Source: Cliona cf. orientalis (Eukaryota; Porifera; Demospongiae; Clionaida; Clionaidae). From it: DNA of 64,000 nt. Below the pieces are notes generated by a model. It did not search any database and was not told the origin of the DNA. It worked only from the letters and a program-made list of their open reading frames with translations. This document shows, in pieces, positions 1 to 64,000 of the stretch. Numbering within the stretch: position 1 is the first letter of the stretch; the number at the start of each line of letters is the position of its first letter. The translations under genes were made by a program, and so were the position numbers. The stretch lies in contig OZ005689.1 in the NCBI GenBank assembly GCA_963930775.1, positions 32,101,235 through 32,165,234 of the forward strand, read 5' to 3'.

Positions 1-568
1 AGCCAGGAAGATAATCTAGCGCGGGTAGGATGCGGGACGCACGCAGATCGCCTGCGGGAGGCATTTACCTTTCCGCTGGTCTGTACTGTACTATCTTAGC
101 CATACATGTACATTGTTTTTGTTAATGTCGCTGTGAAATTCACTCAACAAACATCTTATGTTTTCTCTTTCTAGCTACCTATCTATGTTCCACTTTATGG
201 TCACCATTCGATCCGTTGTCTCCTCTATCTGATCTTTGGACCCTACAACACCCACCACCCCATGCTCAGCAGATACCTGTTTAACTGTGGACTGGGCACC
301 GACCTTAACTACAGGAAAAGCCACTCAATAGGAAGTGAGTACCTATTGCATGTACTTGCTAGCTGACCCAGTATGATAACCTAAATAACTCCCTACACCA
401 TTGGAAAGCTTGGAATAATCCAAGGATTGGCTGCACCTATTGAAGGGTGTACACCATATGACATAGACGCACAGAAAGTATATATATGTAAAAGCAGAAC
501 ATTTTAATTGTGCAAGTCAGTAGTACGATTAGACATTCTTGTATCACAAAATGTGAAAAGAAAAAAAA
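1..568. other. No confident gene; one weak exon candidate
   Basis: The only candidate gene structure is a plus-strand open stretch from about 174 to 334. It lies between a good 3' splice-like site (TTCTCTTTCTAG) and a GTGAGT 5' splice-like site. It reads without a stop (including YVPLYGHHSIRCLLYLIFG and PMLSRYLFNCGLGTDLNYRK) but matches no family I recognise, so it could be chance. An ATTAAA on the minus strand near 500 could serve as a polyadenylation signal for the minus-strand gene ending at 569. Confidence 0.25.
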
Positions 569-1002
569 TTAAATGTTCAAGGTAGCCATCATCCCATTGA
601 TGTTCCCTCCAGGTGAGGATTGTGATGAATTTAAATCGATGAGGTTAGCAGGAGTGTCTGCAGGTCCACTCACAGTGGACAGCCCTGAAGCACTGTTTAC
701 ATTAGTGGGAGTGGAAAGCTGGGGTGCAGAAACTCTCTCACTGGCTGTAGAAGGAGAGGGATGGGCTGCAGCAGTACTCCCACTGATTACATCCATGGTT
801 GAATTATGAGGGGATGGTCCTGAGGAACTGCCTCCGGCTATCTTTGGCTTCCTTCTCCTCCTCCTCCTTCTCCCTCTCTTAGGATTAGGATAGCCTATTG
901 CACAGTCAAGTGAGCGAGTGTAGGTAAGAAATGGGCCATGTAGTCTTACTCATTTGTGGCCACTGTTCTCCCTCTCTCCACCTCTCTAGCTCCAATAACA
1001 CC

Positions 1003-3581
1003 CAGTGGTGTAGGCAGACTACAAATAGTGGTGTGGCTTAGGCTGTCAATATAATTTTAATTTATGATCAAAATGACAGAGAGAATACAGATTACACCCT
1101 AAAAAATACAAAACACAAAAAATATGGAGATGTAGAAAGTTAAAACAATAGACGACGAGGTCTACTCAGAGCAAAGGCATCAATTACATTGTCAAAATTT
1201 ACTTGGTCTGAAGTCTCTCTCAATACTGAGAAGAAGCAAAGCTGACAATCGCTCTTCGATCATGGTGGAGTGCAAGGCCGGTTTTACAAGCTTTAACTTA
1301 GAAAAGGAACGCTCAGTTGTTGCTGTGGTGACTGGTAGTGTTAGGCAGAGTTTGTACAAACAGGTAACATTGGGATATGCATGTGTTAGCTGTCTTTGAT
1401 TCAAGGCTTGCAAAACTTCCAGGATTGATTTGCATGCTCTAAATTCACTGTGCCGTCTAAAAAGTTCAAATTCAGCCATTAATGATGCTGAGTCCAAATC
1501 ACCTTTGTAGAATTCACCCAGTTGTGCTATACTAGATGAGTTGTCATTTGGGAGTTTTTGTGGATGAAGAGCTGAAAACGACTTTAGTACTGAGCATGTA
1601 GCTTTGTCAAAACGATTCTCCAGTGCAGAAGTCATGATGTCCAGGGTACCAAAATAGAATTCAACTCTATAGTGATCCTTGGATGTCTGGTACTGGTGCT
1701 GAGTATGCGAAGCACTATCAATCCTAGAAGATATTCTTCTTCGTTTCAGAGGCGGAAAATCCTGTTCTTCAATTTGCAAATCATGGCATTTAGACTGTGC
1801 TTTAGCATAGTAATCATCGAAGCAGCTATTAGACCTTTTGTCTTTAATTAAAGATATTAGTGACTGCACCATGTCTATTGCAGCAACAAAATCCAAGTCG
1901 TCTTGCTGTAAATAGTCTGACAAGGCCTTAGTATGCAGTAGTAGGTCAAGAAGTACCACAAAAGCAAATACAAACTGAAAACTACAAATTATAGTGTGTA
2001 ACCCAATTGCTTCACATGTTTTTCCATCTGTCTCCCCATCAAGGATCTTTTCAAGAGATTTAATGATAGCAACGAAAGACTTGTTTAAAGCTTTAAGGCT
2101 ATCAACTCTACAAGCCCACCTAGTATCAGACAAATGCTTAAGAGTGACCGTTCTTTCAAGATGCAGTTCTCCCTGTGTTTGCACAAATAGAGCATGCCTC
2201 TTCGTACTAGCTTGAAAAAAGGCCTCAATTGTCCCAAAAAATTTCTTTGTGATTGGATTTTTAGAGCACGTGTCTAAGGTTAAGCACATGGGCATGACAG
2301 TGAACATACACTGCAGTCGAGTTCTCTACAGCAATCCTACTTTGTACACCTGAGTACTGCCCACTCATGTTGGATGCACCATCATATCCTTGACCGCGAA
2401 TATCTTTAATGTTGAGATTATGCCCACATAGCACTTCCTCAATGGTGCTAACTAGTGTTGCACTATCTGTATGGCTAACTGTGACCATTCCAATGAAGCG
2501 CTCTTGGATATCACAGTCTTTACTGACATATCTAAGCACAAATGATACCTGTTCTTGTCGAGAAATATCTGAAGTTTCATCAATTAAGAGTGAGAAAAAC
2601 CTTGCATCTCTTACTTGCTCTATGATTTTCGACAGCACCTCATCACCCATAGCTTGAATTAGCTGATTTTGAATATCTCCAGACAGATAGGTATTTCTTG
2701 GAGTTGTTAAAAGATGCTGCTTTAGTACATCGTCATAACGGGCCTGAAGGTGGACTAATTCAAGAAAATTGCCCCTATTTGATGAAGTTCTGCTTCCCCG
2801 AAAAGGGATGTTTTGTTTGGCTAGATATTTAATGATATCCAGAATACGTGACAAGATTTCACGATTGTGACTGATTTCGACCTGCCGCCTGGTCAATTCT
2901 ATTTCTCTCTGATGATCAAGTTGACAATCAATTGGGTTGTCGTGAAGAAATGAATTCAGTGCTACTGCGCTATGGTGATGATGTCGGGAAACAGCATGAT
3001 CTCGGATTCTTTTTGCAGCATTCTTCCAATTTGCAGCTTTGCAGCTCTAACACCCTTTGAAATCCAATTTTCGTCAGTAGTTCCAGGTGCACCAAACATC
3101 CTACAAGTAAAGCAATACATGGCATCCGTCCTTGGTGAGTACTCCAACCATTCTTTTCCCTGAGGCAGGTCAAACCATTTGGCTTGAAAAGAACGTTTCT
3201 GACCTCCATGTTCATGCAAAGGGTAATGGGCAAGGCGCGGTTGATAGGGTCCCAGATTCACGAGACGCCTTCTCTCTTCCCTAGACACTGGGGATGGATG
3301 GCCATCAGCTGGATCAGGACGAACAACCGGTCCAGGTGGTACACTCGGTGTACGACTTCTACTATGTGAAGTAGAACTGGTTTCAGTGTCAGAGCTTGCT
3401 GAGGAGCTGCTACAAACATAGCTCCGTATACTCGACTGCTGCATCTTAATAGCTAGCTAATCTTTGCCCTAGCGCGATGGGCACTATTTGGAATGACTAC
3501 ACGTGATTGAAGGTAGGGGTGTGGTTGTTTCACCTAGGTGTGGCTTAAGCCACACCTAGCCACACCCTAGCTACGCCACTG
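1003..3581 (-). mobile_element. hAT transposon (ZMYM1/DUF4371 type), nearly full length
   Basis: The 2.58-kb element has short imperfect terminal inverted repeats, CAGTGGTGTAGGC at the left and the complement of CAGTGGCGTAGC at the right. It is flanked by a perfect 8-bp duplication ATAACACC (995-1002 and 3582-3589). The 8-bp duplication and the CAG-G ends are hallmarks of the hAT superfamily. The right end carries a local GTGTGGCTTAAGCCACAC palindrome. The element contains one minus-strand transposase gene. It sits inside a coding exon of the surrounding minus-strand gene. Confidence 0.9.
1192..3444 (-). pseudogene. hAT transposase, TTF zinc finger-DUF4371-hAT C-terminal dimerisation type
   Basis: The start at 3444 gives a Ser-rich tail and then the TTF-type zinc-finger region (RSFQAKWFDLPQGKEWLEYS, then YCFTCRMFG). 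The middle block is DUF4371-like (FFSLLIDETSDISRQEQVSF, then GQGYDGASNMSG and VHCHAHVLNL), typical of ZMYM1-like hAT transposases. The C-terminal block ends with the hAT dimerisation signature (LTLPVTTATTERSFSKLKL). Translation changes frame twice: near 3040, where NWKNAAKRIRDH lies in a different frame from the zinc finger, and near 2270, just after the VHCHAHVLNL motif. The gene is intronless and otherwise open, at about 740 codons, close to the family's usual length. It is therefore an inactive but fairly young copy. Confidence 0.88.
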
Positions 3582-3695
3582 ATAACACCCTCTCTCTTTC
3601 TGCCAGCTGTATCTCCCTCTCCCTCAAATGCAGCTCACAAACAGCCATGCCTACACCACAACAGTGGCTAGTAGGTGTCACTTCAAGAAGTTTAA

Positions 3696-4411
3696 CTTAC
3701 AACTTATAGAATCTCCCATATTATATCTTTTGATCACTCCTCATCAAGCCTTCAGAATGGTAGGTTTATATACATGTACAATCATACCTCAGCTACCACA
3801 ATGATTTATCTTGTTGCATCAGTCAATCTGCTTTCATTATTTCACCACCCAATGTTGCATTCTTGATGTACAATACTTGTATGTACAGTACTGCACAAAA
3901 AATTGCACCACATTAGGAATAGGGAGATTGCACCACCTTTCTTTCACTTGTCCGCTTGCACCATTTACGGGATGTTTGCATTTGTGTACTTACATGTACC
4001 TGGTGTCCTGGAAAACACCCATAGGTGATTAAAGGCGCTGTGTCATGCTATAAGCGCTGATTGCCTGCTAATTGAAGCTGCCCATGTGGTAGATGAATAC
4101 TAGGCGTGGCGGATGGCTGGTAAGTTCACGTGTACATTCAAGTCTACCCGCTGAGGGTCGCTCTGCTGGGAATTTGACTTTCTAGGCCTCTTGTAGGCTC
4201 ACAATCCAATACCTATCAGTATTCGAGCTGTCCATAACCACAGATTACAGGCTTCACAACTTGACCATCGTGAACATTGTGTGCGCTACACACATTCAAT
4301 CTCCGCGTACTTCCGTGGACTATACCATGATATTGTGTGTGTCTATACTTCCTGTGCCCACTTCAATAGAATTTTTGAACTAATGAGCTCACTAAGAAAC
4401 AATTGCACCTT
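3696..4411. other. Intergenic; single end of a TTAA-type MITE
   Basis: No gene is seen. At 4029 the sequence TTAAAGGCGCTGTGTCA and the following ATAAGCG resemble the left end of the TTAA-flanked MITE at 25497-25963. No matching right end was found nearby, so this is probably a truncated copy. Confidence 0.4.
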
Positions 4412-4973
4412 AGGCCAGACCAATTTAATTTGTTGTTGCTCGGATATTATGAGGTAACGAGTGATCGAAAAAAAAAGAAAAAAACAATCAATTGGGGTGT
4501 GGTTATAGACCACCATCTAGGTACGACAGACTAATGTGACTATCTAGGACCAGGGAAGATCACTCTACTGTACATAAGCTAGTAATGGGCAATATACCGT
4601 CCATACTGTGATACCGAGATATTGACTATTACCTACAAATACCTTGATACCGTATTTGCCATCATAATTTTCTTTCATCCGTAATAAATGAAAGTATAAT
4701 CTACAAATCACCCTATAAATTTGTATAATCAGATTCAAATAGTACCGATGTTGTATGCTTGATCACGTATACATTACCATATATATCCCACATACCGTGG
4801 ATACCGTGATACCGCAATGTTTTCTGCACAACATACCGTCAGCCACTATTTATTTCCAATACCACTCATTACTAACATAAGCTCCACCCGACTTAATTAA
4901 TTTTTTTTCTTCTGTTTGCCCAAAAATTGGAGCGAGCGAATCCGTGCAACAACTTATTTAATTGGTCTGGCCT
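4412..4973. repeat. MITE-like element, 562 bp, long TIRs
   Basis: The ends are inverted copies. The left begins AGGCCAGACCAATTTAATTT and continues with GTTGTTGC and CGGAT. The right is the complement of AGGCCAGACCAATTAAATAA followed by GTTGTTGC and CGGAT. The flanking duplication is not clear (TA or TTA). The interior repeats ATACCGTGATACCG-like words and has no reading frame of note. Confidence 0.65.
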
Positions 4974-5492
4974 TATATATGGACTCAATAAATATAACTC
5001 GATTTCAGCCCACATGGATTCCACGGTATATGAAGCACTTCAGCTCAATTTTCTTTGATATTGTCCTTTGGCTCCATTTAATGGAACATGGAAATGGGGT
5101 GAAATTTTCAGTTTCATCATGTGTGCTTAGCACCCAATATCGTCAGTTTTGGCTTCCCTCTCATTGCTAAACCAATACTAGTGCTAAATAGTCAGTCAAT
5201 GCAATAAAATACATGTATGTGTGGTATGCTACATTTAGCCTGCGTTATTGATTGTAGGAGTGTGCACTTCAGGAGCTTTATGAATACAGTCTGAGTGATC
5301 CGAGTCTAGTGTATATAGGCCATTACTTGCATGCTCTAAACAGCCATTCATGAATATTTACTCATTTTCCATTACCTGAAGGAACTAGAGCTCTCTAGAG
5401 CCCAAAACCCTCGGCGCGTTGTATGACACTTATCTCACAATCAGGCAATATTAGGCGATGCATGCAAACTACATTGACTCCCTAGGTTAGCA
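4974..5492. other. No gene recognised
   Basis: The sequence is AT-rich. Short open frames have no recognisable content. A CCCTCGGCGCGTTGTATGAC stretch near 5408 resembles the ACCCTCGGCGCATGCGCG word at 26825, which looks like a repeat end. Confidence 0.4.
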
Positions 5493-6663
5493 TAGTCTCG
5501 TGCCCAGCCCCCTTTCACGCACGCGGAGAGAAGGGGTCTGGCCAAACGTGTATACAGTGAGCTTCGTCTACGGCAATGAGCGTGAGCTTGAGCTTTACAT
5601 AGGCGTTCGTAAACACTTTCCTTCACTCAGCAGCTACTGCTGTTTCTGGCAACATGAAAACTTAAAACAAATTAAAGCGGTGATGATATAATAGTCATAA
5701 GGTATCTAACCAAATCGGAATTTTTCAGAAACAATATCGGCAATCTGACTTACTGTGACTGCGTGAGTAGCTGAAACGCCTATAGCTTTCAACTGACCAA
5801 TCTATACAACTAGAAATACTAAAATGGAAATAAAATCAACGAAAATGTACATACCTGCTGCTGTATCAAACCAACCAAAGGGCTGATAATAATAAGCCCA
5901 TGGCATCACAGCTAGTAGACAATGGCACAAGGAACATGCAGAGGGTCTTTCCTCTTCCAGTGGGCATACGCACGAACGTATCCCGACCATGGGCCACAGG
6001 AAGGAGAGCTTCAAGCTGACCGGGACGAAAACTTGCAAAACCATAGCAAGAGCGTAGGGTATCTGTCAACTTATTTTGAGCAGTACATGCATTGGACAAA
6101 CCACCACTTGTCCTAGTCTGGGGTACCAGCCCCTTTGCAAATGCTTGACACTGATCACTGCACAATACTTTGTAACTGGACATCTTGCAGCTGACAGGTG
6201 CAAATTTAAAAATTCAATTTCACCGCCAAAAACCTTCGATCATACCAGCTGATCAGGTACACACGTGATTTAGCCAGGCCCTCAAGCCAATGGACCACCA
6301 TAGCGCAAGCGCTACACAGTAGTAGTGCTCATTTTACCAAGTCTCATCATCACTGGACCTGTTATTTATATTATTAGTACTACATGTACTTACCTCGTTT
6401 TGAGCGAAGGACACGGGCCTTTGAGTCAATCATCCAGCACCGCCGAATTCCGCGATCTTCCCGGTAAATCCACACGCGGCAACATCCAGAGGTACGTGGG
6501 TGGCATCATTTGGAATGCATTTTTGTGGTTAGCGCTGTGCCGCCCCACCCACATTCAATGACGTTTCATGCGTGATATCGCGTACCAGGCGCTCCTCTCC
6601 TCCCGCTTTTTGCGTGCAACATTAAAAGGTGGGAGATCGAGAGGGGGCCTGGGGACGAGGCTA
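5493..6663. mobile_element. Element C: deleted relative of elements A and B
   Basis: The left end TAGTCTCGTGCCCAGCCCCC is followed by a complementary GGGGTCTGG (hairpin), the same end structure as element B. The right end, read on the minus strand, is TAGCCTCGTCCCCAGGCCCC, with CGCCTGG about 75 bp inside. Between them is the first part of a minus-strand RecQ-like helicase gene, and the rest of the body is missing. The 9-bp flanks differ (AGGTTAGCA and GGGATGTAT), so the copy is rearranged. The right end abuts the middle of a MITE copy at 6664. A further TAGTCTGGGGTACCAGCCCC end sits inside it at 6114. The two outer ends are similar but not identical in type, so C may be a mosaic of two related elements. 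Confidence 0.6.
5866..6183 (-). pseudogene. RecQ-like helicase, N-terminal fragment of element C
   Basis: The minus-strand frame contains a helicase motif 0 (SFRPGQLEALL) and a Walker A (RMPTGRGKT), in the same order and spacing as the first exon of the element A and B helicases. It stops soon after (DAMGLLLSALWLV). Motifs Ia to VI and the zinc domain are absent from the surrounding DNA. The N-terminal residues upstream of about 6113 overlap a TAGTCT-type transposon end, so the natural start is uncertain. This is a remnant of a transposon helicase rather than a host repair gene. Confidence 0.65.
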
Positions 6664-6790
6664 GGGATGTATAGTGGATGTGATACGTTATCCCTACAAA
6701 CCTTGTTTGTGTATTTTTTGGCACTGCCATCCCTACTTCGTCCTTCAATTTTATTCAATTGTTTTTTATACTTATTACTGTTCTTTTTTT
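6664..6790 (+). repeat. Half copy of the 430-bp long-TIR MITE family
   Basis: The sequence from GGGATGTATAGTGGATGTG to TTTTTTATACTTATTACTG matches the right arm of the full copies at 36187, 39645, 42989 and 60300. The left arm is missing, and element C's right end lies exactly at the break. Confidence 0.7.
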
Positions 6791-7854
6791 AGTGCCCTCA
6801 GGGTAGTTCATGCATGATAGTCATTAATTTTCATCAATGCTACCTAGCTGACTAATCTTGTGGGGACAGAGGCTGAGCATGAGACTACATAGACCATGGT
6901 GACCTCATATTATGGTTTGCCTATTCATTGTTATAAAAAGTATGGAACCAGCTACAATTACAAAAATTTTTTTAGACCTAGCTACATCCAACCATGCTCC
7001 AACAATAATACAATATTATAGGGAAGCAGGTACACCACTGATTCAGCATATTTGTGCGATCCTAGCCTTTGAGTCAGGCAGCTATTGTACCCCAAACACG
7101 CCATTTGTTCAGACTTAAATAAGTTCAAATCCCAGGCAGTCTTTTTATAACTATTGACGTCTTATTACACACTATTGAACACGCATCAGTGGGATTCTCG
7201 AGACAGCTCAAATAACCAGTGACCAGCGATTTGAAGCCACGCCCCTTGTTATCTCGATCCTGATGCGAGCTGGCTGATCGGCAAACTTGAAAGATTAGAA
7301 GGCTGTTTACAACCGAGTAGGAAGTTTCAGGAGCGTATTTTATAGGCCAGTAAGTTGACTATTGGTAGTGGCCACCATAATTGACAGTTCTCTGAGCTAC
7401 TACCGTAAGTGAATTAATACAAAGTACCTGCTATGCATTTTATCGGACTAAATTGGTGCTAGGATTTCGTGCAAATACTTCCATGCTTCCTCTTTTTTTT
7501 GTTCAAGGAGACCACACACTAAGCAGAACAAAATTTGTCCAGAAACCACGACATAATTGAGCTGGATGCTTAGTAGAGCCATACAATGCAAGCAGGCTGT
7601 CTATAGCGTAGTTTAATGGAGTTAAACGTAGTTAACAGCTGGAGTCGGCCACGTATGCCGCGCGGCAACAGCGCAAGCCTACCTGGGATATATGGAGCAT
7701 GCGCAGTAGCACAGAGAGCACATGCTAGACTGAAGCGACCAGAACATTTGGTAGCCACGTATCTCTGCTCTATCTTCATTTGTTGGTTTTGTCGACCCCA
7801 TCATTTTCGTGCCGTTGTCGCACTCAAAGTTTCCCTTGCTCCCGCTCCCTTCAC
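6791..7854. other. No gene; foldback-family terminal segment near 7167-7360
   Basis: The stretch ACACACTATTGAACACGCAT, then CAGTGGGAT near 7167, matches the terminal repeat of the foldback element at 41169-42534, including the following CCACGCCCC and AAACTTGAAAGA words. Sequence near 7412-7475 matches 30310-30370 (CTATGCATTTTAT, GTGCTAGGA, TTCGTGCAAATA). From about 7560 the sequence probably enters the left part of the DIRS fossil, but its true left end is not visible. Confidence 0.45.
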
Positions 7855-8965
7855 AATGAGCACAACACCGCCATTTACCCCAGAGCAACTAGCCTGGCTC
7901 CAGGGCTCGTTCAGCGATCGCGTGACTACCGCCACGCGCCGCCCCGCCCCGCCTCCAATATACTCGTACTCTGCGTTCACACACAGAAGATCGCGAGCAC
8001 GCATGCTAAACATCACAATTCTAACCACACCCCTGTGAAATTTAACACACCAACTTTGTGTATCGCGATCTGGGGCCTATGGATCTGCCTATCCTATGCT
8101 GCAACCCCCTTTGCATACCTAACACTAACATCAACTGCTCTGCAATCTCTTCGGCACACCTATATCACTCTAGGAGCACCCTGGCACACTACTCCGTGCC
8201 ACGCATCGGCACCGCCCCCACCGGCCGCACTCAATCAACCCACTTACGCACAAACTACTTGCTGTCCCTGTATTTTCCTCTTCACACTCCCCCCAACCCC
8301 CCCCCCCCCCCCATACAGGTCCCATCGTCACCACAGCATCATCATCACTCCCCAAGCTCCCCATTTTCTCCCCTTCGGTTGGGGGCACCTCGGGACTGAG
8401 CCTACTGGCTGCTGCTGCATCCACGGTATCATCTCCGGTTATCCCACCTCTGCCACCCCCCACTCCCACTGCGACTATCTCGGCCCCCGGGCCATTCAGT
8501 CCCACCGCCACGCTACCGTCAAAACTAATGAAATGCATCCTGGATTTAGAATTTATAGAGATGGCAGACATCACTACCGATGAGCTTCCATCCAATGAGC
8601 CGGGTTGCCCCCCAGTGCCAGCCCGCCTGCCTGTAACTAACATTTCACAATGGGTGGAGCGCTTCTCCTTAATGGCCGCCGTCCTCTGCACCCGGTTCCC
8701 CCTTAAAGCCCCTGAGCTGCTCGCCTACCAGGCAGCCATAGTCAGGGCAGAGCGTAACTATGAGGGTACTCAATGGGTATCATATGATCGCCGTTACCGC
8801 AGGGAAGCCCTTGCTCGCAAAGATCTCAACTGGTTGGTGCCAGACCCACGCCTCTACAACGAGGCATTTACGGGCGAGCCAAGAACATACAGCGCTGCTC
8901 ATTCTGCCTGCAAGACAACCATGACCAAAATACATGCCCCAGAAATCCCCACCGCCCTCTTATAG
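7855..8965 (+). pseudogene. DIRS gag-like region (fossil)
   Basis: The region opens with MSTTPPFTPEQLAWLQGSF, a start typical of ORF1 proteins of invertebrate DIRS-like elements. Near 8660-8875 it carries the conserved block FSLMAAVLCTRFP, APELLAYQAAIVRAERNYEG and LYNEAFTG, usually seen upstream of DIRS reverse transcriptases. The middle is Pro/His-rich and contains homopolymer C tracts. The region is degraded and is not expected to give a functional product. Confidence 0.65.
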
Positions 8966-9230
8966 GCTGGCTCCCCCCCCCCCCCCCCCCCATGGGCACA
9001 CGGCGTATGCCATTTATCAGCCACTAGACGGCAACTCCGCCGTCCACTGCTACGACACCATCCCGGGAAATTTGTAGACGTTTCAACGAGGGCAGGTGCA
9101 ACAAGCAGCAACGCTGCAAATATCTTCACAGCTGCCTTACTTGCAATGGACCGCACCCTCAGCTCCAGTGTCCCAACAGCCCACCCTGCAGGCCGCAGCT
9201 GCTCCCCTCAAAACAGAGGCCCGCCGGTTA

Positions 9231-9239
9231 CCTCCGATC
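9231..9239. repeat. 9-bp target duplication of element A, left copy
   Basis: CCTCCGATC lies immediately left of the TAGTCT terminus. The identical 9 bp occur at 23075-23083, just right of the other terminus. Confidence 0.92.
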
Positions 9240-9314
9240 TAGTCTATCGAGCTAGACCCTTCCTTGCGCTTGTATTGTACGCACGGGGGGAAGGGTCTAG
9301 CAAAGGTCACGTTT
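9240..9314 (+). repeat. Left terminal inverted repeat of element A
   Basis: The repeat is 75 bp, ending CAAAGGTCACGTTT, and contains a 12-bp inverted repeat (9252-9263 with 9289-9300) able to form a hairpin. It pairs with 16722-16781 joined to 23060-23074, with differences only in the GTACGCACGG / GTACGTGCGG stretch. Confidence 0.9.
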
Positions 9315-9884
9315 GGTATGCAATTAATCAATAACGCGGAAATGTTGAAGCCGTATTGTTGAGGCATTTTTGAACAGACCACGAACGCCCACACGTGGTC
9401 AAACACTACGCAACCACTAAGGCCTAAAGTTCGCCCACCCGTATACCTCGAACGCCTACACGTGGTCATGTAAACATGAAAGTATGGCTGCAGTATCAGA
9501 GCAGTGCACAGTTTGTGGGAGAGTTATCCTGCAAGCTTGTGACAAGTATAGACTAATAAAGGCACCCAAGAAACCTACAGATGCAAGAGAGCAAACAAAG
9601 GTTGGTGAAGCTTTATTGAAGGTGACTAAGAGCCCAGATGTTTTACAATTGATAAAAGAAGATAAATTAATCAGCTTTTATACTTGTACATATTTTACCA
9701 AGCATTCGTCTAAACCAGGTAACTTTCTATTTTAAACAGGTAGTAGTAGTCAACAATCCACATGTTTCCCGAGTTCTGCCTGATTCTATCAAAGAGATTG
9801 GAAAAGCACTATTGTACAGGAGTGACATTGTAGAAGCCATATTGAAGTGTGATGCAATTAAAGAAAAGCTGATTGCCAGGTTAA

Positions 9885-10899
9885 GGTACCATTTAATTGC
9901 GTGGGCGTGAGCGTCAGGAATGGCTAATTCAATTAGCGAATCGTGAAGGGGCGTGGCCGAAGAGGCCATACGAGTGCTTTTGGTCGAAGGTGGGCGTGTC
10001 CAGAATCGGCCAGGGATGATTATGCGCGTGTAATTAGCGACCGGAAGTGGCCCCTGAAGAAAAGGCCGGTAATTGCCCACATCAAAGCAAGATCAAAGCA
10101 TTCTTTCTTAACTATTAACCGCAACGACTTAAAAAAAAAAAAAAAAAAAAAAAAAAGCTTATTAGGCCTAATTAAGCATGTGGGCGTGTTCCTGGCACTG
10201 TGTGGAGTGTGTGCGTGTGCGTTAATGCAGGTTTTATTGCTTCCGATTGGGCGTGGCTTCACGGGCCAGTGCTTGGACATAGGCGCCTGGGACTTGGCCT
10301 CGGCGATAGGTGGGCGTGTCCCGGAAGCGGTGGTGACCTTTGAACCCCGCGAGGAGGCTTTGGGGGCGTGGCAGGAGGTCAAAGGTGAGGCCATGTCTGT
10401 TAATGAGGCACTGTACGGCGGTGCGATCGAGGGGCCTGTACGGCTGGACGGAAGCTGACGATGGTTTGAAGCGGATGTGGTTGCGATGACGTGTTGTTAC
10501 TCCGCCCACACAGGAAATGAGGTGAGCTCTTGCGTGGGCGGTGTGGCAGAACGGCCTCCAAGTGTTTGTGTGTGTTTTGGCCTTGAGGAAGCTGTGTGTT
10601 TTAATTGGGATTGATTGTGGGCTTCCGGTGGACATCCGGTGGTTAGTAGGCACTTGATTGAGAATGGTGGTCCTTGGGGAACAGGGTGGGGCTGTTTTGG
10701 GCGTGGCCTGGCCCCTCCCTTCCGGCTCGGCTTCCGGTCCATGGAGGATATTAAATGAACACTTCCGGCTCTAGCAGCCACACCCCTGAGACCTGTGCAA
10801 TTAAAAGGGCGTGGTTACACAACATGCACCTCACTAATGACTTTGATGTGGTTTAGGTGTCATATCCCCCACCTCACGCCCACGCAATTTAATGGTACC
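9885..10899. mobile_element. Element D: 1,015-bp TTAA-duplicating DNA element in an exon of A
   Basis: The TIRs begin GGTACCATTTAATTGCGTGG (left) and GGTACCATTAAATTGCGTGG (right, complement), then GCGTGAG. The flanks are TTAA at 9881-9884 and 10900-10903. With D and one TTAA set aside, the transposase frame runs straight through (KLIARL then MTLLSEECKH). The interior has many GGGCGTG words and an A-run at 10131-10156, but no transposase, so D is non-autonomous. TTAA targets are used by piggyBac and Kolobok; the GGTACC ends do not by themselves decide between them. Confidence 0.85.
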
Positions 10900-12128
10900 T
10901 TAATGACTCTATTAAGTGAGGAGTGTAAACACTTGTGTAGCATAAAGTTTAACTCAATGTTAAGGAAATGTAATCCACAACAACTGCTTGACTTCAGTGT
11001 GGAGAGCATTATGTCAGAGTGGCAGCAAGATGCTCCCTTGCTTCATCGATTCCTAATTGCTGTAGCATCATCGACTGGTACACCAACTACTGATCAGATA
11101 CCACCAATTTGTATGGCTGGCTGTGTCCTGTTGAGAGCAAGAAATATCCACATGTCTGCTTTCCAACATATTGTTGGCCTACTGCTATTTCACGGAAATT
11201 CAACTAAGCAGGTAGCTATGCTATTAATAGAAATTTGTGTATGCTTAATGGTATTATGGTTGCATGATCTTCATCAACAAAAATTGTTAAGTACGCTGGC
11301 CATTAATTTTTTTTTGTTTGTCCACAAAATTTAATGCTGTAGACAGTGGTGAGGATGAACAAGCTACAGGTTTGTGTATCTGCAGAAGCCACACTTCAGA
11401 AAGTAGATGAGTGTGCACAGGGGCATGACAAAAAGGTCAAGCAGTGGATTGCATCACAAGTGGAATATCTCAACAGTAAGTGTGTACATGTACATGTACA
11501 TTAATTTTGTACAAGAGCTATGATAGTGATTAACACCCACACACTTAATTCTTGCTGCAGCTATAGAAGAGGGCACCACTCAGTCACAGCATCATGCGGC
11601 ACTTGAGCAACCAACTACCATTGATCAATGTGATATTCAGGCATGCGACGACACTGCATCACCAAAAGTACATGTACCTGTCACAAAGCCTTTGCCTCTT
11701 CCACCAACTGTCCAGATTATTGGAGACAACGTTGACATACGGCAAAAACCAAGTCACCAGACACTTGAAAGACGTGGCAAAGACCATCACTTGTTCCATA
11801 TGGTGGCAGTTAAGGATAGGGTTGTTGTCGGAGACATCTCAGTTACTCAACCATCCGCAATGGTGAAAGATCTCGAGTTGCACACTTTTCTCCCAACGAT
11901 TGATGATTGTATCAAACTAAATAATGAGTTCATTTTTCTCATTGCAAGAGTACTGACCGATCGTCTGGCTGCGTGGAAGTGTCTACAAGATTGTGTTCCT
12001 ACCCAAATTCCTCACAAGGTTTCCAGGGAGATGGCTATGAAATCAGAAATAGTATGTGCAGTACAATATCATGTCAAATATAAGCCATATTAATTGAAGG
12101 TGTTTACGTGTTAATTAGGTACCCTGTG

Positions 12129-12592
12129 CAGGGGCGTAACTAGCCTTTTTGGAGACAGGAGGCACTGCTGTACTTTAACTGTGGCCGAAGGCCACAGCAA
12201 GCTAGGGGGGTCTGGGGGCATGCCCCCCCCCCCCAGAAAAATTTTTAATTTTAGACCCTCTGAGAAAGATTCTGACGCACTTTCTGGCACATTAATTTTA
12301 GTTTCAATACTTTAAAATTTGCAATGTCCAAGTACAATTATTTATTTACCATTCTTGTGCAACTTCCGAAAATACCTGGTGATAGGGCGACTCCCACTCC
12401 TCTTTGCTGCCATCACAACTTAGAATCTGTCAACTTGTCACACATGTACACTGGCTCCTTTCAGCACGTGTTAACGCTGTAAGGATCACGGTACGGTAAG
12501 GATCGCTATAATTATAGGTAATGCAAATGATCGTCAGGCAGAAAAGTGAGGAGGCACTTGCCTCCGTTGCCTCTATGGTAGTTACGCCCCTG
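12129..12592. mobile_element. hAT-like MITE (464 bp) in an exon of A
   Basis: The ends are CAGGGGCGTAACTAG and TAGTTACGCCCCTG. The flanks are a 5-bp duplication CTGTG (12124-12128, 12593-12597). Taking it out restores the codons VPCGVITK, which align with VPLGVIPK in element B. CAGGGGCGTAAC ends are hAT-like, and 5-bp duplications are known for the hAT5 group. It has no coding capacity. A GTGGCCGAAGGCCAC palindrome and a C-run lie inside. Confidence 0.85.
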
Positions 12593-14129
12593 CTGTGGAG
12601 TGATAACGAAGTCAGAACAGGAGACAGAAGGCATGGTAGACATGGATCATATCCAGAGATATGTGCCGGTAACAAGCAGTGGTAATATCCATCCTCTACT
12701 TTTTGGTGGGGATCAGCTCACTAGGGAGAGAGCTTACAATGCTAAGGATGCAAAGCTTCAATCAGCAGATCCTTTAAAGAAACTTCAGGGAATAGTTCCA
12801 AAAATCGAAGATTGGCATGCCCGATTCACATTTTATCAGGTACAGCTAATAGAATAATTATGTAACTTAAATACTGCAAAGTACATGTCAATGTCATATA
12901 TTTTCTCTCCCTCCCCCTCTTTCTCTCTCCCTTTCTAATCCACCCCCTCTCTCTAATGCACTCATACGAATAATCAAGGTGATTTTTAATCAGTTGTACA
13001 GCAAGGAATCAGAAGGCGAAAAAGGAACTCTGAAACAAGTTCAGACGGCAATCAACCGCACCAACATTCCTACAAAGGTGAAAGATGATCCAATGGCTGT
13101 AGAAGATTTTATGGACCTCGTACTTGATGCTCATATAATAGCAGCTGCTATCGATTTTTTTGGAATGACGACTGTGACGTCGAGACCCACAGCTAACATA
13201 GATCTCAGCAAAATCAAAAAGATGTCCAAACATGATAAATGGAGATCATTGTCACTTGCTATTCAGCATTTTTTAGATCATTACACTCTTCACGGGGAAG
13301 CTGATCACCTTGCTTCAACTGTTAAAGCACTTACCACAGAACCAGCAAAGAAGAGAAAAAAGGATGACAAATCAAAAATGGAAACAAAGAAGGAAAGGAA
13401 AAAGAAGCAGAATCAATCCGAAGATGGCGTCTATAATTATGCATGCCATCTTATGGGAATGAATCTAATGGCTAGAAATTTTCATGATGCTTCCCGCTGG
13501 AATGATGGAGAAAGAACTATCTGCTGTTGGAAATTTCTCCTCCTGCATTTCAAAGCAGATGGCAGAGTCAAGTACTCAGTAGAAGCATTCCATCTTCTAG
13601 CACAGGTTAATGCATTGCTTCCTCCCCACATGGCTCATCAGCTAACCTGAAACAGAGCATGTAATGTCAGTGGGGGAGAAGGTAAGAATATTCCCCTGGA
13701 CTTGATGGTTGAGCATTACAATCGAGTATTCAAGGATGACATAAACACGTTTAGATCCAACATTGGAGAGAAAAGCATAAGCAGGAGCTCACAAGCTATC
13801 GGCATAATGAAAGAGCTGTTGGAAAGATTTGATAGCATCATCAAGATCAAGAAGCCTAGTGGACGACATATCAAACCTAGTGAACAAAAAGATTTTGAAG
13901 TGATTGTAAAGATCCTTGTCAATGAAGGAGTGTTCAGGAAGGAGTTGGGTCGAGGGCATAAGAGCTTTGTCAATATTTCTTCAGATCCGTTTGCATCACT
14001 AAAGTCGAACCCTAAGCCACTTTTTGTATGGCTGAAGCATCGTTTGGAAGTCGAATCTACAGAGCAAGACTTAAATATGAATCTTTTATGAGCACTCAAA
14101 GTTACAATAAATATTAATTTTGTAAATAA

Positions 14130-16550
14130 TTAATCATCAAAAACATCATCAATTATTTGCATAATTTTTCCAGCTAGGTGCCAAATACCACATAATTCTT
14201 CTGTTTCAGAAGCCGAGTGAATACTCTTACAATTATGTACAATAGTGTCTATTGTTTGCAGAGGTAATCCACATGCAATATCATCTCCAACATACAAGGA
14301 AGTACAGCGTGCTGGTAACAAACAGGATCGTAATTCCAGTAGTCTTGATCTTAATGTATGTATTTTTACGTCTGTCACATCACGGTCTGGCACAGGTGAA
14401 CATTCATCTTCATCAGAAGTTGCACCATACTCTATTGGGACTGCATGTTTTTGCTCCTGTCCACATTCACATTTTTTAGTGCATAAATCACAACATGCAT
14501 GAGGGGGGCTGATTTGCTTGTGTGCACTCTCCCCAGGAAAATGCTTTAGAAGCTCTTCTCGGCGACACTTTCCCTCCTCCAGTGTACAGTATACTTTCAT
14601 ACTTTTGTCGACATGACCAAGGAGACTCCCTGGATACACATATGTGACCGGATCTGAGAAAACCCGGCATATTCTCAAAACGCGCATATGGCGCAATGCG
14701 CGTTTTTAGTATCAACAGTCAAAAAATATCAATGTCCAGTTTTTGTCATATTTATGTCAAAGAACCTTTCTACTAACTGTTGCCACCGCCTACGGAGGGT
14801 AAATGTAAGTTACCAAGGCGAAATAAGCCTTCATTTTGACCTACCTAGTTAGTACGGCTGCCGTACACGGAGCCCGTTGCTATGGGCGGTAATTAGAATT
14901 CTCTACCTAGATACAGCTAGATTCATCGAACTACTGTATGTTCGCTCACCTTTTTAGTTTCTTGGGCATCTAAGAACAATCGGCTGTCGTTGTCAACAAC
15001 GAAATTCAACTCTTGCTCGATCTTTACGTTCATTTCGAACGGCTCCGCCCAGGTCCATTTAATTGATTTCCGGGTCACGCGTAGTATGCGGAAACGCCAT
15101 ACGCGTGCATAGCAACGCCTTTGGACCGTAATTTCTCGATTATTGAGGGTGTGGCGCGATCGCAAACGAAGCGCTCTAGCTCCACAGCCAAGCGCGCGAT
15201 GGGTCTCAGACTTGGAGGCAGGTTAGCCCTATGATACAGCAATCCAAATATATAGCTAACTAAAATTTCAAGGATTGATGAATATGGCGGGTTTTCTCAG
15301 ATCCGGTCACATATAATAGTGCTATCGACTCTTTGCCGTCCCTTCCAGCACGACCGCTCTCCTGAAAATAGCTTTCAATATCACTGCAAGGTCCATAGTG
15401 GATAATGGTCCGCACATCAGGTATGTCTACCCCCATTCCAAAAGCTATAGTAGAAAAAAGGATACGACATGTACCATCAGTAGGTTGAAATACAGCTAGT
15501 ATTTCCTTTTTATCATCTTCATCAACACGAGCATGGTACATAGCAAACAGACGACTAGGTATTGACGGAGATGCTCCCTTTGGTTCATAGCTGTCACTTC
15601 TTAGTGAAGTTAGAAATTGTTTATATAGCTTGACACAGGCGGCAATTGATCGACAGAAGACAATTGTTTTGGCCAAATTCTTTCTTTCCTTCTGTAGCTT
15701 TGCTATAAGCCATTTAAAGGGTATCGTAACGTCACGCACATGTATCCTCACCACAGAATAGCAGATATTAGGTCGATCAGGACTGATTGCAATCACAAAT
15801 GGGTCATCAAGACGAAGACTATGTGAGATCAATGCTTTTGTTGTACTTGTTGCTGTTGCAGTCAACGCAAGAACTGGAGTATTGGTAGGTACAAATGATT
15901 TCAGCTGGGCAATGTTGGCATACACTGTACGAACTGGTCACCCCTGGAAAACAAACAAACTATAGTTAATTTTTGTTGGGTGGGCAATATTTAGGTAGAC
16001 TATTATGATGCATACTTAAAACACTGACTTACCACTTCACAATGCAATGAGCCTCATCCACTACTATAGCCAAGATATTGTTAACAAAATTATCATTTTC
16101 AAGTAGCAGCTTTCTCCACCTAGAACATATAAGAGCTTCTGGACTAGTAAACATATGAGTGATTTTTGACAGAGTTTCAGGATGAGCAATAAACTCGTTT
16201 GACAGCTGGACAGCTGTAGTGATGCCAACCTTTCGAAGTTTGGAGACTTGGTCAGTCATAAGCGATACGAGGGGCGACACAACTATTACACAAGGTAGAC
16301 AGGTTGGGCTGGCACCAGAGAGCTGCTCAAGGATAATCGAAGCGCACAGAGGTAGCGAGTGAAAGATGGCCGACTTTCCAAACCCGGTAGGCACCGTTAC
16401 AAAACAGTCGCGTCCGAGCAACACGCATCGAACTGCCTCTCTCTGCTCTCCCTTGACGGACGAATGACCCAGCTTTCCAAAAGCATCATCGATGGCTTTG
16501 TCGATCTCATCCATTTTGGTTCTTGCGCTCCATTTTAGATGAAGCGCCAT
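14130..16550 (-). pseudogene. Element A RecQ-like helicase, interrupted
   Basis: Exon 1 (16033-16550) has VKGEQREAV (motif 0), VPTGFGKS (Walker A), VVSPLVSLMTDQ (Ia) and DEAHC (II). After a roughly 89-bp intron, the second exon (15943 down to 15312, then 14642 to 14130) has ALTATAT (III), AKTIVFCRS (IV), STIAFGMGVDIPDVRTIIHY (V), QESGRAGRDG (VI) and a RecQ-type zinc domain (YCTLEEGKCRREELL, then HACCDLCTKKCECG). Element E splits this exon just after motif VI. With E and one TA set aside, the frame is open across the join. One base appears missing near 15930 (GDQF, then YANIAQ in another frame). The gene lacks the exon 1/2 intron of B's copy. It is expected to unwind DNA during transposition rather than to act in host repair (inference). 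Confidence 0.85.
14643..15311. mobile_element. Element E: 669-bp TA-duplicating element in the helicase exon of A
   Basis: The TIRs start TGTGACCGGATCTGAGAAAA and continue CCCG, flanked by TA (14641-14642, 15312-15313), suggesting a Tc1/mariner-type MITE. A second, inverted copy lies at about 55040-55678, sharing GCATATT, TTTTTGTCATATT, GTCAAAGAACC and CGCCTACGGAGG words. It has no intact gene; an 80-codon open stretch (14923-15165) is of unknown meaning. Confidence 0.8.
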
Positions 16551-16721
16551 GCCAAACAGCGTTCAACGTCGAACTAGATCGAGAGCGGCTCGGTCGATGT
16601 GCTAGCGACCGCAAACGTCCACTCACGGTATACCGGTATGCGCTAACTTCCTCTCGCCCACGCGTAGATTGCTATCCAGAATTTGGATAGTTGAATCTGA
16701 TTGGTCAGCTGAAATTCAATT

Positions 16722-16781
16722 AAACGTGACCTTTGCTAGACCCTTCCCCCCGCACGTACAATACAAGCGCAAGGAAGGGTC
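16722..16781 (-). repeat. Right terminal inverted repeat of element A, inner 60 bp
   Basis: This is the complement of the left TIR of A, from CGTGACCTTTGC outward. It ends in GGAAGGGTC, which is also the 9-bp target copied on insertion of B. The remaining 15 bp lie at 23060-23074. Confidence 0.9.
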
Positions 16782-16844
16782 TAGTCTCGTGCCCAGACCC
16801 CACCCCAAAAAGGGGGAAAGGGGTCTGGTCACGATCCTTGGGCC
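16782..16844 (+). repeat. Left terminal inverted repeat of element B
   Basis: The repeat is 63 bp ending CACGATCCTTGGGCC. It matches 22976-23050 in inverse orientation, except that the right copy has 12 extra bases (GAATATTATGGA region). The hairpin loop is ACCCCAAAAAGGGGGAAA. Confidence 0.9.
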
Positions 16845-16982
16845 ATTACGTCATGTAGTGTGTACTTAACTATGTATGGAATGTAATTAGTTAGTCAGCT
16901 GGCCGGCTGGTGTGACGTGGATGGGCGCACGCGGCAGGTGGAATTATTGAAATTAACCACGATATTGCTAAGGTTGTGCCAC

Positions 16983-19900
16983 ATGGCCGATATGGCTTAC
17001 CACTCTTGCTTGGTATGTTGTGAGCATACAGCTCCTAAAGGCCGGGTGGTATTTTGGCCGTTATCAGAAAAGAATAGCCGTGCTCATACGTTTTTTTGTA
17101 ACTTCATCAACGGATCTTATTACTTTTCTGGGACTGATCCGTTATACGTTTATAAGCAGCCTTGTTTCACAAAACTGCAGCAGGCATCGGATAAGCTGGA
17201 GTGCGTAATGTCCATTATTTCTGACCTAAAAGAAAAGAATGGACGAGTCGGAGACGTGGCAGCCATACCGGCATCTCTGGGCTGCTATGTTCAGTCTGTG
17301 ACAACTCCGACGTCATCTGTTCCAGCGAAGAGAGCAGCCACTGGAAGTGTGCCCAGAGCTAAGAAATTGCTCAGATTGGAGGTAAATGATATTAGCGACA
17401 AATTATTAGTGATGATCACTATTATTGTGCATACGCTATGATCTTGATAATATTTATAATTTATACAGCATGCTGGCTCTGCTAGCAGCATCCCACAAAC
17501 CCCTCCAAGTCAACTTAAGACGGTTGGTTTTTTTTTTTTTTTTATATTGTTGTCAGTCTACAATGCTATCATATCTGGTTTTATACAGGATGCTCAAGCC
17601 CGCACTACTGTGCCTGAAACACCACCGAGTGCAATGAAGGTTTGTTAATGAAATAGCATTCATCTAAAAAAAGTAATAGACACTGGTTTATGCTTGTATA
17701 ACAGGTTCGAGCTGATATTACTACGATTCCCGAAACGCCCCCAAGTGAAGTGAAGGTAAAATAATTATTATGACCATCCTGTACGTCTGAGTGACATCAT
17801 TAATTTTGTGCTTTCACATGCAGGTTATACATACAAAGGGGAAACGTGTGTGCACATTCTTGGTCCATACACCATATAAAAAGGTCGTGAAGTCACTGCG
17901 CTACAAGAATCCCTCCTACACAGCGCGAAGTATGCTTCGTGTACCACTACTAAAGCAATCAACTCTAGCTGAAGTGACGAAGGTATGTACATGATACAGT
18001 GGGTATTCAATTTTAGATCTGATTGTTTTGATATAGGTTGTGAGAGCTGAGTGTTCATTGCTATGCACGAAGAAGCCAGCATCATCCTTATTTCGTATAA
18101 CGACTATTTGAGTTCAAGTGGCACAATTTATGCGCTGAGTTGAAAAGGAGAGCTCCCACATTGTATGCCATACTGGAGGCTGCTTCGCGACGTTCACGAT
18201 CGAAAACGTCATCACTTATTGGAGTAGTAATGGCTGCAGGACTTTTATTGAAGCACAGAAATCAACAGATGGGTCTCCTCCAGACCATTGTCTCCATTAT
18301 TTTATACATCCAAAAAAGTGAGTATGATATATATACTGTGAATATATGCTCATGTGATTGTGCATGTAGGATTCTATGATACCCTTGGAAATCATAATAT
18401 TATAGCCTTTGTATTATTAATCTTTAGGTATACTTTCGGTTGCACAAGTTGGGTATTTGTGTGTCACACAAGTCAACTACTGTGGTAGTTAAGAAGCTTG
18501 GCGAAAAGCATGACCAGAAAGTACTCGACTGGGTGGCGGGTAAAGCAGTTGATTCCGGTTTTACTCTGGATTCTCAGCTCGTACCTCCTTGTTACATCCT
18601 TCAAGGAGACAACTATGACACAACTGTGCATGCTCGAGATATGCGTATGGACAATCAGAACAAGTCTTTGCACTACTTCAACACATATGCAGTAAAGGAC
18701 AGGCCTGACTTTTACATGCTGGATTCTGACCATAGCGCAACTTCAAAAGATATTAGAAGTGCTGCGATATCAACCTTTTTGCCTACCATGGAGGACTGCA
18801 AGAAAGTCCGAGATAACTACGTTGTTCTTGTGGCAAGAGTCCTAGTTGACCACTTGACATTTCTTCACCCCCTAAAGAAGTGTGTACCATGCCATGTGGA
18901 GCACAAGTATTCCAGTGAAATGAGCAAGAAATCTGAAATAGTAAGTATTAATTCAATTTGCAGATCACAGATAACATGTAAAAGATTATTACTAGGGTTA
19001 TTGGGGTCACCTTGTGTACTGTATTTGACCTCTTGTTTGTACTAGTACAGTTCACTCTACTAGCACAGTGGTGTATGCTGATACTATTACCATGATGTTA
19101 ATTGATAGGTGCCACTGGGAGTCATCCCCAAGAATGAGAATAACCGTGAAGAAATCGTAGAAATCTTGGAGATAATGCACAAATATGTACCGAAGGATGA
19201 TGACAAACTAATAAAAGTGAGTTTATTTTTATTAGCTAATATTCTGCCGTGTGCATACCCTGTTAGCATGATTGTGTATGCATATTATTCTTACAGTTAT
19301 TATAGAACCATCATTGATAGTAATGTTATTAGGTTGCTCTAGGAGGTGATCAGCTGACTGTGGAGAGAATACGTAATGCTCAGCTCAGCCGTGTCAATTC
19401 AGAGGATTCCTCCAGTGCTCTTCAGGGTTTATTACCATTTGCGTCTGACTGGCATGCAGAAGTAAACTTCATGCAGGTACATATGTAACTTGTAAGTCAT
19501 GCATGTCCTACTGCTAATTCACCTCGACCCATTCTTGTTCAATTATAGATAATTTTTGATCGACTGTACTCCACTCGCTCCAACTGTGATGCTGGTACTC
19601 TGGTTCAGCTACGCAACCTCATTAACCGGCGTAATGTAGCAAAGGATATTAGCGGGCGATTCAATGAATCAATTAATTTTTTTGAGCTTGTAAACTGCCA
19701 CATTATTGCTGCTGGAATGCACTTTTTTGGTTTGAATACCATGGCTGATCAGCCTAGGTACAATTCATTTCCCATGCATCAAAAATCAACCGAGTCTCAG
19801 TGGAAAGCCTTGTCTACTGTACTAGGTAAGCTGGTGGACAGATATGTCATTGTCCAACGCTTTCAAGAGTTACAACCCCATCACCCAATTTCAGTGCCAA

Positions 19901-20790
19901 AGTCGGTGGCCCATGAGATTTATAACAATCCACATGCCATTAGAATCCGTAGAGAGCACTTATATTGTGCCCAGATCTCTACTATAGTTGCCTCAGAACA
20001 CTGTTATGTTAAATCAGCAGATCCTAATCAGCCACAAAGTACTAAACATCGTAAGTTACCACAGTACCTGTGCACATCTATGGATGTCCCTCATGCTGCC
20101 ACATCAGTTTGCGAGAATGTGCCCGATGGTGTATTGATTATGCTTGCAGTGTTCTCAATGATGGTCTCCTACTCTTGGAATTTCGAGATGCCATTCACTA
20201 TGGATTTGGGCCCAGAATGTGCTGCTGGAAGTTCCTGTTGATTTATTTCAGGCATGCTAAGCATTACAAGTATGCTTTTGAAGCTTTTAATTTGCTCGCT
20301 CAAGTTCATGTTTTGGCTTCACCACGTGTCCAACACCAACTAACCTGGAGCCGGGTTGTGAATACGAGAGGTGGTGCAGGCAAGAATGTGCCTGTTGACT
20401 TGCACAATGAACACCTAAATAGAAAGCTAAAGGATGTTGTGAGTGGAATTGGAGCTAATGTAACCAAGGAATTAATAGTGGAAGCCAGCAAATCTTTGAA
20501 TGCTGTCGATACCATGTGAACATTTCGACACCATAACAGGCATCAGACCAGAGTCCATTCACCATACAAAGAAAAGTTCCGAACAAGACCTGATAACGAT
20601 TGTGAAACAGCTCTCTGAATCACAAGTATTTTCATATACCCCAGGCCGTAAACATAAGGCATTCCCAAATATTTAACCCAATTTGGTTCGAAGTGTGGAT
20701 GCGAAAGCCCTTTTTGAATGGATACATCAAAAACAAACACAATTAGCAAACAGAATTGATTTTAAAAAACTATTTAGAAGAGAAAATTAA
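16983..20790 (+). pseudogene. Element B DUF6589-type transposase-like gene, ten exons
   Basis: Exons: 16983-17381, 17469-17522, 17589-17639, 17705-17755, 17824-17982, 18037-18317, 18428-18940, 19109-19216, 19333-19476, 19549-20790, all with GT/AG borders and phase 0. Exon 1 has a Cys-rich zinc-binding-like start (HSCLVCCEH, then FFCNF). Exons 2-4 are micro-exons repeating a TxPxTPPS motif. Later exons share GDNYDTTVHARD, YAVKDR, STFLPTMEDC, VALGGDQLTVERI and HQLTWSRVVNTRGG, then AGKNVPVDLHNEHLNR with element A. The Asp/Asp/Glu in GDN, GGDQ and EHLNR are candidate catalytic residues. Defects: exon 6 is one base short (281 nt, near 18108), there is a pair of compensating frame changes near 20132 and 20515, and a TAA at 20674-20676. 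It is therefore probably inactive, although splicing signals look good. About 540-870 residues is normal for such transposases. Confidence 0.8.
17469..17755 (+). other. Three tandem micro-exons encoding TPPS repeats (within element B gene)
   Basis: Exons of 54, 51 and 51 nt encode SSIPQTPPSQLK, TTVPETPPSAMK and TTIPETPPSEVK, each bounded by AG/GT in phase 0. The repeated peptide is consistent with exon duplication. S/T-P-rich linkers are often phosphorylation or docking sites; no function is assigned here. Element A has no counterpart, and its exon 1/2 junction lies just where these would be. Confidence 0.7.
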
Positions 20791-22805
20791 TTTTTTTTGT
20801 ATACAATACACATTGAACAATGAAACTACTCTTTTCTGTGATACTGTTAATCTTAATATTGGGGAAGCATGCTCAGGAGGTACTCCTAACTGAATAAGGT
20901 CCGTCTCAGAATGTACTTGGTGGGCTATGGAGGATATTGTGTCAATAACATAATCAGTCAGCCCTGTAGCAATATCAAGCCCAACCATTTGTGCAGCATT
21001 TGGATCACAGAATTCCTCACTAAGTTTAAGTCTATACTGTAACAAGCTCTCTTTAATAGCTGAATCGGTCTTCCTCTTAGAAGTGGCAGGTTTAGCTCCT
21101 AATAGTTCGTGCTTCACATCATCCAATTCAAATTCAGTAAGCGACTCCAATCCCAACAAAGTATTTGAACATTGTGAGCAGGTGCAGGAAGCAGAACGGA
21201 TGTCACAACACATATGAAGTGGTGTTGGTTTGTTGATGCTCTTTGATGTATCAAATGAAGACATTAACAAGGCTCGGCGACAAACAGTGGTGTTTTTACA
21301 ATAAGCCTTCATTTCCTCTAGTGCATGGCGAAGCTTGCCATTATTAACATACAGTACAGCAATGGATGGTTTCCCATCTCTTCCTCCTCGGCCACTCTCC
21401 TGTATGTACATCTCTATATCATCCGGAGGAGACCAGTGAATGATCCTTCTAACATCTGGGGCATCCAAGCCCATAGCAAAGGCTACTGTAGCAAATATAA
21501 GTCTTACATTGCCATCAACTTGGGTGAATGAACTGAGAATGTTTTGCCGCACCTCTAATGATGTACACGCATCATATTTGTCGCATGTACGAAAGAGAGA
21601 CTGTTTCCCAGGTTGTGGTGTGCCAAAAAATAAAGAACCTCTCTCATTTAACTTAAGCACTGTATATTCATACATTTGAAGTAGCGTGTCATAAGATCGA
21701 CAGAATACAATGGTGCGCTTAGACTTTGCTCCATACTTGCATATCTCATCAATAAGTGGATCAAGAACCTCATATGGTGTTGATGGCATAGGTAGCAATG
21801 AATAGCATATATTCAGATTATTTGGAATCTTTGATACGATCTTGCAATCTTCCATTTCTAAACTTTTCTTGATTTTATTTTGCGTCGAAAGATTTGCCGT
21901 GGCAGTCAAAGCCATTATATTTGTATTGGGTGGCATGAGAGCTCGAATCTCACCAATACGAGAAAATTCTTGTCTAAACTGAGCACCCCTATAAATGAAA
22001 ATGCATATAAAGTCACTAATATACAGGTGCGTGCACACATGCAAAGTATAGTATATAATGTGAAAGAGGAAGGCAAATGCACTCATATGTGTATGTTACT
22101 CACATACACGCACACATACACACCATGTCGTCATATGCACATTGCACACACACACATACATACATGTACACAAACACATGCATATACACACACAGGGACT
22201 CACCACTTTTCGACACAATGTGCCTCATCAATAGCCAAGCAAACAAGGTTGTGCTGATAAACATCAGAACGAAACATTTCCCTAAACCTGAGGTTTGTCA
22301 GCATAGATTCTGGGCTTATGTATACCAGAGAGTAGTGGCCTTTGATAACTTCGCCAATAATCGATTGATCACGTTGATCTCTTCCAACAAATGCAGCTGA
22401 TACTCCTCGAGCTCCATAAGATTTTACCTACATAACAACATATAGGGCACTATTACATAAATTTGCTATAATATTCATCTTCACCAGGGCACTAGTACAA
22501 ACATCCCAACACACCTGATCCTGCATAAGTGAACTGAGAGGCGACACAACAACTATAGACCCTTGCTGATCGACATCACCCCGAAGAACATCAAATAAAA
22601 CCGGAAGGCATGCATAGCACAGGGATTTCCCACTCCCAGTAGGAAGAGAAACAAAGACATCGACCCCTTCTACAAATGATCTTATGGCATCTCTTTGATC
22701 TTCGGTGGGCCTATCATATCCAAGTGTACGGACAGCCTGAAGAATGGCCGAGTTCACTTGATGCAAAGGAAAGTCCCTCTTCAATCTCTTTACGCGCACT
22801 AGCAT
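20770..22805 (-). CDS. Element B RecQ-like helicase, three exons, apparently intact
   Basis: Exons 22515-22805, 22204-22427 and 20770-21988 (291, 224 and 1,219 nt) join in phase to give 577 residues and a stop. Motifs in order: EDQRDAI (0), LPTGSGKS (Walker A), VVSPLSSLMQDQ (Ia), DEAHC (II, followed by a split Trp codon), ALTATA (III), RTIVFCRS (IV), FATVAFAMGLDAPDVRRIIH (V), QESGRGGRDG (VI). A RecQ-type zinc domain follows (YCKNTTVCRRALL, then HMCCDIRSASCTCSQC). No HRDC domain is seen. The intron at 21989-22203 has a CA-rich microsatellite (about 22095-22195). The gene ends 21 bp inside the transposase gene's 3' end. It is unlike a host RecQ in context, being bounded by transposon TIRs. The proposed role is DNA unwinding in transposition (inference). 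Confidence 0.88.
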
Positions 22806-22975
22806 CGCTGTGGAGAGAGGATAGCAGCAACTTAACTAGCGTACTAGCACATCATAGGTACTAGGTACTAGGTACCCGGGCCCGGGTACAAAAGTGCAAC
22901 AAGTGCGCGGCGTGCGCTGGAATGCTGTTATTACCCTAGCTGCAATCTGATTGGAACGTTCAAATTCCTTTCCCC

Positions 22976-23050
22976 GGCCCAAGGATCGTGTCCATAATAT
23001 TCACCAGACCCCTTTCCCCCTTTTTGGGGTGGGGTCTGGGCACGAGACTA
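22976..23050 (-). repeat. Right terminal inverted repeat of element B
   Basis: This is the complement of the left TIR, with a 12-bp length difference after the hairpin. It is followed directly by GGAAGGGTC (23051-23059) and the last 15 bp of element A. Confidence 0.9.
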
Positions 23051-23074
23051 GGAAGGGTCTAGCTCGATAGACTA

Positions 23075-23083
23075 CCTCCGATC
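23075..23083. repeat. 9-bp target duplication of element A, right copy
   Basis: CCTCCGATC, identical to 9231-9239. DIRS fossil sequence resumes after it. Confidence 0.92.
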
Positions 23084-23089
23084 AAGCAT

Positions 23090-24480
23090 CCAACCGCTAC
23101 CCCTATTAACTGACCCCATATTAGTCTGCTGTTATCACTTACTCATAACGTTGCTTTCCAATCATGCTGTCCTCAATCCATGATCTGTGTATTTATTCAC
23201 ATGCTGATTAATACAGGCAAGATAATTATAGAGGGATAAATTAACGACTGGGGGGAATGGATAGTAGGGATACATAATAATATAACAGTTAAGTAAGCTC
23301 TCCACCTTCGGGTGTGACGGCCACTTCTCTCTGTCTCACAGGCTGGTCCCAGCTTTATGAATACACATCTGATTTGCTGTGCATTGACTTTTGCAGACCG
23401 CCTCACCCTCACACACATCAACTGTTGTATCAGGTCTCAATACCCCTCTGTCTAGACGCATGGGCAGCTGCCCTTGCCTCGCATCCCGATCGAGCCTTTG
23501 CTCGTTCTATCTGCAACGTTCTCAGGTTTGGATTTCGTATCGGTTTTCAGTAGGGTCACCTATTAAAATCTGCTACCTCTAATATGCCCTCAGCGCGATA
23601 CAACACCCAATGGTAGTAACAAACTACCTCCACGAAGAACTATCCCGTGGGAGAATGCTAGGCCCCTTCCACTCACTACATGGCCTTGTACTCCCCTCCA
23701 CATAAATAGATTTGGGGTCATCCCCAAAGGCATAACACGGGAAAATGGAGACTGATAACAGACCTCTCCTTCCCGCATGGTAGGAGCATCAATGATGGCA
23801 TTGACCGAGATTTATGCTCACTCTCCTACACTACACTACTGTAGACAACATAGCAGCTGTGCTGGCCCAGCTCGGTCGGGGAGTAGATATTGAGTCAGCA
23901 TACAGATTCAGCCACATGATCGCCCACTCCAAGCCGTCCAATGGGATGGCGCAGTCTATGTTGATCCCATGCTCCCATTCGGTCTCTGGTCGGCACCCAA
24001 AATCTTCAATGCAGTCGCAGACGCTTTGCACTGGCACCTACAGCAATCAGGAATCCCCTAGATATTCCACTACCTAGATGACTTCATTATTGCTGGCGCC
24101 CCACACTCTCCTCAATGTGCTCACTCATCAGCGATTCTTGACTAGGTTCCACTCTGTGCATTCCCATGGCTGCCCACTAGCGGGAGGGCTCCGCCACCTG
24201 CCTGATCATTCTGGGCATTGAGATCAATACGCAGACAGGCGAGCTGCGTCTCCCAGCAGACAACCTCAAGCGCTTACGCGCATTGTTACATCAATGGGGC
24301 AACAAAGCAGCCTGCTCCCGCCAGAAGCTCGAATCCCTTATCAGCCTCCTTGACTACGCATGCAAGGTAGTCAGGTCAGGCATATCCTTTCTATGTCGCA
24401 TGATTGATTTGCTGCATGCGGTGCCATCATCACAGCCAATAATTCGCCTCAACTGTGGCTTCTGCTCTGACCTGGCCTGG
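23090..24480 (+). pseudogene. DIRS reverse transcriptase/RNase H region (fossil)
   Basis: The recognisable blocks are FGVIPKG near 23710, LPFGLWSAPKIFNAVADAL near 23970-24025, and a following Leu-rich RNase H-like stretch with LNCGFCSDLAW at about 24455. These are typical of DIRS-like reverse transcriptases. The region is heavily degraded, with multiple breaks, and no intact product is expected. Confidence 0.65.
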
Positions 24481-25200
24481 TGATCCACGTTTATCAATCA
24501 ATGGAATGGCGTCTCCTTCCTCCCCCCTTCATCTTCCCTCCCCAGTCTGGAAATCACGTCCGACGTGTCGGGCTCATGGGGGTGTGCTGTGTGGCATGCA
24601 GATATCACTTGGCCTTCCAGATCCAAGGGATCAATCGTCTCTCCCCATTCTGAAAAGAGTACAGGCAGATATTAGCCGGGCCAGAGTAATGAGAGGTTCA
24701 CCACCTCGTATACGCCTTCCGATCACAGTTAGAATACTCGAGGCGATACAGCAGTCGCTTGCTAGGTCATCTAATCCGGATAGTGTGGTGCTCTGGGCAG
24801 TTTCAGCAACTGCATTTTTCGATTTTTTCCGCCTGGGTGAACTTTTACTAGACTCACCGGCTCACTTTACGCCTGCTACTAAGTTGGCATGGGGGGATGT
24901 ATCCGTCGATAGTCACATCGATCCCAAGATGATTCAACTCCACTTGAAGATCTCTAAATGTGATCAAATGGGTGCAGGATCTGATATAGTCGTTGGTCGG
25001 GTGGACTCTCCCCTCTGTCCTGTCACAGCCATCCTAAAGTATATAGAGACTCGAGGCGATAGGCCATATTATCACCAATGATCAGTTCTGTATGCGATGT
25101 AAGTGAGATATGCATGCATGCACATATCACACCTGGGAGTTACATGCAGGGGTGCTCACGTGACCAGCGGTTGCACGTACGCCGGCCTGGCTTCCGCCAA
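24481..25200 (+). pseudogene. DIRS tyrosine recombinase region (fossil)
   Basis: The open portion contains RLPITVRILEAIQQSLA and AVSATAFFDFFRLGELLL, which match the core-binding and first catalytic Arg region of DIRS tyrosine recombinases (FxRxGEL pattern). The sequence KISKCDQMGAGSDIVVGR and LCPVTAILKYIE follow, as usual in the family. The C-terminal catalytic part is only weakly visible near 25150-25200. The region is broken. Confidence 0.65.
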
Positions 25201-25492
25201 AGCATAGTTATAAGAGATGAGCTGCTCCATACTAAACACTACATGTACCCAAACAGCGACCCGAGTTAATAGGGGGTTATCTGCATATAGCCCAGCAGGG
25301 TGTATTCCCCCCCCCCCCCCCCCAAAGAGGTTCTGTTTCCCCCCCTCCAAAAATTTACAAAATTCATGAGATTTTACAATTAAATGCATACAGCATACAG
25401 CTCTTGTTTTAATCGTATTCCATATGTCCATTACTACCAGGAATAATGCATTTCATGTGTGTAGAGTTTATGACCTGTTTGTTAAGTAGGTA
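25201..25492. other. No gene; C-run
   Basis: A run of about 17 C lies at 25307-25323. No other structure is recognised. Confidence 0.5.
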
Positions 25493-25496
25493 TTAA

Positions 25497-25963
25497 AGGC
25501 ATTGTGTCACGATATAAGCGGTGATTCTTACTATTTTTAGATCTAGTGTATGGGCTCGCGTTGTGATAAATCGTGCACGTACAAAAATAATCGCGTGCTC
25601 CTTGTGGACTCCAGAATGCCATCGAAGGACAGGGCAAGGACTTAGCTACTCGTGGTGCTGCCATAGGACTGGTATCTCTGGCTGCTTCTCGATCTACTAG
25701 CCCTCGCTAAAGGTAAACAGACATTGCTACTCTGGTAAGGCCGACTCTCGTGCATCCCCCTGGTAGACCTCTTACCTTCCACCGCTAGCTGAAGACTTTC
25801 CAGCTCCAACCCTTGAGCCTTTCTTGGACCGATCGCGTTCTGCTACCGCGAACTACAACCATTGATTGAAAAGTGGCTGCCAGATTTCAATCTAATGGGT
25901 GTAGTTATATCATGTGTGACACTAATTTACTAAAAATAGCCTTTATATTGTGGCACAATGCCT
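25497..25963. repeat. MITE, 467 bp, TTAA-flanked
   Basis: The ends are AGGCATTGTGTCACGATATA and the complement of AGGCATTGTGCCACAATATA, flanked by TTAA on both sides (25493-25496, 25964-25967). TTAA targets indicate a piggyBac- or Kolobok-type family. Both ends continue with related AT-rich sequence (ACTATTTTTAG / CTAAAAATAG). No gene is present. A truncated relative starts at 4029. Confidence 0.8.
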
Positions 25964-25967
25964 TTAA

Positions 25968-26440
25968 CCAAGAGCAAGTGTACTTAGTGAGTATGCATGA
26001 CTATAGTAATATCACCTGGACTAAGTACTACCTTTATGGGAACATTAATATTAATTTATGCTTTAGCTTCCCGCACGTTGCGCGCCCCTCCCGCACCCAC
26101 CCCCTTGGGCCGCCAAGGTGGCCCATTACTTCAACTTCTCCCATGTCCCCCCTCCCCCCTAAATTTTTGAACCAGATCAAACCCTGCTTTACTCCCAATT
26201 TTGGCCAAATTGGGTAATGGTCATCAGGTGTATGTGTGCACGTAGCCCTGCCCCTCATGTAGCGCATGGGCGGAAACGTTGCAAATGCATGGCTTCCCTA
26301 TACAAACATATGGGAAATTTCAAAGGGCCGTAATTTGAATTGTTAGGAGTGAATCAAAATTACACTTTCAAGAAATTACCAGGGGCGGTTCATTCTGCGT
26401 GCTGATACGAATAATTTATCATGAATGGTTTCCCAGAGTC
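25968..26440. other. No gene recognised
   Basis: Contains CCCCTCCCGCACCCACCCCC-like GC-rich text near 26090-26160 and otherwise AT-rich sequence. Confidence 0.4.
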
Positions 26441-26850
26441 TCAAACATTATTTGTATTACATTACATTAAATATGCTTTTTTCTACTTGGTGTGTAGTAT
26501 GAATGAATGATCAAACATACAAATGTATTCGTTTATGTTTGACAATTGCTTTGTTTGATTGCTGCACTTTGTGATTCACTTTGTGTTGCCCTGTGCAAAT
26601 GCTTGTTTTCTCATTGGCCTTTTGCTTTAACATACATGTAGATATACTGCTAGCTTTTGCTAACATTTTCACTGTCAGGTAATTTTTCCTAGTCAAAAAT
26701 AGAACCTTGCATAGCCTCAAGGTCAGCTCAGATGGGGCTTTAGTGTTTGAGTTTTGCTTGATTGTATCTACAATGGACATAAACTTGTAAATTATAATGT
26801 ATTTATTCTTGGGAGTGATTTATTAACCCTCGGCGCATGCGCGAAGGTTA
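26440..26850 (+). repeat. Dispersed repeat, copy 1 (also at 30300, 33590, 35930)
   Basis: Shared words are GATCAAACATACAAATGTAT, CTCATTGGCCTTTTG, GAACCTTGCATAGCCTC and GTGCTTGAGTTTTG. They recur in the same order at 30376-30690, and the last portion recurs at 33600-33790 and 35950-36170. The end is marked by GGGAGTG and, here, ACCCTCGGCGCATGCGCGAA. No gene. Confidence 0.6.
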
Positions 26851-28235
26851 CGGTAGTCGTTCTGTCTGTCTGTTACCATGCTAGCTGCTGCATACCTCCT
26901 TTGCAAGTCCAATTAGCATTCCTTATGGTGTTCCAAGCGCATGATTTGTGAAGATATAACCGAAAACGCTTTGCCAGTTTTTGCGTCATTTGCTGATTCT
27001 AAGCTTCTTGATTTCTCCAGGCTAGCAATAGCATGACTTTATATATAAATAAAACATTGTGTGTCACGTGCTATGTGCATATACGGTATGTACGTATGTG
27101 TACATATTACATGTATATGCATGCGCACTAGGCACGGTTACAATAGTCTGTGATGCTGGTTCAAGACAACATCATGCCTTCCTCCGGTCCCTCGTTTGCG
27201 AGCTTTCAATGGATGAAGTCGACGACAGTTGGTCTGGGTGCTAGCCCCTTTGTCCCCAAGGAGGAGACAGCATGCAAGTCCAATACATAATAATTACGTA
27301 CGTAGCAAAATTCAAACATGGAAATAGTATGATACAAATCGTAGTAATATCAGCTGCCTGGATACTGTACTCCGTTTCTCTAAAAATTATGAACTGAGGC
27401 ACGGATAACCTGTGTACGCTGTTTTTGCCATACATTGTAACTCAGCTTAGGAAACTTTTTAGAGCTAGCCTAGCTCTTTGACCGTTGAACTCTAGAAATT
27501 GTGAGTGATTGGTTTTCCATAGTGGGTCACATACTATTCCTCCCTGTGGCTATTATTTTGACCAATTGGAGCCACTATTTCAGGTAGTCACATCATACGT
27601 TTGCATGTGCACCATCCCTATTGATGCCACCATGGTTGCATGATATTAGGTAGTAGCAATAGTTTACACAGACATGGAAACATACTGATTGGGGCACGGG
27701 CCAGTGGGCAACCTGGTTGATTTCCGTAGGGGTCAGTAGCTACTACCTTCTGAGAGATTTCATGTCCAAGGTAGGTAGTGCACTCGCTCTTGGAGAAAAG
27801 CGCACTAGCTCGGCTTGAGCTTCAGCCCCGCTCCCCTCACTCGTCCAAAGACTTGTTGCAGATTGCAAACGTGCGTGCTCAAACATACGCACACTAATTG
27901 ACACTAATCAGGAACCAATTACCTATGCTTTCTAATTTAGGCACCCCTAAAAATAATTACAGATAGGCAGGCACCTTCGATTAGAACCAAAAAATTCAGA
28001 GCAGGTCAAAGGGGAGGGCCTATGGGAATATTTAGTGGCAGTGAACATGAGTGGAAAAGCAACGAAGTATATGGTTCTAGTTTCAGTTCTTTTTGGAAGT
28101 TTCACTCTGATCGCTGAATCATGCTGGAATTGCTGGTACCATAGCCATCAGAACGCTTATCTCTGACTCCAAAATGCTGCTAGTTCGATAGATCAATCAA
28201 CAATACAGGCGTATTGCAATATGACTGCAAGTGGC
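26851..28235. other. No gene recognised
   Basis: There is a TCTGTCTGTCTG run near 26862 and TACATGTA-type words, with a short GTACGTATGTGTACAT repeat near 27090. Open frames are short and unlike any family. Confidence 0.4.
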
Positions 28236-29480
28236 AATACATTCCAATTAAATATCCAATTAAGGTTCTTAGTTGATTAAAAAAAGTGCGTGGGTGGATA
28301 TTTACCAAATTCAACGGAAAATATACCTTTTAGATCGTCTCACCTAGCTTGTTAACAACACCGCACTCCCATCTTCTGCAAGTCCAGTAGAAGAGATTTT
28401 CGGAGGTTAGGGTCGTCACTTTAAGTATTGTAGCCGCACTGCGCGCGCGGCACCTTCATGCACGTGCGCATGCGCAGTTGTGACGCTAGCGCTAGCCCCG
28501 CACTTTAACTACAAATAACTATTAATAACCAAATGGGCGGAGTTAACGGTTATACATAGGAATCCAGGTTTGCGCACGCGCAATTGCGCAAATGGCCTGG
28601 GTCAAAGTACATGGTCAACGCACATGCTGGAGGCAGAGCAGTAAGTTACCTTAGCTTAGTACGATAATTTCAGAACGTGAGACTATGTGCCAAGGTACTA
28701 AGATGGTAGTCTAGCGGGCCATCCCATCGCACGGGATGGGCTGGCCCGCTAGACTAACAAGAACCCTTTGGTAGCCTGGTCAGAGAACTGAAATTATGTC
28801 GGCTGTTAGACGTCGTGTAGTCACGGGGGGGGGGGGGGGGGGGGGGTGGGATTACACCACAGGGGTAGGCAGCTAGTGGGGGTTGGTGACCCACTCCTTG
28901 GTGCTGAGCTATACAATGTACACCAAGCCTGAGATTTGAAAGTAATTTATTGACACTGATGATTATTTCAATTTATTGCTGATACACAGTACCAAGGGGT
29001 GGTCACCATTTTATGTGCAGCCGGTACTCCCACCTACAGTGGAGATCAAGGATTTTTGTTGGCGCTTGATTGTTCCCTTGAAGCATTCCGTACTGTATTT
29101 CGAAAAGATCAGGGAACCTGGGGATGAGGCCAGCGTTTCTAGTACAGTGTGTATGTTGCTTTCTTCTTTAGCAAACCAACACAATTAATGTATGGACACA
29201 CATGATCTGTGACGTTCCTTCCATTCAGATATAGTGTACTGATGTCTGTGAAATTGCCGTAGCAGATAGAAGTGCAGGGCTCATTATGGTGAATACCCTT
29301 CTACTCAGTTGCTTGAGGCAAGCGATCACTCAAATAGAGTCTTTGCACTTACCTTGTGTGTTGATTGCTCATAAGGCCATACCTATTTTTAGTTTATATT
29401 TCTTGGATCTGGCAAGTCATATTTAAAAAAAAGGGTTTGGTCCAGTGACAGTAAGAGGCAAACGATACTTGGCATAGTGA
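28236..29480 (+). repeat. Dispersed repeat unit R1, copy 1
   Basis: This stretch parallels 32190-33345 in order: AAAAAGTGCGTGG, CATCTTCTGCAAGTC, CACTGCGCGCGCG, GGCCTGGGTCAAAGTAC, the TAGTCT hairpin, GATCTGTGACGTTCCTTCCA and GAATACCCTTCTACTCAGTT. A run of about 20 G lies at 28826-28846. The unit has no coding content. Parts recur inverted at 62135-62310 and 63767-64000. Confidence 0.7.
28707..28756. repeat. 50-nt hairpin with TAGTCT/AGACTA ends
   Basis: TAGTCTAGCGGGCC pairs with GGCCCGCTAGACTA, and CATCCC with GGGATG, around a short loop. The terminal hexamers equal those of elements A and B. Similar complete hairpins lie at 62135-62184 and 63767-63814. Confidence 0.8.
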
Positions 29481-29924
29481 ATGTGCAGTGTTTTTTCTAG
29501 AAATTTTCCGAAGGAGGGGAAGATCGATCGAAAGGCACACTCTAGACCTCACACATAATATATCAGCGTGGTATCACTTTGGAAAAGCATTTGATGTTGG
29601 CCGCTTGGATTATGGATATGATATATGCAGCACACAAACTTTGAAGGGGGTGGGGGAAGGTTCCCCCCTTGGCCCTATGTAGAAAAATCCCTGATGTGTA
29701 TGAGCAGTTTATATGCACTGTAACTAACACATTCAGTATTAGCTGCTCACGCTTGAGCGAGTGTGTGTGTATTTTGGAGGGGGGGTGGTGGGCGTACTAT
29801 ACGTGTACATGTAGATGGCGAATATTACCACCATAAGCAAGCTGGCTGCCTTAGTAAGGTGATTATTGAGTGAGGTTTCGCTATACAATGTTACATGGCA
29901 TGGCATAATATCAGTTTATGTTCA
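29481..29924. other. No gene; part of diverged duplication
   Basis: Sequence near 29710-29820 (TTAGCTGCTCACGCTTGAGC, then GAGTGTGTGTGTATTTTGG) matches 33390-33470 and, in part, 35855-35880. No gene. Confidence 0.45.
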
Positions 29925-30250
29925 ATGTGGCCATTAGCCCATTAATGTTCTGTCCAGGTGACGGAGAATTTATAAATCAATGAGATTGTCCAAGGACAGC
30001 CCAAGAGCACCATTTTGGCTGGTGGGAGGAGAGAAGGAAGTACTCTCACCAGCTGGAGTAGATGATTAAATATCAACTGAGCCAGAGCTTCTCGCCCCTC
30101 TCTGTGGCCTCTCTTAGGACGGTCTGTTGCGTCCTCAAGTGAGTCAATGAGGTTTATTAAAGTTAATAATAAACCATGTACATGTACATGTTTTCACTTG
30201 TTTGTGATCACTGTTCATCCCTTCTCCATCTGTTTGAGCTTTTTTTGCAT
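29925..30250 (-). pseudogene. Decayed duplicate of the host-like exons at 0.57-3.7 kb
   Basis: On the minus strand the DNA aligns with the host-like gene: the GGAGAAGGGATGAACAGTG region parallels GGAGAGAGGGAGAACAGTG (coiled-coil exon), CCTAAGAGAGGC parallels the CCTAAGAGAGGG of the last exon, and the 3' part corresponds to NLIDL...NINGMMATLNI. The reading frame is disrupted several times and the basic tract is reduced. There is no hAT insertion. It is a processed-looking or segmental copy that has lost function. Confidence 0.55.
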
Positions 30251-30295
30251 TAGAGGAGGCTGGCCTGTGCAACTACTGATTGTGATGTGGAGATA

Positions 30296-30690
30296 TACAA
30301 AAGTATATCGACACGAAGTACCCGCTATGCATTTTATAGGACTATGTTAGTGCTAGGAGTTCGTGCAAATAATGATCAAACGTACAAATGTATTTGTTTG
30401 TGTTCGATAATTGCATATTTTGGTTGCTGCACTTGCTTCGCGTTGACCTATGTAAATGCTTGTTTACTCATTGGCCTTTTGTTTTAGCATAGAAATCCTG
30501 CCGACAGTACTAGCTCTTGCTAACACTTTCACTGTTGGGTATTTTTTTCTAGTCGAAGATAGAACCTTGCATAGCCTCCAGATCACGTCAGATGGGGCTT
30601 CAGTGCTTGAGTTTTGGACTGTGTCTATAATAGACATAAATTTTTATTCTGAGGAGTGTTTCATTATGAAGAATGCTTAGCTTATAGCAA
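30296..30690 (+). repeat. Dispersed repeat, copy 2
   Basis: Matches 26440-26850 over most of its length. Its first 70 bp (CCCGCTATGCATTTTATAGG region) also match 7412-7475. Confidence 0.6.
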
Positions 30691-31093
30691 ATCCATGTCT
30701 GTATGTACATATTACTGATGTATGTGTATGTACTTACCTTAAGAAGTTTTGGCCTGCTGGTAGGATCTAAATACGTTAAACCATGACTACCAGGTTTCCG
30801 CGTGATTTACATGTAGAAAGACCTTTGGTACTCTGCATTGTTCGGGTTCTACGTAAGTCCCTTCGATCTTTTAAATAATCCTACGGTCCAAGTAGATCAT
30901 ATAAGTACTAAACCTGAAATAGACCACGTAGCTATGCCTCATCTATTCAAGGGGTGATTTATACTCAACACCTTTGTTTGCTTACTCAGCTCACCAGCTG
31001 ATGCACATCCTTATATGGAGATGCACTGGTGCTGAATCAGATAATTACTGGAGGGTATGCTACTGTTGCAGACCATCCAGATTTGATCAGGAC
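30691..31093. other. No gene recognised
   Basis: Non-repetitive AT-rich sequence with no splice-bounded open frame. Confidence 0.4.
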
Positions 31094-31395
31094 TAGTCTT
31101 GTGGGCCAGCCCCTCCTAACCCAAAGGGGGAGAAAGGGTCTGGTCATGAACGTGACATCGTTGACCACTAGTGCATTTTGTAACAGTTCATGAGTATACA
31201 CATGTATATAGCATGCTTGTCGATATTGCTTCGGTTGTACTCGATCACGATACCAAGCGGCAGAGATGGCGAAAGCAGCAGTTAATGCTTAGCATTCGGG
31301 ATTGATAAGCTTCGCTGTGTGCCTATCTCGTGCTGTTTGCGAAATTTACTAGTATACGTAGTTTCCCGCTATTAAGCACATGCGCTTATACCTCT
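31094..31395 (+). repeat. Solitary B-like transposon end plus dispersed repeat
   Basis: TAGTCTTGTGGGCCAGCCCC is followed by CCCAAAGGGGGAGAAAGGGT and CTGGTCA, the same layout as the left TIR of element B (hairpin, then GGTCTGGTCACG). No helicase or transposase follows. Sequence from about 31155 (GTGACATCGTTGACCAC) to 31390 is repeated at 39165-39320. Confidence 0.55.
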
Positions 31396-32189
31396 CCACA
31401 GGTGCGCTTAATAGCGAAGTGTGCCTAACAGTGAGATGCGCCTAACAAAAATAGCTACATCCAAGAGCGCATGCGCGTTCAGGGTATCATTTATGAGGCG
31501 TGGTCAATCAATCGATAGCATATATATCCCCACCCCCCTCAAGTTTGGAGTTTAGGCAAGCTGCACTATATCCTATGTAGTCTCTCCCCCTTTCTTTGAA
31601 AATTGTTTCCTGTATTATTGTGTCATTGATTGCCAAGCGTATTGGTACGAGACATCTAATTTGAGAGTATGGGCTCATTGAACGTATATGTACATACATA
31701 TGTATGTACATGTATAATATGTGTATGGAATGCAATATTTACAATACACATGCATACGTTTATTTGATCAACGCCCTCATGCCTAGGCAAACAGCCTGTG
31801 TGTGATGATATACGAACGAAACGATAGCTTACGAGTCTCTACAGTTCCAAGTTATGACATTTAAACTCCCTCGAGTTACATGAAAAGATAGCGAACATAA
31901 AAACTTACTGAGCAGCTGCCATGTGTCTCGCTTGATGGTGGCCCTCCAGGACAAAACCTTGTCCGATGATTCACCATCTTTGAATTTTCGAAAAGGTGCT
32001 ATACCTGCCACTGCTTTGATTGATGGACTATCGTGAACGACAGCGAAGTTGGTTTGTTCGAGTCTCTGATTCAAAAGTTGACGCAGAAAATGTGGACTTT
32101 GTTTACATCTGGAAATGGTTGACGTTCGTTCACGTTAGGACTAAACTGCATTAAAACGTACATGAATTACGCTCGTACGCAATACTATC
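31396..32189. other. No gene; GCGCTTA-type repeat remnant
   Basis: Near 31360-31450 the words TTAAGCACATGCGCTTATAC and GTGCGCTTAATAGCG recall the TACCGTAGACTC MITE family (45606, 57934) but lack its ends. The rest has no recognised structure. Confidence 0.4.
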
Positions 32190-33345
32190 CCATAACCTTA
32201 ATAAAAAGTGCGTGGATGGATATTCACCAAATTCATCGGAAAAATACCTTTTAAGTTGTCCTAACTGGTTTGTTAGCACTTTCATCTTCTGCAAGTCAAG
32301 TAGAATCGGTTTTTTTGAAGGTTTGGGTCGTCACTTAAAAAGTATTATAGCCACACTGCGCGCGCGGGACCTTCGTGCATGTGCGCAGTTGTGACGCTTT
32401 AACTATAAATAACTGTTAATAACTAGCTGGGTAGGGTTATAGGATCCTTATTTGTGCATGCGCAATTGCGCTCTATCCACGCATGGCCTGGGTCAAAGTA
32501 CACGATCAATGCCCATCCGAGTTGCTGGAGCCAGAGCTGGCAGTAAGTTACCTTAGTACAATAATTTCAGAACGTGAGACTACGTATGTTCCAAGGTACT
32601 AAGATGATACTACAATGTACAGTGTAAGTCTAGCAGGCCAGCCCATCGCACGGGATGGGCTTGACAATATTTTATGTGGCCGGTACCTCACCAGCAGTGG
32701 TGATCGAGCATTTTTGGTTGGTAAAATAAGTAGGCAGTGTTGCCAGGTCTACGGATAAGTCCCAGTGGCGTATCTAGGATTCTATACGGGGGGGGGGGGG
32801 GGGGGAACCTAACCCTAACCATAGGCGATAAAATTTTATGAGCGTTGTATGGAAATTTTACAAGTGTCATATGAGATGTATACCAGCTGCTTGGTCCAGT
32901 CAGATTTCATTGTTACAACTAGGATCTATAACGTAGTAAAAATTACATTCACAACATTCCAATTGCACAAGAGTAGTATAGCGATGTTACCAGACCCTTT
33001 CTCTCTCTTGCGAAGGGGCTGGTACCCCAGACTAAATGTATGTCGTTTTCTTCCAGTAAACCAACAAGCGTATGGACATAATTTAATGATCTGTGACGTT
33101 CCTTCCATTCAGGCATAGTGTAATGACTCTTGTAAAATTGCCATTGCAGATAGAAGTGCAGGGCTCATTATGGTGAATACCCTTCTACTCAGTTGCTTGA
33201 GGCAAGCGATCACTCATATAGACTTTGCACTTACCTTGTGTGCTGATTGCTCATAAGGCATACCTATATATATGTTTCTTGGATCCGGTGAGTCACATTT
33301 TCTCAATCATGAAAAAATAGGGTGTGGTCCAGTGAGGCAAACTAT
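32190..33345 (+). repeat. Dispersed repeat unit R1, copy 2
   Basis: Parallel to 28236-29480. The TAGTCT hairpin at 32626-32662 is incomplete. A G-run lies at 32790-32805. A TAGTCTGGGGTACCAGCCCC end in minus orientation (32990-33034) is present here but not in copy 1, so it may have been inserted later. Confidence 0.7.
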
Positions 33346-34182
33346 ACTTACTTAACACAGTGCATGCGTATAAGCAGGTGTAATATGAGTAACACATGCA
33401 ATGTTAGCTGCTTGCTCTCGAGCAAGTGTTTGTGTGTGTGTATTTTGGGGGGGGGGGGGGTGCTATACATATACATATGGATGGTGGTTGCACATTTACC
33501 TTGTGGCATCCAGAACTAAATAATTATGCACTTGAAAAAGCGTGGACTAAACAAGGTAGTTGCCTGCCTTATGTACAAGCATGTTAAGCTATACCCATTT
33601 CCACTACTTATATATAGGCTTTTGATAGCACTTTCACTATCAGGTTATGTTTTACTAATCAAAGATGGAACCTTGCGTAGCCTCCAGGTCAGGTCAGTGC
33701 TTGAGTTTTGCTGGACTGTGTCTATAGTAATAGATAGAAACTTATAAATCATTCTGGGGAGTGGTATATTGTGTAATTTATAGATTTGTTTCAAATCCAT
33801 ATCCGTATGTATATATATTTACCCCGCGTGCATGCACAAGGGGTAAAGTAATCGGCTCTGTCCGTCCGTCTGTCCGTCACCCAAAAAATCACCAGATCTG
33901 AACATGTGGACATTTGAGCGACTCATAAGTGCAACCAATCCGTCGAAGTCTTCGAAAATCTGGCTTCATCATTATGCTTCGAATCGTTTGGCAAGGCCCA
34001 CAAGCACCGCAAACGCTGCGTTTTCATTGGCCACGCCTATTGACTCTACCCACCATGTGCTTTCTGCTCATGCACACAACCTACCTACCACAATACATAG
34101 GTAAGGGTCGTCAGCTACAGGCACTGCATATCCATGCAGCCATCGACTCAATGCAGATAATTATGCACCATGCACTAAAAAT
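33346..34182. repeat. Dispersed repeat fragments, no gene
   Basis: 33355-33480 matches 29700-29830. 33515-33790 matches 35880-36150 (TAATTATGCACTTGA, CTGCCTTATGTACA, GAGCTATACCCATTTCCAC-like words). 33820-33890 has ACCCCGCGTGCATGCACAAG and a CCGTCCGTCTGTCCGTC run. Confidence 0.5.
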
Positions 34183-34561
34183 TACCGTATTCGCTCGATC
34201 AGACACCGCGGCTACTATTATTTCATCGCCCGAGTTTGTGTGGCGCTTATTCGAGAGCGGCGTTTATTAATACCAGTAACTACCAGAGAGGCAATCTGGC
34301 CGTAGAGAAACAGTCGATTGACGCCACACAACTAGGACTTTGCTGATGAAAAAGAAGGTAATAGAACTTATTCTAGGTCTTTATCGTTACTTCTCTTGTA
34401 CCTGCCATCGAGAACGAGTACTCGAGTAGCGAGGCATGGTGACATGCTTCATACTGCTCCAATAGTAGGCGTGGCGCAGCTAGAGCGGCGACTATATCAT
34501 TCAACACTTCCGGAGGTGCGGCGATTATTCAAGAGCGGCGACTGATCGAGCGAATACGGTA
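34183..34561. repeat. MITE, 379 bp
   Basis: The TIRs are TACCGTATTCGCTCGATCAG and its exact complement, with sub-terminal GAGCGGCG words on both sides. A TA-type flank is possible. No coding content. Confidence 0.8.
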
Positions 34562-34715
34562 CATGTAATTGCCAACCTTGGTTGGTGCATAATTAGAGTA
34601 CAGTAACTAACCTGGTCCAGGTGGTACACCATTTAGAGAGGTTGTAATTGGAGCAAAAGTGAGTTGTCCACTGCAAGCGCTCCAATATCTATAGTATATG
34701 TTATAGATAGACCAT

Positions 34716-34813
34716 GGTTGCCCAGGATATACTGTTCATATACCATCCCTAGCTCGAGGGCGCAGCCCGAGAGCGTGGGTGGTATATAAACAGTGTATCC
34801 TGGGCAACCATGG
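34716..34813. repeat. 98-bp near-perfect palindrome
   Basis: Arms of about 40 bp (ACCATGGTTGCCCAGGATA...TATCCTGGGCAACCATGGT) surround CTCGAGGGCGCAGCCCGAG. It is probably a tiny foldback element. Confidence 0.75.
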
Positions 34814-36186
34814 TTTAATATCCTGACTGTGTGTCATTTCATCCATAGCAGTGCCCATTATAATAAGTATTATGACCAATTACCAATAGAGAGGATTGTA
34901 TTGCCTGAGGTGGGAAGTATATGGGAGTTATATCATGGCTGTTACCTAGGATACAAGCCTAGGTTAGGATATTAATGCTGTAAGTATATAGTTATATCAC
35001 GAATGCGAGAGATGTATGGGATTTATTGCACCGAAGCACAAGGGCATGAAGCAGCCCAAGGGCTGAGTGCAATAAATACCATGCATCCTGAGTGCACGTG
35101 ATATAACTAGTTTATATCCCGTGGACACAGCTACCATGGATATGCACAGGACAATAGAAAAATGAAGAAAAGACACTCCTTTTACTAGAACCAGACTTAC
35201 AAAGCCGCTCTCTGAGCCAGCTCTCGAGCATCGATCCAACTTCTGATCGTCTCATGACTGAGGGGTGTGGTCAAATCGACACTGTCATCGTTGACACTGT
35301 CATCGTTCACGATGTCAGCACTTGCCACGGTAACAGCCATCATCACAGATTTCACAGAGAAACGAGCTCGAGCTGTTGCCTATCCTGGAAGTAAGCTTAC
35401 GTACATCCATAATGGCTACACAGTTTGGTATGCTTGTAGTCTAGCTACTCCATTTTGACTCACTATTGATCGACAACTCCGCCCATAGCTTCCAACAGCT
35501 TAGCACTTCGATCTTCTGCCACTCTTCCCACCATACACTCCATTGTTACGTTTATGGAGCCCTCATAGTCGCCGAGGGACTGGCTCAGTTCTTTGATCCT
35601 TGGCAATATTCTTGCTTAAGGTGCACTTTGCAGTTGGTGCAATAGGACTTTGCAGTTAGTGCAATATGGCATATATTGCACTTAGCAACAACGTACTAAT
35701 GGAATATATATATGTATACCTGTGTCGCTCTAATTAGAATGCGCCTGGAAAAAATGATTAGCATGGCCACATGGCGCATAGAGCATAAAATTAGCATAGT
35801 TGGCGCTTTCGCCAGAGAGGCGCCTTAATTAGATTGGGTACGGTAACATGTGTGCAGTGTTAGCTGCTCGCGCTCGAGGTAATTATGCACTTGATAAAGC
35901 ATTCACTGAACAAGGTAGCTGCCTGCCTTATGTACATGTACAAGCATGTTGAGCTATACCCATTTCCACTTTTTCTGTATCTATAGGCTCTTGATAACAC
36001 TTTCACTATAGCCAGGTTATTTTTTTACTAATCGAAGATAGAACTTTGCGTAGCCTCCAGGTCAGATATGAGGCTTCAGTGCTTGAGTTTGCTGGACGTG
36101 TTAATAGTAAGTTACCAGATAGGAACCTATAAATCATATAATATTAATATACAGTGTACATTCTGGGGAGTGATGATAATATTATT

Positions 36187-36625
36187 ACAAGTATAAAAAA
36201 CAATTGAATAACATTGAAGGATGAAGTAGGGATGGCAGTGCCAAAAAGTACACAAACAAGATTTGTGGAGATAATCACATCCACTATACATCCCTATGCT
36301 CACTTTTTTCTCGATTATCATGCTTCTGTTGATATAGATTCCCATACTGTAACAGAGAGGCGGGTATACTTTTGCTTCAGCATGTTAGTGCTATCCTTCG
36401 AGTCTTGACTCTATGCATGTGGGAGAAATTCCTTTTATTATTAATATTATGACTCTGATAGTCAGTTGATTGTTGCATTAATCCTGCGCCCCATATAGCA
36501 AATAAAAAGCAAGCATAGGGATGTATAGTGGATGTGGTTATCCCCACAAATCTTGTTCGTGTACTTTTTGGCCCTGCCATCCCTACTTCATCCTTCAATT
36601 TTATTCAATCACTTTTTATACTTGT
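36187..36625. repeat. Long-TIR MITE, copy 1 (about 430-bp family)
   Basis: The left arm (ACAAGTATAAAAAACAATTG to ACTATACATCCCTATGCT) and the right arm are inverse copies of about 120 bp. Other copies lie at 39645, 42989 and 60300, with a half copy at 6664. Confidence 0.8.
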
Positions 36626-37033
36626 TACTGTTCCTTTTTAGTGCCCTCTGGGCAAAGCCGGCAATCTGCAATGGCATGGTTTGCCCATTCAATTTTCAAC
36701 TTCATTGTGAATAGTTGAATCTACATTATCTGTGTTTTCATTTTGTGTCAGTATATCCAATGAATATTGTATTAATTTATGTGTGTGAGCCTGTGCGTGT
36801 GTATAATATTTTATTAATATTGTTCATGGATACAGCTTCAAAAGGTCGGCCTAAGTGTACACATGCAAGTCATGAAGATTAATCTTCGATTTCAGGTTAC
36901 CAGACGAGGACCCCGGAACGTTTTTGTAATGTATTACATATAATATGGCATATCTGGGCCATCCCTACTCATAGTCTACCGACTTAGATGCTGTGTAGAA
37001 TGCTTAGTTTAAATCCATGTCCGTATGTACATG
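36626..37033. other. No gene recognised
   Basis: The sequence just right of the MITE (CCCTCTGGGCAAAGCCGGCA) is shared with the other copies, so the true repeat unit extends beyond the inverted arms. Confidence 0.45.
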
Positions 37034-37572
37034 TACCATATTGTCCCGAAAGTAAGCTCCCCTTCGAAAATAAGTCCCCTCCCCTCTTCGACCCACAAGT
37101 TCTTACACAGGTATTTTTGCCTCGTTTATAAGCCCCGCCCCTACCACGTGAAATTGCACCATCAACAAAAAACACCTGGAGATCAATAGAAGCACTGTTA
37201 TTCGTAGTGTGAACGGTATGTCTCTATCATTTGTCAACTCTTTTTAATCAATATCATGGCAAAAGCATGGGAGAAGTTCCTTAGATGGCAGCGATAGCCT
37301 AGCTATCGGTCTGGCCGGCTAGTATCACACAGTCGACTGCGTGATTGTAGCGCCTCTTCTTGCTGCCGTGTTGGAGATCAAAACAAGAGTATATATTATA
37401 GACTCCGTACGATCGATAAACGAGCATTATATAGGCGGAGAAGAGACGGTAAGCAAAGCCATCTGCTGGAGGGGGCTTATATTCGAGGCGAGTTGCGCAT
37501 ATAAGAATATAAGCCTGGGCCATATCTACTGCTAAAAAAGGGGCAGGGCTTATTTTCGGGAGGATACGGTGT
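37034..37572. repeat. MITE, about 540 bp
   Basis: The left end TACCATATTGTCCCGAAAGT, then AAGC, is inverse to the right end (GCTTATTTTCGGGAGGATAC, then GGTG). Its sub-terminal parts read AATAAGTCCCC and TATAAGCCCCGCCCC. It abuts the 85-bp inverted repeat at 37571. Confidence 0.7.
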
Positions 37573-37655
37573 ATTAATATCCTAACCTAGGCTTGTATCC
37601 TAGGTAACAGGCATGATATAACTCCTATATACTTCCCACCTCAGGCAATATAATT

Positions 37656-39644
37656 CCCACTGTTGCATTGTTATGTCCCCAGTAACAATATACTTTTCTG
37701 TGGTTATTAGGTAATTACGTGGTAATCTATGAGGTAATTATGAGAAAATTCAGGGCCTCGCTGGAGCCTTTCTGAGACTTGAAATCGGTAAATGTGTAGA
37801 GTATCTAATGCCTGTATCCAGTGAATACCTTATAAGCTGCGAGCTACTTTCTCTGATAAGTACCGCTGGCTGAACTTCATGCGTTTTCTTGGCTTACGTA
37901 ATCCCGTGGATAAATAAAGCTAGCCTTACGCTATATATAGCACACATATAGCCACGGCCAACCGATCTGAAGTTTGGTGCGCCATTGAGTTCGTCCCTGT
38001 GGTGGGTGAAGCATCGAAACCTGTCATTCTCGAGGTCGAGAGTCGGTCTCGGACATGATTGAGGCGCCAGCATGCGGCACCGTGCACGGTATATTGACGA
38101 CCTTCTACCACATGCATCATTACCACTATGCAGCTACTGGGGAAATGGTCCAAGTTTCATTAAAGCATGTACATGTATTTATCATAATGGCACCGCCATG
38201 GATGACATGATACATGGTCAGGAATATTGAACAGATAGCAAGGGCAGATCCAGGATGGGGCTAGAGGGGGCTGTAGCCCCCCCCCCCCCCCCTTCCCCTC
38301 CTCCAGTCCCAGCCAAGACAGGCTTCCATAGACATTGGCCTAAGTAGCTAGCTCTAGTACTCCCTTTTAGCCAAGATATCTTGATCTGACATAAATTGAC
38401 TAGCATGTATATACATAGCGAATTTCAAGTGTGGAAATAGAATGGTATAAACCAGCTGCCTGGATACTATTTGTGCATACAGAGCTTTTACTATAATGTC
38501 ATGTATTGCTATTTAAGTTATATGCCCTCTTCTCCTTTTGGATCGATAAGAACCACTCTCCTCGTGTTTGTTAGTTTAATTACTGAGTATTGAAGTATAG
38601 AATATTTAATACTGTAATCTCATTGGTCAGAACTAGGATTCTAAGTGGTCTCATAGAACTCCTCTTGGAACACTAATAAAATTCTTTGGGTTGTACCTAC
38701 ATGTACATAGCAACAATTGTTCAACCGTCATGAATAGTAGGCTCACTACGTATACACATACATACATGGGCCATTCGGCTTTGGACCGGTCCTCATAGCT
38801 GGCAGCTAACAAGTAGTACAGTCCAACCTTGATTGTCCAAGCCCCTTTGGCCACGTGAAAATATCAAGAGTTTGGATAAGCATAAAGTTGGATAACGTTA
38901 ACTATGCCCATAAATTTGATGGTGTATTTTAGCTTTATCCTCGATTGACAAAATAATTAGCTTATCTAATATGTTCTTTTTACTTCCTTGAACGTTAGTG
39001 AAATTACTATTTAATGCCGCACACGTAGCAGTAGAACCACAGTGGTATACGTGGCCATAATTTACACCGTGACCCTGGATTTTCTTTGCACATCAAAATA
39101 ATGGAGGTTGGACTGTATGTACACTCAATTCTATCTAAAGCACACTCATTAGCAATATTATTGACGTGACATCGTTGACCACATCTTGATCACGATACCA
39201 GGTGGTAGAGACAGTAAAAGCAGCGGTTTTTGCTTAGCTTTCGATATCGATAAGCTTCTACTGTATGTGCATATCTCATGCTGTTTGCAACATTTACTAT
39301 CACTGTATTTAGTGCATGCGCACAGCTATACATGTGAGACAACCTTTACCAGCATCACTGGCGGTGAAAAAAAAGTTGGAAAAACTTGGCCCAGGCGGGA
39401 TTCGAACTGGTGCACTCATTTGGCAGAGCTTGGCAGTCACTGAGCTTAACCAATAGACCATCTGGACAGTACTATAGTTGTGGCTTTTGTGTTTTGACAA
39501 GGACATTTTTGCTTATAACTCGACAATGAACGTGAAATTGAAAATTCTGGAATGTGTAAATTTTAATTTTTTATGCTCTATCTGCTGGTCTTTGAATTGT
39601 CTTCGTAGCATGTTGGGGGGCTGAGTTTACTTATATTACATTAT
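37656..39644. other. No gene; repeat pieces
   Basis: 38278-38292 is a C-run. 39165-39320 repeats 31155-31390. A tRNA-like stretch lies at 39388-39470. No exon could be supported. Confidence 0.45.
39388..39470 (-). repeat. tRNA-like sequence (SINE head or tRNA pseudogene)
   Basis: On the minus strand there is an A-box-like TGGTCTATTGGTTAAG and a B-box GTTCGAATCCC about 45 nt later. The 3' CCTGGGC can pair with the 5' GTCCAGA as an acceptor stem, with one mismatch and one wobble. The anticodon stem pairs poorly, so a functional tRNA is unlikely. Confidence 0.5.
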
Positions 39645-40081
39645 ACAAGTATAAAAAACAATTGAATAAAATTGAAGGATGAAGTAGGGATGGCAGGACC
39701 AAGAAGTACACAAACAAGATTTGTGGGGATAATCACATTCACTATACATCCCTACGCTTGCTTTTCTCGATCATCATGCATGCTTCTGTTGATGTCGACT
39801 CCCATACAGGAAAGCGGATACTTTTGCTTCAGTGTACTAGTCCTATCCTTTGAGCCTTTTTGACTCTTTGCAAGGGAGAAATTCCAATTAGCCCTGCTGG
39901 TATTATTATTATGACTCATGAGGGGTTGGTTTATTCCTGCACCCGGTGTAGCTACTCAAAAAGCAAGCGTAGGGATGTATAGTGAATGTGATTATCCCCA
40001 CAAATCTAATTTGTGTACTTTTTGGTCCTGCCATCCCTACTTCATCCTTCCAATTTTATTCAATTGTTTTTTTATACTTGT
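39645..40081. repeat. Long-TIR MITE, copy 2
   Basis: Same arms as the copy at 36187, with the centre containing TTCTGTTGATGTCGACTCCC. Followed by the shared CCCTCTGGGCAAAGCCGGCA sequence. Confidence 0.8.
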
Positions 40082-40311
40082 TACAATTCCTTTTTTATTG
40101 CCCTCTGGGCAAAGCCGGCAATTCATGTCTTTCAGCAACAGTATACCATTTGGCATGGTTTGCTCTTTCAATTCTTAGCTTAATTAGGAATGGTTAAAAG
40201 TGTAATGAAGTTCACTGTGCTGTCCTAGCTATGTGTCAGTAGCTATGCCATTATAATATTATTATGTGTGTAAGTATGTATGTAATTTGAAAATCTTCAA
40301 ATCAAATTAGC

Positions 40312-40752
40312 TACCGTATAGCGGGAAATTTTCGTATGGTGCTAATTTTCGTATGCTTCATCCCTTATACGAAAATAAAAACTACGAAAATTTGAATCTG
40401 CGAAATTTCTAGCGCTCGTGACCTTTGATCTATGCCACACGCAGTCGTTAGCGCTGCTGCAGATGCTAACTATATCTCTGTATTGGTTCTTTGCCAAGGC
40501 TTCGAACTCTTCGCCAACGGTAGCAGCCCAAATACTCTTGTAGACATGGTAGCCTCTCACCATCGCTTCAATCGAGAAGATACTCTAGGCACATGGAAAG
40601 CAATTGGGCGTGGCTAACTAGCAACCAGCTGTGCATGTGTGCAATCTCCCACTGCAAGCATACGAAATTAAAAAATACGAAAATTTATTCTAAGGGCGCT
40701 TTGGTTAATCATACGAAAATTAGCACCAACAAAAATTTCCCGCTATACGGTA
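40312..40752. repeat. MITE, 441 bp, TACCGTATAGCGGG ends
   Basis: The TIRs TACCGTATAGCGGGAAATTT and its complement are followed by TCGTATG and AATTTTCGTA words on both arms. No coding content. Confidence 0.8.
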
Positions 40753-41168
40753 TATTATTCTTGGATACAGCATAAAAAGGACACAGTGGTGTATGTCTAC
40801 GGTGCCGCGGTCATTTCCTAGCTATATGTCTATGAATAATACTGTATGTGTGCATGAGTGTGTACTATTGTATAATATTATAACATTAATAGTGTGTTTA
40901 GTAGAAAACTTATGATCTTTCATTAATCATTGTCGTTCTTGGTTACAGCATCAAAAGGTTGGTCCATATTAGTGTACACATGCAATATTAACCTTTGAAT
41001 TCAGGATATATACTGGACATGATTTTGTTGTGCTGACTAGACACATGATATTCCATAAGCATTTGTGCACGACTATGAATAAACGCTGATGTTGAAGATA
41101 CATTGTTGCTAGCTATGCTAGTTAACTGACTTTGCAAACATGGTAATTCAAACATTCCAATCAATCTT
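40753..41168. other. No gene recognised
   Basis: AT-rich; no structure noted. Confidence 0.4.
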
Positions 41169-42534
41169 TTCTTTTGCATCACACACTATTGAGCATGCAT
41201 CAGTGGGATAATCAAATTCTTGATACATTTAGCTGCAGCTGCCGGTACCAGTTCCAGTGCGACCATACGAATGTAGCCACGCCCCTCATTAATGCTCCTG
41301 GCTAATCATTTGAAAGAAGGCCATCTTAGGTGGAGTAGTGATACATTTTAGATATGCCAGTAAGTTCATTGTAGGCTATAGATACGTGATAGACTCGCGC
41401 TAGCGCTAGCGCTCGAGTTCAGCGAACTGCACTGTACTGTATACGTATATGTACATGTACGCCGCAGTGAACAGTACGCCGCCACGCGCGGGACTGACCT
41501 CTGTCACATGACTTCACCATGGCAACACATTATGAGCATGCACATTATATGATAAAACGGCGTATCAGACACACCCATCCTAAAACTAGGTACACACCCA
41601 CAACTACGTAACTGTCAAGATAACGCAAAACCGGCAGGTCAGACCTGCGCGCTACAAAATGGAGTAGATTTATACTCGAGCTAAGGTGAGCGGTCCAGTT
41701 AGTCTTGAGTTAGCCCTGGAAATGGAAAAGAAAGAAAGAAAGAATGAGAAAACGCTTATTTTTTGCATAGCTGGTTCAGGCATACCTGATTGTTTCCATG
41801 GATGTGTGAGGGCTTGTTAGATAGATATTTTGGCGTAGATTACGAACATGAAAGTTAAAATTTAAGTTGCTCTTAGTTATTACCGATTTTTTAATGTATT
41901 ACATATATGGCATATTCGGGCCATCCCTACTTATAGAGTCCAGATTTCCAACTTAGGATGTAACTTTTTCATCAGTGGGGACTAACTTGATCGCTCACCC
42001 TCGTTTATGTATAAATCCATTCCATTTTGTAGCGCGCAGGTCCATGACACGCTAACTTTTTATTACTTTGACGGTTACATATTTGTGGATTTGTACAACA
42101 CGTTAATGATTGGGCGTGTCCAATACGCCATTTTATCGTATAATGCGCATGCTCATAATGGGTTACCATGGGGAGGTCATGTGACTGAAGTCTGGCGCAC
42201 GCCGGCGTACAAAAGTAAGATAGCAAGCTCAATCGAGTGCTCGCGCCTTGAGGTGTCGATCATGTATCAATGGCTAGCTGCTACTAGCAATGAACTTACT
42301 AGCATCCAAAATTCGCTCTCTAAGCAGAAGTTATCATCACTACTAGACTCGTGGCCCAGACGCTAGAAACGAGTTATTGAGGGGCGTGGCTACAATTGCA
42401 TCGGACATACTATTAAACTGTAGCGTTGGAACATGAATAATGGATTGGCACTGGTTACCTGCAGCTGCAGCTAGCTATGTCTCAATAATCCCACTGATCA
42501 TGGCATGCTCAGTAGTGTATGATGCAAAAGAAAA
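41169..42534. mobile_element. Foldback-type element with long inverted arms, about 1.37 kb
   Basis: The ends TTCTTTTGCATCACACACTA and the complement of TTTCTTTTGCATCATACACT are inverse, and inverse similarity continues inward (CAGTGGGAT, CCACGCCCCTCA, GTCACATGAC, GCGCGCTACAAAATGGA). Each arm is about 500 bp around a unique centre of about 270 bp. Related single arms occur at about 7167-7360, 50040-50400 and 60890-61080. No transposase is present. Confidence 0.7.
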
Positions 42535-42988
42535 CATTCTGTGAAAGTATCAAAAGACTGACTCCATGGATATAATTTTAGTATCACAGCAGTACCATAG
42601 CTGGCAATAATGTGCTACATTTCTTCAACACCAGTGTCCATTCATAGTCGTGCACAAAATTAATGCTAATGGATCATTTATCCGTTAAGTACATTAAATG
42701 TGTTACTTTCACTCCGAGGTCCTCAACGGGCCAGTAACCTGGGTCAACCTTTTGATGCTATATATATCCAAGAATATTTGATTTGAAGATCTCTACTAAG
42801 TACACTATTGTATTTATTATACACTCACACTTAAATTTATAGGTGACAGTGAACTTAAAGATAATAGTTTTAAACATAATATTATTCACAATGAAATTGA
42901 GAATTAAATGGGCAAATCATGCCAGATGGTAATTGCTGAAAGATATGATTGCCAGTTTTGCCCAGAGGGCAATAAAAAAAGAACCGTA
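42535..42988. other. No gene recognised
   Basis: The stretch CCAGTTTTGCCCAGAGGGCA just before 42989 is the inverse of the sequence that follows the right arm in other copies of the long-TIR MITE. Confidence 0.45.
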
Positions 42989-43418
42989 ACAAAAAAAATT
43001 GAATAAAATTGAAGGGATGGCAGGGCCAAAAAGTATACAAACAAGATTTGTGGGGATAATCACATCCAGTATACATCCCTACGCTTGCGTTTTGAGTAGC
43101 TATATGGGGCACAGGAATAAACTGACCCGTCATGCGGCAATCAACTGACTAGCATCCCCCTCATGAGTCATTAAAAATTTAATATTAATTTCTCCCACAT
43201 GCATATTGAATCAAGATGACTCAAAGGATAGCTAGTACTATCAAATTGAAGCAGAAGTACCCACTTCCACTTATGGGAGTCGACATCAATAGATGTGAGA
43301 AAAGCAAGCATAGGAATGTATAGTGGATGTGATTATCCCCACAAATCTTATTTGTGTACTTTTTGGCCCTGCCATCCCTACTTCATCCTTCAATTTTATT
43401 CAATTTTTTTTATCCTTG
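42989..43418. repeat. Long-TIR MITE, copy 3
   Basis: Same arms as copies 1 and 2. The left arm extends outward with the inverse of the family's usual right flank, so this copy is more nearly a full palindrome. Confidence 0.75.
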
Positions 43419-44117
43419 TGTTTATATACAATCACTACTTCATTTACCTAAGTAATTTGTCTGGTTGCATCAGTTACTGGTTTAATTCTAATATTGCACT
43501 ATTCTATTTCATTCCTGACTAAGATTTATGTGCAATACTTCTGTATCCCACGCATAAAATTGCATGATAATTGTGTCAGTGTGGAAGAGAGAATTATACC
43601 TCTGTGCTTTCACCATGGTGTTGTAATAGTACCCTACCAACAACCCTCCCCATTTTTAGCGATAGATATGGCCAATGAGCTTGTTCTTGGTTGCTATGGT
43701 GGTACATATATACTATTTTTGTCATTATCACTATACACATTTGACTTGCTGGACCTCCAGAAAATAATTTATTATACACTTGTGACAGGATCTGAGAAAA
43801 GGGACCATTCCGCGCTATTTCATTTTAAAACGCTTTTATCTCAGGAACCATAGCAGCTCTGAACTTGAAACTTGGCACAAATATTCTTCCATCATCCAGC
43901 TACACTCGCTGAGAATCGCGAGCCACGCCCACTTCCTGTGTGGGCGGGGGCGAGCGTGCATGTTGATCGCATTCGAAAATCGCCGTTTTATGCCTCTGCT
44001 CAGCTCGGGACAGGAGGCTTGCTGTAGATCTGTGAAGTAGTAAGTCATCTGTGAGATTCCCCCCCCCCCCCCCCCCCCAAAAGAAAAAAATCCTGTATGC
44101 AACCCTGGTACATAGTA

Positions 44118-44148
<31 letters not shown>

Positions 44149-45605
44149 GTGTGTTTTGACGTAAAGAAAGAGGAGAGAGAGAATAGAATTTGGGAGCAAC
44201 TTGTCCGCTGCTCACCAGAGCGGAGGCATAAAACTCTGGGGTGTGTTCCTATTCCAATCGGTACGGTCCTGCCCCATCCTCTCTAGAATGCTGTTTTGTA
44301 CCACAAGCGTTTTAATTTTATACAATCATGCTGCGAACTATTTAATTAGTTATATATGTACCTTATAGTTACACATTATGCATATAATTTTATTATGCTA
44401 TCTTGGATGTCTGGGTGCCTGGCCTGGAGAACCAGGAATGGTACATTAAAGAATTCTTTTAACCCCGGGGGAACTCTTCCTACCCACCCAGGTAGCTCCA
44501 AGAAGTGGACATGATGGGTTTATTTAATGGCCTAACAGAACTTAATTTAGTAGTATGTTCTATACAGGAATGACTTACTTCTCTGGCTCTTGGTCATGTG
44601 CTTGGGATATATTATTATTTTGTGGCTATGTCTTCCATTTAGGCATTCAGACTTTTCCCTTGCATACAGAATATTACCAGGTGTGTTTGCATGTGCATGT
44701 GTGCTGTGTATGACAGTGTTTCACTTTCTAATACTTGCAGTGGGTCATGATAACACTCCTAGGTGCATGTGTATGCTGTTTATGACACTATTTCGCGTTC
44801 TAATACTTACAGTGGGTAATGACAGTTTAACTTCTTGAGTCACTGGAATCCTGGGTTATACCCCCACCACCCTATATTGTACTTATTTATCCTTTGTGTA
44901 TGTGTGCAAGGGATAGATCTGTTTGTAAATTGCCTCACCTTGACATCTAGGTGTCTGAGCAACTTGCATTACATCGTATGATGAATCCATCAAAATTGCT
45001 AAAACACTGTCTTGGCTTGGTATGCACCTATAGCCCATACCTACACTCTGCTGCAGGCTGTGTGTTCCTTGCTCGTGTACACTAGATAATGGTTAGAGTC
45101 CGAGTCCAAGGTCTCTACGCATTTTAAGAGACCCGAAGGCCTGAGGCTGTAGCATCAAGGGTGCTCCTAAGGGCCTGAGGGTCTGTAGAAACCATTGGAT
45201 TAGGTCTCTAACTGGTGTAGAATACAGCAACTGTAACCATGACACTCATCCTGAGGACTAGGCTACTGTTGCACTGTGAATCTTTCTTGCCCTTGGCTAT
45301 ACTTGTAGGTCTCTATGATACTTGTACATGCATGTAGATCTCTAGTGTAAAGGTCATCAACGGTGGGGCCTGGGAATGAGACTGATCCGTATACACTACT
45401 GATGTGTAGCGTGTGGGGTATATGTATATGTACTCTAGGTCTACCCTGCATGCATGCGAAAGGGAGGTTTGTCCGTCTGTCGTCATTATCAACAGGTAAT
45501 TTGAGGTTTAGTAGCACAAGGATGTGATGAGTGGTACGAAACTCAAAATTGATGAAAAAACCAAGTTATTGAGTGGCTAACTACCAGCAATACATAGCTA
45601 CAGAT
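43419..45605. other. No gene; repeats and low complexity
   Basis: 43787-43805 has a TGTGACAGGATCTGAGAAAA end related to element E. A C-run lies at 44060-44079 and a TG microsatellite at 44121-44149. 45085-45335 is the inverse of 51020-51285, with an internal imperfect hairpin (GGTCTCTACG, AGAGACC, CCTGAGGCTGTAGCA). Confidence 0.5.
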
Positions 45606-46150
45606 TACCGTAGACTCGGGTTGTTAAGTGCACCTTTCTTATAAGCGCACATTTTTTCATAAGCGCATACTTCCTTCCTGGTTTTATTACTTGCTGTTAA
45701 GCGCATGCGCTAAAAATGCATGACCGCGTGCTACTTGTATATCTGAAGAAGTACTATCAGTCTATCACACTATCTTATGACCGACAAGCTCAGTGCTACC
45801 GCTGATTCAGGCTCTAGTGGGGCCGCAATGGCCAAAGATCGTAACTGTATCTGAGCGGTGAGATGCAAGTTCGGGGGATCGTAGCTTGTTCTGGTGGCCG
45901 CTCTCTTTACTCTTCCAGTATTTCTCGAATCCCTGGTTTACAGGTTTGTATTTACTTTTGGCAGATATTGTGCCCTCAAATGACGTGGAAATAGCCACAA
46001 TGACTGTATCTACCTTGCATACTGATAAATATTGAAAAGTGGGCGGTGCTATAAATCACTGTCTTATAAGCGTACACTTTTCTATAAGCGCATGTTTCCT
46101 TGCCACTCAGACTTATAAGCGCATGCGCTTATCAACCCGAGTCTACGGTA
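45606..46150. repeat. MITE, 545 bp, TACCGTAGACTC family, copy 1
   Basis: The ends TACCGTAGACTCGGGTTGTT and TACCGTAGACTCGGGTTGAT (complement) are followed by AAG and AAGCGCATGCGC words. The interior has a minus-strand open stretch (FEGTISAKSKYKPV, EKYWKSKES, QNKLRSPE) conserved as protein in copy 2, suggesting a remnant of the parent element's gene. Confidence 0.8.
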
Positions 46151-48400
46151 ATTTGGTGACAGGAAATTGGGGACATGATTACAAAAGTGGATGCATCACC
46201 CCATATCATTATACTAAGATTACATTTGTCCATGTGTGTGTGTGAGGTGGTTCGAGAAACAAGCCTTCCAAACAAGAAAATCTCATTCCATCCTGGGTAG
46301 GGTGCTATTCACAGGATAGACACACTGTTATTGCGTGTATCTACTTAATTACAATATTATAATATACAAGGAGTGAGCTCGCTTCGCTCGCTCACTTCTA
46401 TACCCTCGGGTGCTGCATGCATAAGCATCTATTCTGTTGACGACCATTACCAATTGCACATGTGCACATCCTGGTTGATCATGTGACTCTATCAATCAGC
46501 TAGCTAGAGAAATTCGTTAGTAGTCATGCAGCTTCACTCGCAAGGGCTCCAAAAAGAAGACGCTTAGAATAGTATCGCCTCCTTCTGGAGAGCACCTGTG
46601 GACAACATCAACTTCAAAATGTCTCTCCTTTGCGTTCACTAGGCCACCATTATGTAAGTGTACATTTCAATCTAATTTTTTTCCCGCCGTCCTTTTGAAG
46701 CGGCTCACTTTAGAAGCGGCTTGGGCCATAGTCAGCCGTGTTGTTGGGCTGCCTGTTATAACATCCAAGTGCAGCGATGCCGAGAAAGAAAACAGTTTTA
46801 GCTCGGATTGAATGGCTTCCGGTCACCTCCTGGCACGGACGGACAGACGGACAAATGTAATCTTAGTATAATGACAACAAAATTTATTCTTCAGGCGGTT
46901 ATTTTTCTTGTATAGTCTGTATCCTAACCTGGAGGGCATGGAGATGTGTTGAGTTCCCAGTATCATGACTAGTAGTGATTGCTAAAATGTCATGGATACA
47001 GGTGTTGGACCCACCCAGTTGCTATGAATACACGGCACTGTCGGGTAGGGGGAGAAAGTCTGCACGGCTTTGCTTCTACATGCAAGGCTCAGGAACTGTA
47101 GGGCAGTATGCAACAAGAAGGGGGTGGCTTAGGGTCTCTGGCCATAGAGACGAAATGAACGGTGTGAAACGTTGCACGTTTCGAGGGACCTGAGGTCCTG
47201 CTCGAGCTCAATGCTAAGCTCAAGCAAGTCTCCACAAGCGAAGCAAGAGGCGAGGACTGTTATTTGTCATGCCTGTCAATATGGTAGATTCGATGTTCGA
47301 GCAGCAGTGAGAGCATCGCCATTGCACACTTCTTATTGAAGAGTTTGAGCAACTGTTATTATTGGTCTGAAGTGCAGTGTCTAGTGAGGGGTGTGGCCTA
47401 TGCAATGGTTGGTTCAAGATTTATTTAGCTTTCATCTGCGCATGCGCATTGTACTAGTAGACATTTACTGTTAATAGCTCATGCATGCATATTAGCCACA
47501 TTATCTCATTAAAATATTACAATGAGTAAGCGAGCGAAACAGGCTCACTATTATACCCCGCGATATATATCTGCGCCCCAGACCGGAATCCTTTTGACAA
47601 CCTTTACAATGTTTTAGAATTTTTTTATAGAACGGGGGGGTGGATAGATTCTTACATGTAACTATTATTTAAGGCCAGTATGCAGCAAGGAGCATGCATG
47701 GGCAGCTAGTTTACACAAGCCCACTTGGTTTGTATAGCTAGGTATTTGTGGTTGTGTACTTGTACAGCACACTTAGCGCTGTCTAGCAGTGATATACAGA
47801 GGGCTCTACTGTGCTAGCATGTACTTCAGTACTATTGCTATAACTTTCATGCATATGACACATTGGAGCCCCACACCTTTCGCTGTTTTATAGCGCAGCA
47901 GGGCGCCACTCAACCGTGCTTTAGCAAGAACACTGCTTTACCTATTGCGTACGCACGCATAGAGCACATGCACATCCTGAGTGGTCATGTGACTTTGTCA
48001 ATCAGCTAGCTAGAGAAAATCGTTAGTAGTCCTGCAGCTTCGCTCAGAAGGGCTCCCAGGAATGTTACAATAGACAGCCCACTGACACGGCTGGCTGTGG
48101 CCCAAGCCACACTAAAGTGAGCCGCTTCAAAAGCACAGTGGAGCAAAAATAGATTGAAGTGTACACTTACATGAGGTGGCCTGGTGAACGCAAAAGAACA
48201 GCATTCTAGAGCCGACATTGCTTTTCAGAATGAGGTGATTGTATTCTAAGTTCAGCAATGCCAATAAAGAAAACTTTTAGTTTGGGTCGAATTGCTTCCT
48301 GTCACCTCCCGCTTGTACACACAGATAGACGGACAACTGTAATCTTGCAATGATAGAGACAAACATACTTTATGGTATAATACATGTACATTTACATTGT
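46151..48400. other. No gene; two partly inverted repeat blocks
   Basis: 46380-46870 and 47515-48370 share CGTTAGTAGTC, TGCAGCTTC, AAGGGCTCC in the same orientation. A GAGCCGCTTC...TTTTTGCTCC-like segment is inverted between them, and both blocks end in a GACGGACAA word. GTGAGCTCGCTTCGCTCGCT at 46374 is a strong palindrome. Seen as decayed mobile DNA. Confidence 0.45.
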
Positions 48401-49611
48401 ACATGGACTATTGCAAGAGAGACTAAGTATTTATTCAGTGTGGCATTAACTGACCCATTAATATTCTTTCGATACAGGCATTAATGGTTGTGACGCTGGC
48501 AGAAGTGTCTAGATTCAGGAGAAGCTGGGTTTCAACAGAGTCTGTAGCTTCAATTACCACTCACCAACTCTCCAGTACTAATGTATGGTCATGTTACTTA
48601 TAGTGCAGCAATCACAAATTTCATCTTGATATCATATTTGTTGTATTAGCACATTCTACTTACTCAAGACTTGTACTGTTTATCTTTCCCTAAAATCAAT
48701 GGACATTGTGGCTATAATGAGATTGGTATTCAAATTTCAATTGTCACTGCTTGTATAATTACTATGCCATTACATAATATGGGGCATTGCAAGGAAGTGA
48801 TTACAGATTGCATGTGCAACATGAGCTACTGATATTGCCCTCAGCTATTGACTAAACATTTGAGTTCTCTGGAGCATTAGCTACTGGGCATGCATGCACA
48901 CCACGAAGTGTACATGGTAATTGCATGAGATACATGGTCAAGTGCATCCCAATAACTTGTTTGTTTGTAGTTTGACCTCCATTCATCACTGGCCTACTTT
49001 TTGATGATCCACCCCCTCCGGGAAAATTACCTACAAAGACTTTGGTTGCTAGGCAATTACCAGTAAATGTAAGCACACACACGTGTATATAGTTCATAGT
49101 GTACTTATTATGCTCGGGCACCGTCGTAACTATGGGAAACCAATTATAAACAGGTCATATAATAGTATAAAATTCCCCATTGGTCCAGTCCGAATGAGGT
49201 TCTTCGTAAGCTGGTCCACCAATCTCTGGGTTAGAGCTCTCTAGAATACACATCTCGCATGCGTTGCATCTGCATAATTATAATAATACATGTCTGCACA
49301 GAGATAAGAGCTGCAGCAGCACGTAGCATGCATGCACCTGTTGACCATTACGTACAGATCATTGTGCTGGATTGTGCATATGAGCAGAAAACACGGCTTG
49401 CATGCAGTGGGCAGTGTCGATAGGTGTGGCTGAAAAGTAGTGTTTGTGACGTCCTTACCTCAAAGCATAACATAGGTGGCAGAAGCAGGGGGGCACCAGG
49501 GGCATGCACCCACCCACCCACCAACCAATTGAGTGCACTCAGAAGCTCACTCTGCACCCTAAATTGGCTTTCAGCACATTGTATGACGACTATGGTCTAC
49601 GATAATTAAAT
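48401..49611. other. No gene recognised
   Basis: Open frames are short and unconserved. An imperfect repeat of CACCCACCCACCCACCA lies near 49507. Confidence 0.4.
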
Positions 49612-49672
49612 TACTGTAAGGACCTTCTAAATTCTAGTCAGACACTCTTACCAACTGAGCTACTATAGATGC
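49612..49672 (-). repeat. tRNA-derived SINE head, truncated
   Basis: On the minus strand GGGCATCTATAG is followed by TAGCTCAGTTGGTAAGAG (A box and D arm) and a 5-bp stem TCTGA/TTAGA around CTAGAAT. The T arm and B box are missing. The adjacent 49680-49835 sequence recurs at 62800-62995, consistent with a SINE-like repeat. Confidence 0.55.
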
Positions 49673-51900
49673 CCTCACAGGCACTGACTCTGTTGTCCGG
49701 TCGACAGCCTCTGTAGTTTCTTACTGCTCGTGACGTACATGTAACGATGATTGTAGAAATGGGAAATGAGTAATAAGGCAGCATACGTGTTTCCAGTCCA
49801 TCTGAAAGATAATGTATAGTCCCTGGTATTAACCATAACCATGTGTGGAACAGAATGTAGCAGGTTCGAATCTCGCTTTATACTTTGACTTTGTTTTTTC
49901 GTCGAAATTTTTCTCAGTTAAGAGAGGTGTACGCGTTTTAAGATTACATACTCAAGTGGAAAGTTACATGAACAATCTGCTGCTGGCTGACAAACGGCCA
50001 TTTTCAATAGGACGAGTAGCAATGAATATTAAACTTCTGCTTAGTAAGTGTTGGTAGCAGTAGCTATCGACACACGATAGACGCCTCGAGGCACAAGCAC
50101 TTAATCGAGCGTGTCTAGCTAGCTAGATCTTTGTCACTGTACGCCGGCATGTGCGACCGACTTGTCACATGACTTCACCATGGTAACAAATTATGAGTAT
50201 GCACATTATGATAAAATGGCATATTGGACGCGCTCAATCATTAACGCATTCCACAACCCACGATTACATAACTGTCAAGATAACGAAAAAATTTCAGATC
50301 TGCGCACTACAAAATGGACCAGATTTATATACTTAAACTAAGGTGAGCAGTCAAAGCAGTCTCGAGTTAGCCCTGCTGAAGAAAAAGAAAGATTGACAAT
50401 TGGCTATTTTTCAAACATCTGGTTCTGACATATATTGAATGATCTTGGTCTTGTTAGATAATTTGCTGGAGATAATTTTTTTGACAGTTAGAAATCTCAC
50501 CAAGTTACCTGTTCTGAGATAATTGGGTATTTATAATAAATTACATACATGGGAGTGTTCGGCATAGGCTCCAACTTTTCCTGAACAGCTCCAGGGACAT
50601 AGACCACACCCACTAGATACGCCCATCATTAATTAAAACTCCACCCATACCACACCCAATATGATTGAATTTGTTGACAATAATGGCCAGAATATACTTT
50701 CTAGAGCATGAATTTGCAAGCCTAGTAGACCTCCTGTAGTGTTGCTACTACAAAAACCGAAGTTTGTAAGGCACTACACCACAAGCAGCTTGTTCATTTT
50801 ACCACAAGTAAGTGACTAGTTGCACTACTACTACAGTGTTTATGCCAGTGTCTGGACCTCTTCCGGGACCAATAATACATTTGTAGTAGAGCCTTCCGGG
50901 ACGCGGGACAGTTGCTAAAAATTCGGGACTGTCCCGGAGATTCAGGGACAGTTGGAGCCTATGGTTCGGGCCATCCCAGAATATAGTTGTAACAAATACT
51001 GCAACCTGATTAGCCATTCAGAGGTCTCTAACCAACTTAGACACCTACAAGCATAGTTAAGGGCAAGAAAGATGCACAGTGCAACAGTAGCCTAGTCCTC
51101 AGGATAAATGTCATGGTTACAGTTGCTATATTCTAAACCAGTTAGAGACCTCATCCAATGGTCTCTACGCTTTTTAAGAGACCCTCAGGCCCTTGGTAGC
51201 ACCTTCGGATGCTACAGCCTCAGGCCTTTGGGTCTCTTAAATCGCGTAGAGACATTGGATTCGGTCTCTAACCATTGTATAGAGTGTACCGACTCTATAA
51301 CTATGGGAGTTAGCCTACATGCATATCCAGCTAGCATTTTCTCATTTCCTTTGATTATCTCAGGTTACATCATAATTACCTATTGTATCCCACCTATGAC
51401 GTAGATCAAAGCTACCCGGCAGGGCAATATATGTGATGACACAACTGCAGTAATAATTGCAATATCTTGCATGAGGCACTCAATGTGACTGTAGGCGTAC
51501 AGTAACCCTCACTGCCTTGCCTTGGAGTAAGGATTAGTCACATGCACAAAATAAAAATCATCTCGGGCTCTATAGACCTTTGCTGCTTGCTTCTCTCAGG
51601 ATGTTAGACACTGGTGATACATGGTACCATGCACAACATTAAACGCTCAAGCTTGCACCCAGACAAATGCATTTTGTGGCTATTTGCCCACATCCCAAAG
51701 ATTACATACTGCTATTGCTAGATCATCAGAGGTGAGATTTTGCTCAGAGAACTTGTATTATTGCTCGGGGACACCATTAGAATCAGCTGCATTTCTCTCC
51801 CTATACACACTAAGAAAACAGGCTAATTATTTCTGAGAAAGTTTGTGACCATGCACTGTATATGCATGCATGTATGACAGTCTGTGTGTGTGTGTGTAGG
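49673..51900. other. No gene; repeats
   Basis: 49680-49835 repeats at 62800-62995 (GTTTCCAGTCCATCTGAAAG, ATAATGTATAGTCCCTG). 50040-50400 is a single arm of the foldback family. 51020-51285 is the inverse partner of 45085-45335. Confidence 0.5.
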
Positions 51901-54900
51901 CAGTGATGTATCCCAGTTCTTTATCGCTCTCTCACGAGCACTAATTAGCATTCCCAATCAGCTACACTGACCTGCAACTCCACTTAGCACGTAGTAGACC
52001 TACATGGAACTGGTCAGATCATAATTACGAGGGTTTAGGCCTGAGCCTAGTATGCCAGGATATTATTGTTGGAATAATTGGTCACAAAAGAATATTAGAG
52101 AATAATAGGGAAGTTGGCCCAAGAAAATTTCGCTGTGAATTTTCTTACATTAGCATTATTACTAGAGCAGTGCCACGTATAGCGTTTTTTTCTGTGAAAT
52201 TGTAGTCCTGCTTTGCGGTTCAAGCTTTTGTACCCATTATTTACCGCTCTTTGAGCTGCTCAATAGCTGTCTAACGCTTGCGTGCCTTTCAGCAATTCCA
52301 CCCAACAAAAAAGGCTCCATGTGGCCCTGCACCATCGTGAAAGCTATCGTATATCGTGTTTTGTTTCATTATTGGCTGTCAGCTTGACGACAAAAACTGA
52401 TGCACGGTCGGTGCATTTTGGATCCAGTAACAAAACAAGCACTGAAATTGACCATTCGTACAAAATATCAAAATTAATGTGATGTCTATGAATATTAAAT
52501 TAAAACTGAAAATTAATGAAAGTTTTTGAAAATAGGTAGCTTAGAAATAATTGTGAGAATAGGCCAAAAACAGTCTGTCCGTGTATTACCACTTTAGTAC
52601 CTGCATACGTATGACTGTGCAACTAAATGAACATAATATTATTGAATTTTGCGCCAAATTATATGGTATTACTATAAATCTAGAGCCACTCAAGCTGTCA
52701 GTGTACGCATATCTCCACCACAACAGTGCCATGCTCTTAATGCATATCAGAGCCTCTCGCATCTGCACAATAATTACTTAACATTCCAAAACCATAAAAT
52801 GGACTTGTGTTATGCATACATTAGTGGTAGCATCACGAGTGTATGTGAACACGCAAGGTTATACATACACACATATACAGCATTGTAGGAGTGACAACTC
52901 ACCCTACTAATTCAATGATTGGTGGTACATCAATAAGCACATGCACACTACATAATATTGAGGTGCGAAACCCAAGTTTGTGTTGATGAAAGGGGCCCCC
53001 TTTCACCTTTTAAGGTAATCGTGGAGAAACACTTCCATGAGGCTAATACCAGTACATTTACTATACCATGCAATCTGGTGCTTTCAGCAGCCCAAGGACA
53101 CACCTCCCAATCCATCTCAAAACCCTCAACTGGAGAATGCTTCAATTAAAGCCCAACAGTAATCCAAATAGAGATCATGATAAAATTCAAGAGAACACAA
53201 GAGAGTATAAATATGAGATCATAAATATGATGATGATGATAGCAGAGAGGAGATAATAGAGATAAGAGGCTATGCTGCGCTGGCCTCAGGTCTTGCTAAT
53301 TCTTGATAGGTGGCTTTCTGCCCGACCTTAACGCCCCTTTAGGCAGAGGACTGCAAAAAAAAAAAAAAAAAGGAAAGTCAGGCATTGAAACTGATTATAG
53401 ACCACTACTGCATAGCCTCTTCCTTTACAAAAGTAAAAGAAATCTTACTTCTAATGATAAAAATTAATGTGATAGGGTATGAGAATACAGGACCATCTCA
53501 CAGGGAACACCTTGACTAGTACACTAAACAGAAAGCTACCATGCAAGCACATGTTGCAGGCTCCATTCTTGCAAAGTAATACGTGCTGTAGACCCAGTTG
53601 TGCGCCAAGAAGCATTTTCATTGTATACTGCTTAAGAAGGTTGTAGATGGGGCCTAGGGACAGGTCAATACATGACATTGTACATGCATAGTAAAGCCAC
53701 ACAATTTACTTGAATAGCAATTTTTTTAACTGGACCTGGAGAAGCCTGCTTTATGAAATTCCAGTTGACCAACTACTATGCAGGGGTGCATCCATAGTTC
53801 TGTGACCACACCCACTAATTAGCTGATTTTTTGCTGAGCAAATTCGAAGCACTTGCTCTTAGCATTCGTTAACAGTCCAGTAGGTTTCATAAGAGAAATG
53901 ACTGCATTGAGCTGGGCTAATGACACTCTGAATGGGAGCTAATTCCCCCCCCCCCCCCCCACGCCAAATATACCACTGCTACGCTCTACCCTGTACCTTG
54001 CAGCAATGGAAGCTTGTTGAGGGTAGTTCTAACACCCAGACTATGGCTACATAACAGCAACTGCGCATAATATAAATATATCTGGGGCTAGAGACGGACG
54101 CTAAACAAAAAAATGTCACAAGTACCGTATGCAGGCCTACTCTCTATGACAATGTCACTTTTTAGAGTACAGCAGATGAAGGTTGAAACCATAGATTGTA
54201 GTGTACGGGATTGGAAAAAAATTAGAAATATTTCACAAAATAACCCCTGAATACAGGGCACAATAACTTGAATCCACGACGGAAATAAATATATGTAGTC
54301 GCCAAAATGTCAGTTCTACAAGAAGACAGTCTGCATTGCAAGCTACAGGCTTTGTTATTTGTTACTAGCCATGCAGGAGGTTGAAAAGGGAGACGAAATT
54401 TGGCAAGCCTACCCAAACCTTCTTACCAAGCCATTTGGCTCTGCAACATGTTGTCCAACCATCCAACCAGGCATTAGGCTATAACAAGCATAGATTGTGT
54501 AATGGTGTCCAGTCGTAGGGGTGGAAACAAAATCACATCCTGAACGCCTGGCATTAACTTTGACAATACACACTAAGTAGGGAAATATAATTCGGTTCTA
54601 TGACCGCAATTTTGATATGGGTGTGCACACAGAATGGTCGAAAACTAAAACTTTGACAAATTTTTTTTAATTCACACCTTAGAATTAAAGCTACACCTCC
54701 TAGAGTGATGTATGGGAAGCCATACAAACAGCTTCGGGTAACATTGACGACCCTTTACCTAACAATGCCTTGCATTACATGGCTCTATGCGGTGGTTTCC
54801 GAATAATCTAGTGTGTTGGCTTCCTTGAAAAAAAAGGAAGAAGCTGCAGAAAAGAGGAATGATGTCATGAATATGGCTGATCCTCATTTCGTGCTTAGAA

Positions 54901-55039
54901 CCGGCTTGACAGTCCATCAGCTTGACTACGAGGTTTTCTTTCACTAAATCTTTGCGAGTACTACTAGGATAAACGTTCAGGGTATCATAATGTCTTATCT
55001 ATACAGTAGCAACAGGTATAGTGTGGCAATACCACCATC
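51901..55039. other. No gene recognised
   Basis: An A-run lies at 53355-53371 and a C-run at 53945-53960. No splice-bounded or family-like open frame is seen. Confidence 0.4.
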
Positions 55040-55678
55040 TGGGAAAACCCGACATATAGCGACTCCTATGACATTTTAGTTGGCTATACATTTGATAATT
55101 CCTACCATAGAGCTAACCTACCTCCAAGTTTCAGACTGATCACGTGCTTCCCACTGGAGATACAGCGCTTTGTTTATGATCACGCTCCACCCATAAAAAT
55201 CGAGAAATTACGGCCTGAAGGCGTTGCTATGTACGCCTATGGCGTTTCTGTACGCTATAAGTATCTACCTATTCCGGAAATCAATTAAATAGGCGGAGGT
55301 GTTCGAAATGAACGCCAAAGGTCAATCTAGGTTCAAACTTTGTTGTCGATAACGAGAGCCGCTTCTTCATCGATGCCCAAGAGGCTAAAAAGACGAGCTG
55401 ATATTCAGTAGTTAGATTATTCTAGCTGTACCTAGAGTGGCATGGGTGTGGGAATTCCAATTAGCGCCCATAACAACAGCTTCGTGGCAGCTATAGATCA
55501 AGGGGGCTGCTGCTTATTTTGCCTCCTCCGTAGGCGACGACAATAATTAGTAGAGAGGTTCTTTGACGTGAATATGACAAAAGCTAGACTTTGACAATTT
55601 TCGACCTGAGCTACTAAACACGCATTGCACGACCTGCGCATTCTCGCAATATGCCGGATTTTTCCAGATCCAGTCACA
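55040..55678. repeat. Element E family, copy 2 (inverse orientation)
   Basis: The right end is the complement of TATGTGACTGGATCTGGAAA, and the interior words match 14643-15311. The left end reads CTGGGAAAACCCGACATAT and is decayed. About 640 bp. Confidence 0.7.
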
Positions 55679-56367
55679 TATTGTCTAGCAACCAAATTTT
55701 TATATGCAGCTTTTGGGTAATTACTGGATGAGTATAGGTGATCATATTGAACATCAATGTGCAGAATTGGCTATAGCACATGCTATTATTACCCTATAGC
55801 CTAAAAGTTTGGAGGATTAAATATTTCGTGGTTTGGCCAAATTCTGCTCAGAAACAAATTTTCACAGATAAAATTTTCGTGGTCAAGTCGTTCATAAACC
55901 ACGCCCATCCAATTACCGAGCTAGCAAGTCCAGTGCTGGTAAAGGCAATGACGTTCAGTTCGTGACAATGGTTCAAGGCTATCGTGTTGACAAGACGCCC
56001 TGTTGGCTATGCCCATAAATCAGATAGAATATTTCGCGGGATACGTCTGATCCGCGAAAACCGTAAAAATTTTAGGCCATACTGCAAGTGCTACTTTTGC
56101 TATTGGCAAGGCTGTGCTATTTCGATATTAGACTTTTACTTACTTGATCTGATAGGATAATAGCATGCTATTACTTCTAGGTAGGGAATGAAATAGCATA
56201 ATGCAAGAAATAGCACACTATTTCTATTTCATACCCTAGAGATACTATACTATTTTCCCCTGACCGCTCTCGTAACTGACCTTGTTCGTAGACACCGATT
56301 ACTTGGGAGAGGCCTAGCCCAGGATTTTGAAAGTAAAGATACACAAGACGATACATACAGTACTCAC
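55679..56367. other. No gene recognised
   Basis: There is an AAATATTTCG...TTTTCGTGG and GATACGTCTGATCCGCGAAA pairing that looks like a weak MITE. Nothing else is seen. Confidence 0.35.
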
Positions 56368-56668
56368 TTGCGGGGAGATGATAAGCTCGTTTAAGACGGT
56401 GGGAGCGATGTAAATGGAATTTGGGGGCACTAGCTCAGCCCATTTCCAAGCATTGACGCTTCAAGGATTTGACCTTGGCTGGGAGGCCCTCAAGTGTGCG
56501 AGGTTCTCGACCATGAAATAGTTCAGCCTGCATATCTTTCTTGTGGTTCACAAGAGTAGATGGGAACCTCGTCCACAATTCCCCGTCCAAAATCAACGAT
56601 GCGACACTGGTGTCCAACAAATATTTAGTCCCCGTCGGATGAGGTCTAGTCGAGTCGCACATCGCCAT
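56368..56668 (-). CDS. Candidate first exon of an unknown gene
   Basis: From an ATG at 56668 the minus strand reads MAMCDSTRPHPTGTKYLLDT, then SVASLILDGELWTRFPSTLV, down to a stop near 56435. In another frame NAWKWAELVPPN continues with SIYIAPTVLNELIISPQ to a GTGAGT donor at 56367. Both parts look protein-like, so a one- or two-base shift near 56450 is likely. The upstream 56700-56900 DNA is richer in CG, as for a promoter. No family is recognised. It may be a pseudogene, or the resemblance may be chance. Confidence 0.35.
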
Positions 56669-57933
56669 ACTCAAGTTGTGGTTCTTCAGTTCGCTTTGCC
56701 AGTTGCGTTCTTAGCAGTGGAGCCAGCACTTTTTATACGGTCGCCATATTCGCGTACCAATATTATTGCACACCAGCGATGAAATTCGAAATGCATGGTA
56801 CCGTACGGTACCGGTACCTGCCACAAGATTGCGCAATAGATTCGGCCGGGCGGCCCCGGACCCCAGTACAACACGTGCGTGTGCATGTAACGCAATGGTC
56901 TCTGAATGAGAGACACGGAACACAAACTGACCTCCAATTGTCCTCTCAGTGCACCACTTTAGTTGCAAATAGAAGCCATGAAAGCAAGCTACTCTAAACC
57001 ACACTACACTGAGGATCCGCAAATTACAGTGGCACTGGGCACTGTTGGTTTGGTGGTTGAGGGGGGGACCTCATTTTGATATTTTTAGCCACATCAAGCA
57101 CTCAAATCTCTACCATAATAATATATAGATACAAATTACAGCATAATAACACTATGCATGGTCTACTGTAAGCATCTACCTGAAGACAAAGGATTGGTCT
57201 AATAAAGACAAGATCTATGTAGCTATATCAGAATCTGATTGTGAAATGTGGATGATGGAGGTGGTTTAATTAGTTTGCATAATATGGAATGATAGGTGTG
57301 ACTTCTGTTTATCTATTACAAGAGGCAGTTTCAACAGACTTCTTTGTCCAAGGCTGCCTTGCAGCTTGAATACACAGGCAGATGTCCTGGCTGGAGTTCC
57401 ATATAGGGCACACCAATATGCCACCTATTAGCAGCTCAGATATTGTCTATAATATATGTAAGTGAATGAGTGTGTGTGTGTATGTTTGTGTGTGTGTGTG
57501 TGTGTGTGTGCAGGTACTATATTTTCCGCGTATTTGCCCAAAAACGCAAAAAATTTGTACCCGCAATCATTAGCTATAGCACCATAGTAGTATAAAACAT
57601 CAGGATTTGTCGATCCTGTATCACTTCCGTGTACAAATCGCAAAATTTAGTACTCGCAAAATGTATTTAAGCCATAATCACAGAAAATGTAGCTGCAAAT
57701 AATTGTCACCTTAGAGTAATATTATAGTCCATGTCCTGCCTGGAAGGCCACAAGTTCAGAATAAATGGTGCGAAGCACTACGAGTTTTGAGAGGCCTACT
57801 GAGCAGGCCACCAAGCCTCGAGCAAAGCAAGAGGCGAGGTCTGATCTTTACAAGGGTGTAGACACGTGGTCTCATTCAACTTACATTTGACAAGTGTGAC
57901 CTCTCAGGAGCCCACATACATATTGTAATATAT
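56669..57933. other. No gene; GC-richer patch and TG microsatellite
   Basis: 56800-56880 is CG-rich with a GGTACCGTACGGTACCGGTA palindromic stretch. TG microsatellite at about 57472-57511. Confidence 0.4.
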
Positions 57934-58437
57934 TACTGTAGACTCAGGTTGTTAAGCGCAGTTTTTCATAGGCGCATACTTCCTTCCCGATTTTATTATT
58001 TGCTGTTAAGCGCATGCGCTAAAAATGCACAACCGCGTGCTATTTGTATATCAGAACAAGTACTAGCAGTCTCTTATGACCAACGAGCTCAGTGCTACTG
58101 CTGATTCACGCTCTAGAACCTTCTCTGGGACCGCCATGGCCAAAGATCGTACCTGTATCTGAGCGGTGAGCGGTGAGATGGAACTTCGGGGGATCGTAGC
58201 TTGTTCTGCTGGCTGCTCTCTTTACTCTTCCAGTATTTCTCAAATTCCTGGTATACAGGTTTGTATTTACTTTTGGCAGATATTGTGCCCTCAAATGGCG
58301 TGGAAATAGCCACAATGACTGTATCTACCTTGCATATTGAAAAGTGGGCGGTGCTATAAATCGCTCTCTTATAAGCGCACATTTCCTTACCACTCAGACT
58401 TATAAGCGCATGCGCTTATCAACCCGAGTCTACGGTA
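57934..58437. repeat. MITE, TACCGTAGACTC family, copy 2
   Basis: The ends are TACTGTAGACTCAGGTTGTT and the complement of TACCGTAGACTCGGGTTGAT. The minus-strand peptide VAISTPFEGTISAKSKYKPV, then EFEKYWKSKES and QNKLRSPE, matches copy 1. Confidence 0.8.
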
Positions 58438-59371
58438 TATATAATTACATGAGAGACAGGAAGCGGTTTTATATGTATATATATTAATATTCTTGAGTTA
58501 AATCTTTTAATTACGCATATGTAATGGTCGTCAAGCACATACACATACACTCAAATTACACACAATCTGTGAATACACTGGCAGATGATCTGCATCTATA
58601 GGCAAAGGCATGAAACTGGAAAGGTGAGTGCTGGACCACGCTGGCAAGGCTCAGGTCTACTATTAGAATCACTGATACTTCCCTAAACATGATGGTGACT
58701 GCATGGAGGCTTGTCCCTTGGGTCAGTACAGGTACTCGGACTCATGATGGTCATGTCATGTAGACTGGAGTACACCACTGAATACATGTATAGGTGATCA
58801 ACATCACTGGACTACATGATACCTTCACTGTCATACGCAGCTTCATAGGCTACACAGAATGTTTGAACTAACATGATCACAAAAATGGTAGGGTGGGCTG
58901 GTCAGGCGGTTGATAATTTAACCAAGAATTTTAATTAAATGTGCCTAGAGTTTCTGTGTTAACTTGTAGTATTCCAGCTTTCTAGAGGCTTGTACTGAGT
59001 GGTAGCTTAAAAATACATTTTAGGACAGTCCAATTAAATGTCTGGGTCGGTATATATGCTAGTAGTAAACTCAGCTACTTGGATGCTTCAATCCATCAGG
59101 TTAAACATTTAATTCCGAGTGGCCTTATACTATTCATGCAACTGAATCAGCCCAGGCTGGGACTGACTGACATGCTGCTGTAGTCTGGGATACCAGCCCC
59201 ATGCCGCTGATGCATGTGATGGTAGTCTACACCATGAGCATAACAAATCTTATGACTTTCGCGAAGGCTCACCCCTCACAGGTAATTTCATCATCATCTC
59301 ATTCACGCTGTGCAGTACCGTTTATGGGATCTGTATATATAATAAAATTACACTATATATTATAATATTAT
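58438..59371. other. No gene; single TAGTCT-type end
   Basis: TAGTCTGGGATACCAGCCCC at 59181 resembles the ends at 6114 and 33034. Nothing else is recognised. Confidence 0.4.
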
Positions 59372-59960
59372 AGGCGGGATTTAGCATACCTCCCACACTA
59401 AATCCTTCCTGTAGACATGTGTGGGCCACTGTTTCTTAGCGTACCTATCCACTTCTGTACCTGCCTATGCATATAGGAAGGATTCCTGCTATTAAATGTA
59501 TTATTCATATATTGGACGGAATCAGCGTAATGGTACGCTTAAAATTTAGTGTACCCTTTTGCCAATAAAAAGAGAGAGGAGAATATCCCACTAGTATACC
59601 AACCCTGTGCAAAGTTCAGTGGGGGTCAAGTGGGTGTGATACACAGATATACAACGCGCACTTGTGGTGGGTATACAGTACGGGTTGTAATGGGCACACA
59701 TACGTTGCCCATGACGTACTTGTTGCAGCACATGCGATTTCACACTCGTGTATTAACACTGCTGAAAGGTCATGAACCCTTGCCAGGGATGGTCTATAGC
59801 TTATATAGGGAGTGGGATACTCTCCCCTCTCTTTTTATTATGCACTCTTGCTTACGCTATTTTCACCTACAATGTAGCGCATGCTATTTCCTGCTATATA
59901 CACATGTATTCTTTTTGTATAGGAGGTTAGTGCTGGGTGTACGCTAAATCCAGTGCCTAT
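59372..59960. repeat. MITE-like element, about 590 bp
   Basis: ATAGGCGGGATTTAGC at the left and the complement of ATAGGCACTGGATTTAGC at the right, with ACACTAA / TTAGTG words inside each, form imperfect TIRs. A 132-codon open frame inside (59549-59947) resembles no family. Confidence 0.5.
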
Positions 59961-60117
59961 CAAGGTTTTGAAGGTAAGGGCCCTGGCTGAGGAATATGAT
60001 CTGAAGCATATAAAGTCATGCAAGGTGGTTAAGCTTACATGGCACCATGAGACCAGTGATCCACTTTTATCCATATCCAAAATGGGAGATGCAAATTTCC
60101 AACCCCAATTGCCTTAA
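59961..60117 (+). CDS. Candidate 3' coding end (host exon or retroposon tail)
   Basis: The plus strand is open through RALAEEYDLKHIKSCKVVKL, then TWHHETSDPLLSISKMGDAN, to FQPQLP and a TAA at 60115-60117. It is followed about 85 bp later by CAATAAAAGATTTATCTATC and TATCTC. The peptide composition is protein-like. The AATAAA and the TATC-repeat tail fit either a polyadenylated host gene or the 3' end of a LINE-like retroposon. The MITE-like element ends immediately upstream. No family is recognised. Confidence 0.35.
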
Positions 60118-60299
60118 GAACAAGAGCTGGACTAAAATTGTAAAGGACTATTAATTTATAAAATATGGTCTGCTGGTGTGTACCTGTACAATAACAATAA
60201 AAGATTTATCTATCTATCTCCTATAGATGGGAGAATTAATATACCGTAATTTTAAACTAACCCAGAGCAGTGTCGTTCCCAGGCCCAACTGTAATGACA
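60118..60299. other. Short 3' flank
   Basis: Contains the AATAAA and a TATC-type tail (60200-60223). Confidence 0.4.
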
Positions 60300-60728
60300 A
60301 CAAGTATAAAAAACAATTGAATAAAATTGAAGGATAAAGTAGGGATGGCAGGACCAAAAAATACACAAACAAGATTTGTGGGGATAATCACATTCACTAT
60401 ACATCCCTACGCTTGCTTTTCTCGATCATCGTGCTTCTATTGATGTCGACTCCCATAATTATGGGGAAGCAGATACTTCAGTGTGTTAGTGCTATCCTTT
60501 GAGTCTTCTTGACTCTATACATGGGAGAAATGCCAATTACCTATGCTGGTATTATTATTATGACTCATGAGGGGTTGGTTTATTCCTGCATCCGATATAG
60601 CTACTGAAAAAGCAAGCGTAGGGATGTATAGTGAATGTGATTATCCCCACAAATCTTGTTTGTGTACTTTTTGGTCCTGCCATCCCTACTTTATCCTTCA
60701 ATTTTATTCAATTGTTTTTTATACTTGT
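60300..60728. repeat. Long-TIR MITE, copy 4
   Basis: ACAAGTATAAAAAACAATTG at the left and its complement at the right. Closest to the copy at 39645, including GAGGGGTTGGTTTATTCCTG in the centre. Confidence 0.8.
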
Positions 60729-62134
60729 TACAGTTCCTTTTTTATTGCCCTCTGGGCAAAGCCGGTAATTCAAGTCTTTTAGTAACTGCCATGTTTTACT
60801 CGTTCAATTCTCAGCTTCATTGTGAATGGTTAAAAGTGTAATATCTTTAAATTCACCGTCCTAGCCTATGCTGTACTATACTCAAGAGATCATGTGAATG
60901 TAGCCACGCCCCTCATTAATGCCGCAGTTCCTGGATCCTGGCTGATCATGACAAACTTGAAAGAAGGCCATCTTAGGTCGAGTAGCGATACATTTTAGAT
61001 ATGAGTAAGTTTTATTATTGTTGGCTATAGATACGCCGCTGATAGACTCCTTGATGTGCGAGCGCTAGCGCTAGGGCTGCGGTACTCATTCTGTCCTACT
61101 ATGCTAGATATACATATGTAAGATGAAAAGCATACACCGTACAGCCCCTTTTCAGGTTATTCCAAGCCTTTCAATGGTGTAGGGAGTTATTTAGGTTATC
61201 ATAACTGCGCCAGCTAGCAAATTATAGGGACTCACTTCTTATTAAGAGTGACTTTTCCAGTAGTTGAGGTCGGGATCTAGTCCGTAGTGAGACAGGTGTC
61301 TGCCGGGGTAGTGGGTGTTGTACAGTGCAAAGGTCAGACAGACAGAGGAGACAATGGGTTGAGTGGTAGCCATCCAGTGGAACACACACAGGGACCAGGA
61401 GCTGGAGAGAGAGAGATAACATGGGGATGTTTGTTTGGTGACAATGTGCAGCTAAGGTGGATACATTCATAGAGTGGTCAGATGATCTCAGAAGTGCTAC
61501 ACGGCCCGGAAATGGTTCCTTCACGATTTCCGGGCCTTGTAGCACTTCTGGGGTCACCTGATCAGGAACAGAGCATGGGGACTCAGTAATATCTTGGAAA
61601 ATGATAATAAAAAACTATTCCTCAACCAGTGGCAATGGGAGCAGTTGCCAGAGAGAATGACTTGCTCTCAAGGCCCTGGCCTTACATGTAAATCATGCAT
61701 CCCATGGCGCCAAGCCCTCAGACTAGCCAATACAAACCAGCATGCATGGTCTCATCGATGCATACCAGTGCAGCAATTACTAGCCCCATCCCCACACGCA
61801 TACGCACAATCAATGGTAGGAGCCTACTTTCCATTGTATTCAAGCTACAGAAAATATACCTCCTACCTAAGATGCGCATGTACCCCTGCATGCCACGCGT
61901 GCAACAATGACACCGATTATTGATGTTAGGCAACTGTGCGAGAGACAAAGAAAGTGCATAAATGTGGTACATGTATATAAATTGGTATACCGTAACCCCA
62001 AGTATCTTGATTGGTGGTTGAACATACAACATGTGGGCATGATTTTCTCACAGATGTACCTATGGCAATATTTATAAATGCTTGCCATCCACGTTCTCTG
62101 ACCCGGTTACCAAAGGATGGATGAATCATCTTGA
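60729..62134. other. No gene; foldback arm, hairpin
   Basis: 60890-61080 matches one arm of the foldback family. A strong hairpin lies at 61490-61550. A 111-codon minus-strand frame at 61222-61557 (with TLAAHCHQTNIPMLSLSLQL) spans that hairpin and resembles no family, so it is not called as a gene. Confidence 0.45.
61490..61550. repeat. Strong hairpin, about 24-bp stem
   Basis: AGAAGTGCTACACGGCCCGG and AAAT pair with ATTT and CCGGGCCTTGTAGCACTTCT around a loop of about 11 nt, with one or two mismatches. It could be a miniature TIR element or a transcribed hairpin. Confidence 0.7.
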
Positions 62135-62310
62135 TAGTCTCGTGGGCCAGTACATCCCTTGTAAGGGGTTGGCCCGCGAGACTATCATCTTAGAACCTTG
62201 GAACATCATCTCATGTTTTGAACATGTACGTACTTTTGATCCAGACCACGTGCCAGGGATTGATTTACGCGTGCGCAACCTATAACTAGTTAGTAATAAT
62301 TATTGGTGAC
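62135..62310 (-). repeat. R1 fragment with complete 50-nt TAGTCT hairpin
   Basis: The hairpin at 62135-62184 (TAGTCTCGTGGGCCAGTACA...GGTTGGCCCGCGAGACTA) has similar 9-bp flanks, TCATCTTGA and TCATCTTAG. The following sequence is the inverse of 28560-28700 (GCGCAAC, TATAACTAG, CATCTTAG, CCTTGG). Confidence 0.65.
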
Positions 62311-63766
62311 CCGGAAATGACTGACAGCACTGTTTACTATGGCGCTATATGACCATTTAGTACTTTTATTATGCTCTTAGAAGGCTTGTAGGAAACACTC
62401 AGATAATGTTTAGCACACCAAATGTGGTTTACCCAGTGAACAAAAGGGTAAACTTACTTTTGGTGTTTGAATTATGTTCATGTCTGTTTTAGTTTGTGAG
62501 ATTATCCAGCAACAAAAGTGTCCATCTTGTCAAGTAAATTATACCACCTTGAGGGATCTTGCACTCTTAGAGTATCTTCCAGCACAAAAGAATATGGTTC
62601 ACCCGATAAAGCAAGACTGGGGCTTACTACTCATGCTGTGTAGAACCCTGTGAGAGCTTCACTTTCTAAGATAATTAATCCAGCAAAATCTATTGCCAGG
62701 ACATCAAACATGTAGCTATACCAAAGGTTTTCACTCACAGAGCGCACACAGAACCACGCTCACCCCAAACTGGCTTTCAGCACATTGTACTACGACTATA
62801 GTCTGCCGTAGAAGCCCTCACAGACGCTGACTCCGTTGTCAAGCCGACCGCCATTGGTGTTTCCAAGACAGCCTCTGTAGCTTCTTACCGCTCGCGATAT
62901 TTTTTACCCGTAACGATGATTGCAAAAACGGAAATGTGTACTTTGTAATAGGGCGGCGCGCACGTTTCCAGTCCATCTGAAAGATAATGTATAGTCCCTG
63001 ATATTATTGCGTGTATTCGCGTAATACATACGCGCGCGTGCGTAATCATACGCACAAACACATAATTTCCGTTTTGCCATATCATTAAACAGTGGGTTTT
63101 AGTGTAGACTGTCAAGCACACAAGTATTCCAAACAGGAGCAGCCAGTTTGGCATAATTTTGCACATCCTTAAGTACGGTAAGCATTAATACTCAGCTGGA
63201 GAACGGCGCAGTAGATCAATCTATATAATTATAGCTATTAGGCATAGCTATCCGAGTCACAGCTACCTTGTCACTGCATATCTGATAATCATACTAACCG
63301 TGAATGATATCCACTGGCATGGTTCCAACTCGAGATAAATAAGTGACTCTGGTCGATTGTTATCCAATAGTACAGAGCTATCATCCTTTTAGCTCAAGGC
63401 GCTAGGGCACACCACCACCGCACTGCGATTCTAAACATTGATGACGACCTTTACCAATCACGCACATGGTGTATGAGCATGCGCACTGAGTCGTTGCTAT
63501 GCAAGATCATGCACAAATAAGTATATAAATAAATATACACCGCATCCGGTTTCTCATGTATTCGGGGCTCGCTCAGGCTCGCCCCGAATTATTTTCAAAT
63601 TTCAGGTTTGGTGTACACTGTATAGTTCAGCCCCAAGGAGTGGGTCAATAGATTATTAATTTCTCACTACCCAATTGACCACATGCTTACTTAGAGGTCG
63701 AAAACACCAAATAGACAAATCAATTCTGTCAACACATGGTTGCCAAGGGTTGAGTACACATCTTGG
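62311..63766. other. No gene; SINE-like repeat at 62770-63000
   Basis: 62800-62995 matches 49680-49835. The rest has no recognised structure. Confidence 0.45.
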
Positions 63767-64000
63767 TAGCCTAGTGGGCCAGCCCATCCCGTGTGAGGCT
63801 GGCCCACAAGACTATCATCTCAGTACTTTTGCACACCATCTCCCATTCTGAAATCATCATACTGCCAAGGAAACTACCGGCTCCAGTATGGTCGTTGGAG
63901 TATGCACTTTGACCTAGACTATGAGCGTGAGTTCGAGTTGCGCATGCGCAAAGCTGGATCCTATAACCCCGCCCAGCTAGTTATTATAACTAGTGGTGAT
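63767..64000 (-). repeat. R1 fragment with 50-nt hairpin, cut by the window end
   Basis: The hairpin 63767-63814 is TAGCCTAGTGGGCCAGCCCA ... GGCTGGCCCACAAGACTA. What follows is the inverse of 32420-32620 (GATCCTATAACCC, GCGCATGCGCAA, TTTGACC). Confidence 0.65.

Follow-up and report, generated by a model that had tools for sequence, protein, structure and literature searches.

Our analysis of a 64,000-nucleotide stretch of sponge DNA (hereafter the window) supports the view that two nested elements, A and B, are DNA transposons of one lineage, each pairing a gene for a DUF6589 protein with one for a RecQ-like helicase. They match AcademH, the closest kind already known, and appear to be new families within it; this lineage of the Academ superfamily was reportedly described by Kojima in 2020, in animals and fungi according to the title. 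Taken as a whole, the explanation that we consider very probable is that the DUF6589 protein acted as transposase in a 9-bp staggered insertion assisted by the RecQ-type helicase, and that B entered A after A itself had inserted. The limits and repeats of the two elements are:

9240-23074, element A (about 7.56 kb without the interrupting element B)
9231-9239, left 9-bp target duplication of A, CCTCCGATC
23075-23083, right 9-bp target duplication of A, CCTCCGATC
9240-9314, plus strand, left terminal inverted repeat (TIR) of A, TAGTCT and hairpin, 75 bp
16722-16781, minus strand, inner part of the right TIR of A
23060-23074, minus strand, outer 15 bp of the right TIR of A
16782-23050, element B (6269 bp)
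16773-16781, left 9-bp target duplication of B, GGAAGGGTC, within the terminal hairpin arm of A
23051-23059, right 9-bp target duplication of B, GGAAGGGTC
16782-16844, plus strand, left TIR of B, TAGTCT and hairpin
22976-23050, minus strand, right TIR of B, 12 nt longer than the left after the hairpin

The initial annotation had described TAGTCT-tipped TIRs with an internal hairpin and perfect 9-bp duplications at both elements, and we find the copies of CCTCCGATC and of GGAAGGGTC to be exact. With element B set aside, the TIRs of A extend over 75 bp with two mismatches; those of B match over 48 bp with none, after which the right repeat carries 12 additional nucleotides followed by 15 matching ones (or 19 nt at 95% by another reckoning). 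At their tips, A and B have the format TA..TA and share 7 of the first 11 bases, differing beyond TAGTCT. Hairpin formation was evaluated by single-stranded DNA folding, which gave z scores of -4.5 for the left 75 nt of A and -3.7 for the inner 60 nt of its right end (0 of 200 shuffles as good in each case), -3.2 for the left 63 nt of B (3 of 200) and -2.3 for its right 75 nt (4 of 200). The window contains 187 TAGTCT..AGACTA pairs, and only the two that delimit A and B are flanked by an exact repeat of at least 5 bp, which in both measures 9 bp; when flank identity was scored over nine positions in 190 pairs, two reached 9/9, two reached 7/9 and all others remained at or below 6/9. The window contains one copy per family with ends and duplications.

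Element B sits within the right TIR of element A, and on its 3' side GGAAGGGTC is followed by the last 15 bp of A. Since the duplication of B is A's own TIR sequence, B is a discrete insertion; A inserted first, and B entered its right end later. Three more insertions, in addition to B, are present in A.

The same two genes lie tail to tail in both elements, as initially annotated, with the DUF6589 gene on the plus strand and the RecQ-like helicase gene on the minus strand. The exon pieces of the DUF6589 gene of A were derived from the alignment of the A and B proteins and by eye, and the exon limits in both elements are inferred:

9484-14088, plus strand, DUF6589 gene of A
9484-9714, 9740-9883, 10900-11211, 11346-11474, 11560-12051, 12594-12839 and 12979-14088, plus strand, its exon pieces
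13648-13650, plus strand, in-frame stop in this gene
11722-11730, plus strand, GDN, candidate first catalytic D of A
12705-12716, plus strand, GGDQ, candidate second catalytic D of A
13711-13725, plus strand, EHYNR, candidate catalytic E of A
14130-16562, minus strand, RecQ-like helicase gene of A (pieces 16562-16029, 15937-15263 and 14705-14133)
about 14644-15310, insertion splitting the helicase gene of A
16983-20760, plus strand, DUF6589 gene of B, broken by frameshifts and stops
16983-17381, 17469-17519, 17589-17639, 17705-17755, 17824-17982 and 18037-18316, plus strand, its exon pieces
18428-18940, 19109-19216, 19333-19476, 19549-20133 and 20154-20516, with remnants to 20760, plus strand, its further exon pieces
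18605-18613, plus strand, GDN, candidate first catalytic D of B
19342-19353, plus strand, GGDQ, candidate second catalytic D of B
20409-20423, plus strand, EHLNR, candidate catalytic E of B
20773-22835, minus strand, RecQ-like helicase gene of B (pieces 22835-22428, about 22427-22207 and 22095-20773)

The DUF6589 genes of both elements appear to contain introns, which points to a eukaryotic source, and are broken; A and B are dead, decayed copies. The initial assignment to DUF6589 held in a profile search with Pfam PF20231, for which pieces of both candidate transposases score above the cut-off of 27 bits: two pieces of A (54 and 37.8 bits, E values of 1.5e-14 and 1.2e-9) and one of B (76.7 bits, 2e-21), the exon-joined core of B reaching 7.6e-45. 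To our knowledge, this Pfam entry has no assigned function, and the word DUF6589 was not found in the literature that we searched. The two DUF6589 proteins are 31% identical over 861 alignment columns, which places A and B in two families. Across 810 aligned codons of both genes, the difference between the elements amounts to 0.52, 0.40 and 0.68 at the first, second and third codon positions, respectively; being greatest at the third position, it indicates that both proteins have been under selection in the past.

In element A, the helicase contains the motifs GFGKS, DEAH and QESGRAGRDG and matches the DEAD (PF00270, 2.5e-17) and helicase C (PF00271, 9.5e-18) families above cut-off, with the RecQ zinc-binding family PF16124 falling under its 25-bit cut-off (20.1 bits, E value of 0.0011). 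Its counterpart in B, with the motifs GSGKS, DEAH and QESGRGGRDG, matches helicase C above cut-off (6.3e-15; the B piece that corresponds to the DEAD region of A lies outside the scan) and PF16124 just under the cut-off (24.9 bits, 3.5e-5). Its best match in the PDB is RecQ 4tmu (9.9e-22), followed by BLM. A piece of the B helicase also matched 24 phage records, all below 60% identity; among the five listed, two are annotated as RecQ and three carry no annotation, and these matches add nothing beyond the family.

The candidate catalytic residues of the DUF6589 protein are the acids in GDN, GGDQ and EHxNR, which are identical in A and B, as are many other acidic positions. An alternative that we regard as improbable is that this protein is an accessory, for example a DNA-binding one, and that the movement depends on another activity, for instance that of the helicase or of a factor provided in trans. 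It can appeal to the candidate status of these residues, to the position of GDN ahead of the Pfam match (residues 9-11 of a typed B construct in which the PF20231 match starts at residue 64) and to the quality of the structure models: that of the exon with the first D (two sequences) has a pLDDT of 29, too poor for use, and that starting at the insertion domain and ending beyond the E (three sequences) has one of 38 and is nearly all helical, with the E motif in a predicted helix, again too weak to count. Against it, the DUF6589 protein is the sole other sizeable protein found in both elements, and DDE transposases are typically associated with fixed-length duplications and terminal repeats; moreover, no nuclease family scored above cut-off in the scanned helicase pieces.

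We consider it very unlikely that a superfamily such as MuDR captured a helicase here. MuDR elements have duplications of 8-9 bp and long terminal repeats, as A and B do; yet when both exon-joined cores were run against Pfam at E values up to 10, DUF6589 alone was listed, with neither MULE nor any other named transposase, bearing in mind that HMMER filters discard most matches above about 0.1. Also very unlikely is membership of KolobokH, which, like one rhodophyte Kolobok (cf. Kolobok-1_CCri; there on the complementary strand), carries a RecQ helicase on a DNA transposon as A and B do, but Kolobok elements have TTAA duplications and RR..YY ends according to the available part of the source (PMC9587614), in contrast to the unrelated 9-bp duplications and TA..TA ends of A and B, whose cores match DUF6589 alone.

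The AcademH assignment fits the excerpts available of published accounts, in which AcademH has a helicase beside the transposase, as A and B would, and duplications of 9 or 10 bp (PMC10045372), compared with the perfect 9 bp found here. A helicase of the same type, RecQ, is reported for Academ (PMC3627910), and the 6.3 kb of element B is close to the mean length of curated bivalve Academ elements, 5565 bp (PMC10294476); the word Academ was not found in the accessible part of PMC8277862. None of the features compared sets A and B apart from AcademH. AcademX, which belongs to the same superfamily as A and B if the assignment holds, differs by its duplications of 3-4 bp, AcademH and AcademX being paired with helicase and nuclease in the same source (PMC10045372, in part), whereas A and B combine 9 bp with a helicase. 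No nuclease family scored above cut-off in the 14 A and B pieces and two cores of the Pfam scan, which leaves out some short pieces and the N-terminal piece of the B helicase. The initial interpretation stands for DNA transposons of one lineage with DUF6589, a RecQ-type helicase, 9-bp duplications and, as far as these excerpts go, a fit to AcademH/Academ in duplication length and helicase content, and its transposase and DDE component is retained here as a proposal.

Under the DUF6589 transposase explanation, the protein would recognize the TIRs by their TAGTCT tip and a hairpin with YAGACCC and GGGTCTRG arms, excise the element, putatively by DDE chemistry, and join it to the target with a 9-bp stagger, the repair of which would produce the 9-bp duplication. 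The RecQ-type helicase, whose gene lies on the other strand, probably acts by opening or resolving DNA, either at the ends or during gap repair.

Further ends of this kind occur in the window; a perfect 9-bp duplication is found at none beyond A and B.

5493-6663, element C, with a TAGTCT and hairpin left end (right limit tentative, by eye)
within 6042-5542, minus strand, helicase fragment of C, reaching into the left end

The left end of C has 19 of 20 nt as in B, and C probably represents a third related family, reduced to a relic by internal deletion. Partner duplications for the left end of C and both ends of element D were sought in selected stretches with the flanking 9-mers, allowing up to two mismatches; of the 3, 4 and 21 near matches obtained, none was judged to adjoin a plausible partner end. 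A scan for TAGTCT with at most one mismatch plus a stem gave 15 matches, eight with exact TAGTCT; three controls from a first-order Markov model gave 1, 0 and 0. The scan counts the palindromes at 28707 and 63767 on both strands each and misses the right end of A (interrupted by B), 31094 and 62135; at least five of its matches, each with a single mismatch (14670, 31359, 46145, 50961 and 58432), do not look related to the transposons described here. Palindromes of 48-50 bp with TAGTCT..AGACTA tips are also present. That at 62135-62184 has 7 of 9 flanking bases matching and was not counted as duplicated because one unrelated pair also reaches 7/9. A more speculative, rather doubtful extension is that DUF6589 is the core of the AcademH transposase and that the TAGTCT tip with a GTCT..AGAC..GTCT hairpin is a fixed device which the RecQ helicase helps to open, the palindromes being minimal mobile derivatives with little beyond two ends.

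Searches for relatives confirmed none among the matching stretches of protein pattern scans in IMG/VR (3, 80 and 29) and GTDB genomes (161 and 46). Plasmids gave no match in tblastn with one exon piece (121 aa), and profiles of the exon-joined cores retrieved nothing from the PDB up to an E value of 10. One viral record gave no PF20231 match, nor did 14 control genomes, an uninformative sample. Inspection by eye of the listed open reading frames in four viral contigs with the DNA pattern for GGDQLTxER placed the motif in phage-like or uncharacterised frames or off-frame and showed no DUF6589 protein. With no relatives found in the viral, GTDB and plasmid collections, our inference is carried by two sequences only.

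The gain is modest, since A and B are dead and the lineage has already been described. DUF6589, a Pfam family without known function, is nevertheless tied here to complete transposons whose limits, ends and duplications are defined, and A and B provide two diverged families for locating the catalytic residues. Elements with such clear ends also offer a place to ask why transposons carry a RecQ helicase, which may set the long duplication, as suggested for AcademH versus AcademX in the available part of PMC10045372.

The two nested DNA transposons, A and B, and the insertions that interrupt A are located as follows.

Elements and insertions, by position in the window
9240-23074: element A, flanked by CCTCCGATC, full boundaries present in the window
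16782-23050: element B, 6269 bp, flanked by GGAAGGGTC, full boundaries present in the window
9885-10899: insertion in the transposase gene of A, TTAA duplication, GG..CC ends
12129-12592: small inverted-repeat insertion (CAGGGGCGTAAC..) in the transposase gene of A, CTGTG duplication, apparently within an exon
about 14644-15310: inverted-repeat insertion in the helicase gene of A

Of the 187 TAGTCT..AGACTA pairs that the window contains, the two delimiting A and B are the only ones flanked by an exact repeat of at least 5 bp, which is 9 bp long in each case. When flank identity was scored over 9 positions (190 pairs), A and B reached 9/9, two more pairs 7/9 and the remainder 6/9 or less. The initial annotation was right in proposing two TAGTCT-ended transposons with perfect 9-bp duplications, and to these can be added their nesting, their decay and a third relic. 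B sits within A (about 7.56 kb long without B). Its target was the hairpin arm of the right-hand terminal repeat of A, and the right duplication of B is followed directly by A's outer 15 bp; since B lies inside this terminal repeat, A inserted first and B afterwards. A itself is apparently inserted in retroelement-like sequence (8174-8962 and 23293-25081) with gag-like and tyrosine-recombinase-like frames, named by eye, and five frames scanned there gave no Pfam match above cut-off. A hAT-like transposase remnant (Dimer_Tnp_hAT plus DUF4371) lies at 1192-3046 on the minus strand.

The terminal repeats of A match over 75 bp with 2 mismatches and those of B over 48 bp with none, the right copy of B continuing with 12 extra nt before 15 nt that match again. 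Both tips consist of TAGTCT and five more bases followed by a hairpin, the arms of which carry YAGACCC and GGGTCTRG; by complementarity, GTCT of the tip can potentially pair with the AGAC opening the hairpin. Apart from TAGTCT and this hairpin motif, A and B have different tips. Folded as single-stranded DNA, the ends of A gave z of -4.5 and -3.7 (0/200 shuffles equally good; only the inner 60 nt of the right end were folded) and those of B -3.2 (3/200 as good) and -2.3 (4/200).

Of the end structure and duplication length proposed to define the group, the TAGTCT and hairpin signature recurs within the window in C and D; the 9-bp length comes from A and B, and target duplications sought for C and D were not recovered. 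C, which starts at 5493 and is probably the relic of a third related family, agrees with B's end at 19 of its first 20 nt, has the hairpin and contains helicase-like stretches between 6042 and 5542 (minus strand) that reach into its TAGTCT end, a layout which, from its sequence, resembles that of an internal-deletion derivative. D is a pair of inward-facing TAGTCT and hairpin ends at 31094 and 33034, about 1.9 kb apart; the intervening sequence matches neither DUF6589 nor a helicase. A 27-nt stretch at 6114-6140, in the frame upstream of C's helicase motifs, is 96% identical to 33034-33008 in a terminal hairpin of D. Palindromes of 48-50 bp, TAGTCT..AGACTA (one TAGCCT), occur at 28707-28756, 62135-62184 and 63767-63814, with a degenerate one near 32622-32661; they lie in copies, some full and some partial, of a single repeat family at least about 340 bp long, and are possibly minimal hairpin elements. 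Elements of about 460 bp with inverted repeats of more than 100 bp are present at 36189-36652, 39647-40109, 42961-43417 and 60299-60756, and a half copy at 6662-6803 adjoins the tentative right end of C. No relative came up in IMG/VR, GTDB genomes or plasmids when these were searched.

The plus-strand gene of both elements matches Pfam DUF6589, as had been assigned earlier, with E values of 1.5e-14 and 1.2e-9 for single pieces of A, 2e-21 for a piece of B and 7.6e-45 for the exon-joined core of B; the exon-joined core of A likewise matches. The exons containing GDN, B 19549-20238 and some further pieces had no Pfam match up to E 0.1, and four N-terminal pieces nothing above the Pfam cut-off. 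Exon limits were inferred from the A/B alignment and from splice-site consensus by eye, the latter shown for five exons of B, one of which has no GT donor. Three successive 51-nt exons in B, at 17469-17519 (with no GT donor), 17589-17639 and 17705-17755, encode like peptides ending in TPPSxxK. The two transposase candidates are 31% identical over 861 alignment columns. GDN, GGDQ and EHxNR, previously proposed to hold the catalytic D, D and E, are identical between A and B, as are many acidic positions in these two sequences; GDN lies upstream of the Pfam match. Counted with residues at gene breaks omitted, the three motifs are spaced by about 147 and 286 residues in A and, in B, by about 151 and 322; such an arrangement would be compatible with a DDE enzyme that has a large insertion ahead of E. 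Two structure models, covering parts of the protein, reached pLDDT of just 29 and 38.

The minus-strand gene, tail to tail with the DUF6589 gene as read earlier, encodes a RecQ-like helicase in both elements. Pfam recognizes DEAD in A (the corresponding piece of B lay outside the scan) and helicase C in both, the RecQ zinc-binding domain remaining below the cut-off of 25 bits (20.1 and 24.9); Walker A, DEAH and QESGRxGRDG are present in both, and the best solved relatives of the B helicase by sequence are RecQ and BLM. The helicase pieces are 29% identical over 582 columns. A/B differences at codon positions 1, 2 and 3 are 0.52, 0.40 and 0.68 (810 aligned codons, both genes), and the third-position excess indicates that selection maintained both proteins during the divergence of the families.

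A and B are dead copies. Besides its two insertions, the transposase gene of A has one in-frame stop, and B additionally interrupts A's end; the transposase gene of B has frameshifts and stops. The GG..CC ends and TTAA duplication of the first insertion in A are as described for Kolobok in PMC9587614. A stretch at 55616-55681 resembles the translation of the insertion in A's helicase gene.

From the ends, the duplications and general knowledge of DDE transposases, the DUF6589 protein would act by cut and paste, cutting the target with a 9-bp stagger; the helicase, we infer, may act on the ends or in gap repair. DUF6589 is not mentioned in the literature searched, and a link between it and AcademH may be in print elsewhere. 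Published descriptions mention a RecQ helicase for Academ (2013, PMC3627910), give 9 or 10 bp duplications for AcademH and 3 or 4 bp for AcademX (2023, PMC10045372), and connect these lengths with the helicase and nuclease of the two lineages (PMC10045372). KolobokH shares a RecQ helicase with A and B, but Kolobok duplications are TTAA (PMC9587614). The 9 bp of A and B fit neither the duplication lengths of AcademX nor those of Kolobok. Agreement with AcademH extends to the tested features, namely the 9-bp duplication and the helicase. Matched in this way by feature descriptions, A and B most likely represent new families within a lineage already known, rather than a new kind of transposon.
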